Shown piece by piece: positions 1-64,000 of a stretch of DNA of 64,000 nucleotides. The position numbers and the translations under genes are program-made. The notes under the pieces were generated by a model. It saw nothing but the letters and a program-made list of their open reading frames with translations. It searched no databases and was not told where the DNA came from. This DNA is from Saksenaea vasiformis B4078 (taxonomy: Eukaryota; Mucoromycota; Mucoromycetes; Mucorales; Saksenaeaceae), in the NCBI GenBank assembly GCA_000697055.1, contig JNDT01001577.1, positions 17,461-81,460 of the forward strand, written 5' to 3'. The stretch's first letter is position 1; each line of letters begins with the position of its first letter.

Positions 1-2339
1 AGGACGAAGATGAGGTAATTAAGAGTGCATGCATGTAGAGGCGTTAATATTTAAATTATATTTAAGGATGCACGAACGGAAGAACAGCGAATGGAAGAGG
101 GACGACGAATGTTTCAAATCTTTGCAGCGCGGATGTTTGAACAGCGAGTTTTGGCAGCCTACCGGGAGAAGGTTTCACGAGAAAGACAACAGCGTCTGAT
201 TCAGGAACTGGAAGAAGAAGACAGGTTACGACAGGAAAGAGAACTTAAAAAACAGAAGGATAAAGAAAGAAAGAAGGACAAGAAAAGGTGAGGAGGAGCT
301 ATTTTGGAACCCCAACTGATTTTTATTTTCTGCAGACAAATCAAACAAGAGAAAGAGAAAGAACGTCTTGCCCGAGAAGCTCAGCGCCAGGCTGAAGAAG
401 CAAGGGCAAAAGCTGAGCGAGAACGTAAAATGGAAGAAGAGCGACAGAAACGTGAGCAAGAACGACAAAAGAAAGAAGAAGAGCGTCGGCAGAAGGAGGA
501 GCAACGATTACGTAAAGAGGAAGAGAAGCGACGGCGGTTAAAAGAAGAGCGAGAACGAAATGCCGAAAAGGAGCGAAAACGTAAGGAAAAGGAACAACAG
601 GAACGTCGTGAACGGGAGGAAAAAGAACGGCAACAAAGGGAGGAGCAGGAACGAAAGAAGCGAGAAGAAAAGGCGAAAGCGGAAAAGCAAGCCGCTGCTC
701 GTCGAGCGCAGGAAGAACGACAAAGGTCGGAAACGTCATCTACGTCTGAAGTCTCTGTTGCAGCGTCAGAACCTATCGCAACGACATGCAAAGCATCCGA
801 AACGAATAATTCGGCCGGAAGTACCAATGATACCCATCCTCCTCCCTCAGACGAGGTTAGGCAGCGAATGCTCATGGATGCATTAATTGGTTCATCTCGA
901 AGTCCAAGCGCTGGTCTGTTTGGTGATAGTCGACTGATAGGAGTGGATGCACATCCTTTACGTCCAGGAAGCATGCCAGCAAGATCCACACTCTTGCCAT
1001 TAAATGGGATTCCAAATGTTGACCTGTTACAAGGCATGCCAACAACACCATTAGCTAGTCCAGGTACTGATCTAGGTACTGCCTGAAAGATAATTGTATT
1101 TTGCTTTTCTGACCGTTCATTGTAGGCAACACTCGATCTGATCGGGGAAGCATAGATTCAGCGAGTCCTACTAACAACGTACCGTTGGGTTCGGGCATGG
1201 GAATGCTTCCTATGGCTTGCAACGTTGGGTCACCTGTTCATGAAGCATCTTCCTTAGGAAAAATCATTGGACGACCGCCGTCTCATATTGCACCTATTGG
1301 GCAGCCTGTGAATGGCCGTCGATCATCTTCTGTAACTGGTCCTATCGGTAGTCCTGTAGGTACAAGAGCACAAAGGCCAAGCACAGAGATTCCTGCAGCA
1401 GTCGCGACGGATGAACCACGCCCATCTGCAATAAAACGACCATCTGCTCCAGGTGAAAACGATCCAGGTCATTCCTTTTTCTCAAACTTTTTGTTCGGAG
1501 AACCTAACCGCGGTACGTATATATATATATAAACTATACTGCAGAAGTTCATCTGACCCGTACTCGTTTAATTATAGATCCTCGTCCGATACCAACTTTA
1601 CAAACTGATCAGGATCTAAGGGGTCGAGGCCGGATAGATAATCCTCTGGATAGGCGATATTCAGGTGAGAATGCTTGCTTTAATTGGACAAATGGTAAAC
1701 GATGACGCATTTTATTCATCACCGCTCTCATTGTATTGACATACTGGCTTTAGGTTGGACAGCATCGACGACGTTATCAAACGATGTACATGGCAGGCTG
1801 TTTGGTGATGTATTGGTACGCCGATGGGTCTTTGTAAGCTCTCCTAGTCCTGACTTGAATTTTAGGCCGATCGCAACTCCCTGATCCTGGAAAGAGCCAA
1901 GGCGGCGTATCTGAAGTTAGATGAAATCACACAAACCAAGTACTTTGGGCCACCTCAGTTTCATACGCTGGTACAGTTACATCGCATGATGAGTGATATG
2001 TATTACGATAATCCAGTGGATATTCGAGAATTGTACGAGCTCGTCGTGTCACCATTTAGTGGCTTCCAATGTCTCAATCACGCTACGCATGGGTGCATTG
2101 TCCGTTTCGAACTTAGCACATCGCTCAACTTGATGGACGACGCAACGCAAAGAACCAGTCTTTCTCGAAATAGTATGCTATCTCCACCATTCACTCCACA
2201 TCCGTTGCCTTCCTCTTCACAATCGCCTCAGACATCTATCCCTTTACCACCCGTTCCTGTGCCACTACCGTTGGCGTCCTCGACGAATCCGCTGCAGCAA
2301 CTCAAAGGAAATGCACCACTCTTTGGAGGCATGTCGTAA
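1..2339 (+). CDS. NST1: NST1-like stress-response protein, 5' end outside window
   Basis: Likely salt/stress response protein of the fungal Nst1 family; its biochemical role is poorly defined. The coding sequence enters from the left with an acidic DEDE end at about 14. Exons I infer are 67-287, 336-1063 (or 1075), 1126-1512, 1578-1664, 1754-1815 (or 1833) and 1866-2339, all frame-consistent. The protein opens with [17 protein letters not shown] and runs into a roughly 130-residue charged Arg/Glu/Lys coiled coil, the Nst1 hallmark. A Ser/Pro-rich low-complexity region follows, then a conserved C-terminal segment containing [16 protein letters not shown]. Two donors are ambiguous because alternative sites keep the frame. 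An AATAAA-like signal follows the stop. The gene converges on DEF1 (stops 160 bp apart). Family assignment is from recalled similarity. Confidence 0.75.
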
Positions 2340-2498
2340 AGATTAATAAAATCCCCACCCCTCAAATATACAACAAGAAACGACATGGCTTTGTAAATAC
2401 CAATTTCTGTCTGTTTTAACATGTGCAAACTGTATCACAATCTCATAATAATAATAAAGGCAAAAAAAAAAGCAGAGAAAAAGGGCAACGTTTCACTC

Positions 2499-5058
2499 TT
2501 ACTGGTTCCAGTATTGTTGCTGCTGCTGACGAGCAGCGGGGTTTGCATGAATAGGCTGCTGGTATTGTGCGTACTGCTGATACGAGAACATTTGCGGTTG
2601 GCCAAAATAGCTGGCCGCATTTGGTGTCATGTATGCTGTTTGTTGCTGATGATGGTATTGTTGATTTGTTTGCTGAGATGTTACTTGTGCGTTTTGGCTG
2701 TACTGATTAACATCATTTTGGACCTGTGGTTGCGAGGGACCAGAGAGACTGACAGGGAATCCCTGGGATTGAGGGCCATATGCAGATTTAGAATAGTCCT
2801 GCGATCCTAGATGCTGCTGTAACGACGATTCATCATAGGTGGGCGACACGTAATTGTACGATGGTGGTAGATATGAAGAGCCATTTGCTGTGTAGGTATT
2901 TGAAGGTTTTGCGGCATACATTGAATGCATGTCCTTGTTCATAACCGGCTGACTGTATCCTGCTTGATTATATGCGCTGTATTGGCCGGGCATGTAGTAA
3001 TACGGGTAGTATGGCAAGTTCGGATACGTTTGCTGCGATGTATTCTTTTGTCCCGCTGCTGCTACTGTTTTATGGTTGTATTTATCCCGTAGTGGGTAAC
3101 CATCTGTCGTCGACACCGAGGATGCGGGGTTAAACAAGGCATTGTCATAGTAACCCTTATTAAGGCACAAGCGTCCTCCGTTGTAAGATAACGCTAGTGG
3201 ATACAAACCGACTTACCATCGCAGCAGCAGTAGTAGTTTGTTGTGCTTCTTCTCCATACTCTGGAAAAGCCATTGTATTCATCGCAAATCCGGAACTGCT
3301 TACGCTCTCTTGATTAGGTAGGTAGTTGTTATAAGACGAAGGAAGAGGGTCGACAGCGAACTGCTGGAATGGCCGAGACTGCATCGGGCTTGGAGACTCC
3401 AGCTGCTTCATGCTTGCTTGTTGCTGCGTTAATGCTTCCGTACGCTGTAGGCTGGTGGATGTATTGCCGTTGATGGTATAGTGATTGAGATAAGATGGTT
3501 GAGAAGGTGGTTGTATTTCATGGTCATTGATCAAGGATGGTTTCTCCGCAAGAGGTCTGACTACGCGTCAAAATCGGCTTATAAAATACCCCACTTACCC
3601 AGCATGATTTGACATTGCTGAAGTCTTTTCTGTTGACTCTGTCAAATTGTCGTCGAGATTTAAGGTACCAAATTTAACTTCAACGGAGTTAAGTGATGCG
3701 CCATTACTGGGCAATACCACAGGAGCATCCTGATTCAGTCGCCGGCCGATAGCATTCTGTTGTTTGATCGCTATATCGTCTTCTTTCTCTGTGAAATCAC
3801 ACTCTGCCTCTTTCTCTTCCACCTTGGTATCTGAGGTTTCTGAGGATTTCTGTATTGCTTCCTTCTGAAGTACATGGGATTCAATCAATGCTGGTTTTTC
3901 CGGCGCATTACAAGAGTTAGCAATCTCCTCACTATTGTTTGCAAGCGCCCCATCCGCTGGGACAGTAATGCGCTCATTCTCTATTGGTGTACTATTCCAT
4001 GGGTCTTTTGCCATTATTGACCCTCGATCAACTTTGGCTAATGAAGACCACTCGGTTCTTACTGCTCCAAACACATCTTTAATGGGAGCGTCCCATTCGC
4101 TACCTCCAGGAACTTCTGTCTCCTGTTTTTTCTCTGCTTCTTTTGCTACTGCTTCGACTTTGGGTTTTGACCTGTATATCATGCGTTCGTTTCAGTTCAC
4201 ATGCACCAGAGTTAGAAACAAAGACTTACTTGAGCAAGCTGGCCCAAGTCTTTGGTTCTTCTCCAGAACCGTGTTGTGATGTATCAACAGACCGATTTGC
4301 TATCGGGACATTTGTTTCCTTTGCTTTGGACAGTTGCCGATCGTTGGCCGGTGCCCAGCCATCTGTTGCGATTATTTGTCCATTAGATCTGGATGACCAG
4401 GTGTCATTAGAAAATGATGCGTCAGACGCGTTCCATGAGACATTTTCCTCCGGCTTTTTCACGTTCCAAGAGTTCCCGTTTTCTGCTGCTGTATCATTTT
4501 GCCGTTTATCCCACGAGGATGATGACATCTGAGCGGGCATTGTCCCACGAGCACCTAGGCAACAGAAATAAAAAGAAACGTCGTCAGATTGGCATAACGA
4601 CGACGTAGCACGGATGAAACGCGTAAGGTGATCGGCCATTGTCTATGCATTTTACCTCTCGCAGGTTTATATCGATTAGAGTATACTTTAGATGACTGAG
4701 AACGGCCGTTCTTTTGATATGTGGAAGTGGAACTAGCTTTGTGCGCATCCTTTTTTGATTTTTTGGTCTTGACTTCATCCCACTGTTGGGCATGACCTGT
4801 TTATTCAAACATTACCCAGGACGCTTCTCGCCACATTCTCTCACCCTCACTTATACGGTCGATAGCGAGTTCCAGGTCGCCATCAGCATCTTTAATGGCA
4901 AACAAAAGGTCTTCGTCCGACCAGTCGGTGAATAACTCTTTCAATGTGGTTAACTGTGGTGAATATTTTTTCTGGAGCTTTTTCAAATCATTTTGTTCAG
5001 AAGCCATCATCCGTTCTGCTGAGCTGTGCTGTGTAGAGAATGCTTTGTGGAAAGTCAT
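2499..5058 (-). CDS. DEF1: DEF1-like RNA polymerase II degradation factor
   Basis: Def1 promotes ubiquitin-dependent removal of stalled RNA polymerase II. Six exons close in frame: 5058-4845, 4796-4656, 4554-4230, 4171-3599, 3556-3217 and 3155-2499, giving about 749 residues. A CUE-like helical domain lies near the N-terminus (LKELFTDWSDEDLLFAI, then GDLELAIDRISEG). It is followed by the short basic AQQWDEVKTKKSKKDA segment typical of fungal Def1, a Ser/Asn/Trp-containing middle, and a long Gln/Tyr/Asn-rich tail ending in poly-Gln and YWNQ. Length and order match the family. The start is uncertain: in-frame ATGs exist at 5058 and 5010, and the open frame extends upstream without an ATG. Confidence 0.82.
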
Positions 5059-5118
5059 GGAACTGTTATTGAAGATGTGTTCTGCTTCAATAAAAGAAGA
5101 AATTAATGGTTCCACCAA

Positions 5119-7210
5119 ATGAAACCCACTCCCCCTTTATTTTTACTTTGTTTCCCTCTGTGCCGGTTTAAAACGAACAGAAAAAGCAGGAGCAATGAGC
5201 CAGATGACCCCATGTGATGGGTCGGAGAGCGAATGGCGCGTGGGATTCGGCTGGTAGCTCTCTTTCCACCAAGACACCCCACGATGGAAGATAAAAAAGG
5301 ATCAGGTGCAAAAAATAACTTATTGTTTTCAGTCTTTTGAACTGTAGTAAAGGGACTTAGTCGTGTAAAAAAAATGAGACGAAAGATGGTGTCTTCGGCA
5401 GCTTGAACCGTAATCTTCGTTATTCTTCACCTATGGCAAGTCCTGCTTAAGCGTAGTTTGGTAGAATCCTAAGCTGAGAAAACCTGATTAATGATGGTCT
5501 TTGATCAGCAGATTAGGCAATGTCAAATGAGCAACTGGAAAAATTCTTACCAGGTAACACGGTAGATTTCCACGAGGTACGACCATATTCACTAATGACA
5601 GTACCTGTGTAGCTACCACAGCTACTTAATACTGCATTTTGAATGAGCGTTTGCATCAAATAAATAGCATGTCACGTTGCAAGTTGAATAATTTTGCGTT
5701 GGGAAGTTATGAGCCTTTTGTGCGGGGAAATAGTTCTTTTTTTACTTTAGTCCAAGGAACACTGCGCGGCTGAATGAGGTAAGCGTTGCATTGAAGTATC
5801 CATTCCTTCATTGATAGTTCCTCAGCATCGTTTCAGAAGCAATAATGGGAGGTTCCACTCAAAATAAACCGTATTTGAAGACATGCATGGATTTCCTCTT
5901 CTCTCTTTTTTTTTTTCCTTCGGCTCTATTCATCTTAGATCTCCGGTAAGGATGCCGATCCTCCATCACATACAGAAGATCATTCGTGTCTTTTTTGTCA
6001 GTCCTTTATCCTGCACGGCCTCCGTGCCGAACGATCTTGGCTATGGTATATCCTCTTCTTTACCACCAGATAAGCCAATCTCGTCGCCAATTCGTATATA
6101 TCGTTGACCGCAGATTCAATTGCTTCTTTAGCATAAACTGGCCTCTGCGTGGACGCATAATTCATTCAGAGCGGCGTAAAAAATTGTTCAATAAACAAAG
6201 ACATATGTCGCGTTTATCGAACACAACGCTAATACCTAACAGTGTCAAAATGAGACCTATTGATTATGAAGCTATGAGAGATCTGGAAGCAAAATGGCGT
6301 GGCTGTGGACAGGGAGTGCCATATGCAGAAGCCAGTACGACCACGTTTTTTCAACAATGCAATTTGCAGCTGGCCTCTAGATTGTATACGTGCACACTTT
6401 CTGTTGGTCCGCCTATCACGAAAATCAGAATGCCATGAAAAGTCTCTAAATTTTGAGAAGTCTATGAGTTGGCGCGAAAATGACACGTGCATTTGACCAG
6501 ACTAAAAGTACCGATGAGATCTCAATGAGTATTTGGACCAAGGTAGCCCTACCTACAACGTTCTGTTTGGCAGTAATCTGGCTTATGAGGCACTTCAGTG
6601 CTTGCCAATTTGAGAAAGCAAGCTGCGTTTATTAACTTTCGGGTGTAAATATTGGCCTGATTCTAAGGCATAAATACTGTAAAAAATAGAAAACTCAGAA
6701 TCTATATTGTTCAAAACTAGGTGAGCTGTGGGTACAATTCAAACGTTGCAGTACAGAGATATCAATGATTTTCTTCTATGGGATTATTGAGGCCACTCTC
6801 GACAGACTTGTTTTTTTTCAGTTATGATGATTTCATCATCTGTACAGATAACAGTAGTCTTCCTGAGCAGTAAACGGCTTGATGTAAATAGTTTAGCAAT
6901 GAAAATTTTTCCAGGGAGAAATGTAGCACTTATGCGGAAAATGCCCTTTATATTAGTGTCATTTTTAGATGCAGACACACCTAGGCCAGCGAACTACCAT
7001 GTACAGCCATCTGACACATCGTTCGTTTGTGACATTTCCCAGATTATCTTCATTGCATCATATACGACATCCGTCAGTCAGCACCGCCTTAACTTAAAAT
7101 TTATCATTAACGAAGTTTATATAGCTATTTCATATCCTTGTCATGCATTAAACGCCTAATTTCAATTACATGCAGTAAACTAATCATCTATCTGCTATCG
7201 GGAAGTAACA
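5119..7210. other. intergenic, no gene recognised
   Basis: About 2.1 kb without a convincing gene. Open stretches on the plus strand (5986-6438 and 6824-7159, the latter with an ATG) have no recognisable domain, and frame use is unlike the neighbours. T-rich tracts occur near 5910. The DEF1 promoter should lie just right of 5058. Confidence 0.6.
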
Positions 7211-8643
7211 TCAAGGGCTTCCCTCATAATATCTTCTTGTTCGCTTATCTAATAAACGAGACTTTTCTGTGGGTTCTAACGCCTCGGATATATCCACCCG
7301 ACTTCCCTCAGAACTTCCGTCTATATTCTCCTCGTCTAGTGATTCATTTTCCTGCTGCTGCTGTAATGCCGAAAAACATTCACTCTCCGCCAGTGCTGCA
7401 ACAGTCGTTTCTTGTATGTCTGCACCTCCAAACGCGGAACGCCAAGACAAAATAAGTACTCCACTTACAGTGATTGCTACACCCAAGATAACAAGGAAAA
7501 GCTGCCACCATCGTAATTGCTCCCATTGATCGTAGTATACCAGACCGTTAAATAAGCAAGATACATTAAATGCACAGAAAGATAACGGAATCAGGATGAC
7601 GGTATCGCATAATCGTAGGCCTTTGTTTAGATAATAAAGCTGCCATATTTTGTTTTTCCATTTAGTTATACTGCCACTCGTTCCGAAGTTTTCTTACCTG
7701 CAGGACGGCTGTCAAAACCAACATGACCAGCAATATCCAAGTAAGCACATGTTGAAGCTGGTTCTCGTTGTACACCACCGTGAGGATGATCAGTTCCAAT
7801 CCACTTTTCGCAAAGAGCATGCTCTGACTGCTGATGTTACCTCCTAGCATACCAAAGCTGTCACATGCATCAGGATTAGGTCAAACAGGAAAAAATATGC
7901 CTGCCTTATGCCAATGTATTTCTTATTATCTGCACGCGAAAGCCACCGACCAAGTAGTGTCCCTGCTCGTGCATGATAGGGGTCCCTTTCGATACAATTG
8001 TACAGATACTCAAAGTAATGCGTCAGAATCATCGTAAACACGATGAATGCTTCCACAACACTGAAATAAGCGATAAATGCCGGTCGTTTGTATAATCGGA
8101 TGAGATCTTCAAGATTATGGCTTGGTTCTTGAATTACTCCAAACAGACCGACCAGCAGAGCACCAATAACAATCAGAAACGTACCTTGAAGTAGAAAACA
8201 GGCATTTTCTGCTCAGCATACAGTCTATTTATATCGTACTTCTTCTTACCAATTATACTCTGTTTAGAAAACGGGTCACCTAACACAATTTTTGCAGCAA
8301 CTGCGTTGAAGACCAGTCCCATAGCACCGATGGGTGCTAGAATAACGATAGGTAAATAGCCGATGGAAAAGACGGAACCGATGATGTTTGCAGCGAGATA
8401 TGCGATGAAACCTGTGAGCCATAAAGGTCTCCGAAATGCATTCTTTCGAAGTTCTACTGGATAAATTTGATCGTTCAGTATATGGGATTTGCGTTGGTAA
8501 GCCATGGCAAAGGCTTGAATGAGATTTGTGCCAAATGAGACGCCAAGTCCGATCCAAAACTGTGTCGCCAGGTGGTCTACTTGCTCCCTATGATAGCTGA
8601 ACATATGGATGCGTTCCAAGGGTAAGGAGAGTGAAGAGTACAT
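7211..8643 (-). CDS. NIPA/DUF803-type membrane transporter
   Basis: Multi-pass membrane protein of the NIPA (putative Mg2+ transporter) family, probably in endosomal or plasma membrane. Four exons: 8643-8250, 8184-7905, 7857-7698 and 7639-7211 (420 residues). It starts at a real ATG. Visible hallmarks are GLGVSFGTNLIQAFAMAY near residue 30, the segment WLTGFIAYLAANIIGSVF, then PIVILAPIGAMGLVFNAV with the following LGDPF, and later SQSMLFAKSGLELIIL and LYYLNKGLRLCDT. About eight or nine hydrophobic helices precede an acidic cytosolic tail. The second intron (7904-7858) appears to use a GC donor (ATAAG|GCAGGC) with a CTAAT branch site; no GT donor gives a frame-keeping intron of normal size. 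Substrate is inferred from family only. Confidence 0.85.
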
Positions 8644-10939
8644 GACGATGACGGAAGCATAAGTGAAAGCATACGGCCAAAAAAAGCGGCAACGCTTTAA
8701 GTCGGGGAGAATTGAGGGGAGTTCAATTGAAAAAACAAAGCACGTGAGGTATCAATGTGCTCCCCCCATCCATGGGAAGGGGGACCGTCGGTCATGGTTA
8801 ACCATAGTAAAATCATGACCAAATTTAATATTGCACAACAATTACTTTAGGTGGCGTATCATCGACTCGCGAGGGGGATGTAACACAAAGCGGAGGATGC
8901 AGCTCTCCAAATGACCTCCCACTGCTGCCATTATTGTTCCGTGACAGGAGCTTCAACGTCTTTCGCGGTCCGCTAATAACGACTGCCTGCCACTCCTCCA
9001 CATAGTTTCCCTTTTGAGACAATTTCTACTATAAGGTCACGTTTTCTTTCCTGCAGAGAGATGATCAGTAATTGATTGAATATGACGCAGCGATGCTGTT
9101 TTCTTGATCAGTCCACCTACCACTTAGCAGTGGAATCACGATTTTCAGCATCCGATTTGACATAAACTCCTCCGTGCCAACCGAAAAATCCCATGCAGTA
9201 GAATAAACTCCGCGATCTGTGGTGCTCCGCAGGCTGTATCTGAACACCTAAAACTTTGTAGTATTCCGTTCTCCTGCTTTTCAGATATGTAAAACGTCTA
9301 ACACTAAACTTTTAGCGGAATGTAGTAGATAGGGGTGCTAAGGTACCACCGTATATGTTCCTAAACGTCCATAGTGCTACACACTTCGAGTCACCGTTGA
9401 AAGTGGCACCGGCCACTTTGGTTCAAGTTTTACGCTATCATATTTCCTACTTGTGCGTTTCCCATGGATCCAGATCGATAGATACTGCCATCAGAATACG
9501 AATCTACAGGATCAAAGGTCACACCCATTGAACAAAATATCGACCGAACAAAGTAATTTTCCTGATTTGTCCAGATTGGCTGTCATGGGTAATGGTTACA
9601 AAACGCATGTTATGCACTAGAATGTCAAAGGCTTGATATCTTTTCTCATTCACCTCTGTAACTTTCATGGAAACACCTGTAAAACGAGGCAAACTCAATC
9701 ACTGTGTTCTTACTTATACCGTCTCCCAAGCAACGTATAGCACCCCATCTTTTTCTAACGGTCCAATTCAAAACGCAATCGGGGTTGAATGGTAAAGAAC
9801 AATGCGGAATCAACGACGAGATCCATCACGGTATTTTTGTTCCCATCCGTTCCGTAGCGCTGCAACTCATGAACTACACCACGGAAAAATAGGTGCGCAA
9901 AGAGTTTAAATAGAGATTTTCGCTTGCTTTACTAATGCTTAAAATGATGTCAGCCTGCCATTATTAGAAGGTTTTGACGGAATCAGCCGTTGTAGCGGGA
10001 TGCACCCTGCTGTATTGACTGACCTTCATTTTGGTTACTGCAAAGAGAGCCTATTGTTACAAGCGAGCGCCGTCGGACGGTGACACATTCGCATTGCAGT
10101 GCTATTTTAATGCTAACAGCGCACAATGACTTTCAGGGAACAATGTGAGATAAATATAAAGTATCTCAAGTGTTAGTTAGAATCACACTGCTTCCTAGAT
10201 GTCTTCACTGTAACCAGGTTGCATCCTGCAATGGACTGCTTCAACGTTCCCTCATCTTGCAAATCTTCCTATTCTAATGCAGTCCATTTCAGCCATTGCT
10301 GCAGTCCATTTTAGCCATTGCTGCTTCCCAGGAAACGAAGAAGGGTGATTGAGAAATCTAGGAAACATGAAATGATTGTGTTGTGTTGATGAAATTGCAA
10401 CGTGTCCCCCTTTTCAAGGTGGCAACGCTGTTCTATAAGACTTTAGTATCTATCCACCCTTGAATAAATGGGTAACGAGGGACAACAGCCACAGAAAACA
10501 ATATCCGCTAACGCTGGAGGAAACACACCATAGTAAAGATAAAATAGCGGATGACTAAGTTCCGTTAGCTATAGCACGTTAGGCAGATAAACCAGGAATA
10601 ATCAAGGCTCATAATTCTAGACTTGTGCAACATCTAATCGAGCGTTTCGACAGCTTACAGAAGGAAGGACCTTTTCTAGAATGAACGAATGTAGTACTCA
10701 ATATGATTCAAGCAATCAAAATACCAGAAGAACTCAGTTTTTAGCTTATTTATTTTTATTCTTTTCCCTTTGCTCGGTCAGATCATCCGTAATGACACAG
10801 CAATTAGTTTTCCACGTGTGGCGATAAAAATAATCCTGGGCATAGCAGCACCTCTGTCGGACCATGAATGCGTGTTCCGGAGAAAATATTATAATCCACT
10901 GACCTGTGCCTTCATCTCTTTTCATCATCTTTCTCCACC
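8644..10939. other. intergenic, no gene recognised
   Basis: About 2.3 kb without a gene I can support. Short open stretches on the minus strand near 9065-9247 and 8825-9022 read like possible exon fragments but join to nothing recognisable. A short tandem repeat is listed separately. Confidence 0.55.
10279..10322. repeat. two-copy 22-bp tandem repeat
   Basis: The 22-bp unit GCAGTCCATTTCAGCCATTG plus CT occurs twice head to tail (10279-10300 and 10301-10322) with one mismatch. A nearby GCAATGGACTGC at about 10229 is the inverted form of its core. Confidence 0.8.
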
Positions 10940-11751
10940 ATGACCACTTTCTTTGACACTCTCAAGCGCTCGTATGTCGATGTAGACACATCCAAGGGTA
11001 TCGACACTGAGCAGTTTCTGGAAGCTACTGAGGGCATCGTCTCATTGTTCGGTAAGTTAAGAACCAGATTCACAATCGTCCTCAACGCGTCCAGAATTGC
11101 TTGGTTCCACTGCTTTCTCTCGAGTGGTTGCTGACATGAACGGTAATATTCTGGTAAGGCAATCGTAAAAGGCACACTTTAGGAGGGAAGGTTTACAATA
11201 GTCTACGGATTATTAGAAAATCAGAGAACGCTTTTTATCCAACCCAACGGCAAATGATACACTGGAAAACCTCTGCGCAACGGAAGCACCAGAAAAGAAA
11301 CGTGTCGCTACCGAAGGCCTTTTGTGGCTTACACGGTAGGACTCTGTGGAATATATATGTCTTATTATTAATTAATGTCCGTATAATAGAGGTCTTGACT
11401 TTACTGCAAAAGCTTTAGAAAACAGCATCAACAATCCGTCAGAGGAGCTGACTGTGTCGTTTACTAGCTCTTACGGTAAGACGCTGAGTAAACACCATAA
11501 CTTTGTGGTCCGTGGTGTCTTCAGCGTAAGTTTTCCTGTTTGTAAAAGAAGAGACTTATTGATTCCTCATTCGATGCTATTAGCTTGCGATGAAAGCCTG
11601 TCCTTACCGCAAGGACTTCTATGAAAAGATTGGTGTAGTTACCGATGATGCATTGGAGGTCATGAAGAGTTGGCTTGCGGCTCTTCAGGCAATCGTTACT
11701 GCCATTGAACAAATATTCGACCAGCACCCTGAGTACATCAAGGGCATGTAA
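10940..11751 (+). CDS. glycolipid transfer protein (GLTP fold)
   Basis: Cytosolic lipid transfer protein that moves glycolipids between membranes. Five exons: 10940-11051, 11095-11153, 11217-11335, 11390-11525 and 11584-11751, 197 residues, close to the usual ~200. Family signatures appear in order: an N-terminal FFDTL and DTEQFLEATEGI, then ADMNGNI with the Asp and Asn that bind the sugar headgroup, ATEGLLWLTRGLDFTAKAL with the Trp that stacks on the sugar, and KHHNFVVRGVFSLAMKACPY with the binding His. The last ~45 residues include DDALEVMKSWLAALQAIV. It is tail to tail with GPC1, with 68 bp between stops. Substrate preference cannot be read from sequence. Confidence 0.92.
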
Positions 11752-11819
11752 ATATTAAACGGAATTGAGCAATTGTTGTCTTTTTATTGTATTGATTGGG
11801 TGTGTTTTTGCTAACTGCA

Positions 11820-13100
11820 CTAAGTATTTTTTACTTTGCCATTGGCTACATCCTCGTCTTTTGCCACATTTTCTTTCTTCTTGATGATTTGTTCGATTTC
11901 GAGGTTATAGCGCCTTGAGAACACTTCTATATAATAGCTGGCACCATTCCAAACGCTGGCAGCAAACATAGCAACGAGAAAGGCGGTGTGTAACCAAAAA
12001 CTTTTGTACAGGAAATAGGTGGGTATGGTGGTGGCTAGGTTGTACACAAGCTGGAGCAACATAAACATGTAGATCTTGTATTTCGCTCCGAATATAAAAG
12101 ACGCGTGTTGAATAAAACCTTTACGACCTTGCGAATCGTTGAGTAACCAGGAATATGATGTTAGTCGAAGACCTGATTCGATTTTTTCCCGTCGCTTCAC
12201 AATGATAAAGACAAAGTAAAGCACCTGCCAGATCAGATAGGCGACTGTTGAAAAAACGAATGCATCCCTGAAGCTCATAGTGGGTATCTCAGCGAGAGCG
12301 GGGAAAAGAGTATTTCGTACTGTGGCGTCAGATGATTGCTGGAGTTGGGGCATCCATCGGATCGTGTAGGTCACCAGGGGTGGAAAAATATGAATGAACA
12401 CAGAAGTGACCTTGTCCAATGAATGGAACACGAGCGAATTCCGCCATGTGACGATTGCCCAGGCAACTGGTCCGTTTGTAAGGCAGTACGTGGCGATGAA
12501 CAAGGTCGCCGAAGCGGGAAAGAACCATAAGTATAACAGCGTCATAGCATTAACAAAGTAGCACAGATCGAATATAAAATAATGCCATCTGCGATATCGA
12601 TAAATGACAAAACGCAATGTAAGTAAATAGATCGACTGGATGCTGTAGTAGAGCGGGATCCACTCCGGCACGCGTGAGGCGAGTACAGGTGTTATGCATG
12701 CATTTCCTACGCCAACTACAAATGACAGTTTGTCCCGTGTATGAATGGTCTTTTCATCGCGGTTGATTCGATCATTGATCTGCAGATAGCGATTCATAAG
12801 GCGGCTGTGGATCAATACGCGTTGCTCCTCGAGTTTCTTGGTCTGCGTTCGAATACGATCCTTCGTCTTCGTTGTCCATTCGGATGATTTTGCTCGTAGC
12901 TCCCTTTGTCTTTCGTGCAGCTGAAAGGTCACCTGGTCGAGAGCGGCCGAGAGCATATCGATCATATCGAAGTCGTTTTCAGAGACGAGGTCGGCAGCAG
13001 TCCAGCCCCATTCGTCTAACATGTCTACGTCGAAATCATCATCCTCGGTGTCATTTACAGGTGATCCATTTAGCGAAGGAACCACTACCGGTTGTGCCAT
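11820..13100 (-). CDS. GPC1: glycerophosphocholine acyltransferase
   Basis: Gpc1 (DUF2838 family) acylates glycerophosphocholine to lysophosphatidylcholine, a step in phosphatidylcholine remodelling, in the ER membrane. Single exon of 426 residues from an ATG. An acidic N-terminus and a roughly 70-residue charged coiled segment (residues 60-110) precede RDKLSFVVGVGNACITPV and the family core: VPEWIPLYYSIQSIYLLTLR, YRYRRWHYFIFDLCYFVN, YCLTNGPVAWAIVTWRNSLV and HSLDKVTSVFIHIFPPLVTY. About eight membrane helices follow, then a Lys-rich tail. Being intronless is unusual in this window. Upstream on the same strand lies gene A. Confidence 0.92.
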   Translation of the reverse strand: MAQPVVVPSLNGSPVNDTEDDDFDVDMLDEWGWTAADLVSENDFDMIDMLSAALDQVTFQLHERQRELRAKSSEWTTKTKDRIRTQTKKLEEQRVLIHSRLMNRYLQINDRINRDEKTIHTRDKLSFVVGVGNACITPVLASRVPEWIPLYYSIQSIYLLTLRFVIYRYRRWHYFIFDLCYFVNAMTLLYLWFFPASATLFIATYCLTNGPVAWAIVTWRNSLVFHSLDKVTSVFIHIFPPLVTYTIRWMPQLQQSSDATVRNTLFPALAEIPTMSFRDAFVFSTVAYLIWQVLYFVFIIVKRREKIESGLRLTSYSWLLNDSQGRKGFIQHASFIFGAKYKIYMFMLLQLVYNLATTIPTYFLYKSFWLHTAFLVAMFAASVWNGASYYIEVFSRRYNLEIEQIIKKKENVAKDEDVANGKVKNT

Positions 13101-13732
13101 GGGTGAGTAATTAATCAGGAAGAGAAACTAAGAAACGAGAAACATGTGCTTTTACTTTACTTATCCCAGCATACAATTACACGTGATAATTTTTATCTTA
13201 AGGTCGGAGCACTGGGACTTTCAGAACACGGAACTGGAAGTCCTCCGCGTTATCGTTCCGCAGGATTAAAATTCTCTCACAAAGTTATCGCTGCTAGTAA
13301 CAAGTGATTGTGAATTTGATGTATGTCCATAGTATACTTAATTGAATGACTTTATAAATTCAAATATGTATTTCTTTTTTTATCAGGCACATAGATAGAG
13401 TTTTTCCATCGCACCATTCGGGTTGACCCACAAGCTAAACGCGTTGTCGCTTAGGGCTGGAAGCTTTGAGCCTGCGACAAATGCATTTACAATGATGAAT
13501 AAAGTATTACGCTGGTCGAATAAGCTTTGCGCCAATATGGGGATCAATCTGATGTAACCAGGTTATCACTTTGTGGCCAGTGCATGAACTGGTGACTGCA
13601 TATTCAATTTCCTCAGCACAAACGTGGGTCTTCTTGAATACATAATTTATAGAACGTAGCATAAAAATACATTCAATAAGCATTATGAAAACTTGTCAAC
13701 GATAAGAAAGCATTCGCTATCATTAACAGAAG
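13101..13732. other. intergenic between GPC1 and gene A
   Basis: About 630 bp that must hold the GPC1 promoter and the 3' untranslated region of gene A. AT-rich, with no coding signal I can support. Confidence 0.6.
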
Positions 13733-16700
13733 TTACTGAGAACCTAACTGCCTTGCCAAATTTCGGAACACAGAAGCCTTCTCAAGATTACGTTCTACAC
13801 CTACACCTCGTGCATAACATGTGGCTATCCCGAGAAATACCATATCGAGACCTGACTCGACCAGATCCAGTAGAATATCGAAGCCAATGGTTGGATCATT
13901 CTCGCAACCACTCCATCCATTTAGATGGTATACAGCTACCATAAACTTAGCATATGTTTCGGTCTGAGCAGCTTCTTCAAATGACTTGTACGCTTCTCTC
14001 CGAAGCTGGTCAGCTTCCGACTCGTCTGTCGAAACGTTGGCCAGATTGTGTTTTACCCTTCCAATTGCTACGTCCGCAAGGGTACTCTCGAGTTCATGTT
14101 TGACATACTCATACCACCGCAACGCATGGACTTGATCACTTCCAAATTCTTCATGATATCCTTTTTCAAAGTATTCGCCGACTGCTAACGCGGATTTCGG
14201 ATCGCCCAGTATGCCCCCAATCGAATAATAAATAAATGCTGCTTTGTAGTTCTGCTCGATGTTGTAATGGCTGTTGGTTTCTGTAGAGGAAAAACCAGTA
14301 TGATACCTGTCGCCCAACTCTCTGCATACCGATATTGTAGGGATATATGATGCTTCTTCGAACGTCTCCATAGCCTTTTGATACTCATATTTTTCCCACC
14401 AAATTTTTCCAAGTACACGATAAGCCTCGTGTAACCCTTTCTGCGCTGCCTTCGTCAGATACTCAATAGCCAATGAATCGTTGGCTTCTAAACCTTTCAG
14501 ACCATAAAAGTGCCAGAGTCCAAACTGATATGGAATATCCGGATCGTCGTCATCGTCAGAGTTTACTTTAAGCATCTTGATTAGTCGTTTTTCCATCCCT
14601 TCTTCGGTGTTGAAAGGTTCAGATTCTTTCACGGCTTGGAATTGATTTACGTACTGAAGTTGCCATCCAATAGCTTCGCACGAGGATTCGGTACCAGTCT
14701 TTATCGTCTTGCTATCAAAGGTCCGGTAGTTGCCACTCATAAATACTCTGGTATCTCCGTCCACCACCATTACGCTTTGAAAAGCGATCATGTCACCTCG
14801 TCGAACGTAATCAGAACCGTCCAAATTTGTTTCTGCATCTTCTGCTTCATCTGGCACCACTGATGATAGCATAGTGTCCTCATTGTTGGGAATAAAACGT
14901 ATAATTTTCCTACTTCCAATTGAGTACATTATGCTAAACAAGAGCCTCCACGCCAAACCATTGAAAACTCAAATCAGACTGTTCAGGATCCACATCTGGG
15001 GGTGTAGGATTCATCAAATCGTGCCCATGCACAGCAAGGTCCAGCTCTTTGTCGCAGGAGACGTAATGTACATGAGGGCTGATATAAACGTCTTCACTAG
15101 ACTTCACATATCTCACTTTCACTATGTCCCCATATTTCATGTAGTGAGGATTGGAACCCTCTTGATCGCGCGAGACACTTTCAGGCTCAATAACGACAGT
15201 AACTGGGGGTATTGTTTCGACAATCGTGCGGTTCTTCGCCACGATACCTTCCTCGGGTATTCCCAGGTGGACTTTCTCAGGAATTGGTAGCTCGTGATTG
15301 TGCTCGGATTCTTCGGGATTTTCGAATTTTTTGTATCCCCATTGACCTTCCTCTATCTCTGAAAGCATAATTCTCCATTGACATGCGTGGCCTTGTTGTT
15401 GCTGCTTCTGCAACCCGCGTGCTATGCGTTCTTCGGCATCACTAAGGCAGCAATAGATACAAATGACCTGACATGATATTATTTTAGGCGCTACAATAAT
15501 GCTGGATAACTTACTTGGCCTGTAATACGTTCTTCTGTAATTGAAAAGCCTGCCTCATTGCATGCATGCTGGCAATATTCGGTTGCTGTTTTGCTGTCTG
15601 GAAATTTCTTATCCAGCAAGCTATCAAATAACGCATCCGTCTGCAAAGTAGAGTAAATCGCACTTTCTCTCTGTTTCAGATTCATACCGGCATAGATGCA
15701 GTTGACACACATCCTTTACGTTCTTCTTCGAGAATTCTGCGGTATATAGTCATTTTCAGCATGTAGTTATAGCAGATACGGTCTTCGGAAAGAATAACAT
15801 TCTCGTATGTTTGTTGAACTTTGCTGCTCTCTTCTTCATCTAGTAACATATAAAGAGGCTTCAACTCCTTTACTTGGATGACGGCTTGGTTTGATTTGAT
15901 TGTATTTATCCAATTCTTAACATCATTCCAGAGCAGCAACTGAGAGTCGCCGCCTTAAAGAGAAAATCTTCATTAGTTTTTTTTCTCCTCTTGCATTAAC
16001 CTACCGACTGCGTCCCAGAAGTTGCTTTTTTGGAGCGATTTCTCGATTTCAGTAGTAACTGTACTACGTGAAAGCGATTTTTCTATCCTTGCTACTGTAG
16101 TACTTGGTTCGACATTAGCATCATCTTGCTTATTTTCCTCAGGTTGCAAAACTTCGTCTAGTGTTGGTCCGTCGTCTATATCTCTGTCGGGAATGGTCCC
16201 TGGAATATCGCCACTTTTTCCAGCCTTTTCTTTCTCATCATTTTCTGCAGAAGCTTCATATGCAATTCTTCCGCCTAGAGACCTCATAAGTCTACGAAAT
16301 TTCTACAGAACCTTACCATAGCGCATAATGGAGGGATAATAGTAACCAAACTGTTGGAAAACATCTTGTAACGCGTCATACGTATCTTCATCTTCGTTCC
16401 CAACCAGTAAAGCTGAACGGATAGCTTCCTTAAATTGCGCAGTTGGTTGAATGAGCTCACTATTTAAATGTAGCTGGAACGGTCATTTGGTTACTTATTA
16501 TCCATGAATTGCCCTCATTATACTTACTTCTTTGCAAATCACGTACGCTACATGATATGGTATCATTTTTCCATCGGTACTTCCCATGCGGATAAGGCTC
16601 CTCTCTTTGCATTCCCCTTCTGCACCCGACTTAAATCCTTGTGTGCCTTCCAGTTCATGCTCTCCATCGATGTCCATGGATGAATATTTCAAAATAGCGG

Positions 16701-19037
16701 AACGAGCGGTCGCAGACCGCTTGGCACACTCGACAACAGGCTGCGCAATGAATTCTTTGACCATCATCTCCTTGAAGAACGCGTTTGTCGTAGAAATTTC
16801 AATTGCTTGCTGATCCGCCTCGATCCCGTCAAAATGTCTTCCTCTAGGTATCTCAGGAAACGCGTCGTCGTTGTCGCGCATACTGTTATATATGCTTTTA
16901 ACCTCCTCACGTGTCTCTTCGTCCAGCAAATCGTATAGCGGTTTCATTGACTTAAAGTGAATGCGCGTTTGGTTTGTTTTAACTGAATTTATCCAATCTT
17001 CACATCCCGTGATCACAGAGCTTCCGCCTAGTTAGAGGTCAGTAAATCGTGTAAAATGGGCTTATTAGTCAACAAAGTACCGATTGCTTCAATCTTGGCC
17101 CTTGCGGCCTCAAAATTGACGAAGTGAAACACTAATATTGGTTAACAAGGCAGCCTATTTAACTCGCCAAATTTATCATACTGTTGTTCTCGTCTTCTGC
17201 CTCCGCGAACTCAGAATCTCTTTGAAAAGCACCTTCGACGGCTCTTTTCCAGTTTGCAATCAGCCAACTATCTGGTTGGTCGTTTGCAAGAATTTCGAAT
17301 ACTATGCGTCCACCTAGAACAATGCGATAATTAATATACCCGTCGTTATAGCCGCGCAGGAGCGTACCAAGGGATATGACTTCTGGATAGTAGAATCCAA
17401 AGCGTCCAAACACCTTTTGCAGTTCTTCGTATTTTTTCTCGTTCGATTCAGCATTCAATGCTTGACAGATAGCTTCTTTAAGCTCATCTGTGATCTTTAC
17501 GTATTGTCGATCAAACACGAACTAAACAGAGCACGTAAGTTATCATGGAATTGGTGTATATCGAGTACGAAGCAGATATCTTCGAATCGATAAACTGTAA
17601 ACAAACGCATCTTCCTTGATTTACTAACCTCTCTGTAGGTAACGTACATAACGAAGTATTTCACGCCACTTGTTGCGGACTGCAATTGCCCACTGTTCAC
17701 GGTCATGTGGTGGTGCGCAGCTCCTCTCATAAATGCAGAGTGTTCTTCTGAATGTTCTGGAAAATTTGAAGGAAGGAAGGCATGTGTCCTAGCGTTGGTT
17801 CCCAGCATGGCTTTTTGCACTTTACATTCGATGTGAGGCTTGTTCCCGGCTGACACAACTCTTATCATTCTGCTGATGTCGCTATCGTTGATTAACTCGA
17901 CCGCAACTTCATTAGACGAAAGTCCGCCGAAATAGACTCCTTGAGCAGTTCCAATTCGCCTACGTGTATTTGAAAGTCGAATAAGAGCATTTATATTCTC
18001 ATGAGGATCGGATGGAAGCTCAGTACGTGATACAGATCGAGCGTACTGGTCATTATATATTCTCTGTATCTCAGCACTGGTTAGGTCGTCCAAGAGGTTG
18101 TATATTGGATTGGCGTCAAGCGACTCAAGCATGATCTGATGAATTGCTGTACTCTCCAGCCAACCACTAACATCACCCTTTTCCGATAGAAGTTGCGTTT
18201 CTCCACCTACAAGAAATAATGCTTGTTATGAAAACCGGTTCAGTTATTAACTTAGTGTAAATATACCGAAAGATTTCCACCGAATCTTCTCATTTCTCAT
18301 AACTTCTGAAACTGCTTTTTCTATTGAACCGGTTTTGTATATATATTCATCGCATAAGACCTTTCCTCCTTCAATAGGTGTTAGTAGACAATTGCTGAAT
18401 CTGGGACCGACCTGTCAAGATCCAGTACGGGTAGTAGTAGCCAAATTCTTGGAATACGTGCTGTAACTCAATAAATTTCTCTTCATCGCCAGGTACTTGC
18501 AATGCAAGATCAACTGCTTCCTTAAATTCTCTTGTTGCCCGAAGAGAGGTCGGTGAAAAAAGTATCTACGAAGATCCACACGTTAGTACCTTATTTTCCT
18601 ATCGGTGTCCAACTAACATAACGCCGAGGTATATTGATTGTTTCTATGAACTGCTTGTCCTGCGTATCGCTACCGTGCAACTTGCCCTCAGCTTCTGCAG
18701 CTGATCTGAATCCAGAGGCTCCTGATAATGGGAGCTTGTTTCGTACATAACCTCTTGCGTCTAAGTCGAGTTTCCCCGCGGTCCCAACCACATGCCTTCG
18801 ATTATGCCAAATCTTAAGCGGCCCGTTAGGGTAAAAGTATATGCTTTGACTTCTATCTATCTCAACGGCTTGCTCTTTGGCTTGCTGACCGTTGGCATGG
18901 ATTCCACGCACCCACTCAGCTGGAATGTCCGCATCTGACTGATGGTTTGGACAGTTAGTTGAGGGATGTAAGGTCGAAAACTTATGGTCTCATACAGCAG
19001 TCGCGTACTCGTCAATATTTTTTTGTCCTGTCTCCAT
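13733..19037 (-). CDS. gene A: MACPF-like modules + FAR1-type zinc finger + Sel1 repeats
   Basis: Large protein of unknown function, about 1,495 residues. Fourteen exons join in frame: 19037-18996, 18938-18618, 18565-18412, 18368-18267, 18206-17629, 17521-17368, 17313-17182, 17027-16528, 16473-16317, 16274-16005, 15953-15688, 15640-15515, 15467-14959 and 14909-13733. Three repeated modules each show a helical part ending in an FGYYYP-type motif and (L/T)GG(K/R), then GG....W, then a (K/N)P(L/I)Y.LLD(E/D) motif. This resembles the MACPF-like domain of Mucoromycota Sel1 proteins (recalled, unverified). Exons 12-13 encode a FAR1/WRKY-GCM1-type finger: GF.I, two or three Cys, CQWRI, GQW and HNHEL. 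The last exon carries about six degenerate Sel1 repeats. No signal peptide or membrane helix is evident. Whether it forms pores is unknown; module identity is inference. Confidence 0.72.
15375..15640 (-). other. FAR1-type zinc-finger domain inside gene A
   Basis: Reading on the minus strand across the intron 15514-15468, the encoded segment has the FAR1/MULE DNA-binding layout. An N-terminal helix-rich part holds TATEYCQHACNEAGFSI, a Cys-containing strand follows (VICIYCC), then GHACQWRIML, EEGQWGYKKF and finally ESEHNHELPIP, supplying the C..C..H.H set. In other proteins this fold binds DNA and derives from Mutator-like transposases. Here it sits between the LLDEE part of the third module and a beta-rich region (YGDIVKVRY). 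Both flanking junctions are phase 0 or in-frame introns. Confidence 0.7.
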
Positions 19038-20605
19038 GAGAAAAGTTGTTTTTGCTAAACTTTTTTTCCTGCTATTTAAAAGGACTTAAGCTGATGAATC
19101 TTATTTAAAGTTTGTGGCTCGGGATTTTAGTGGTTCTATCATTTCTCTTTGTAGTCTCTACGCAAGTAGCACAAAGAACAGGAATCCACCTATCGAGAAC
19201 AATCGTAAAGCAGGTGGATATTGAGACGAAGGCTTATGCATGTTTTGGTACTCTTTACAGTTCTGCGCTTTCTACGTATGATTTTTAGTCAGACGCATAC
19301 TTAGGGTTAAAACTACAACAGAAAAATCTTTCAATATGCTTGATCAAATGCGAATGCCCTGTAGTGTTATCGAGCGAGCTAGCTGCTGTAAAACTGATGT
19401 TTGGGCTTATCCTAAAAAACAGGGAATGTTCTCTACTGTAGGAAACAATAGTGACACTGGCTGGTACACAAGCCTATTAGATCTGAGATTTAATTGATAC
19501 ACACACGGTGGCAGTTGGTTGAACAATCCTTGGCCAAGGTGCCATTTGCATAGCAACGCCGACAGGGAGGTGAGTAACTAGACGAGAATGAAGGGGTATA
19601 CAACTTTATAACGCAAAAACGTTATCATCGGTGTATTCCAATCACCCATAGACAGATACTTAATATAACCGCCTGGTCAAATGATTTTATAAAAGTCACT
19701 TTCATCAAGGACAGAGAGCAAGGCCAGTGAAAACTTCAAATATTATAGAGAGCTATTTAAAAATCGAAAGGAAAGTATACATGTTATGAATATTTAGGAA
19801 GCGGGTAGCCAAGTATGCATGCGATATCTTATTCGCTCCCCTTTTTATGGGATTTCTGGGAAGATCAGTTCCTTTTGTGCCATTCTATTCATACATGTCT
19901 GTCTGTTATCTTTAGAGTGGGGGAAGTTGGCGGACTATTTTCCATATCTATTTCTATTCATCAGGAAACGGACCGCTCTTGTTATTGTCCTTGTTAATTG
20001 TCCTTCTTCTTCATACCGCACGCACATAGAGTATCTTGCACGATTGATCCCCGTACATAAAACGTGTATGAAGGCATATGAACTCATCTAACGTTGTATA
20101 AATATCATATGGCATCGACTTGGTTATTGGTATGTAGATAGAGCGGATATTTAATTATGAATTTAACAATATATACTGGCGATATCGTTCATACAAATGG
20201 ACGTCATTGTGATGAAGGACGACACGAACCATGAGCCTGCGGCGGATAAGGAGACTGAGAAGCAGCTGCCATCAGCAAAACGAGCGGCTAAAGGTTAAGG
20301 AGAAAGTCGAACCACATATATTCTTTGCACGGCGATTCAAACCTTTTTACAAATGCCTAATTACAGCCAAGGGCCATGTGTATGGGAATAGACAGCTTCC
20401 TTTGATGATTGTTAGCTTCGTGTGTATTGGGCGTCTTTGGCCAGCAAACGCGGATTTTGCATGATATTCATGATTCTGCAACTGAGACGACCGACCCAGT
20501 CCAAATGTAGGATTGTTTGACTGCTGGACCCTCGGCATTGCTTGCGGTCATTTCACGCTTGAAAATTTGTTTCGCTCTTTCTTTTTTTGCTCTTCGTTAT
20601 TTGTC
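19038..20605. other. intergenic, no gene recognised
   Basis: About 1.6 kb. A 33-codon open frame starting with ATG near 20196 (MDVIVMKDDTNHEPAADKET) ends at about 20297 and joins to nothing recognisable; it could be a relic exon. The promoters of gene A and DGAT2 lie here. Confidence 0.5.
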
Positions 20606-21895
20606 ATGTCAACCGATTCCCCTGAACCGAATCGTTCAAAGAGTGACAACATGCATGTACCTCCGCGCATGGCACCGCTGAATGTGCCACTTCCTCGGCG
20701 TCTTCAAACGCTGGCTGTCATGTTCTGGGGTATTGAGCCTTCATTTGTAGTTGGTCTGTTCTGTCTCCTATGCACTATTCCATTCTTTTGGCCCTTTATT
20801 ATTATATACCTTGTATGGATGTTTTTTGACAAGGCGCCAGAAACAGGTGGTCGACGTGTCGAATGGATGAGAAATATGCGCATGTGGAAATATTTTGCAG
20901 ATTACTTCCCAGCGTCCATTACCAAGGTAAGCTTCAGCATTTCTTCTTTTTCACTCTCTTGATTGATGATGGATGATAGGAAGCGGATTTGGATCCATCA
21001 AGAAACTACATTTTTGGGTAAAGTAGTAGTAAGAGAGAAGAGGGGAACGGGGTGGACGCGTTTCTTATCTGATCGCATAGTTATCATCCACATGGCATCA
21101 TTGCCATGGGAGCTGTCGCGACTTTTGCCACGGAAGCACTTGGATTTTCAAAATTATATCCAGGGATTGTAGCCTCATTGATGACCATTCAGTCAAATTT
21201 CCTGTTCCCAATTCATCGTGATTATCTATTAGCTCATGGCATATGCTCTGTGTCACGTAAGTCTTGCAAGGCGGTGCTACAGTCAGGTCCTGGTCGTTCG
21301 ATTGCCATTGTTGTCGGCGGTGCTTCTGAATCTTTGAATTCTCGTCCTGGATCGATGGATTTAACGATTAAACGACGACTTGGATTTGTGAAGATCGCTG
21401 TGGAAACGGGTGCCAGTCTGGTACCCGTTTTAAGTTTTGGCGAAAATCAATTATTTGATCAGGTGAAGAATGACGATGGAAGTTTGCTACGTCGTTTCCA
21501 AAAACGAACAAAGCAAATCTTTGGTTGGACAATGCCTCTCTTTCACGGACGCGGCGTATTCAATTGTAAATAAGAGAAAAAAAGGCACTCAGGCAGGTCA
21601 CTTAATTGCTGTCTTTTTTTTTTCTTGCAGATGATATGGGAATTATGCCTTATAGACGTCCAATGAATATCGTCAGTATGTGTAACGCAGGAAAAGATAT
21701 CCGAAATAATGTCTCAAACTTTTCTTTATAGTTGGTGAGGCGATCCATCCGCCAGCAGATACCGAAGGACGTAGTCAAGAAGAAATCGTGCAAGAGCTTC
21801 ATCAGCGCTATATGGACAGTCTTCGTGCTATCTACGACAAGTACAAGGACGTTTATGCTCCCGATAGGATCAAGGAGATGGAATTCGTTGAATAA
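20606..21895 (+). CDS. DGA1: diacylglycerol acyltransferase type 2
   Basis: DGAT2-family enzyme that transfers acyl-CoA to diacylglycerol, making triacylglycerol in the ER and on lipid droplets. Five exons: 20606-20926, 20980-21017, 21081-21565, 21631-21675 and 21732-21895 (350 residues, normal length). Two adjacent hydrophobic helices lie near residues 45-80. DYFPASI holds the conserved YFP motif. The catalytic HPHG is formed across intron 2. Downstream are PGRSIAIVVGGASESL, RLGFVKIAVETGASLVPVLS with FGE, and a C-terminal GEAIHPP. All diagnostic motifs are present, so it should be active. Its stop lies 35 bp from that of the convergent PHOSPHO-type gene, so 3' untranslated regions probably overlap. 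Confidence 0.94.
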
Positions 21896-21930
21896 TAAAA
21901 AAAGTTGTATTGTTGTGTATTCTATTGGTT

Positions 21931-22981
21931 CTACGAATAAAATCCGGTTTCAACCGCCTGCAACACCTTGTCGGATGTTTCCCAGTAAGTGACGTTGGCT
22001 ACCACTTTTCTAGCTGCTTCCTGTTCACTTTGAAGTTTTGCTGCTAGTGTCTTTCCTGAGCGGACAAATAGCTGATCAGAGGGTTTCAGACGTGTGGCAG
22101 GACAGAAATCGTTCTATTGACATGTCAGTCTAAACTGATACGTGTTTCATAAGCTGCAAAAGATAGTTTACCTTGCCATCGCCGACATACATGATCTTCT
22201 GGAAAGGACCATGAAGACGGAGGTATGTGTCAAGCTCTTGTCCTAACAGACATCGATTGGAACACGTCTTTTTAGAATCAGCTTTCCTTCCTTTGGAATT
22301 ACCTTTGCAGATGTTTACGGCGCAACCATTTGGACAGTTATGTTGAGGCGCCGATGCAGCGATGCGCCGTCGGATACGCCATCGGCCTTGATCATCTGTA
22401 TAGACTGGATTGGTAATGATATCCGCCACAAGATCACGCACGCCGTACGCCTTATCAGTTTTTAATCAGTTTTTTTTTTCCTGCATGATCATGATCGATG
22501 ACTCACCTCCAGGATGGTCTCAATGTAAAAGGTATTTGCATCCGAAACGATTACGATTTGCGTGTGGTGATTGTGAAGTATTTTCAATGTCTTGAGCATT
22601 GCTTCTGTCTAAATCCATTGTGTTATCGATCTAGTTGTAAGCACGATCTATCCTACGAATGGAATCTTTTCAAGCACACTTTTAAATTCTGCTTTGGTTG
22701 CGCCTCGGTCCTGAAGCTGTCGAATGGCCATATCCCTTTCCATAACAGCCTTAGGAGCTAGAATGGTTCATTTTCTGCTTACATGCAATCGGTGAACTGC
22801 ATATCATGGTGAGCAACGCAGTCTTCCCACTGTTCCTGAGACAAATGAGCGATTGTCCAATGGTCGCTGTCTTCCTCTATAAGCGACCTGCATTATTACG
22901 GTCGTTAGGTTAGAGTCAAAGAATGGAGAACTAAACAAACCAGTCAAAGTCGAAAACAGCAAGCGTTTTGAAGATGGTCAT
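21931..22981 (-). CDS. PHOSPHO-type HAD phosphatase
   Basis: HAD-superfamily phosphatase related to PHOSPHO1/2, which act on phosphocholine, phosphoethanolamine or pyridoxal phosphate. Exons: 22981-22941, 22887-22783, 22749-22657, 22608-22507, 22450-22303, 22242-22172 and 22113-21931. Motif I is FDFDWSLIEEDSDHW near the N-terminus. IVIVSDANTFYIETIL carries motif II. HNCPNGCAVNICKG gives the Cys-rich segment of the family, and KIMYVGDGKNDFCPATRL gives motifs III/IV. One junction is off by a base: exon 2 ends in phase 2 at a good GTAAGC donor, while exon 3 (AVMERDMAIRQ frame) needs phase 0. Either a non-canonical splice or a one-base frameshift is present. Head to head with NTH1. Confidence 0.82.
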
Positions 22982-23161
22982 TAAGATGCAAGCCGAATGA
23001 AAGCCAATGTGCGTGCGAGAGAAAGAAGTCGGCTTGTGCCACCTGCATTGTCGAGGTTCCAAACGCCGACCGGACTGCGAAATCTTGCTTTCTCCATCTT
23101 TGTCCCGAGTGAGCCCTTCTCTTGTCCAACCAAGTCACCTCGTGCTCACGATCGTTGGATC
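22982..23161. promoter_or_regulatory. shared divergent promoter, PHOSPHO-type gene / NTH1
   Basis: Only 180 bp separate the start codons of the two divergent genes, so transcription of both must begin here. No clear TATA box. An in-frame upstream ATG for NTH1 at 22997 would leave just 15 bp. Confidence 0.5.
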
Positions 23162-24451
23162 ATGTCTGTTCGTCGGAGCTCTCGTCTTGCCAAGTCCTCC
23201 ACTGATCTTGTTCATGAATCACTTGTACCAGTGGTAACAGAGAAGCAGCGCCAGCGGCGGCGGTCAGTGAGCGTCACTGTCACCACTGCCAAGGTGAAGC
23301 GAGTCAAAAAGGAAGAAAAGCCAGCGACGTCGGGACCGCCCGAAAACTGGAATACCGTCTTTCAGCAAATTAAAGCCTACCGGCAAAAGACACCTGCACC
23401 AGTGGATACTATGGGATGTGAACGTTTAGCAGAAAAAGATGTACCACCTAAAGTAAGTCCAATTTTATCCGACATGCGTCCAACCTCTTGTATTTCAGGT
23501 GTCAAGGTTTCAAACATTGATTTCATTGATGTTATCATCACAAACAAAAGATACAGTGACAAGTGTCGCTGTTAGAACATTACAAAAGGAATTGCCAGGT
23601 GGACTGTGTCTCGAAAGCATTTTGAACATTGACGAGAACGTCCTCGATAACTATATCAGAGCGGTAGGATTCCATACAAAGAAAGCAGCGTAAGTTCTAT
23701 GCTTTTGAATGGATGATGCTAAGTGATTTTTTTTAGGTACATTAAGAAGGCAGCCGTTATATTACGTGATCAGTACGATGGAGATATCCCAGATACAATT
23801 GAAGGACTAACAAGTTTACCCGGTGTCGGTGAGTGGGAACATAACAATAATAATAATAATAATACATGTCAAACTAAACAAACCAAAAGGTCCAAAAATG
23901 GTCAGTCATGATTGATAATGAAAGAGATAAACTTATGTCATCTTGGTACAGGGTTATTTGACATTGCAATGTGCATGGGAAAAGTAAGTCTATCAGATAA
24001 GAGAGTAGTATTGATAAGGTAAAAAAAAAAAAAAAAAACCAAAAGGAATATGGGCATTGGTGTTGATATCCATGTACACCGTATCGCAAATCGCCTAGGA
24101 TGGTGTAATACCATGAAGGGATCACCAGAGGATACCCGGAAGGTTGGTGCAAAAAGGAATGAGTAAACTTTTTTCTAACTTGCCGAGAAGAATCTTGAAT
24201 CTTGGTTACCAAGGGAACATTGGCGAGAGATTAACCCAATGTTTGTTGGTTTTGGTCAAATTACTTGTCTCCCGCGTGGGCCCAGGTGTTTTGAATGTCC
24301 CGTAAAGGATCTCTGCCCATCTGCGGAAGTGAAGAAGATTAGGATAAAAAAGGAGACTGTCGTCAAAGAAGAATCAATCGATGCCGAGAACGCCACCAGC
24401 TCGCCCTATTTTATGGATCCTCCTGTAAAAAATGAACCACTGGACTGGTAA
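23162..24451 (+). CDS. NTH1: endonuclease III homologue, bifunctional DNA glycosylase/AP lyase
   Basis: Base-excision-repair enzyme removing oxidised pyrimidines in nucleus and mitochondria. Seven exons: 23162-23452, 23499-23689, 23737-23828, 23890-23900, 23952-23983, 24046-24142 and 24191-24451 (324 residues). The HhH motif LPGVGPKMG contains the catalytic Lys, encoded by an 11-nt microexon. [14 protein letters not shown] holds the catalytic Asp. The cluster [17 protein letters not shown] is C-x6-C-x2-C-x5-C, the [4Fe-4S] site. A basic N-terminal region fits nuclear import, and a Glu-rich tail follows. An in-frame ATG at 22997 would add an Arg-rich leader that could target mitochondria, but it lies 15 bp from the neighbouring start. 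Confidence 0.93.
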
Positions 24452-24554
24452 ACAGATTGTTGGAAATTAGACGGAATCTGGAATTTGGAATCAATCATCA
24501 TCATCATAAACATCGAAAGCTAGGAGATAGCTATTTTGCACTTTTTTCTTTCCA

Positions 24555-25126
24555 ATGTCTCTCGAGTCCTCACAAACGATGCGGCACATCGTGCCTGATA
24601 AGATGATTGTTGGCTTTACAGTAGGGAATCTTAATAGCAAAGACGATCGTATGAAAACATCTAAACAACGCGATACCCAGGGTGGTGAGGAGAGGGCTTT
24701 TGAATGAGCACGATCGGCTGAGTAAGCATAGGTGATCGAAAGAATTGGGATGATGAAGTCTATCCGACGATCGAGACACATCAGTCAACTATTGCTCATC
24801 GAAACGACGTGGACGGCTTGGCTGAAGGGCTTTCAACAGATGCCATGAGAGTGCGACCTTCATTGGAGCAAGTTGCTCCGACTACCTCATCTTATGAGCC
24901 AGCAACGACCTTTGTCTCCCATATTTCTATCCATGCTCCATCAAGACCGCGTCCTGTATTGGTCGAACAGGGACCAGCTACATTCACTGGATTGTCACTG
25001 GGTCAAATGGGATTCCTACCATCAAACAGTAGCAGTAGTAGTAGTGCAGGGTTAGACGGTCGTACCACGTGGCTTTGGATCGTCACTGCAGCGATGATTT
25101 TGGTATGGTTTCGTATTCGTCAGTAG
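24555..25126 (+). CDS. small tail-anchored membrane protein, unknown
   Basis: I do not recognise this gene. Two exons, 24555-24684 and 24732-25126 (intron 47 nt, G|GTGAGG donor), give 174 residues from an ATG. The body is hydrophilic, with Thr/Ser-rich stretches and a poly-Ser tract near residue 140. A single C-terminal hydrophobic helix (TTWLWIVTAAMILVWF) is followed by RIRQ, the layout of a tail-anchored ER or mitochondrial outer-membrane protein. It lies 103 bp after NTH1 on the same strand. The C-terminal exon is well supported; the first exon is less certain. Confidence 0.55.
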
Positions 25127-25425
25127 ACATTGGTGAAACAAACGGCTATTATTTAATACCGACGGGGTTTATCAGAAGAAAGCAGAAAACAAACACGGCA
25201 AAATTTCGTTCGGATATTATCCATTTTTGCTGACTGATGTTGTACAAAAAATACAATTCAACCTTGACAGTTACTAACAATGACAAAACAACATGATTAA
25301 TATGATGATTATTTTATTTTATTTTTTATTTTTTTTAATCTGTACAAGTTTATATGGTGGATGGAATTGATGTTGACATGCAGAAAAAAAAGAAGAACAA
25401 AAAGTAATGTGTTGGATGGATGCCT

Positions 25426-26654
25426 TCAGCCTCGGTTACGCGGGTGATCATCTTCGATTAAATGTGGAACATGTCTTTCTTCCATCGGATAGTCTATTTC
25501 ATTGGGCACGTGTCGAAATTGGCCATAGTTCGGAGGTGGTGGATATAATTCCATTGGGTGATGTACTTGAACATTTGGAGGACCGTAGCTTGTTGAGCTG
25601 GGTGGATACGGAGGAGAGACATCTTCGTAATAACCACCGCTAGCAACAGAATGTTCGGTGGACATGACAGGATAAGGAGAATATTGCTTATCTTCCATGA
25701 CACCTTCACCTTTTGGAGGTGCAACGAGATGTCTTGGTGATGCTCCACCTGCTGGTCCAGCAGAATGACGGACGGTATTTTCAGTGAATGGGCCACCAAA
25801 AGGATCGATTACATCATCGAATGTGTCTTTCTTTTTCTTACGTCGGAGACAGAAGAAGGCCAAGAAAGCTGAAACCAATCGAAACGGTTACTGCATTGAT
25901 TTTTTTCTTAGAAGTCCTTTTTCATTCCTTACCTAGCAACGCCACAAACGCCACACCTCCCACAACACCACCGATAATTGCTGGTTTTGAATCTGTTCCT
26001 GGTGACGTGGAGACAGACTGAGAGGAGTTACTACCAGCAGCATCCGTAGGATTGATAATAGAATAGGAAGTAGATGTAATTGTTACTATTTCTGTACCAG
26101 AACGGGTAACAGTAACAACAGTGACCATGGTTGAACTAGGCCTAGGGGACACAGTGGTAGTAGGTCTTACATCATTGGTGGTGGTACTTTGAACAGTTGT
26201 AGTCGCCGACGTTGCAGGGTCCGGTCGCTGCGTTCTGGTTGGTCGTGATTCTTCTGTTGTTGTAGTGGTAGTTGTTGTACGTTGTGTGGTTGGCTCAGGG
26301 TCGGGACTAAAGGTCGAGGTAGTAGTATAAGTCGTAGTTGACGTAGTAGTCGTCGATGGAACATCGGGTGTCGTTGTATCAGGAGTTACCTGTCAACTTC
26401 AATTTCAGTATTCTTTCTGTTGCAATAAAGAGAAAGAGGGAGAGAGAGAGAGAGAAAAGACTTACGGGATCCCTTGTTGTAGTAGGTGGAGGTGGCTCAG
26501 TTGTCGTTGGTACTGGTATGTCAGAAGTTACTGGTGGATTGGATGATGTATTAGGATCTTTCGTAGAGGTATCACCAGAGGATGAAGAAGAATCAATAGG
26601 TGGAGGAGGTGACGACGGCCCGCCGTTGTCATAAGTTGGACTGCTTGCATCCAT
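25426..26654 (-). CDS. Ser/Thr-rich single-pass cell-surface protein
   Basis: Three exons, 26654-26466, 26389-25933 and 25868-25426, give about 362 residues. The N-terminal two thirds is Pro/Ser/Thr-rich with long Thr runs, as in O-mannosylated fungal cell-wall sensors of Mid2/Wsc type. One membrane helix (GGVVGGVAFVALLAFLAFF) is followed by a basic stop-transfer LRRKKKK and a Pro/Tyr-rich cytosolic tail with repeated PPYPP-like and HP motifs. No Cys-rich WSC domain is present. A signal peptide is not visible at the first ATG, so an upstream exon may be missing. Intron 1 contains an (AG)n tract at about 26430-26455. A sensor role is inference from layout. Confidence 0.65.
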
Positions 26655-28049
26655 TCCGTTCAAAACTTGAAAGAAAAGAAAAAAAGAAGGAAAACAAAGA
26701 AATCTCGGTGCCTTTGCCCGGGAAAGGTGAAAAAAAAAAGAAGAAAAAAAAGAAAAGCCAAAAATAGATAGAATCAAATGGCCGACCACGCTCTTGATGT
26801 CAAAAAGATAGTTACTGCCAAGCCATTCGTTGGGTTCATCCCCGATTCTCAATACACGCGGAGATGCTGCTCATTCATGGTTATGTTGTTAATCCACTTT
26901 TTGTTATTTCATCGCATCAAATTAAACAGTATAAGCTTGTCTAACCTATAACCGCACTTAAACCAGGAACAGGGATCAAGCTTATCTTTTAGCCAATCAA
27001 AAATCAATCCTTCCATCGTTGATCGCTGTCATTCAATCTTTACAAAGAATGGACAATCGTTCAATGCCTTACTTCCCGTGGACCAGTGAAACAAATTTTG
27101 TCTTCCGCTATTGGTCCATTCCTATCCTATTCCCAGAACTACGCGCCGATGAAACACGAATTTCGTATAACCTTCGTCTTCTTTGTTCATCGTATAGGTC
27201 AAAAATCTGGTGATCTTACAACTACAGGAAAAAAAATTAAAATAAAAAAAAACAACAAATGCTCAGCTTTTCTCGTTTCCATATTTGCGCTTGACGCCAT
27301 TTGGTGTCCTAATGTCTATAAGGAATGCCAGAGCACCGATCTCCTTCGAGATAAGGTTTGTAGGAGTTATGATGAACAGGACGCTCAGCAAAAGTTTGAG
27401 TTCGCCCATCGGAAGAGAACAAGTTACTGCGGATTCAATGATAGTAACACGAAAGGGTGGTTGTGGAATTCTTTTTTTACATTGTCCAGGCTTTGTGCAA
27501 TTCCAATGGAAACTTAGACTTTCATTTACTCTTGTTCTTGTGAAGGCCTGGATTGATCTATTGTTTACCGTAGAAGGATGCTGACAAGAAAAGAATAAAA
27601 TACCTGAGTTTAGATGACCATGCGGTTCTTCGCAAAAAAAAACATTGGCACGAGGTATCGCCAGCTCCTATCCATATGCGAACATGGTACAAGAAATAGC
27701 CTCATTAGCCAAGCCCATACGTTAGTCGTCGTATGGAACTGCAAGAGATAGACGTGTGCTGGTTACTGGAATTAGAACAGGGAAGCAGACAATTGTATTT
27801 TCGTTAGTTAGTAAGGATGGCAATAGGATGTGTATATGTGCGTTTATGGCATGCCTGCATGAGCACACTGAATCTTGTGAGTCAATGCTCGATGCATGAA
27901 AGAATGGACACTTTTCTGCACATGTATGATCCACTCCGAGCATTGGTCTGAATCCAGTGGTTACACTTGTCCTACCTTGTTGCAGGCTATCGTCGTCACA
28001 GAGCGATTTTTTTTCTCGAGTCCCGCTTCTGCATAACTGACACCTACCC
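26655..28049. other. intergenic, no gene recognised
   Basis: About 1.4 kb. Purine-rich low-complexity DNA at 26665-26765 may hide an upstream exon of the surface-protein gene. The rest shows no supported coding sequence. Confidence 0.5.
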
Positions 28050-31049
28050 ATGCAGTCTCAACTGGGACGAATTCATGTGGCTCGAACCATCGCCTGGTGT
28101 CGACCCACCTTGATGCCGAGGCAATCCATAAGAGGATTGAGGACCTCATGCATACGCCGAGCTGACACAATTTACGATCCTGTTACGGACATGACTGTAC
28201 GCAAGTTGTACTCTTGTTTCTTCTTCTTCTGCAACTAACTGACGGTATGTTTGATAGATAAAGTCAGGTTCGGGTTTGCAGGAACAAACAGGCATGTTAT
28301 ATCTTGACAACGTGTTCCCTTTGCGAATGAGTGCGCTGGATATTCGTCAATGGTTATTCCGAAAGACGCGTCAGTCGTTAGAAGGAACAGCTCACAAGGT
28401 GATACCTGGCGAAGAGATGCCTCACCAATTTGCGATTCGTGAAATACAAGAACGGTAAATACACAAAGAGATAGGTTAATGGATTGAAAGGAAGAGTAAT
28501 AAAAGAAAATAGAACCAAGGATGGCGGTGCTATTGTCAAGTTTACTTTTCAAAGTTCAAATGAAGAACGCAACAAAGCAGCAAAAGACATTGTTTCACGT
28601 GTGAGTAAACACCTCACTGATCATAACAAGGTAGCTCCGTTCAACTTGCAACCACTACGTGCCTTTCTCGTTAAAGGAGAGCCTTTCCTGGAAGATATCG
28701 TCACACGATATCCTACCACGCGGCTGCGGATTGAATTTCAAGGTGAGCCTGTCGGTGTGGAGAAACTGTACAAGCATCTGCGCCAGTACGGTCGTCTGCA
28801 TGATATTTCACTCTATCCATCACCTCTTACGTCCAAGGATCCGCCACGTTACGCCATTGCACAGTTTACGCGTATCCGATCAGCAACGAGTGCAAGAAAC
28901 TGTCTTCACGGTCACATCATCCATGGAAGTCGGCTCAATGTGTTGTACGAACGACAGTTGGTAAGAGCAAATGAGCAGGAGGATTGGTAGATGCTTATCT
29001 TTAAAAAAACAGCGACCCAACGTTGTGAAAGAATGGCTTGTTAGTCATCCTCGTATTACAGTGCCCGTTCTTGCTGCGGTTGTAGCTGGTGCCACCTATG
29101 CCGTGTTCGACCCTATTCGCATCTTCTTTGTCACTTCAAAGATTACACAGAGGTTCAACCCTGAGGAATACGCGTTGTATCGTTGGCTTCGTAGTGAAAC
29201 GTGGGCACGACTGATACCTGCTGAACCGCCTGAACAATTGTCTGTATGGGCAAAGGATACCGAACACACAGAGAAGCTAAAATCGTGGATGAGAGAAAAT
29301 CCAGGTAAGTGGATGTAGAAGGCACTAACAGTCGAATAACTTTTTATTCTTTTTAGAGACATTTATCCTTGTCACAGGGCCTAAAGGATCTGGCAAATCA
29401 TTACTCGTCAACGCTGCTGTTGCCGATCGAGGGTAAAGAGCATGGAACGAAGGTTATTTTGTTGTGCTGATAAGGGGATAATAGGCAAAAGATATTTTTG
29501 GATTGCGAGGAGTTATCCAATGCACGAAATAAGGCGGATATGGCCAAACTTCTTGCAAAAGAAGTAGGATACTTCCCCATTTTCACCTGGGTGACTTCAA
29601 TGAGCAGTCTTCTCGAAACCTTGGTGACAGCAACCACGGGACAGAAAGCAGGAATCACTTCTTCACACGATTCCCAGATCAAGGATATTCTTGAAACATT
29701 GGCCATTTCCTTGCGAAACATCGGACCAAAGGTTGCAGCGGAGCATGCGCATACAGAGAATATGCTTGAGCGAATGAAGCGTTGGGTAGCTTCTCTTTTG
29801 CATGAATCGGAGGAGGTTATCAGCGAAAAAGCGCCCCGTAGCGACGAGAGGGCTAACCATGCTAACGTACCTGTGGTGGTGGTTGAAAATTTCATGTACC
29901 GTGAAACCGCCAAGAACGCGTCGCTGTGGAACGATATTGCTGAATGGGCTGCGCTTCTTGTCGAAAATGAGATTGCCCATGTTGTCTTTGTTACCGTCAA
30001 TCCAAGTGCATCAAAGACATTAGGCAGAGGTAACGAAAAGTTGGTAGAAAGTTGAGCGACTGACGGATTCTATAAAGCATTGCCTGGAAGAAGTTTCTCC
30101 AATATCATGTTGACAGACGCCCCGGCAGAAGTCTCTATGTCTTTTGTTTCAAAACAATTAGGTAAACCAAGGTTGCTGGAGCGGACTGTTTCACTAACAA
30201 CTACTAGATCTGGAAACGGTGGATGAGCGATTGCGTGATATTGTAGTTGCTTTAGGTGGTCGTCTGACAGAATTGGAGCTGCTTGTGTCGAAGATGAAGA
30301 TGGATATGGATGCCGAAGGTAAGGGAGACTGCGGAATAAAAACGAAGGTATGCTTTGCTGACAGCAAGATAAAAGTTGCATTTGAGGATATTATTCAACG
30401 AAACATTATTGAAATCCGGAAATATGGATTTGGCGACGCCACCGATAATGAACAAGGCGCTATGGAATGGTCTTCGATTCAATTCTGGGAAATTGTGAAA
30501 CGTCTTGCAGAAGCCAAAAGTGTAAGTTTCACTTCATAGATTAACGGATGATAACGGTTGGGTGAAACGTAGATTAACTATGATGAGCTTCGTTGGACAT
30601 TACTGTTCAACGGTGACGAGAAGCCGTTACGAGCTATGGAACGGGCAGAACTGATTACGATTTTACAGAAAGATGGTAACTGGAGGAGAACGTGATGACA
30701 AATGTCTGATCCTTTTTTTTTTACAGGACGACCCAATTCCATTCGACCTGGAAAACCGGTGTTTTACACGGTGTTTAACCGACTCGTTTCAGATAGTGTC
30801 TTTGCGGCATCTATGGAGATCGAGACAAATAATTCATTGAAGAAAGCAGCGGAGAAAGAGATGACGAAGTTTGAGGAGAAGATTCTTTCTTTGTCTCAAG
30901 TATATAACGGCAGACCACCTCGTGAAATAGATGGTCGTATTCGACATATGCTTGGTAAAGTAACTACATACCAGAAAAGAATTGAAGAGTATGAAGCGAA
31001 TATCAAGCAAGCCAAGGAAGTAATATCCAAAGCATGGGAAGACGCATAG
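28050..31049 (+). CDS. YME2: mitochondrial escape protein 2
   Basis: Inner mitochondrial membrane protein of the Yme2/RNA12 family, involved in maintaining mtDNA and nucleoids. Ten exons: 28050-28196, 28258-28454, 28495-28960, 29013-29304, 29357-29432, 29485-30029, 30078-30161, 30208-30521, 30573-30675 and 30727-31049 (848 residues, typical length). The first 45 residues are Arg-rich without acids, a mitochondrial presequence. An RRM-like domain follows (residues ~190-290). A membrane helix lies at about 300-320 (ITVPVLAAVVAGATYAVF). The P-loop GPKGSGKS opens an AAA-like ATPase region, and the C-terminus is a coiled coil. Exon 8 is read through a GTAAGG at 30319 because splicing there would break the frame. 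Confidence 0.93.
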
Positions 31050-31196
31050 ACTGGAACATGTTACCGAGGAAGGAAAGAAACCGCCTCGGGGAAATAAAAA
31101 AATGAATGACCTTTGATCCATACTTTCTACCATTTCTTCATTTTCTTCCAACAAACAACTGCATCCTTTTTTATTACTTATGTTCGTTCATCTGGT

Positions 31197-32597
31197 ATGT
31201 TAAGACGAGGTATATTCACCAACGATCGCTATAACGAAAAGACGAAGGAGTCACATGAATGTGATGACAAGGTGATTTGCCAACAACAACAGAAGAAGAG
31301 AAAGAAGAAGAAACAGTCGGATGTGATTAATATTGAATCCCTTGATGGCTTACTTCAAGAAAACCTTCAAAACCTCGAATTAATTCGTTCTTTATGTGAA
31401 CAAGCAAAAGCAAGTGGTAGCAGGAATACCCAACTCAAATTGTACCATGCTTTGATGGAAACTGCCAAACGAGCAACAAGAACAACAACAACAACAACAA
31501 CAACAACCAAAGACTCCCCACCAACGTCATCTACTTCCTCTTCTTCCTTTTCTTCCTCTTCCTCATCTACCTCCTCCTCTACTACCTTTTCTTTTCGAAA
31601 AGGGAAGACAAAGCAATCCGAAGACCATGGGCAAATGATGATATACGAAGCTCAGCAGTTATTGAAACGACTTACGCTAGACGATGGGTATAGTCGATAT
31701 ATGGACTGTGAAGCCCAATTTTTATTGGCGAGTTCGTTTGGCGATGGTTTATGTGTGGATCATGAACGAGCGTATCAATACTATGTTCAAGCATCGAAAC
31801 AAAATCATGCCGAAGCAACCTATCGAACAGCTGTTTGTCATGAACTCGGTATTGGCACACGTAGCAATCTTCCGCGCGCCATGGCATTCTACCGCAAGGC
31901 CGCCTATTTGTCTCATTCACCCAGCATGTACAAATTAGCAACCATTCTCTTTCGCACCAAAGGTCGTGAAGCAGTACGCTGGTTACGGCGGGCAGCTGTA
32001 TGCGGTGAAAGTGTTGAAGCCCTTCATACATTGGCCATGCTGCATTTTGGCTTTGTGGATTCCCCCGAGCTGATTGCCGACCCGTCCTATGGTGTCCAGT
32101 TGTTGGAAACGGCGGCCCAACGCAATCATATACCAAGTCAGGTCAGACTAGGCCAAGTGTTCGAGACGGAATGGGGTATGGATGCATTTCAATCCATCTA
32201 TTGGTATTCCAGGGCTGCTCTTCAAGGAAGCGCAGATGCAGCCTTGGCTCTTTCTGCCTGGTACCTCACAGGTGCTGACAACATACTCGAACAGTCCGAT
32301 TGGCAAGCTTACATGTAAATAGACTTAACTTTTTTTTTTTACATTTTCACTTACCTTATCTATGTCTGTATCTCTAGGTGGGCACACAAGGCAGCAATGA
32401 CAGATCAGTACCAAACGATGTCTAATGCATGTTTTGTTGTTGGACTGTACTGGGAATGTGGGATTGGAGTTGCTGCACCCTCTATCGAAGAAGCAGCAAG
32501 ATGGTACAGGAAGGCAGCAGAGCAAGGTCATGATGCAGCAACACAACGTCTCGATCAATTAGGTCTTTTAGACCATAGAGGTCAAACCTCCACTTAA
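31197..32597 (+). CDS. SKT5/CHS4-like Sel1-repeat protein
   Basis: Sel1-repeat protein resembling activators of chitin synthase (Skt5/Chs4). Two exons, 31197-32314 and 32378-32597, give 445 residues. A Lys-rich N-terminus is followed by poly-Thr and poly-Ser tracts, encoded by (ACA)n and (TCC)n-like DNA. About seven Sel1 repeats follow, with the usual A.AQ/LA..Y..G.GV....AA.WY.KAA pattern; the last reads AARWYRKAAEQGHDAAT. No C-terminal CaaX box is present, unlike yeast Chs4. It starts 147 bp after YME2 on the same strand. A link to chitin synthesis is inferred from repeat order and fungal context only. Confidence 0.75.
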
Positions 32598-33529
32598 AAT
32601 AATAATAATACTATTTTATCTGTTACATTGGTGCTTTCTCATATCTTTTTGACTTGTTTAACGAGGGTGGATTTGTGCACTCTCAATGTGAATTGGAATG
32701 CGCGTCTGATCGGGATCCTACATTACACAGAACAAAACATATTTGCGCGTTCTTTATACCATGTTTAGTCAGGTGTGATGTCCTTTAATAACGTGTAAAC
32801 TCAAAGGGTACACTGCAACTCTATACGTGAATGAGCAGCTTTCTTGGATAGGCAACGTGTGAAGGATCCAATGAATTGGGATCATCTTGATGGTTTCTGT
32901 ATAAACAGTCCAGAAAACGTAATCCATACTGCATGCCACCCCGGATGAGATGCGCCGCTGTCCCTGGCCCACGCCTCGGAATTACACCCATGGTAAGCGA
33001 GATAACAAACTATCATTGAATGTGTACTTATCGTGAATACTACTCCGATAAATCTCGTGCCTATGGAGAATCGGACTCCACGTAGGGTAAATTTATGCTT
33101 CTTCTCATAGATGACACACTTACAAAGCATATTTCCATTTAATATGATACCGCCGCCGTATAGTGATAAATTTCCTTTCCACCGATGGTATCGTCATATC
33201 TAGCGACCACTGTATTACCATCTCAATGTCCTCGTTGATAACGCTTTTATTTACCGGCTCTGAAAATATATGGCGATGTGTTTCAGTAAGCTTTATGTTG
33301 GATGAAATCCTTTTTGCGTGCTGGACTCTTGAATCTTACGTGGGAAGCATCAATTCAAAGGGCTTTATGCTGGTGTTATATTGGTTCACTGTTCTGATTT
33401 ATTGGTTCCTGTTTTCAACCGCAGCATCTGTTTTATATAACGAGTGTGATGTGTATTTAAAGAATCGCATAAATCCTTTTTATTTTCTTCGGCTCTGTTT
33501 CCCTTTAACAGTTCCGGTATATACTTCTG
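32598..33529. other. intergenic, no supported gene
   Basis: About 0.9 kb. A hydrophobic plus-strand open frame spans 33163-33585 but lacks an ATG near its start and overlaps the next gene; I do not count it as real. Confidence 0.5.
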
Positions 33530-34206
33530 ATGAACCACACATCCAGGATTACTCATGTCCATTTTGTCTGTCATTTAGCCAGTAAGACCTTTCCCGAGCT
33601 TTTTTATAATTCTGGTTGCAAAGTGGATGAACGCTCGAGCAAAAGACGTAGGGTACTTGCAGCTGATCTTCAATGGTGTGTAGACAACAAAGCTACCCTG
33701 TCTCATATTCCCTTTGCTACCAAGTTTGGTCTGCTGGACAAACAATATGCCAATAATCGCTATTTAGCAATAATCAGCTTGCATCACCTGAAAGAAGATT
33801 CAAGGCGATTGAAGTCTGATCTGGCTACCTTAAAAAAAAGCGAAGAATACAATCAATTTTGGCTAACGAGGTCCCGCCGAGCAACCCAATTGAACGCCCA
33901 TTCAAGTTGTGCTGAGTTTGTCCAAAATGTTGGCAGTGATGAAACTTCTGCTCTCTTTTCCAGCGTGCCACCCGTCTGTGAACCACCTGCCGACATTAGT
34001 AAGTGCGAATGGAAGTTGAAGAAAAAAAAGAGATTGATAAACTCTCAGTTCTCTAAGACATAGGCTCAGCAATCACTTCTTTATCAATCATTCCTTCACC
34101 AACCACACCTTGCCCTTCTGCAACGCCTCTGAAGAATCAAGAGGATAGTGAAAACGGAAGAGACAAGAGAAGTCAGCGAGACTTAGATAACCCTTTTATT
34201 GAATAA
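33530..34206 (+). CDS. hypothetical protein, 203 residues
   Basis: Unrecognised. Two exons, 33530-33998 and 34064-34206, joined in frame by a 65-nt GT..AG intron. The protein is basic in its first half (SSKRRR) with a helical middle segment (LHHLKEDSRRLKSDLATLKK), and Ser/Pro-rich towards the end. The last 15 codons and the stop lie inside a dispersed repeat found again at 41.4 kb, so this may be a gene carried by, or cut by, a mobile element. The start could be further upstream. Function unknown. Confidence 0.45.
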
Positions 34207-34393
34207 AAAAACGTTCCTCCTTTTATAACAAAATCATCTGTAGAACCAGATAGGTCGGACTATATTCCATGATTGCACAGATGTCTATATATCAAAGATA
34301 TAGCCGTCATCTGTGCTGAAACCTTCTTAGTGCAGTGTTCATGGAGGACAGATCGAGAGTAGATCTTAGAAAACTCAGTGAAAGGCATTGTAT
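34160..34393 (+). repeat. dispersed direct repeat, copy 1
   Basis: About 234 bp sharing roughly 90% identity by eye with 41386-41616, in the same orientation. Shared landmarks include GACAAGAGAAGTCAGCG, AAAACGTTCCTCCTTTTATA, GGACTATATTCCATGATTGC and GTGTTCATGGAGGACAGATC. No terminal inverted repeat or target duplication is clear. Confidence 0.9.
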
Positions 34394-35555
34394 AAAGGAA
34401 TCCGGAATAAGAGTTTATCCGCAAGTGATTCAAAGTCCACAGTCTGTGCTCTAGATAATTCCGGAGCAGAAACAGGATATCTTTATAGCAATGTCTCTGA
34501 CAGTGAATAAAGGATGTTGGAATACAACAGCGTCCATTCGTGACGGATAATGGTAAGTCATTATCAACAGATACCAGTACCAATAAATCAGCAACTATTG
34601 CATCCACAGACAACAATAGTTCTGTCATTATGACAGCGGCTGTGCAAAGCACGGTTTATACATTCTGACGGTTTGTGCGGGGTGGGGCCCCCATGGAATC
34701 ATGGGAATACCCTTCGGGGGTTAAGTAAAATGACATCCAAGTATTATTCCATTTACTAACCCTGAACAAATTTTATGCTGTCTATATGAATTTTGCGTCC
34801 ATCGAGGGGCCGCGTTGATGTAAGTAGTGTATGAATTTGTTGCCAACTTATGTATTAACGAACGCATATTTGATTCTTTTTCTTAGCGTAAAAGTTCTGT
34901 TCGATGAACAGAGTAGTATATTCAAAAGGCAAAAGTCATGTTCCCCGTGAAGAAAGAAACATTTAAATCAAGTGCCATGAATGAAAAAGTCGATCTCACT
35001 GCCGTACAATCCTGTACTGGATCTCAAGTTGGATCATGTAGCAAGGAAATTCAAGAACAGCTTATCGTTATCGGTTTTTGAATATGTCAACTGACCCGAC
35101 CTTTTTGGCAGTGATGATCAAATTGTGGGAATTTTCCCTTCAAACGATGATTCTATGTCCATTACAAGTTATGGGGCGTTACTTCCAAGTAAACTCGGAA
35201 CTTTGAAGTATATCATTTTTACGTTCATTTGATCATTTTGTATGCTACTTGGATAACTTTTGCTTCCACTGGAGAGACCAAGGTTCGTACAAGTTTGTTG
35301 ATCTTCTGACCGCATGTCCAGTTCTTCTTTAGCCCGAACTAGGCTTTTTATGGACGTCATCCTTATTTAGAGTAGTATAAAAAACTAGTGCAGTAAACAG
35401 AATCGCAACGGATGCTGTCATACACCCTGTGTTGGCGTTTCTCTTTCCTACGATCATGAGCATCGTTTAAAACGCCGAACAAACCTGTGCTTCTTTTCTT
35501 TTCTTTTTATTTTCCCTTGTGTTCATAGAAAGAGAGGGAGAAAGAGATAAGGAGA
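34207..35555. other. accessory intergenic DNA with a GC-rich palindromic patch
   Basis: Contains most of repeat copy 1 and, at about 34675-34725, a GC-rich patch in AT-rich surroundings holding GGGGCCCC, CCATGGAATCATGG and a CCC-TTCG-GGG hairpin. No supported gene. The PXA-gene promoter lies at the right end. Confidence 0.5.
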
Positions 35556-37386
35556 ATGGCGCAAGACGATACCAAACATACAGTCTCACTTCGACCATTA
35601 CACCTTCGTATTCTCTTTCCGCACATTTTGACTTTACCTAAAACTGACCCGCGACGTTGGAAATTACCGTCCGACATTACCGCTTCGAAACCCATTGACC
35701 TTGAACTCTATACCTACTTCTCCCTTCTGGTACGTGACTTTATCCATCCGTGGTATCGACTTGTTACAAATGACCAAGATCTATGCACCGAAATTACTCG
35801 CATTCTGACAACCGTCGTTCAGCGATTACAAAAACGTTTATGTGAAGAGGTACTAGTAACAGCCACTTTACCGAATACTGATCGCAAACAGGTGGACTGG
35901 ACAGAACTTATCCTTGTTAGAGCTCCACAGCTTTTGACACTTCATTATCGAGATTATCGCACCGCAAAAGCAAGGTTGCACATGGCACATGCGGGCGGTG
36001 CTGCCTCGCTAGAAGAACTGTTTCATGGTATGCAGCCACACTTTGCTATACAAAGAGAACCAGAGTACTTGCGGCTTTTGTCCGATGTTATCCTCAAAAC
36101 ACTGTTGGATCCAGAAGACTACAACAGCGACTGTGTACGACATCTTGTACGAGAAATTCTAGCCAATTTGGTTCTAGGAAGTCTCGTCGAAGTACTATCT
36201 GATCCCTATACCATTCACATGATCATTTGCAAGGTAAAATAAAAAATGCATGGAATAACGAGTAGCTGAGTATCCTACCATCTATCTTAGTTACTCGTCG
36301 CTTACGAACCGGTCGTCGAACAGCTTGAAGCAGAAGGAAAATTTAAAAAAATTGATTTGACACATCACCAGAAGAAAGAGCCATCTGAATCAACAGGGAA
36401 AAGCGGCCCCCTAAAAGCCGATCTAAAAGAACCCAAAAAAAGCCATATCTCCGAAACAGCCCCACCACGAAAACCGTCCCCCGATAAAAAAGGATTACCG
36501 ATGCAGTTGCAGCGTCTTCAAGAAAAACGGAGAGAAAAGGGAGATGAGATTGTCTATGCTGGACCAGAAGACTTGAAAACACAAAAAGAACGGCGGCGCT
36601 TTTCATTTGGTTATATCACCTTGCAAGTTTTTCTTGCTCCAGTACAGACTCTCTGGCTATACCTTATCGCTGCCTTCACCAGTTCTCAGGAAAGATATCA
36701 ACAAGTAACTCAACACAAGAAAAGAACACGTCATATGCGACTTTTGGAACCGATTATGCAATTTATCAGGGTCGCTTTGCTTGTAGAAGACCGACCCGTG
36801 TTGCAATGGGCTTGGCAGATGGTTGCCATGTTTTTCTGGCCTCTGATACGTGTTTTTGGAGGAGGATTACTTGTGGATAAGTAAGTAAGCATTGTAACAA
36901 CCTCATGCATGATTCAGACTGTTTGCAGATTTTTAGAACAGACGATTCTTCACGTCCTTAGTGAAGGCTACATTGTATTTTATCTCCAACTTGGACGTGA
37001 TCTTTTATGGCCCGATGGAGTGTTCATCAGTCGATCTGAATCGCCAACGTTGATAGAACGCGAAAAGCGAAGGATCCGCGCCGAACGACTTCTTGTTGTT
37101 TCATTTCCATGTAAGTTATCTCGTCTTTTCTTTTCTTTTCTTTTTTTTATTGCAAAGATCAATAAGGAAGAGTGTGTCTCACGACATCACAGCAAAAATC
37201 AGAAACGTCCTTTTTGAAACAAGTGATTTCAACGAACTTCAATCGCATCTACATGATACCATCGAGCCTCTCCAGAATAAGTACATCAACAAGCATCTCA
37301 TGTTCCTCCTTATCGATCTCGTCGCATCCACCATCATACCCGATCTCGTTGAAAACAATGAAAACGAGCATGACAATTCTTTGTAG
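35556..37386 (+). CDS. PXA-domain / nexin-C protein (sorting-nexin-like, no PX)
   Basis: Endomembrane protein with an N-terminal PXA domain and a C-terminal nexin-C domain, lacking a PX domain between them. Exons: 35556-36233, 36291-36880, 36929-37110 and about 37158-37386. The PXA part spans residues ~30-240 (DLELYTYFSLLVRDFIHPWY, then VRHLVREILANLVLGSLVEV). A charged linker follows. The second half has LFLAPVQ-like hydrophobic stretches, VEDRPVLQWAWQMV, a DLLWPDGVF motif, and a C-terminal LNKHL-like helix (NKYINKHLMFLLIDLVASTI), as in nexin-C. The last junction does not close: exon 3 ends in phase 1 at a clear GTAAGT, but the open frame after the TGCAAAG acceptor needs phase 2. A frameshift or unusual splice is possible. 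Confidence 0.75.
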
Positions 37387-38254
37387 TTTATCACACTATC
37401 CATTTGTATAATATTTACCCAGAAAGCATCCACTACTTCAATCCTATTCAACTACTGCACCTTCCTTTTCTCTAATAGTATCATGATAAGTCTTCTCGAT
37501 GTAAAAAAATGATTACCTCTCTTCCGAACACGGAATATATGCTTTGTGAAGTACCAATTGGTTTTTGTCATTTATTGGGAACGGAAAGTTACTTTCGTTT
37601 TTAAGCAGATCTCGGGACAGGATGACTATAGTGGGCAAATTCCGACTTTTTTTGTGGTGCTGCTAAAGATTGGAACGTCATGATCGCGCAAAAGGAGCGA
37701 ATTACAAAGACCGTTAGTCATTTGCCAACACATATCGGACAGAAAAACATTTCTAGCGGACAGATGGCGGTCTATAGGTGTATTTATTATCGGCTCAGAT
37801 GGACACGATATCGTTCAATTCCAAGAACTCAATGAACACCAAGACGGACGAGCTCCGTGACCATGTCTGTAGCCCTAATTTTTGTTTTGGTTACCAAAGC
37901 CATGATGCTTTCTGCCGACCACTTACCTGTCGAACAAGCGACGAGTTGGCAGTGCCTTACTGCCGAGCCGCCCTTGACAGCGCTTCTGGACGTGACGCCA
38001 GCTGACAACCGGATCGTATATATTCGACGAATATGTTATGGATGTTTCGGCCAGCATTAATATCTCTGTTCCAGAACTAAATGGGATGGTCAGATTTGAA
38101 AACGTTAAAGCTAATCGATGATCCTTACGAGAAATGTTCGAACTTGGTGTCTATCGTACTTCGCGCTGGGGGAACAGCCCGATAGGATAGACAACGTTTC
38201 TATAATTGTTGCGAGCTATTCTTGTGTCAAAGAAGATTGTACGTATGCAGCATT
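37387..38254. other. intergenic, no gene recognised
   Basis: About 0.9 kb with only short open frames. It separates the PXA gene from the Fanzor relic. Confidence 0.55.
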
Positions 38255-40055
38255 ACACCATACCAGGTAGACGTCTATCAGGGCATTCACTGCTGATATG
38301 TAAAATCTGCGTGTTGCCATTTAAACAATGTTGGCGTTTGTGCGTATGATGGCACCTCCTGATATTTTTTTTTTTTTTACTAAAGATACATTTGTACAAG
38401 TCAGTCTTTCATCGTGCTCAGTTGCTTGGCAAAACGTACCAATGATTACATATCTGCATGTTATAATCGCGGAAATCGACAGTGTCATGATGACATACAC
38501 TGCATACTTTACTGGTTTTGTACTCGTCGATACATATGACAGGACATCGTTGAGCTAGAACCTTGCGAAATGTCTGCAAGAACAGCCGGTATCAATAGAA
38601 TTCTCCGGGAAAGATGGATTAAACACCCTCACCTTTACTGGAAGGGGAGCATACGTCTTGTAACCCCCAGTTTGCCGATCAGCATTACCGTATGCTGTAA
38701 GGACTCGACGCTGGTCACGTCTGCTGTTTTGGCTTCAACGGTGCTGGCGATGTTTGAGTTGCCGCGACCTTTTGTTTGTTTTCTGTATGTTCTGGATAGG
38801 AGGCTAAGGCATTGATGCGCAATTAATCAGCGAACAGCAAACAAACAAGTACTTACCAGCGTTGTGTTGGGGTAGAACCTCCAACCTGGTCTGCAATAAC
38901 ATCCATGGTCAAACTTCTGGAAGACGCTTGTAAAGCACGCCTCTCTTTGTGTCTGTAGTGATGGTTGTACTCATCAATCCTGGTAAAAGTTTATTCAATG
39001 TGATTACATATGGACGAGAATATTTGCAGTTACCTGCGTTGTTCCGCAAATTGTGCCACAAGAAATTGTCGGAATACTTCAACAGATGAAGCTGTGCTTG
39101 GGTGTTCCGACAAACGGTCGTACACCTCTTGCATGTTGGCGATTGAACGATTTTTCCGTTCTACCTGAAGACTCCAGTTGAATTTCGAGCTGGCTCTAAA
39201 AATTATAGTCATTTCGTTGATTACACATAGAGTTCTGATAGCTTACTGATAATAATCGTTTGTAACACTGAACGTGTGGTTTTCTCTCGCCTCTTGATCA
39301 TGAAGATCATCTGCAGTATCCACAGCGGTTACAAGAGAACGGATCCCTAAGATACATACATAACTTCTGTTGAGTTCATTATAGAGAAAAAAAAAACCTA
39401 CCGGGATCTATTCCCACTATGCGGGTTATTTCAGGGTTCAAGTCGCGTGCAGTTGTTAGGCCCGTAGGTTCCTTCTTTAAATGATAGATGCCACGCTATA
39501 AATTAGATAAATCCCTATTCCGAGGAAAGAACTGGAAATCTCTCTGGGAGGATGGATATGATGCTGGAATACAATCTTTCCGTTAACGTGCTTCACGGTA
39601 AGTAAAGACCGGGACTGACCTAGGTTGAGTTTTCGAGATTTGAATCTTACCGCCACCATAACACCGTCTGTCTCAAAACCGTAGTCAAACTCTACCTCCC
39701 GGTAACGCATCATTGTTCATATCAGCCATGAACAAGTGTAAGGACATTATTTCCATGCAGTTGAATATAACCAAATCTTGCGCCCAGCAGCGGCGAGGCA
39801 GAACCTTATCGAGGCATAAAATAGCCTCCCAAACTTGTTCACGATATGTAATGTCCTTGAGCGCATTGCTGAAGCTCTTAAGATCTTGCAATGGACCCTA
39901 GTAGAAGGTCGTCAATTTTTCTTTACTGATCCTATGCTTGTCTCTACAGACACTTACTTCTAAATGGTCCGACAGATTGCGGGGAATGTCTTGGAGCACC
40001 CGCTAAAGTACTGTGTAATTCACAGGAAGATATCCTACGTAAGGTACACTCCCTG
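38255..40055 (-). pseudogene. Fanzor (OMEGA/TnpB-like) nuclease, C-terminal half, decayed
   Basis: RNA-guided-nuclease family member, seen as exons on the minus strand. In order: FETDGVMVAVRF at about 39680 (the TDG segment before RuvC), VGIDPGIRSLVTAV with the RuvC-I Asp codon at 39408-39406 and an intron right after it, a helical region 39212-39030, RRVLTAYGNADRQTGGYKTY near 38700-38640 (RuvC-II area), and VICIDEYKTSKVCSVCH near 38525 (DEY..TS..C..C of the zinc-finger/RuvC-III part). Signs of decay: an in-frame TGA at 38737-38735, a frame change just before 39713, and loss of the expected RDxN Asp near 38345, where the aligned stretch reads QHCLNGNTQIL. Family call is from recalled motifs; nuclease activity is unlikely. 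Confidence 0.72.
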
Positions 40056-40203
40056 AAAGAAAATGTAGATACGATTTGGAAAATTCCAAAAATCATGATA
40101 AGGCATCATGAACTTTGTTTGTCGTTTTTCCCTCTTTTTCATTTATAAGCTTTCCTTATGACGCTTACATAAGACGTTTCCAATACTGCAAGAACACCTA
40201 GAA

Positions 40204-41219
40204 CTGAACTGTCAGAACAGCAGCGGTCAACGATCTATGGAATGAGGGAAGCGGGATTGTCCTTAGGCGGAATTGCAAAGTCCCTGAAGCTGTCGAAATC
40301 AACTGTCCAGCACATTATAGAAAACATAAAGAAAACGGGAACTACGACATCCAAGCCAAGACCTAGGAGGCCTAAGAAGATAACAGAACGTGAGCAGTGC
40401 GTACTTGACCGCGACGTCAGACGCCATCCGCGTTTACCCCTGAAGGTACAACACGCCAGTTTCTCCGATTCGACTGTCAACGTCTCATACCCGACATTCA
40501 GGAAAGTGGTTCGCGATCTTGGTTTTCTTTCGTGTCGACCAGTTCGTAGACCCAGGTTAACGGAAAGACATAAGGGAACAGGTTGCAATGGGGAAAAGAG
40601 TATGTCGATTGGACTGTGGAACAGTGGCAAAAGGTCATCTAGTCAGAGGAGTCCAGATTTCGTGTCGAAAGCAACGATGGCAGAGAGCAAGTCCTACGAA
40701 AGAAAGGAGAAGCTCTTATGCCACAGCATATCAAAGAGACCACGAAGTATGGCCGAGGTTCTGTTATGGTGTGGGGCTGCTTTACAGCTAGCGGAGTCGG
40801 CCCTATCGTTCCTGTGGAAGGCAGGATGAATGGAAAGGCGTATGTGGCCGTCTTGAGGAAGAAGCTGCTTCCCTTTTTGAGGCAGAACAGTCAGAGCGAC
40901 TATATCTTTCAAGAAGATGGGGCGTTGCCCCATACTTCTGCATTTACGACTCGCTGGAAACAGAGAAACAACGTCTCCGGTTTTCCAAACGGCGCTCAAT
41001 CTCGTCCCAGAGGTGCTCAATCGGGTTGAGATCGGGACTTTGTGCAAGCCAGTATGGAAAATCGGAGACATGTTATCAAGAAGTCAGAGGAGTTGGAGGC
41101 CATTCTGGTAGAATAATGGGCCTCTATACCCGAAAGTGTGTGTGTCAGAAGTTAGTTGCTTCTATGCCTGAAAGATGTAAGGCAGTAATAGAAGCCCGTG
41201 GCGGTCACACAAGATACTA
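40204..41219 (+). pseudogene. Tc1/mariner transposase relic with internal inversion
   Basis: DDE transposase remains. An N-terminal HTH (MREAGLSLGGIAKSLKLSKS), a basic hook (RPRRPKK) and a second HTH are intact. WTVEQWQKV is followed by TAG at 40640-40642 where the family has Trp (TGG to TAG). GRGSVMVWGCFTASG and IFQEDGALPHTS give the second catalytic Asp region. The stretch with the third catalytic residue (SPDLNPIEHLWDEIE) lies on the opposite strand, inside 40988-41054. The C-terminus (SMPERCKAVIEARGGHTRY) is forward again but frameshifted. A frameshift also lies near 40570. Terminal inverted repeats were not found. It lies between the two halves of the Fanzor relic. Confidence 0.88.
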
Positions 41220-41385
41220 GATGGCTATACAATTTCAAATAAATATTGCTTATATCTATACTGCTCTGCTCCTCTTTTTATGAGTCTTCTTAGTTATAAA
41301 GTCATGAGATCTAGTTCATGTCGAAAGGTGTGCATCATCAATCTGACTTCGGTGAAGGATCAGGAGGATGAATGAGAAAAAACAA

Positions 41386-41616
41386 GAGACAAGAGAAGTC
41401 AGCGCGATTTAGATAATCCTTTATTGAATAAAAAACGTTCCTCCTTTTATAACAAAATCATTCATAGAATCGGATAGATCGGACTATATTCCATGATTGC
41501 ACAGATGACTATATGTCTAAGATATAGCCGTCACCTGTGTTGGACCTTTCTTAATGCAGTGTTCATGGAGGACAGATCGAGAGCGGATCGTAGAAAACTC
41601 GGTGAAAGGCATTGTA
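41386..41616 (+). repeat. dispersed direct repeat, copy 2
   Basis: Second copy of the repeat at 34160-34393. Downstream sequences diverge right after GGCATTGTA in both copies, so that is the shared right boundary. It abuts the stop of a minus-strand open stretch (41908-41633, Gln/Pro/Glu-rich, GTG rather than ATG at its start). Confidence 0.9.
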
Positions 41617-41930
41617 CAGTAGCATGGTATCATCAGTATAGTGTCTCCTCCAATAACCTTATTCCTTTTTCCACACTTGCTAATTCTTCTTCATGCCACT
41701 TTTCTGTTGCTCTTAATTCCACAATCGGTCGATGTTCAAGTTCAACAAATGATTGAGGTCCAGGAGTTTGGGATTCATGTTCAACGGAAGGTTGAGCTGT
41801 TTGTTCAGCAGGAGTTTGAGGTTGTAATGTCATTGATGTTCTGAACATTGAGAGGATAACTTGTACCAATTTGATCTTTGGCGAGTGGGAGTATGGACCA
41901 GCCTTCACCGTTTAGTTTGGTTGTTTGGCT

Positions 41931-43258
41931 TTACTTTCGCTGTGAGAAGCGTATCATTGACGGAAGAATCCGTCTTGTGTCTTCATCCTCCATCTCGGCT
42001 GTGATATCAATGCTGTTGAAATTTTCAACATAAGCTACATAGAATTCGCTAAGAAAGAAAAGTGTACATAAGCATTGACGGATACAAGTAGCATCAGTCA
42101 CATACATGTAGAATTCCTCAAGCTCAGTGACAGCGTTGTCGTCCAATGCTGTCCATGCACCACGATCAAAGTCACGTTGGTTCAAGATTCCTTGCGTGCA
42201 TCGAGAAGCCAAGCCTAGCAATGTCGGATGGGTTAAATGATTAGTACTTAAAGCAATCCTTGCGTAGTGTATACCTAAACTTTTCACATTTTAGGCCTAA
42301 TTTTGTGAATGACGTTCAAAGAGATCCAGGAGAAAGGCCTTAAAACTTCTCCGCATGTAGCATTCAAGGTTGGTTGTAACATGCACTACGGGAAAACATC
42401 TTGGAAAAATCTTGGATTTCGTTGGTTTTGTAAGACTTTTGCAAGATTTTGCTGATTTTGTTAAGATTTCTCCAAGATTATGTGATAGTTAAGATTTTGC
42501 CCCATAGTGACATGTAGGTACGTATCTGCAGAACAGAGAAAAGGATATTTAATAACAATAAAACGTCTGATCCTCTATTTTTATGCACTCACTCGAAATC
42601 ATCTTCCTTGCGAACGAAGGTGCCAAGTCTCTTACGAGGGCACTTGACGTTGGAGGAACATAATGTTCTAGGAACTGATAAGCATATTTTAACTCGCAAA
42701 ACTCATATGTACCTCCCTGCGTCTCTCTACTGAATCTACACGGTTCGTAGTAGCGTTCAAAGTTCTGCACTGGTCAAAGCACCAACGACAGTTCGACTGT
42801 GGGAAAAGCGATCAGTTCATACTTTTTGCACGTTTGATCACAGAAATATACAGGATTCATGCGAATGTTTGCGGAGGGTCCCGTCGTAGGATCAATTTAA
42901 ATGCAGCGGTGTAGAATTGTTCCTCTGTAAGAGGTGGAAACTGCTCAAATCCTCCTTCGAGCCACCGACGAATACGCAGATTGATCAAAAGTGTGGCACA
43001 TTTTCGAGATGCAGCGTACTCTTCGGCTGCTGTGCGGAAGCCGCCCTGTAAGGAAGGCAGTCAGTAACAAAAGAAAAAGAACTTTACAGTACGGATCGAA
43101 GAATACGATACCCTTAACGGCTTGTAATCGTCATTAAGGAAGTTGCAAAGCTTTGACAACCGTACGGATGTGTAAACTCTGCCTGGTAAATGCGATAACA
43201 GAGTGTTCAGATAACCATACCGCCTTCTACGGCGTGGAGGCTCCTCTTCATTCTCCAT
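41931..43258 (-). pseudogene. multi-exon fragment, probably N-terminal half of the Fanzor relic
   Basis: Coding-like minus-strand exons: 43258-43088 (ATG, MENEEEPPRRRRRYG), then 43045-42860 joined in frame (EEYAASRKCATLLINLRIRR), about 42772-42590 (NFERYYEPCRFSRETQGG) and 42270-42108 joined to 42052-41931 (LDDNAVTELEEFY). Helical, basic, without a catalytic motif. Position, strand and the helical look fit the N-terminal region that precedes the TDG segment in Fanzor proteins, which would make 38255-43258 one gene split by the Tc1 relic. The second exon runs to a TGA at 42859-42857 without a canonical donor, so the gene is broken or the model is wrong. Identity is inference. Confidence 0.4.
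42384..42509. mobile_element. 126-bp MITE with terminal inverted repeats and target duplication
   Basis: The left end reads CACTACGGGAAAACAT; the reverse complement of the right end reads CACTATGGGGCAAAAT. The flanks carry a perfect 5-bp duplication ACATG (42379-42383 and 42510-42514). The interior is built of degenerate AAGATTTT/CTTGGA pieces at 10-25 bp spacing. It lies between two exons of the Fanzor N-terminal fragment. Confidence 0.85.
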
Positions 43259-43400
43259 GTTAGGTGATTTTACAACGATAAACGGTGACAAATAAAAGTA
43301 GAAGATAAAAGGAAAAAGGTAAAGGACAAAAGATGAATGGTAAAAATGAAAAGCAAAAGATGAAGACAACAAACTCGCGCAAACAGCCTATCTGGGCCGT

Positions 43401-43700
43401 TCACTGGATGGACCAATCGGAAAGCAATGAAATGATAAAGTGATATATTGTATTTAAACAGTCTAACTGATCAGTCCGTCTCGATATGACTTCATACCAA
43501 AAAGCCAGGCGTAGGAGCCGTACAATTTTTTCAGCCTGCACATCATCAATCACGGCTTTAAATAAAACAAGATATGACGGACCGGACTTGACATGGTTCC
43601 TACGAAATCGGTGAAGGCTACATTTCTCGTTGAGATAACCTTTCCTTTTGCTGATACGGAAAACCTGTGTGTAATGTGACTCAAAGTTCCTCATCACCAT
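43401..43700 (-). pseudogene. second copy of a Fanzor-fragment-like exon
   Basis: Open from an ATG at 43700 to 43401, 99 codons (RNFESHYTQVFRISKRKGYL, later SYLVLFKAVIDD). Its start is related to the exon near 42770 (QNFERYYEPCRF), and the DNA just upstream also matches (CAAAGTTC..CACCAAC..CAGTT). It reads like a piece of another copy of the same gene family, broken at both ends. No function can be given. Confidence 0.35.
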
Positions 43701-45015
43701 GCACCAACTGCCAGTTTGTGACCGCCATGACAGACAGATATGAAAATGTCAAACTTGAAAAAAAGAGAAAAAGAGAGTCCACCCATTCAATTGCATGAAT
43801 GTACGGCTGTGTAACTTGCGGATCGATTTTGGTGGATCCTTAATGAGTATATACATTCTATAGCTTGATTCTACCAGAAAATTACTACATCGAGTTGTAT
43901 TAGGTAAAAATGAACGTCAGATCAGCTGTCACTGTCCATAAAACTTGCACTATTAGCATCCTGGACAGTACGTCTTTTCACAGTAATGCAGTGGCAAATG
44001 CTTCCTAAAATACAATTTATATCTTGGAAGTAGGATGAGAAGTTATGCGCGTAGAGCGTGCGGGAATCTGCATCGAAAGCTGCTCATACATTGTTGTTCC
44101 GTGGAAGCAGTTGATGCCTAGAACAACTTGGAGGGGTAATAATGTTACCCGAAGAACTAAGACTAATAGAGAGAAACAGATGTATTAAGATTCATCAAAT
44201 CGAATTGATATCAGAGGGTTGTAACTGTATTGTAACAGTTTTATGAATAGATGCAGAACCGTATTAATTCGAACATCGCGACTTATCCTTGCTTTCGGAA
44301 CAGCTTGCTTCACGGCAAAGAGCGCAGTGTCTCAACCGTTTCCTGCTCTGAATTGGTTGTGGTAGTCTTCGGAGGTGAGGTACAAGAGGTTGATCCTGAT
44401 GGTATTGTAGGTGATGCAACTAACTGGGGCAGAATGGGAGAAAGTGCTGTGGCAGGCGTTATAAGAGGTTGATGGGATTTTCCATTGGTCTCTTATCATG
44501 TTTCTAATTTCCTCGAAATATGGTATGAACAAGGATCCAGATTGAAGAACAGCATCGGCGTCAAAGCTGTTTACATTTAGATCGTTGTGGATATGTCACA
44601 CATAAAAGTCCATTGTGCCTTTATGTCTTTTTGTCTTCTTTGTTTTTTTTTGGTATTATTTATTGGAGATTTCAAAAGAGAGTGTGTTAATGGCCAATCC
44701 GCTATGTCTGTGTTAATAGTTAGTCTGCTCCAATTTTTTGGAAATTCTGCACTTTAATGGCGAATCAGGTTGCCACCCGACTTAACGTGATAAAAAAGCA
44801 ACTTCATTGGATATTAACACCACAGAGATGGGCCCGCCAGCCGACGGATGGACACGAGCGGACATTCTCAATATTTACAAGGCTCCTGCCAATCAGATCG
44901 CCGTACCCGAGCAGTGTGTTGTGCCCTTTTCGGTCATCATCAAAGTCACACGAATCTGGGCAAGCCCAACACAAAAGGAGGGGCCATTTCTTGCTCCGCC
45001 GATAGACGTTCCACA
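43701..45015. other. intergenic with possible frameshifted 5' coding of the reductase gene
   Basis: No independent gene. Between 44828 and about 45030 one plus-strand frame starts with ATG (MGPPADGWTRADILNIYKAP) and looks protein-like, but it is one frame off the reductase gene that begins at 45016. Confidence 0.45.
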
Positions 45016-46942
45016 ATGGGTAGCAGCAGGCGAACGGTTGCGGGAACGATCGTCCTCCTTTTTTTCCTACTCATTCTAATACAGTCATGGTCATCTGCTC
45101 AACTTATCTTTTCATGGTCGGACACAGAAGACATACTGGACATTAGCTCTGCCGACGAGGTGCATACAGCACGCTATCAACGCGATTACAGTACTTTGCA
45201 AAGTTATCCCAGCACGTTGGGCGGCATTTACCTATGTATGCTGTGTTGCATTGGGTGGAAACGAAAAAGGCGGTCTATGCAACCTAAAACGATGGAAGAG
45301 AGCGCATGGGCAGTGTGGATTCGTCAATGGCAGTGTCGCTGGCGCCGCTGGCTTAATTACGAATGGCAATGGCTAAATATCACCATGAGCGTCGGTCGAT
45401 GCCTCTGTCTTTTTGGCCTTCTTGGGTTGAATGCCATACAGCTGTTGCGAGAACGACGGATTCCCGATGAAGAGAGCCCTGGTGATGGGGTAGATAGAAT
45501 TCAGCGCGATATTTACCAACAAGAGCTGGCCAATCGAACAGCTCAACTAGCGCTTGTTAATTTCGCCATTGCCGTCGTTCTCTCAGCCCGTTACTCTCTG
45601 CTGCTACGCCCCTTTGGTGTCGATCGGGCACGTCGATGGCATATGTGGTTTGCTCGCGTTGGGTCCTGCTGCGTTCTTTTTCACGCTTGTTTCCAGTTTG
45701 CACGCAATTATCCTCGCCAGAACTATGACTTGCTGTTAACTTTTTCAAGTAATATTCGCTATTTGACCGGTTTCTTAATGATGGCTGCCACGTTTGTCCT
45801 ATTTGCCGGTTCCCACCCGCTCGTACGGATGGTTTCCTACCGGTTGTTCCGGTATTCACATCTCACAGCATTTACGATCCTAGTCTTACTGAGCTTCCTA
45901 CATCATTGGTCCTTTGCAATCTTTTATGTGGCCGTGATAGGTGTCTGGCTTGTGGATCAATTTCAGCAATATGGCGTAGGAAACGTCCGTGCACGATTGG
46001 TATGCATGGAAGCACTTGGTGGAAATATATTGAAACTACAAGTCAAACCCGCCCGCCATTATGATGCGATACTTCCTGGTCAATTTATTCTCTTGTCCCT
46101 CCATCCATCCACAATTGCTGGATGGATACAAGCTCATCCTTTTTCTATTGCACGTGTGGATACATGCACAGATAATAAGCCGTCCGATGCGACAGATCAC
46201 GCCAATCCATTTGCTGTGACCACGCGATCACATAGTGCCTTTTTGGAAACGACACCTGATCAGACCACGATAACCTTCTATATCAAGGCAATCGGAATGC
46301 ACACACGGGAATGGTTCAAGAAGGCACGGATAGGCGATATAGAAGACATCTCGGTACTGATGAGCAAACCGCTAGGCCGACCTCTTTTGAGTATGAGTGG
46401 CCACGGATATGGGGACTTTGAGCAAGTGGTGCTGGTGGCTGAAGGCATTGGCATCACACCTTGGTTATCTGTACTACAGTACATCGATCAGCAGCAACAT
46501 CATGTTCGAACCAAGGAAGTGACACTTATTTGGAGTCTTCGTGACATAGGTAAAAACAAAAAAAGGAGAACTTTCCTTTTTTTATATGAGCTTTGGAAAT
46601 AACGAGATCAACTTTGTAGCGATGCTCCACGTATTTGCGGAAGAACTATCCTCTTTGACGACCTCCACACACATTGACTACTTCATTCACATTCATCTCA
46701 CACAATCAGACACACTAGAAGAAGGATTACCATCCATCCCTCATGCATATATTGAATGCGGTCGTCCCAATTACGTAGACCTGCTAGAGAAAGTACAGAC
46801 ACGCCGTCCTCAGACAGATGTTGGCCTTGGCTTATGCGCACATGATGAAACGATCAAGCAATGTAGCAATATAGCTCGGAGTGCAAAATACAGCAATGGC
46901 TATGCATGGTGGAGAATCCACAGTGAGCATTTCCAGATTTGA
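45016..46942 (+). CDS. ferric-reductase/NADPH-oxidase-like membrane flavocytochrome
   Basis: Transmembrane electron-transfer protein of the ferric reductase/NOX superfamily, moving electrons from NADPH via FAD and two haems. Exons 45016-46549 and 46620-46942 (618 residues). A membrane anchor lies at residues ~8-30, then about six helices. Candidate haem His residues lie in RRWHMWFARVG, CVLFHACFQF, YSHLTAFTI and SFLHHWSF. HPFSIARV is the FAD-binding motif, GIGITPWLSVL the NADPH-binding glycine motif, and GLCAHDETI occupies the usual C-terminal CGP position with Cys kept. The intron was chosen because only the GTAG acceptor at 46619 keeps the frame. The true N-terminus may lie further upstream in another frame. 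Confidence 0.85.
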
Positions 46943-47347
46943 TCGACATTACATATGCATTCAGAGATAAAGTTCGTGTCACGGGTCTCACGGCCGCCTT
47001 GCGGATCAAACTTAATTTTTTTTTATCAAATTGTCCCTGCATTCGTCGGAACTTGGTAGGAAGATTGTACTGCCGTTTCGTTTGTGGTTGGGTGACCCAA
47101 CATGTAAAAATAAGATATTCTGACCTCGTTCAAGAGGTAGAGCAACGATGTTGATAACGATATTTTCTTTACCATGACTTGCATGTTACTGTTACCTAAT
47201 TGCTATAGTCCAGGATAGCAGCAGTCACAAATTATCGCAATGCCTCGATATACTCGTACCTTACACAATAATAATTGTCAACGTCGTCGTCGTTGTCACT
47301 AATTTCTTATAACTAGTATTTACTGTATTTTACCTGTATTACGATCA

Positions 47348-47572
47348 CACTGATGGAAAAATGTTGGACAAATCTGTAGTCAATCTCATGTCGGAATCTT
47401 GGACAGATCCCTGATATTGGCCTTTTCGTCAGATTTGTCCAAGATTGGATATAAGTTCTCTAGATTTGCTCAAGATACTCTAGATATATGCAACATCGGA
47501 TAAGTTTTGTCAAAGACATTTTATATCTTTCTAAGATATTCCGAAGATCGTTACAGATCATCTCCCGTAGTG
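47348..47572. mobile_element. 225-bp MITE-like element, diverged relative of 42384-42509
   Basis: The left end reads CACTGATGGAAAAATG; the reverse complement of the right end reads CACTACGGGAGATGAT. The interior again consists of degenerate AAGAT/TCTTGG pieces. No target duplication is recognisable, so it is older or one end has drifted. Confidence 0.6.
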
Positions 47573-47778
47573 ACACATATGTCTGTCTGCTATTTTCTAG
47601 CATTTCCGCGTATCTCTGATTGTAACATTTGACATCACTTACTAGTGCTCTCTCATACGGCTGCCTCTAATTACGATCATGTCGAGGATTTTTCCAAAGA
47701 CAAGCAGTTCGTCCAAAAAGGACAGGATTTTTTCCGGTTTTACTGATTAGCTAGATTGTCTGCGCGATTTTTACAATG

Positions 47779-50700
47779 CTAACTCTCCGCCTTGGAAAAC
47801 CATTCTAGTGCTTTGATAGTGTCTTTTTCGACGCCTAACCCTTCCATATACAATGCTGCAAGAGCACGTTGTCCAGTTTTGTTGCCCTGGTTGGCTGCAA
47901 GGCGATACCATTCGACCGCTTTCATATAGTCTCGAGCAACGCCATGTCCAGCCAAATACATATTGGCAATTTCGCTTTGAGCGGGCGGATAATTTTGATC
48001 TGCTGCGCTCAAAAGCAGTTCCATCGCCTTTGTGAAGTTTTGCTTTACGCCATAACCATTCCGATACATTGATGCAAGGTTATATATCCCCTGTACATTT
48101 CCCTGCGCAGCTGCTTTTCTATACCATTCAAGTGCTTGTACATAATCCTGTCTGACGCCTTGCCCAAGGCGATACGCAATCCCAAGTACGTTCTGTGCGT
48201 CACCGTCATCCTGCTTTGCTGCCTTCAAAAGCCATTCAAATGATTTTATGTAGTCCTGATCAACGCCAACCCCATCTCTGTACATCAATGCAAGCTTGTA
48301 TTGTCCGTTTGAGTCATTCTGCTCAGCTGATTTGCTATACCAGTTGAACGCTCCTTCAAAGTCTTGATCGACACCTTTTCCAGTCAAATACATATGTGCG
48401 ACCTGGTTTTGCGCCTGCAAATAATTCTGATTTGCTGCCTTCATGAACCATTGGAACGCCTCTCTATCATCTTGATCGACATTTATACCATCTTTGTATA
48501 TCATTCCAAGAGTGTACTGGCACAATGCATCGTTTGTTTTTGATCGTAGTTTTTTTATGCGTTCAGTTGCTTCCGCATCATATTGACCAATATACTGTTT
48601 GCAATCAGACGTTGACATAACTTCAGCTTGTTGCTCCATGCCGACTTCCTCACTTAGTTTGAAAGCTTCTTTGGAAGGTTTGTGTTCTAAAGCCGAATCG
48701 CGTTGTTCACAAAGATTATTCTGTTCTTCAGCCTTGCGCAGCCATTTAGCCGCTTCGATTGGATCACAATGGACACCTCTCCCGTGTCCGTACATATCTG
48801 CGACCTTGCTTTGCGCCCTTGCGTCACCTCGCTCCGCTGCTCTCAGAAACCATTTGAACGCTTCCACGTGGTCCTGATCGACGCCTTTCCCATCTTCATA
48901 TATTATCCCAACCATGTATTGTGCATCTGAATTGCCTTCATTCGCTACTTGCAAAAATAGTTCCAATGCCTGCATGTATTCCTGATCAACGCCTTTTCCA
49001 TCTACATAAGCCATTGCGAGTTCGTGCTGCGCATTCGGATCGCCCTCATTAGCTGCTCTTGTGAACCAAATGAACGCTTCAGCATAGTCCTGAATAACTC
49101 CTATACCATCCCTGTACATTATGCCAATGTTATACTGCGCATCGCAATTGCCTTGGGCAGCGGATTTTTCGAACCATTGGACTGCCTGCTCAAGGTCTTG
49201 ATGCACGCATATACCACGACTGTACATACAGGCTAGATTATATTGCGCTCTGGAATCACCCTGATTGGCAGATTTTTGGAACCATCTGAACGCATGAAAA
49301 TCGGATTGTTCTACTCCTTCGCCACAGAGATACATTGTCCCAACGTTATACTGAGCGTCGACGTCCCCCTGTTCAGCAGCTTTGTAAAACCAGTCAAACG
49401 CTTCGGCATCGTCCTTCTCCACCCCTTTGCCACCGCTGTACATGACTCCTAGGTTGTACTGAGCTTTGACGTTACCGCGACTAGCTGCTTTCATGGACCA
49501 CTGAAATGCTTCCACTTCGTTTTGAGCAATCCCCTCTCCATGACTGTACATATAAGCAAGTCTGTTACATGCTCCGTCATGGATCTGATTAGCAGCTGCT
49601 ATAAACCATTGAAACGCTTTGGTGTAGTCTTGATCCACCGTGTCGCCCTTTAGATACGCGATCCCAAGGTCATATTGCGCATTGGCATATCCATTTGCTG
49701 CAGCTTCATTAAGCCATTTAATAGCTTCATGCCTATCTTGATCCACGCCTCTGCCTTCACTATAGATAGCTCCGAGGGAGTACTGAGCTGCTTTGTGCTT
49801 TCTGGTGGCGGCTTCTCTAAACCAATGTATTGCTTTCGCATTGCTTTGACGCACGCCTACTCCATCTTGATATGCTATTGCAAGCGCATACTGTCCATCG
49901 GCATGATTCTGTTCTGCAGCCTTTTGGAACCAGCGGACCGCTTCTTCATCGTTGCGTTCCACTTCTTTCCCAGTCTTATAAGCCACTGCTATAAGGTATT
50001 GCGCATTGGCATTGCGACCATCAAGAGCGTCTGAAAATAGTTCGCATAGATGAATAAATTCCTGGGAGGCACCATACCCTTTCGCATACAAAAGCCACAG
50101 CTTGTCCTGTGCTACATGATGATCCAAAAAGCTCGTTATGTCGCTCGTGTCTAATGCGTTGGGGATGTTATGACTGATGCGAGTGGTCGAGTCAAAATGA
50201 CTGTGTGTGGAATAGCGATGTTTCATATGTTGCTTAGTTAGGAATTCCACGGATATCTTTAGGCTATTTGGTAGAAGACGGTATGTTGGAAGAAGCTCTT
50301 TAAGTTGAACTATTATGGGGTTCTTTGGAATAGACTCGATCCATCTTTTGAAGTCGAGATGTTCGGAGGTTACAGTACAACGGTCATATGGTCGGTGTAG
50401 AAGCGCAGGATCACCACCTACAGAAGGTAGTTTAGCTATTACATAGAGAGAGACAAATGAGTTGGCGTACCAATTGCTCTGTAGCGTCGTTCTTTGCGGA
50501 TAACGCTTAAAAAATCACTATCTCCAAAGATACCATTGCATTCAATTGCAATTTTACCACCTAGACTATACATTAATTACACATTATTTCAAGATGAAGT
50601 AGATTTACCTAGTAACAGATTCAGTGGATAAAAGTAGCCGTACAACTGAAACGCACGTTCGAGCTTTTCCCATTTTTCCTTCAAAGCATAGGACGCGAGT

Positions 50701-53151
50701 GCTTCCTCAACTTCATTTATAAAGCTTCTATTTGCTCGAATAGAGTCATGCAAACGAAGCTAATGGGAGTCGTCTTTCAGAACGGGCTTCAATAATAGCC
50801 AAACTAACCTCATAGCGTGGCACGCGTATCATAAGACAGCATGATTCGGCATTCGTTTTACGAACGTGGCCGTCTTCGTGTTTGAGTTGCTGATAGCCCA
50901 AATACATTCTATCGGCTGAATCAAACATGTACGCTATGCAAAATCCAAGATCTTCCATATTTTTATCTGTGACGTATTCTTCGTATAAACCTGTTGTCTC
51001 TCGAATACGTTTAGAAAGAAACGCAGCTTCGTATTCAAATGTGGTGCCTTCAATGTTCTCGCAGTCAGGATCGTGTGCTTCGACTGGGGAAAGGGCGGTT
51101 AAATGTCCGTCACTATGAATCCCTCTGTTCCAGTGATGGACTAACGCCTTTGGCAAGTCCGTTGGCAAGGTGTTGCTAACCTGGTTTCCACATGATTTGA
51201 CACACCAACGAGTGTTAGGTGGGTTTACATAACAATCCTTTGTTCCAGCAATTACAGCTGTACGGGCAAAAGACAGCCGGGGGTTTGTAGTCCGTCTTGC
51301 AACAAACGCCATGTCATACAAGGTTTGCTGTGGAGCGGTGCACAAATAGACAAGCATGCGATCTCCATTCGCATCTGTTGTCTCACTTTGAAATGCGATG
51401 CTATCCCCCACACAGACATAGCCAGAGTTATCCTTGTCCGCACCCTGTTCAGGCGGCTGCGTACCATTGCACAAAGACATTCCGAAATTACTGTCATTTG
51501 TCGTGTGTCGAATGATTTTCCTAGCCACAGTCGATAAGCTTCTAGCCTAGAAAGTTTTACTTGATATAATTTACCATTCTTGAACCAGCGATGATGATAG
51601 TTTATCTACCGTAATAGGAAAGTACTCTTGTTTCTGCGTGAAAGTGCTTGTGTTTGTTGGACTGCTGACGGAAATCTCGAAAGGAGGTAACGACAGAAAT
51701 TTCTTCGTTTGTTTTCCAGCCACGCATTCAACGCCCGGGTACAAGAGCTGCACGAAGACTACGTCTCCATATTTCACACGTTGATAGTAATAGTTACCGT
51801 TTTTCGTCATCAGACGAACAGCAACTGGATGCATCTGGTCTTCATACAAATCTTTTGACATCTTCTCAGTATCTACCAGACACAGGATACTGCCTAAGTT
51901 ATCAAACAGATTAGGCAACATCGAGGCGATATATGATAATGAACGTTCTTACTGGTCTTCTCATCGGCTCGATGTTCTACATCATGATTGGCTTTTTGGC
52001 ATTGGAACTCACACATACATGGGTTGGTCTGATGCGTATCTTGGCTGTTTACCGCAAACTTGAGAGAACAATTATAAAATATAAAATTGTCGTTGATCAT
52101 TTTAACATTGTAAATATCTTTTACTTGCAGGCGCTGCTCCTCGCTTAATATGTTGTACATAGGTTTCACGCCCTGGAATTGTACTATCTGCGGCTTGAGC
52201 ATCAGCGATTCCTTCCACTTTTGAAAATCCCCTTCTAGTAGGGCTTCTGCATAGCCTCCTAATAAAATGCAGGTATATATCTATCGAGATACAATTTGAA
52301 GACTACACCAACCTCGAGCTTCCCAGTATCTGCCATCTTCTTTTGCTCTGATAACCTCTTCTGCTATGGTATCAGTCGGAATGTTTACTTTATAGTGTCT
52401 ATCCATTTCTGCTGGGCACCCCTTATGTTCATAAACAAGCCTGCCGCCTAGGAAAGTTATAACTTTTTTATTTGTGCATCCAGAAGGCTTACATACCCAA
52501 TAAAATTTTTGAAGGGTAGTAATAACCAAATAGATCAAATATCCGCTGCAAGGCATCGTACTTTTCCTCGTTGGTTGCTGCTTCTAACGCTTCTCGAATT
52601 GAGTCTGAAAAATAACCATTTCCTCTGAGACGTTCTGGAGTGACACATATCTAATGGACGACGTTACTACTGGTTCTTCCCGCTGTAATTCTCACCTACC
52701 TCACCACAACAGATATACACAGCGGTACACGTTGTCATTTCGTTTGTGTCGTATGATTTAGTAGATAAGCATGAGTTATAACTGTTCGCTGCCCCAATAT
52801 CGTATGCAAAGGTATCGGGAAAACTGTCGTGGAATTCGCAGTCGAGCGAGATTTCGCTGTGGATGTTTTCTTTTCTAACAGTCCTTGTACATGCGTGCTT
52901 CGCGGGCTGTTTAGAGAGGGAACGGAGGTAAATCAAGTCGCAAATATCATCGTCGTGGCCAAGGGTAAACGCAGGCAACTTAGCGGTACTTCCATCAAAA
53001 TGAAGACCGTAGGTACACCGCTCGATAACCTCACTATCTAAATCGAAAGAAGGATGAATCCTATTCTAAAAGACAGATCAGCAGATGAAGATAGTCAGGT
53101 ATCTGGCGCCACCTTCAAAAATGCTATACTCCAAATGCTAGGAAAAGCCAT
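47779..53151 (-). CDS. gene B: two MACPF-like modules + 19 Sel1 repeats
   Basis: About 1,636 residues, function unknown. Exons join in frame: 53151-53113 (tentative), 53065-52700, 52650-52497, 52447-52313, 52258-51953, 51893-51575, 51520-50809, 50759-50609, 50560-50471 and 50417-47779. Two modules carry the motifs of gene A: a helical part ending in FGYYYPSKILLGG or YGYFYPLNLLLGG, then GG...W. The first is followed by KPMYNILSEEQ and beta-rich sequence with KYGDVVFVQLL and VGDSIAFQSE. The last exon runs from the second module straight into 19 Sel1 repeats (36-mers like AQYNLGVMYSGGKGVEKDDA), 12 plus 7 separated by a ~60-residue linker. No signal peptide or membrane helix. The MACPF-like call is recalled and unverified; the Sel1 part is certain. 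Confidence 0.78.
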
Positions 53152-53778
53152 AGAATAGATGGAAACAAAAAAGTTGATTCATATTACATCTCGATGTCGG
53201 GGATGGCGCGATTTGAACCTTAGTATATCCTTACTGTTGTATAGGCGCGTACAATACAAAATTGATGAAGTAAAGTTTTCTATATATATCGGACGATTCG
53301 AAGATTCTAAAACCACTTCTCTTTTTCCCAGGAAATTTAAATAAGGTTTTGTTTGTGTTCAATGAAATAGTTGATAACACCAGCAGGCTGTTAATTCAAA
53401 GCAGCTACGGTTACTGTTCCAGTTTGATGTAGCAAGAGAAATATCAAAGAAGAATGCATAGAACCGCCGCAAAGAATAATGTAATTACCGGCTACTATAA
53501 GTAATACATAAACGGTAGGCTGTAATTTAACTTGAAATCATGGGTAGTACTTCTCACAGTGGGCATATCACAGTCGGAAATAGTGACACAATATTACCCA
53601 GCTCTTACCAGAAGTGACGCCGCCTACCATTTACAGCAATTTCCTGTTAGTTTCGATAGCTTGGTGACGACCTAAACTATCGGTAATATAAAGAGAATGC
53701 GATTTTGGGAGTCATTCTAGATCATAGTATCCAGAGAACTGTGATCGGCACCGTCCAACAACAGCGAGCCGCCTCCAA
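53152..53778. other. intergenic, no gene; tRNA-3'-end-like scrap
   Basis: At 53190-53215 the minus strand resembles the last ~25 nt of a tRNA (GGTTCAAATC then CCCCGACA), but no matching T-stem, D-arm or 5' half exists. Otherwise nothing is supported. Confidence 0.5.
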
Positions 53779-54744
53779 CATGTCAGCTTTCCGAGGCTTT
53801 CCCAAACTTGCACACGCCCGTATCGTCTGGTGCAACAAGCACGACGGAATCAACGATGTCCTAATCTCAAATACACATCGCCAACGCCAAGTTCATCTTC
53901 AGCTGGCTGATTATCCTGCCTACTATGTAGAGAGTCAATCGAGTGGGTACCCTCATGAAGAGTCGGTATTACGGAGCCAGTATGGATAACTGCCTTGTCA
54001 ACGGTCGTACTGTAACCACTATGGAAGATCTCTGCCAACCTCGAACCATTCTGGGCAGTGGTGCGAAGAATATCTGCTTAGCCCCGTGGTACATAAAGTC
54101 TGCGCAGTCCATCACGCTAAAAAAAAAAAACGAAAAAAACAAAAAAGGAAAGATAGAAAACGGGGGTGTTGCATTTCTTAGAGCCTTCAAATGTTACTGC
54201 ATGCCATGTGGAAATCAAACTTGTACAGTTTGATAAACGATCTGTGTCTGAAGAGTACGAACGTTCGTTCTGGTCGGATCATGCCATGCTGAGCGTGTCA
54301 GTGGACGATGTGACGATCGCTTCCAACGCACCGATTGCAGTATCCCTTTCCGGTCACCAAGTCGAAATTCTTTTAAAAAACCTTTTACTTATTCATTATT
54401 ATCCGAGCAACTGGGTCAATATGAGTTGGACAGGTCTTACCAAGTCCGGCCATGTCAGCGGGCGCCTAGCATCGACGATTCTCGGGAATACGCTTTTACG
54501 TGGCAAAACTGTGACATTTGATCGGGAAAAGCACCAAATCGGTTTCGCAGAAGCTGCAGGCTGTTGCGAAACATCACGTGCAGAAGACATCGAGGTATTT
54601 TTATCTGTACCAGAAGCACAGGAGGATACAAAACAGATAAAGTTAACATAAGCCGTTCTCATACTCTTGGGTACTCTCCTCGCAATGGTCATGATCATAG
54701 AAAGTGCCCTGCGCGTCAAAAGACACTCGGCAAGCAAAAAATAA
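53779..54744 (+). pseudogene. aspartic-protease-like fragment followed by a stop and membrane helix
   Basis: From a TTTCTTAG acceptor at 54181, 54182-54651 encodes a stretch ending STILGNTLLRGKTVTFDREK and IGFAEAAGCC, the C-terminal signature of pepsin-type (A1) aspartic proteases. The N-terminal lobe with the first catalytic DTG is missing. Upstream open pieces (53779-53988 from ATG, then 53943-54120 in another frame) cannot be joined to it in frame. A TAA at 54649-54651 is followed in the same frame by a clear membrane helix (AVLILLGTLLAMVMIIESAL), a basic tail and a second stop at 54744. Best read as a broken gene; alternatives are readthrough or unseen splicing. Confidence 0.5.
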
Positions 54745-57072
54745 GTGACACAGATAATCCCCCTAAGATGAAACAACCTCTGCCGATAATAGATATTAGA
54801 ACTGTATATATCATGCTTTTTTTTGACGCAGGTTTTATTTTTCGAGCGTAACAGTGAAGCGCTCCATTACCAACCTGGTGACATGCCATCCATCACGACT
54901 GCTTCTTTATGGTAGGTTAATCTGCCAAAAACTGGCGGCAGGGAACCGGAAGCAGAGCATGCCCATGTACAGTGCAAATAATAAGGTTGCAAACTGGGTT
55001 AATACAGGGTCTTCCTTTCTTATTGAGTCCGGTACCGTATACCCCGTGTTAATAGATCTTCATGATGCAGTATTCCTTTCCTTCTCTTTTACTATTTATT
55101 TTTATATTTATTTTTGGTAATGTTTGTGTTCGCATTCATGCTGTAGTTGTTGGAATTAGTGTTTTCGTTGACGTTTTGGACAAAACCATTATGCTGTCCT
55201 TCCTGTAAACAATATTTACCGTCAAAAGTTGCATATCTCCGGAGATCCTTGCTTTGGTTTGCTCTTAGCACTATGGTTGTCACTAAACGCTAGTCAGCTT
55301 GCATTTTACAAAACGAGAGGTTGGACATCTAAAGATAATATTTAATGGAGCAATAGCCTATTGTGTTGCGGTAAGAAGTTGACCAATTGAAATTATTGAA
55401 GATAAATCCCTGTTATCAGAAGTAGGCGAACGACAATGACAATGCGAAACAGACTATGGTTATGACTCGTTTTTACGTTTCTGTCCGAAGGAAAGGAGCT
55501 GCATTGATTCATCTTGTCATGCAATGATTACATCATTCCCAATGCTTCATCGAAGTCTTTATGAGATACGTAAAACCGATAATGGTTTAATAAAGAAGAA
55601 GATCTATCAATACTGCATATATCCGAAAAGCAGAATCCAGCTCTCAGGCATTTGGTTCACGAAAGATTTTAGACAAGCGAAAAAATAAATGTTTTTAAAA
55701 AAAAGTACAGCAAAAATAGAAAATAACAAAAAGAAAAAAACAAAGAAAAAAAGAAAAAAAAAAAGGAAAAAGGAGCTCCTCCACCGTGGGAGGGGGCAAG
55801 GGGTACCGGCCATTGAGATGGCTAGTCCCCATGCGGCCGGGATACGGTCGTCGTCCCGGTTGCTGGCGGCCTGTATGGTTGGGACCACCTGGATGATTGG
55901 GACGGCGAGAGTCCCCATGCACATTGGAAGTCCACGGTGAAGAATGGCATAACGTTAGGAGGTCTTCGACGTCTATATGTTCATCGATCCACAATTGATG
56001 TGTTGCATTACTGTTGACTAGCCAGCGTTTTTATAGGCTCTTGTCTTGTGCAACAAAACAATCGTTATTAAGATCGATTGATCTCTTAGATATTTGATGG
56101 CGTCCTAACCTCAAACAGTCAAGTTAGATCTCTTTTGCTGATCGGCATGTGCATGTCTTTCAAAATAACATATAAGAATAGCTATAGTGGTATTCTGGCA
56201 ATAATAAGTCATCAAAGACTACGCTGATCTTATAAGTCGTTCTCTTATATAGCGATGCTCTTCTTTGTGTCTTGGCATCACGTCATGCATACGTCTATAA
56301 AATGCAAAACACTTGGCCTCAGCCGGTGAAAACCATGCGATAACAGGTTTATCATATAATGAGCAGGAACGGTACATGATCGTACCAATACAATCAGTAT
56401 TTTATCTCCTCCGGTTTGCATACAAAAAACCTGCTGATGACGTGGTTTTCACATAACATCTATGTACCTGTTGATTTGATAGTTGAGATCTTATTCTCAA
56501 AGGGTATATTTGCCAAACGTGGACAAATGATCACCATAATGCAAAACAACATATGATGACTCAGTTTTACATTCGCTTTCGAAGAGGATAGAGTAAAATT
56601 TCAATGACCCGTATTGTCACGAGTTGTTTCAGTTATCGCATCATTCGCAATCTGTCACGGGTCTGCAGAATCAACTTAGGATTTGTAAAGAGAAAGAAAT
56701 ATTTTATCGCTTGTCCTCAAAAATAAAAAGAGAGTACAATAACAACACTATTACAAAGGGTATATCTTACTATAGCCATGGGACTATCCTTCTTTTTTTC
56801 TGTATATAAGCGATATTCTTGACGACGATTGCTTGGCTGCACATCTAATCTTGTAAGTACGAAGGCTGTTGCTTTTTGATTGTGTTTGTTCTTGTTCTTT
56901 TTTGTTTTTGTTCTTGCGCTTCTTTTTTCGCACTCTAGCTGTTTTCCCTTCGTGGCCTTCTTCACCATAGTGTGCTTCTTGTTTTTCGCATCATTCATGT
57001 ACCTCTTTTTGCTTTTGTTCTTGATGGACCTTTTATTTATTGTAGATATGGATTGGCCTATATATATTGGTT

Positions 57073-57248
57073 GTTCTTGCGGATGGATTGTTCTTGTAGA
57101 TATGGATTGTTCTTGTAGATATGGATTGTTCTTGTAAATATAGATTGTTCTTGTAGATATGGATTGTACTTGTAAATGCGGTTGTTCTCGTAGATATGGA
57201 TTGCTCTCGTAGATATGGATTGTTCCCGTACTTAGATTATTCTTGTAA
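57073..57248. repeat. tandem array of a 19-bp unit
   Basis: About eight to nine copies of a unit close to TTCTTGTAGATATGGATTG, the first two or three nearly perfect, the later ones diverged (TTCTCG.., CTCTCG.., TTCCCG..). Confidence 0.85.
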
Positions 57249-57715
57249 TTAACTTCTTGAATTTGAGTTTCTTCTTGATATTATGATTCTTGCTTTCTTA
57301 TCCTTTGTTTCTGATATGTTCTCGGTATAGACGGCGTCGTTGTCCTTTTCTTTTTTCCTTTTCTCCTTTTTTTTTTTTTTTTTTGGCTCTTTTTTTCCTG
57401 AGTCGATGCTTTTGGTTTGTCGCTTATTCTTGACTTTGGGTGTTTCAAGATATTGTTGCATTGATGTGACATATTGTTTTCTTTTGTTTGTGATTTGTTT
57501 TCGTGTTTGTACTTCGTTGAATTAGTCGTTTCTGTATTTCTTTGATTTCATTGATTTTGTGCTTCTTTGAGTTCGCCGTTTCTTGGAGTTCTTGAATTTC
57601 TCGTTAGTATTCTCGTTGGTATCTTCGTTGGCATGTTCATCGGTATTTTCAGAGGTATCCTCGCCCGTGTTCTCATCGTTTGCATTCATATCACTTCTCA
57701 GACAACAATAATGGT

Positions 57716-57972
57716 TTTGGTGCGGCGTCTGGAACATCTGGCAGAAGAGATGCCTTCTAGCAAATGTGAACCGGAGGTGTTGATCAGAAAGGCAATGCCA
57801 TGAAGGTCACACATTGGAAGAATACATTGGAAAATAATGGAGATGGCAAAGACTGTAATTCAACACAATACGATCCGACGATAAAGTTTGTCGTTTTCAA
57901 GCATCCCCAATATGTCGTAGCAGTATAGAATGTGTACCTCCGGTTCACCTTCTTCCCCAGGCGCCGCACCAC
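57716..57972. repeat. interrupted inverted repeat
   Basis: TTGGTGCGGCGTCTGG with GTGAACCGGAGGT (57716-57780) recurs inverted at about 57930-57972 (ACCTCCGGTTCAC and CCAGGCGCCGCACCA). The two arms are separated by about 150 bp. Confidence 0.7.
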
Positions 57973-57989
57973 GACTCAAAAAAGAAAAA

Positions 57990-58330
57990 AAAATACTTAC
58001 CTCTTCACAGCCGAAGAAGCATCAATATGACTTCCTTAGCTGTGGAAACCTTACCTGCTTCACAGTCAAAGGGGATACCAAATAGTCCTCCTTGACCGTG
58101 GAATACCTGTAAAAGATAAGAAGTTAATAGAAACAAAAGAAAACATACTTACCTCTTCACATCCAAGAAGGCTCTGGTTGGCTTTCTTGCGACTGTGTTA
58201 TACTCACCTGCTTCGCAACGAAAAGAAAAAGACATCGAAATATCTGTTTCTCTGCTGCGGTATACCTACCTGCCTCACAACTACAGACGGCACAAGCGTG
58301 TCTCTTCCGATTGTGGTATACCTAGCAAAA
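57990..58330. repeat. diverged repeats with splice-donor-like ends
   Basis: Read on the minus strand, four to five related blocks of about 50-110 bp each end in a version of TGTGAAGAGGTAAG or TGTGAAGCAGGTAAG and begin near GTATNCCACAGTC. They could be duplicated small exons with donors or simple decayed tandem repeats. Confidence 0.5.
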
Positions 58331-58536
58331 GTTAATGAAAACCACAGACAAAAGAGAATACACCGAAATGCCTTTTCTCTTGTCTACGGTATGGAGAGAC
58401 ACCAGTTGAAGGCGGAAGAGTCAGGAAATTCCTTCGTTCTCCACATTGCATTCAACTATGGAGGTAGTGTCTCCCAAAAACAGAGACACCGATTAAATGT
58501 ACGCGAATCAGTAAATCTTCATTCTCAGCGTAATGT

Positions 58537-59103
58537 TCAATCGTCCCAGTCCCAATCCATGGGATCCTGGGGAGTGTACTCCCAGTCCATCTCCATCACG
58601 GACTCCTCCTCCACATCACACCGTGTTTCTACGACAGGTCCCTCACTCTGCCAGTCCATATAATCGAACCGCAAAGGCTCAGGAGTGGCTGACATCAAGG
58701 AGCCATCAACACTCTCCAAGTATGATTGTAGCCGAGCACCTACAATCGGGACCTCTGTCATCATCTCCTCATCTTCGTTGAGAACAGGATCGAACTCATA
58801 CGCAAGCGGGGAGGACGCACCCTCGGTCCCACTGTCCTCTGCGAGATAAGCAGCAAAGTCTTCAAGACCTGCTTCAAACTCGGTTAAGGCACGAGTGGGA
58901 AAAGCCGCTACTGAATCTCCCGAGACAGTAGGGGAAAGGAGAGCGTCTCCAAACTCCTCGGCGTAATTAGCAGAGAAGAACTCGTCTAATTCCGACACGG
59001 TTGGAGAATGGGTAGCTGACACTGATCTAAAAGATACAGTGGGAGAGAGGAAAGGGGACAAAGCGCTGGTTGTTGTTGTTGTTGCTGTAAAGCTGGACAT
59101 CAT
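58537..59103 (-). CDS. acidic low-complexity protein, 188 residues
   Basis: Unrecognised single-exon gene starting with two ATGs (59103 and 59100). The protein is Ser/Thr/Ala-rich near the N-terminus, strongly acidic overall, and ends in an Asp/Trp-rich tail (MDWEYTPQDPMDWDWDD). Repeated LSPTVS and SPTVSE pieces occur. Acidic aromatic tails of this kind resemble transcription activation regions, but no DNA-binding domain is present and that reading is speculative. Base composition is richer in GC than the surrounding T-rich DNA, which supports real coding. Confidence 0.55.
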   Translation of the reverse strand: MMSSFTATTTTTSALSPFLSPTVSFRSVSATHSPTVSELDEFFSANYAEEFGDALLSPTVSGDSVAAFPTRALTEFEAGLEDFAAYLAEDSGTEGASSPLAYEFDPVLNEDEEMMTEVPIVGARLQSYLESVDGSLMSATPEPLRFDYMDWQSEGPVVETRCDVEEESVMEMDWEYTPQDPMDWDWDD

Positions 59104-60419
59104 AAGAAAGTCGATTTTGGTAAAGAAAGAAAAAGGAAAAAGCACCGCCTATATATATGAAAAACTCCCTTTTGTACGCGATTTTTTTCTTTTCTTTTTT
59201 TTTTTTCTTTGTCGATACTTTGCGTGTTTTTACTGTCTTCTTACAGCTTTCATCTTCCACCCAACGCGCTTTTCTTTATCTCATAAAGTGCCTCTTCTAT
59301 TTGATACGCTTTTTACTTTTTTTTTATTTTTTGTTTTGTTTACATGCCGGTCGGACCTGTGCTCCTTGTGCATCCGCCGTTGAGCTTATTACTGTAGTAT
59401 TTATGCGTGCATTGCTGTTTAGCCATGGATATCATCACAGTAACAATGGTAACACACGTAATTCAGCAGTTAAAAACAGGTACATCATTCACTTAGACAC
59501 GACCACCACAATACGTATGTTTTTTCATTCCCTTGAAAAAAAAAACCCTTCTTGAGTGACAGGTAACGCGCTGAGATTCATTTCCTTTTTTTTTTTTCCT
59601 TTCTCACTTTTTTTCCTTTGACGCGCACGGACCATCGGACTTGTTGATGCTCATGCATTCATGCGTCTAGCCATTGATCCTGTTACTGTGTCACATGGTC
59701 GTCCCTTATGGTATAATTATGGATACCATCTTGGCAACAATTGTAGTGCAACTCCGTCTATTTGGGTGCAAATCAGTGCAATAAACACGTCTTTTTCATT
59801 TCCTCGGAAGCATCGCATCATCTTCCTAAGTGACAGTCAACGCGCTGGGATTCATTCCTTTTTTTTTTGTCGCGTCGAGAAGTCTTTAAAGGCGTTTTTT
59901 TTTTCTCAAATTTTTTTTTCTTACTTCCTTTTTTATCGCGTTTGATAAGTAACATTTTTCCTTTTGTACTTCTTCCTATTCTCCCGTCGGAGGCCAATGT
60001 CATCGCTACACGATCTTGTTGTCCTGGCCAGACAAACAAGACATTGCAGAGAAATGGCCACTCTCTGCCGATGATACCGGCGGAAGAGTATTTTTTTATA
60101 CTTCTTTTATTTCTTCCTTTATCTCTTGTTCTTTTCAATCCTGACGTCTCTTCCCTTATTCTCTGATTGCTACAAAACGTGCCGGTAAGTCATGTTCCAA
60201 ATGAAATGTTTCTTATACTTTGTTTAATTTCCATAACTAGGCATATCTTGTGTTTTTGATGCATTTATCTTGGTTTTAACCCTTAATATAACAGATTTCG
60301 CTTAAGTTTTAACTTATAGAATTTTTGAAAAGTATAATAGGTGAAATAGATTAACCGAACTAAAATAATTTATCCGAACCGATTGTCCAATCATATGTAA
60401 TCTATGAAAATGTAGGAAA
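59104..60419. other. T-rich intergenic DNA with a direct duplication
   Basis: No gene supported. A segment around 59541-59600 (GTGACAGGTAACGCGCTGAG, ATTCATTTCC, then poly-T) is repeated at about 59825-59875 with several changes. AT-rich DNA continues to the transposase stop; no terminal repeat for it was found. Confidence 0.5.
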
Positions 60420-62144
60420 TCATACTTTAGATTTGCCTTTGCGATCTATTCTAATATAATAGGTAATTGTCGCCTGCTTGGTACTTTGTGTGGTACATTC
60501 CAACTCTCTCAACCTCCTCGAAAGCAGCAGATCAAGTTGCGCATCTTCTTTAAGTTCCAGATCCAAAGTGCTGCGAAGTTCTCGGACAAGGGCTTTCTGC
60601 TCTGATATGGACTTCGAAGCAATTGCAGGTAATGTAACCGAGGCGCCTTCGTCACCAGACTCGGTTTCTTCCTCGTGGCTTTGCTGAGAAGCAGATGCTA
60701 ACTCCAGCATAAGCTCCTCGGGGAACGTCTCGTGGCAGAAATGGTCTTCATCCTCTGTTGTTAGGAGAACAGATTCTGCTGAAACGCTCTCATCATGGAT
60801 TTCTTGGAGACATCTCGTAACCTCAGACCTGGGCTCCATGTCCGCGTCTTCCTCAACCTCTTGTTCTGGTTCAGTAGACATCAATCCAGTTTTTTCAAAA
60901 CAGTTTGTGATCGTAGATTCCTTGACGCGATCCCAGGCTGTTAGGCAATAACGCATACCGGTCAATTGATCAAGAGTGTAGAATCCTGATCTCTCTTTTA
61001 GTATCGAAAATCGTAGTGCAGCAGTCCGGTACTGCATAGCCCTAACGGAGATGTTAGTGTCCGTCATCAGTCCATAAATTTCATTTACCTGTAGTGAGAT
61101 TTGAACGATTTGATTATACCGGCATCTAATGGCTGTAACATGGATGTGGTGTTTGGCGGAAGCATGCATAGTTCTATGTTCTTCAGATCCTTATCCAGCT
61201 TATGCGAGGGTGCGTTGTCAAGTAGCGTCAAGACCTTTTGACCTTTATGAACCCTCCCAAGCGTAAGATCTAGTCTTCGCATGATCCTCCGAAATATAGA
61301 GCTAGTCATCCAAGCCTTTGAGTTGGCATAATAGTTCAGTCCAAGTTCTTCCCCTAAAGCCATATCCATATTTACGTCTACATTGTATCATGTTACCTGT
61401 TTTCCCTTTGAAGCATCTCGGTTTCATGGCTTTTCCGATAAAAAATGGACATGGCCTAAACTTGTTTGCTGCATTGGCTACTAATACAACGGTAAAGCAG
61501 CTTTTGTTCTGCTTTAGACCGGCAACTGGGTCCCTGGAGATTGTTCTAGTAGGAACCTGGCTATAGTATAAATCAGTTTCATCCAGATTGTAGACGCTAG
61601 AAGCACCGTACTCAGCGATTTTTGCCTTGACCGTGGCTATCATTTCTTGTGTGCTGTCGTTATCAACATTGACAGATCCGGCTTCACCATGAATATTATG
61701 GCAACGAAATCCTTGGCGTTTCTCAAAGTTTGTTAACCAGCCATTGGAGAAGTTAAACTTGGTGGTATCGATAGCTAGTTTCTTCGCAAACCGTACTGCT
61801 TGGTCTTTGATCACCTGGCGGTTTAATGGAATCTTGTTTGCTGCCGCTTGTTCGACCCATGCAGCCAAAGCTTTCTCCAATTCAGGATAGGCGGACGTTC
61901 TCTGCCGCCTGGCATTTAGCTCTTGCCTATTCATTTCTTCATAGTTGTCCTTTCTCTTGAGGATCCCAGAGATAGCCGCCTGTGTCGGGACCTTATTCAA
62001 TTTAAACGTCTCATATGCCCACTTAGCGATCTGCGTCTGCGACTTTCGCGTCTCCTCTGCATAATGACAGATAGCCAGTCGTTGAGCATTAGTAAAACAG
62101 GGTCTCGACCGTGATTTCTTTGGATCGTCAGTGGTGCTTGACAT
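60420..62144 (-). CDS. pogo/Tigger-type DDE transposase, reading frame intact
   Basis: CENP-B-like HTH plus DDE superfamily transposase, 544 residues from three exons: 62144-61397, 61353-61089 and 61041-60420. The N-terminal Psq/CENP-B HTH lies at residues ~15-150 (FTNAQRLAICHYAEETRKSQ). Catalytic positions: SVYNLDETDLYY, LTLLDNAPSHK and LQPLDAGIIKSFK, i.e. three Asp. The middle has FFIGKAMKPRCFKGKTG. Both introns (43 and 47 nt) restore frame exactly at conserved positions. The C-terminal ~150 residues are acidic with a coiled segment. No stops or shifts are seen, so it is either recently mobile or domesticated. Terminal inverted repeats were searched for by eye without success. Confidence 0.88.
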
Positions 62145-62812
62145 TGTTTGCTTGTATTATGTGTAAGCGAGAGTGTTTTCGGAGTGTTTTCGGTGAAGAA
62201 TCAAGAAGAAATCAGTAGGACTGTAATGAAGTTCTTATTTCTCTCAGAGTACTATTTTATATCTTTGTAAATGGTGATCGGGACGCTCATAGTGAGTCAT
62301 CCTGTTGAATCAGTAATTATGACAGTAAAAGTTTTATCCAATAATGTCTAAAGATATCTTTATCGCAGGTCTGAGATAAAGAAGAAGAAAAACATGTGTA
62401 ACAATAAAATCTTTACAAGTTAATCTAGCAACAACTAGGACGTTATGAAAAGGAAGTTGGAAGATTATAATTGGAGCAAGAGGATCAGACAGGAAAAGCG
62501 GTTTGCATTTCTCGAATCATTTATATATGTATGTGCGCTTCTGTCTGCTATCACTTAATAATATAGTGCAAATCCACGAATACATATTATGGAAAATAAA
62601 TTCGTATACATGAACTTGCGCAGTCTGACCATATGTAAAAGACAATGGTGCGTAAACACTCCTCTGGGTAGTGCATTGAAAGGTCTGCTTCAGTCTATAC
62701 AGAAATGAGCCAATAGGAACAATAGTTATGTGGCGGACATTAAATTCGCTCTACTTATATTCTCGGTTCAGTTATCGACTTTTTTCCTCACCGAAGGTAT
62801 AACTATAACGCG
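62145..62812. other. upstream of transposase, nothing recognised
   Basis: About 670 bp of AT-rich DNA with no supported gene. It must contain the transposase promoter. Confidence 0.5.
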
Positions 62813-64000
62813 TGCCTACTGTACTAGCTGCTGCTGTCAATAGAGCAAGGAAAAACAATAGAGACGAAGCTGAAGGAATAGCTGAGGCATCGCTTATTAA
62901 CAAGGTTATTGGCAAGATCGTCAACGATATGTCTTATGTTCGTTTTGTCGGCCAATATTGCCATACGCGAAGCGTACAACTTGGATAACAATGTCATGTT
63001 GGCATTCTATAATCTGTTCTTCCGAAATGGCAAGCGTGGGGCTCAGGATATATGGAGACATATCCTTTATTGCGCAACAAAATATACATCAATAACAGGA
63101 CGTGGATCAGGCCTGTCAACACGACAGGCAGCCGAAGCAGCTGTCTTTACAACAAACTCGGGCATTTTGGAGACAAGCGGCTCCCTACTAGAAGGAAATG
63201 ATAATCAAACAGACCGTTTCAAGGCCTTTGCGACGGATATTGCTTTCTCCTCTCTGTCCTCAATGTTAAAACATAATCTGGAGCGAAATATTCACCTGCA
63301 GGCAAGAAAAATATGGTATAAGGACTGCCTGACCGAGATGTGCATGGCACCGACTTCGATGTATATGGGTGAAATGATCACCGAAATTGCAAATGGATGC
63401 AGTATCGACTTTCGCCGAAACATTGTTTACAATTTCAAAGATCGTTACTGCGAATATATTCGGTCGCGTCTCAAGGAATTGGCTCAAGTACCACTTGGAT
63501 GGCCTGTCCCAAATGAGGCGATATTTGATACATTTATCCAAGATATTGTCAGTTCTGTTCGTCATAGAATACTGCCTTCAGCTCTGCAAGAAGCATCAAG
63601 ACAAGGGTTTCTACATTGGTGATGCTACGGTTCGCACTCAAGTCGACAAGTTTATAACGAACATGGTGCGTCTCTACAAAAACTCCACGGAGCCATTTGA
63701 TGAAGCAAAGTGCAGACTTGAGGTCGAAAACAACGCGACTGTACCACCAGGATGGCCGAAAAACAGAAATAAGCTTATAGCAGCGTTATTTCAAAGAATC
63801 TGGGGAATGTCACTTGACCTAAGCGAAGCTGATGCCGACCCGGGAGATTTTGATGATCCCGAGGAACAAGAACAAGAAGGTCAAGCATCCGGCAATATAC
63901 TTGCTGGCTTAGGACATGATGTTCAGGAACAGATCGAATCCTTCATTGACATTGAGCGTGGTCTCGAAGTAAAGGGTATCCGGGTATCTGACGTAAATCT
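62813..64000 (+). pseudogene. unrecognised coding relic, runs off the window
   Basis: Continuous protein-like sequence in three successive frames. It starts near 62813 (helical, EAEGIAEASLINKVIGKIVN), shifts near 62930 into a long frame to 63622 (REAYNLDNNVMLAFYNLFFR), and shifts again at the GGG at 63605-63607 into GFYIGDATVRTQVDKFITNM, which continues open to the window edge with an acidic stretch. Each shift is one base with no splice sites that fit, so it looks like a decayed gene, possibly from a mobile element given its setting. I recognise no domain. Confidence 0.45.

Follow-up and report, generated by a model that had tools for sequence, protein, structure and literature searches.

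A FAR1-type zinc finger inside a family of MACPF-like/Sel1 proteins of Saksenaea vasiformis: probable capture from a regulator-like gene

Background

The FAR1 and WRKY zinc fingers belong to one superfamily. The FAR1 fingers (Pfam PF03101) of the plant FAR1/FHY3/FRS proteins and of the transposases of Mutator-like elements (MULE) share a C-C-H-H pattern of zinc ligands, a W and an HNH motif. FAR1 domains are reported in some fungal MULE groups (PMC6446971), regulators are reported to have been born from transposons (PMC10027918), and a WRKY domain is reported as part of a plant immune receptor (PMC8685902).

Gene A, located in the 64,000-nucleotide stretch of Saksenaea vasiformis B4078 DNA analysed here (the window), combines a FAR1-type finger with domains of a different kind. 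Its product matches the Pfam families to which fungal MACPF-like proteins belong, namely, MACPF_1 (PF22693; 58 bits, cut-off 27.5) and MACPF (PF01823; 50.7 bits, cut-off 21.5), over three stretches each, but differs from these proteins in having three tandem modules together with a finger, a beta-rich region and Sel1-like repeats; pore formation would be a putative property. The finger keeps the C-C-H-H, W and HNH residues of the plant and MULE FAR1 fingers, to which it appears to be homologous via standalone FAR1 proteins that this genome also encodes; unlike the fingers in PF03101, it scores below the Pfam cut-off, is acidic, and resides in a MACPF/Sel1 protein that lacks a MULE domain. The plant NLR RRS1 (PMC8685902) offers a parallel, in that a WRKY-class finger was captured there, too, by another multidomain protein family, although gene A encodes a different class of protein, has an acidic finger and has no recognised effector.

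MACPF, FAR1 and Sel1 are known parts; here they are joined by what is probably a domain capture whose donor, host and fate are all out of the ordinary. We consider it probable that the finger was captured once, from a regulator-like gene, and was then recast as a zinc module that does not bind DNA. Among the matches listed in our search of the open literature, which leaves most subscription journals outside its scope, no paper is seen to join MACPF to FAR1 or Sel1 in fungi; three plant papers contain both terms MACPF and FAR1. On this reading, gene A represents a well-marked transfer in which a regulator-type zinc finger, exon borders included, entered a protein family unrelated to its own; a single genome contains donor-like genes, relatives that lack the finger and a decayed copy. 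The charge difference described below also offers a test of whether such fingers, once released from DNA binding, become protein-binding modules of general use.

Structure of gene A

Gene A occupies positions 13733..19037 of the window on the minus strand and consists of 14 exons that are separated by 13 GT-AG introns of 42-136 nt and yield an open spliced frame of 1501 aa. The order of the domains is three MACPF-like modules, the FAR1-type finger, the beta-rich region and the Sel1-like repeats. Exons 1-2 (19037-18996 and 18938-18618) encode the start and the N-terminal half of module 1; exons 3-5 (18565-18412, 18368-18267 and 18206-17629), the C-terminal half of module 1 and the N-terminal half of module 2; and exons 6-8 (17521-17368, 17313-17164 and 17027-16528), the C-terminal half of module 2 and the N-terminal half of module 3, where the module borders in exons 3-8 were set by eye. 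Exons 9-10 (16473-16317 and 16274-16005) contribute the core of module 3 (with FGYYYPSIMRYGG across the junction of the two exons) and an acidic linker, and exon 11 (15953-15688) contributes the C-terminal part of this module, ending in phase 0. Exon 12 (15640-15515), with both ends in phase 0, encodes the first 42 residues of the finger; exon 13 (15467-14959) encodes the zinc-ligand part of the finger and the first half of the beta-rich region, with no intron between them; and exon 14 (14909-13733), the second half of the beta-rich region, the Sel1-like repeats and the stop. The start ATG is our choice; the models of three related loci (L021, L025 and L027) likewise open with M at query residue 1. 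Splice-aware alignment of the locus recovers the same 13 introns, which is a consistency check only, because the alignment was guided by the gene A protein itself.

The best Pfam MACPF stretch corresponds to residues 678-863, and the motif FG-x-YYP-x5-GG, which we take to be akin to the MACPF signature, is detected by eye three times in the protein. The Sel1 repeats (PF08238) score 38.6 bits, above the cut-off of 30.7. No signal peptide is seen by eye, and the protein may well be cytosolic.

The beta-rich region has no Pfam match in gene A, and the best match among nine family members has E 0.012; it leaves the impression of a beta-trefoil, which is our presumption. By eye, residues 1011-1205, as aligned across the family (alignment A2), seemingly fall into two halves that resemble each other around Y-x-x-x-GD and W. 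A profile search of the PDB with this alignment returned a single match, at E 0.34. In a large protein database, gene A residues 880-1240 have no homologue at E<=0.001 and exon 13 has none at E<=10, which we attribute to the small number of fungal genes in that database and do not regard as proof of rarity.

The FAR1-type finger of gene A

The original prediction placed a full FAR1 layout in exons 12-13 of gene A. All five motifs, GF.I, CC, CQWRI, GQW and HNHEL, are indeed there, but the match to Pfam FAR1 is weaker than the word full implies: the 116-residue piece scores 17.1 bits (17.1-17.3 across scans; E 0.0091), whereas the cut-off is 28.1. The same holds throughout the family: of nine members, four have a Pfam FAR1 match at E<=1, all nine stay under the cut-off, and the best score is 22.5 bits. 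The zinc ligands of gene A are C946 (15452-15450), C969 (15383-15381), H996 (15302-15300) and H998 (15296-15294), all on the minus strand, so that the C-C-H-H pattern of FAR1 is kept and the finger is predicted from its residues to hold zinc. Exon 13 folded alone from its own sequence gave a mean pLDDT of 34, too low a value for a WRKY-like sheet to be recognised, and a PDB profile search with the finger family (profile A1) returned nothing at E<=5. The span 14959..15953 is wider than the finger: exon 11 closes the third MACPF-like module, and exon 13 also encodes the initial half of the beta-rich region.

The introns on the two sides of exon 12, 15687-15641 and 15514-15468, are both 47 nt long, of the GT-AG type and in phase 0; the frame stays open through all 1501 residues, as expected from the proposal that frame-keeping introns join the finger exons to the rest of the gene. 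The reverse possibility, that these exons form a separate gene, appears unlikely from the sequences compared, because nine other loci carry the same two introns (see below). On the gene model, the Pfam matches and these loci, the finger is an integral part of a MACPF-like/Sel1 gene, and the combination is as unusual as had been supposed. The expectation that the joined protein would match FAR1 or MULE profiles is borne out for FAR1 only, and then below the cut-off: a Pfam scan of the whole protein detects no MULE domain at E<=5, and the contig that carries the window (C280) has no MULE match among those listed for the genome.

The finger-bearing family

Searching the source assembly (38.7 Mb, 666 contigs) uncovers nine further loci that carry the finger in the same order as gene A (L021-L028 and L032), two of which match gene A only in part: L024, which is cut by a contig end, and L032, which is decayed. 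All nine splice-aware models have introns in phase 0 at residues 898 and 940, and eight of them share a phase-2 intron at 1110; additional introns in L022 (1027, 1139), L028 (1124) and L025 (75, 493) are possible artefacts of the aligner. The aligned span is free of in-frame stops in seven loci, with one stop in L024 and three in L032. Such a distribution would fit a history in which a subfamily of intracellular MACPF-like/Sel1 proteins took up, once, a finger encoded by two exons of a FAR1-type, regulator-like gene, before the subfamily spread to about ten loci in the genome.

The ligand columns (C48, C71, H98 and H100 of the finger alignment) are invariant in all nine non-decayed fingers, that is, gene A and L021-L028, as are W73, W85, N99 and eight further columns. 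The exception, and hence the reason that the ligands are intact in nine of the ten fingers, is L032 (contig C230), which has lost three of the four and was left out of the finger alignment, the tree and the charge comparison; both L032 and L024 were left out of the identity and dN/dS calculations. Across the remaining eight members, mean pairwise identity is 46% for exon 12, 37% for the zinc part, 41-47% for the MACPF modules, 27% for the beta-rich region and 45% for the Sel1 region.

The decay of L032, as well as the somewhat lower conservation of the zinc half compared with the MACPF modules, could be taken to indicate that the finger is a decaying passenger, a neutral relic. Such a fate, however, would hardly leave the ligands unchanged in nine fingers, and the median dN/dS of the finger, 0.21 (8 of 28 pairs computable, with dS near saturation), is close to the 0.17-0.21 of the MACPF modules. 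For L026/L027, the most similar pair, dN of the finger is 0.22 against a near-saturated dS of 2.26, a ratio of about 0.10. We consider a relic highly improbable.

Origin of the finger

Apart from the MACPF family, the genome encodes three FAR1 proteins that lack a MACPF part, on contigs C596, C445 and C428 (loci L029, L030 and L031). Their Pfam FAR1 scores are 30.1, 26.3 and 28.3 bits, respectively, with two of the three above the cut-off; the fingers are followed by long Q-, S- or H-rich tails; and none of these contigs has a MULE match among the at least 48 MULE-domain matches of the genome. Judging by the scores and the tails, we take the standalone proteins to be regulators, perhaps of transcription.

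The standalone and MACPF fingers share their exon structure. In the standalone genes, the first finger exon, preceded by an AG acceptor, is 42 residues long and is followed by a phase-0 intron, as in gene A. This exon starts with ATG, possibly the true start, in two of the three genes and with CTC in the gene on C445, the only one that must have an exon upstream. The transposase fingers lack the intron: of the 15 strong transposase matches (E<1e-15), 14 cover profile positions 14-97, and in all 14, counting near-copies, the reading frame continues uninterrupted across this place. Comparison of profiles with hhalign points the same way, with a probability of 99.84 (E 2e-29, 37% identity over 102 columns) for the MACPF fingers against the standalone set, compared with 95.98 (E 2.4e-9, 18% identity) against the transposase set, and 98.20 (E 2.9e-13, 20% identity) for the standalone against the transposase set. 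In a tree of 25 fingers, a branch with support of 100/100 separates the 9 MACPF and 3 standalone fingers from 13 transposase fingers; the MACPF fingers all lie to one side of a branch supported at 91/87, and the standalone group is supported at 94/93. The 13 transposase fingers were obtained from the 15 strong matches by dropping L034 (partial cover) and L050 (identical to L049), with weaker matches (L045, L035 and others) kept outside the tree; one of the 13, L036, sits at the edge of a contig where no MULE domain is visible, but is nearly identical to L047.

These observations bear on the suggestion, made in the original prediction, that the finger was acquired by direct exon capture from a Mutator-like transposon, whose insertion left FAR1 exons in the gene. 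The genome does contain MULE domains, several of them next to FAR1 fingers; the MACPF-protein and transposase finger profiles are distantly related; and one family member, L021, shares its contig (C551) with a MULE match, at a distance of more than 30 kb. Nevertheless, the transposase fingers fall on the far side of the fully supported branch and do not have the exon and intron that the MACPF and standalone fingers share, and of the 26 genome matches at E<=1 obtained with the gene A finger piece as the query, none is at a MULE locus. Direct capture was rejected on the strength of the tree, the intron and the profile scores, and we rate it as very unlikely; MULE are at most a distant ancestor, via the standalone FAR1 family.

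A standalone protein used as the query has matches of 21-25% identity at five transposase loci that extend to residues 138-142, beyond the finger, and other transposase matches stop earlier; the finger matches to the MACPF loci stop at residues 108-119. The alignments thus suggest that the standalone family keeps an older, longer layout, and from this layout we infer that the finger passed from a regulator-like gene to a MACPF gene and not in the reverse direction, a polarity that would be read, for the present, from a single genome.

Finger-less relatives and the junction

The window contains a second member of the broader family, gene B (47779..53065, minus strand, approximate ends), which consists of a MACPF-like part, a beta-rich region, traces of a second MACPF-like module and 19 Sel1 stretches (577 bits). 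There is no finger between the MACPF part and the beta region of gene B, and its flanks align on either side of the missing segment. When the locus was aligned with eight queries, the version without the finger scored higher for six and slightly lower for two (finger left out versus kept: 199 versus 205 for L022 and 248 versus 256 for L023).

Relatives of this kind are numerous. Used as a query, the beta region of gene B has 81 matches in the genome, and a MACPF query has at least 155. We took the N-terminal half of the beta region at 46 finger-less loci; an upstream MACPF end could be assigned to 33 of these, and the other 13, including gene B, are outside the count. In the 33 paired loci, the gap between MACPF and beta is 168-359 nt (median 211; at most 284 nt in 32), compared to 459-510 nt in the ten finger-bearing genes, the two measures being slightly unlike, from search matches in the former case and from spliced models in the latter. 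Because the finger needs 309 coding nt, 32 of the 33 gaps are too short to hold it; the single 359-nt gap, on contig C561, could in principle fit one, but the gene A finger query has no match on that contig. The 46 finger-less loci have no contig in common with the ten finger-bearing genes except for gene B, which shares the window contig with gene A. The finger-less loci on C69 and C113 have equal scores and gaps and may be near-copies. Judged by these locus numbers rather than by a rooted tree, the finger-less state is likely to be ancestral.

How the finger entered is indicated by the junction. Of eight finger-less stretches (L051-L058), the junction was read, by eye, in L052 only; there, as in gene B, it seems to comprise a phase-1 intron and, after it, a short conserved segment that is absent from the finger genes. 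The intron in question in gene B, 51574-51521, is in phase 2 before W|KIIR in five of eight alignments, its placement by the aligner varying with the query. On the phase-1 intron and conserved stretch read in these two loci, we reject a clean exon insertion into an existing phase-0 intron. The form of this junction suggests that a linker gave way to the finger, and the capture would then have put the finger in place of an ordinary connection between the MACPF-like module and the beta-rich region.

Charge and present role of the finger

From the start of the finger to the HNH motif, net charge is -4 to -11 in the MACPF members, +6 to +9 in the standalone proteins and +3 to +15 in the transposases; all nine non-decayed MACPF-protein fingers are thus acidic, in contrast to 16 of 16 comparison fingers, which are basic. 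For the zinc half alone, the respective ranges are -5 to 0, +6 to +10 and +1 to +10. The whole gene A protein is acidic as well (net charge -86), so that the acidity of the finger may in part follow that of its host, which somewhat weakens the argument from charge. The retention of the ligands combined with the loss of positive charge nevertheless leads us to view the gene A finger as, most likely, a zinc-stabilised protein-binding module that does not bind DNA. The zinc-holding residues would have been kept while the finger turned acidic, and such a small module might join or control the MACPF part and the beta/Sel1 part. The charge difference translates into a sharp and cheap prediction: zinc yes, DNA no.

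The DNA-binding or nuclear role put forward in the original prediction would have the protein reside in the nucleus, with the MACPF and Sel1 parts regulating a working finger. It finds some encouragement in the full retention of the four ligands, the W and the HNH residues, and in the nearest relatives, which are regulator-like, with Q- or S-rich tails and, in the protein on C596, a KKRK cluster. One K-[KR]-x-[KR] cluster each is present in L021, L024 and L027, but the other six of the nine non-decayed members, gene A among them, have none; the charge of the zinc half departs from that of the standalone proteins in every member; and the region that follows the basic finger of the standalone proteins is unmatched in the MACPF loci. 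A DNA-binding finger is, accordingly, a claim that the charge data go against, and we regard it as unlikely.

A further reading is that the finger is an integrated decoy, mimicking the FAR1-type proteins of the fungus itself so as to trap an invader protein directed at them and trigger the MACPF part, as is proposed for the WRKY domain of plant RRS1. Relatives of the presumed donor are still present at three loci, the MACPF family is large and modular, and the integrated WRKY domain is a precedent in the plant world (PMC8685902). A decoy, however, might be expected to keep the positive charge that the finger has lost, no invader protein is known, and selection was looked at by pairwise dN/dS only, and we regard a decoy as unlikely. 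By analogy with RRS1, the entire family might be involved in intracellular defence or self-recognition, with the tandem MACPF-like modules as the effector, the helical Sel1-like repeats as the platform and the fungus's own FAR1-type finger as an integrated sensor or decoy, a scheme that we likewise deem improbable. The preferred reading is still a captured finger turned into a protein-binding zinc module.

Other features of the window

A further Sel1-repeat gene lies at 31110-32597 on the plus strand (66 bits in 31110-32315), with no MACPF match in the scanned piece. The neighbouring Pfam matches include DUF2838 (11820-13127), a diacylglycerol acyltransferase (21073-21573), RNA12 (29474-30055) and a ferric-reductase-like protein (44818-46602). 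Two regions resemble transposases: a Tc1/mariner-like transposase in several frames at 40173-41220 on the plus strand, the 40173-40826 piece of which matches Pfam HTH_38 just above the cut-off of that family and HTH_SB and Tc3 below their own, and transposase-like frames at 60420-62156 on the minus strand, where 61305-62156 contains a Tc5-type DNA-binding domain (62 bits).
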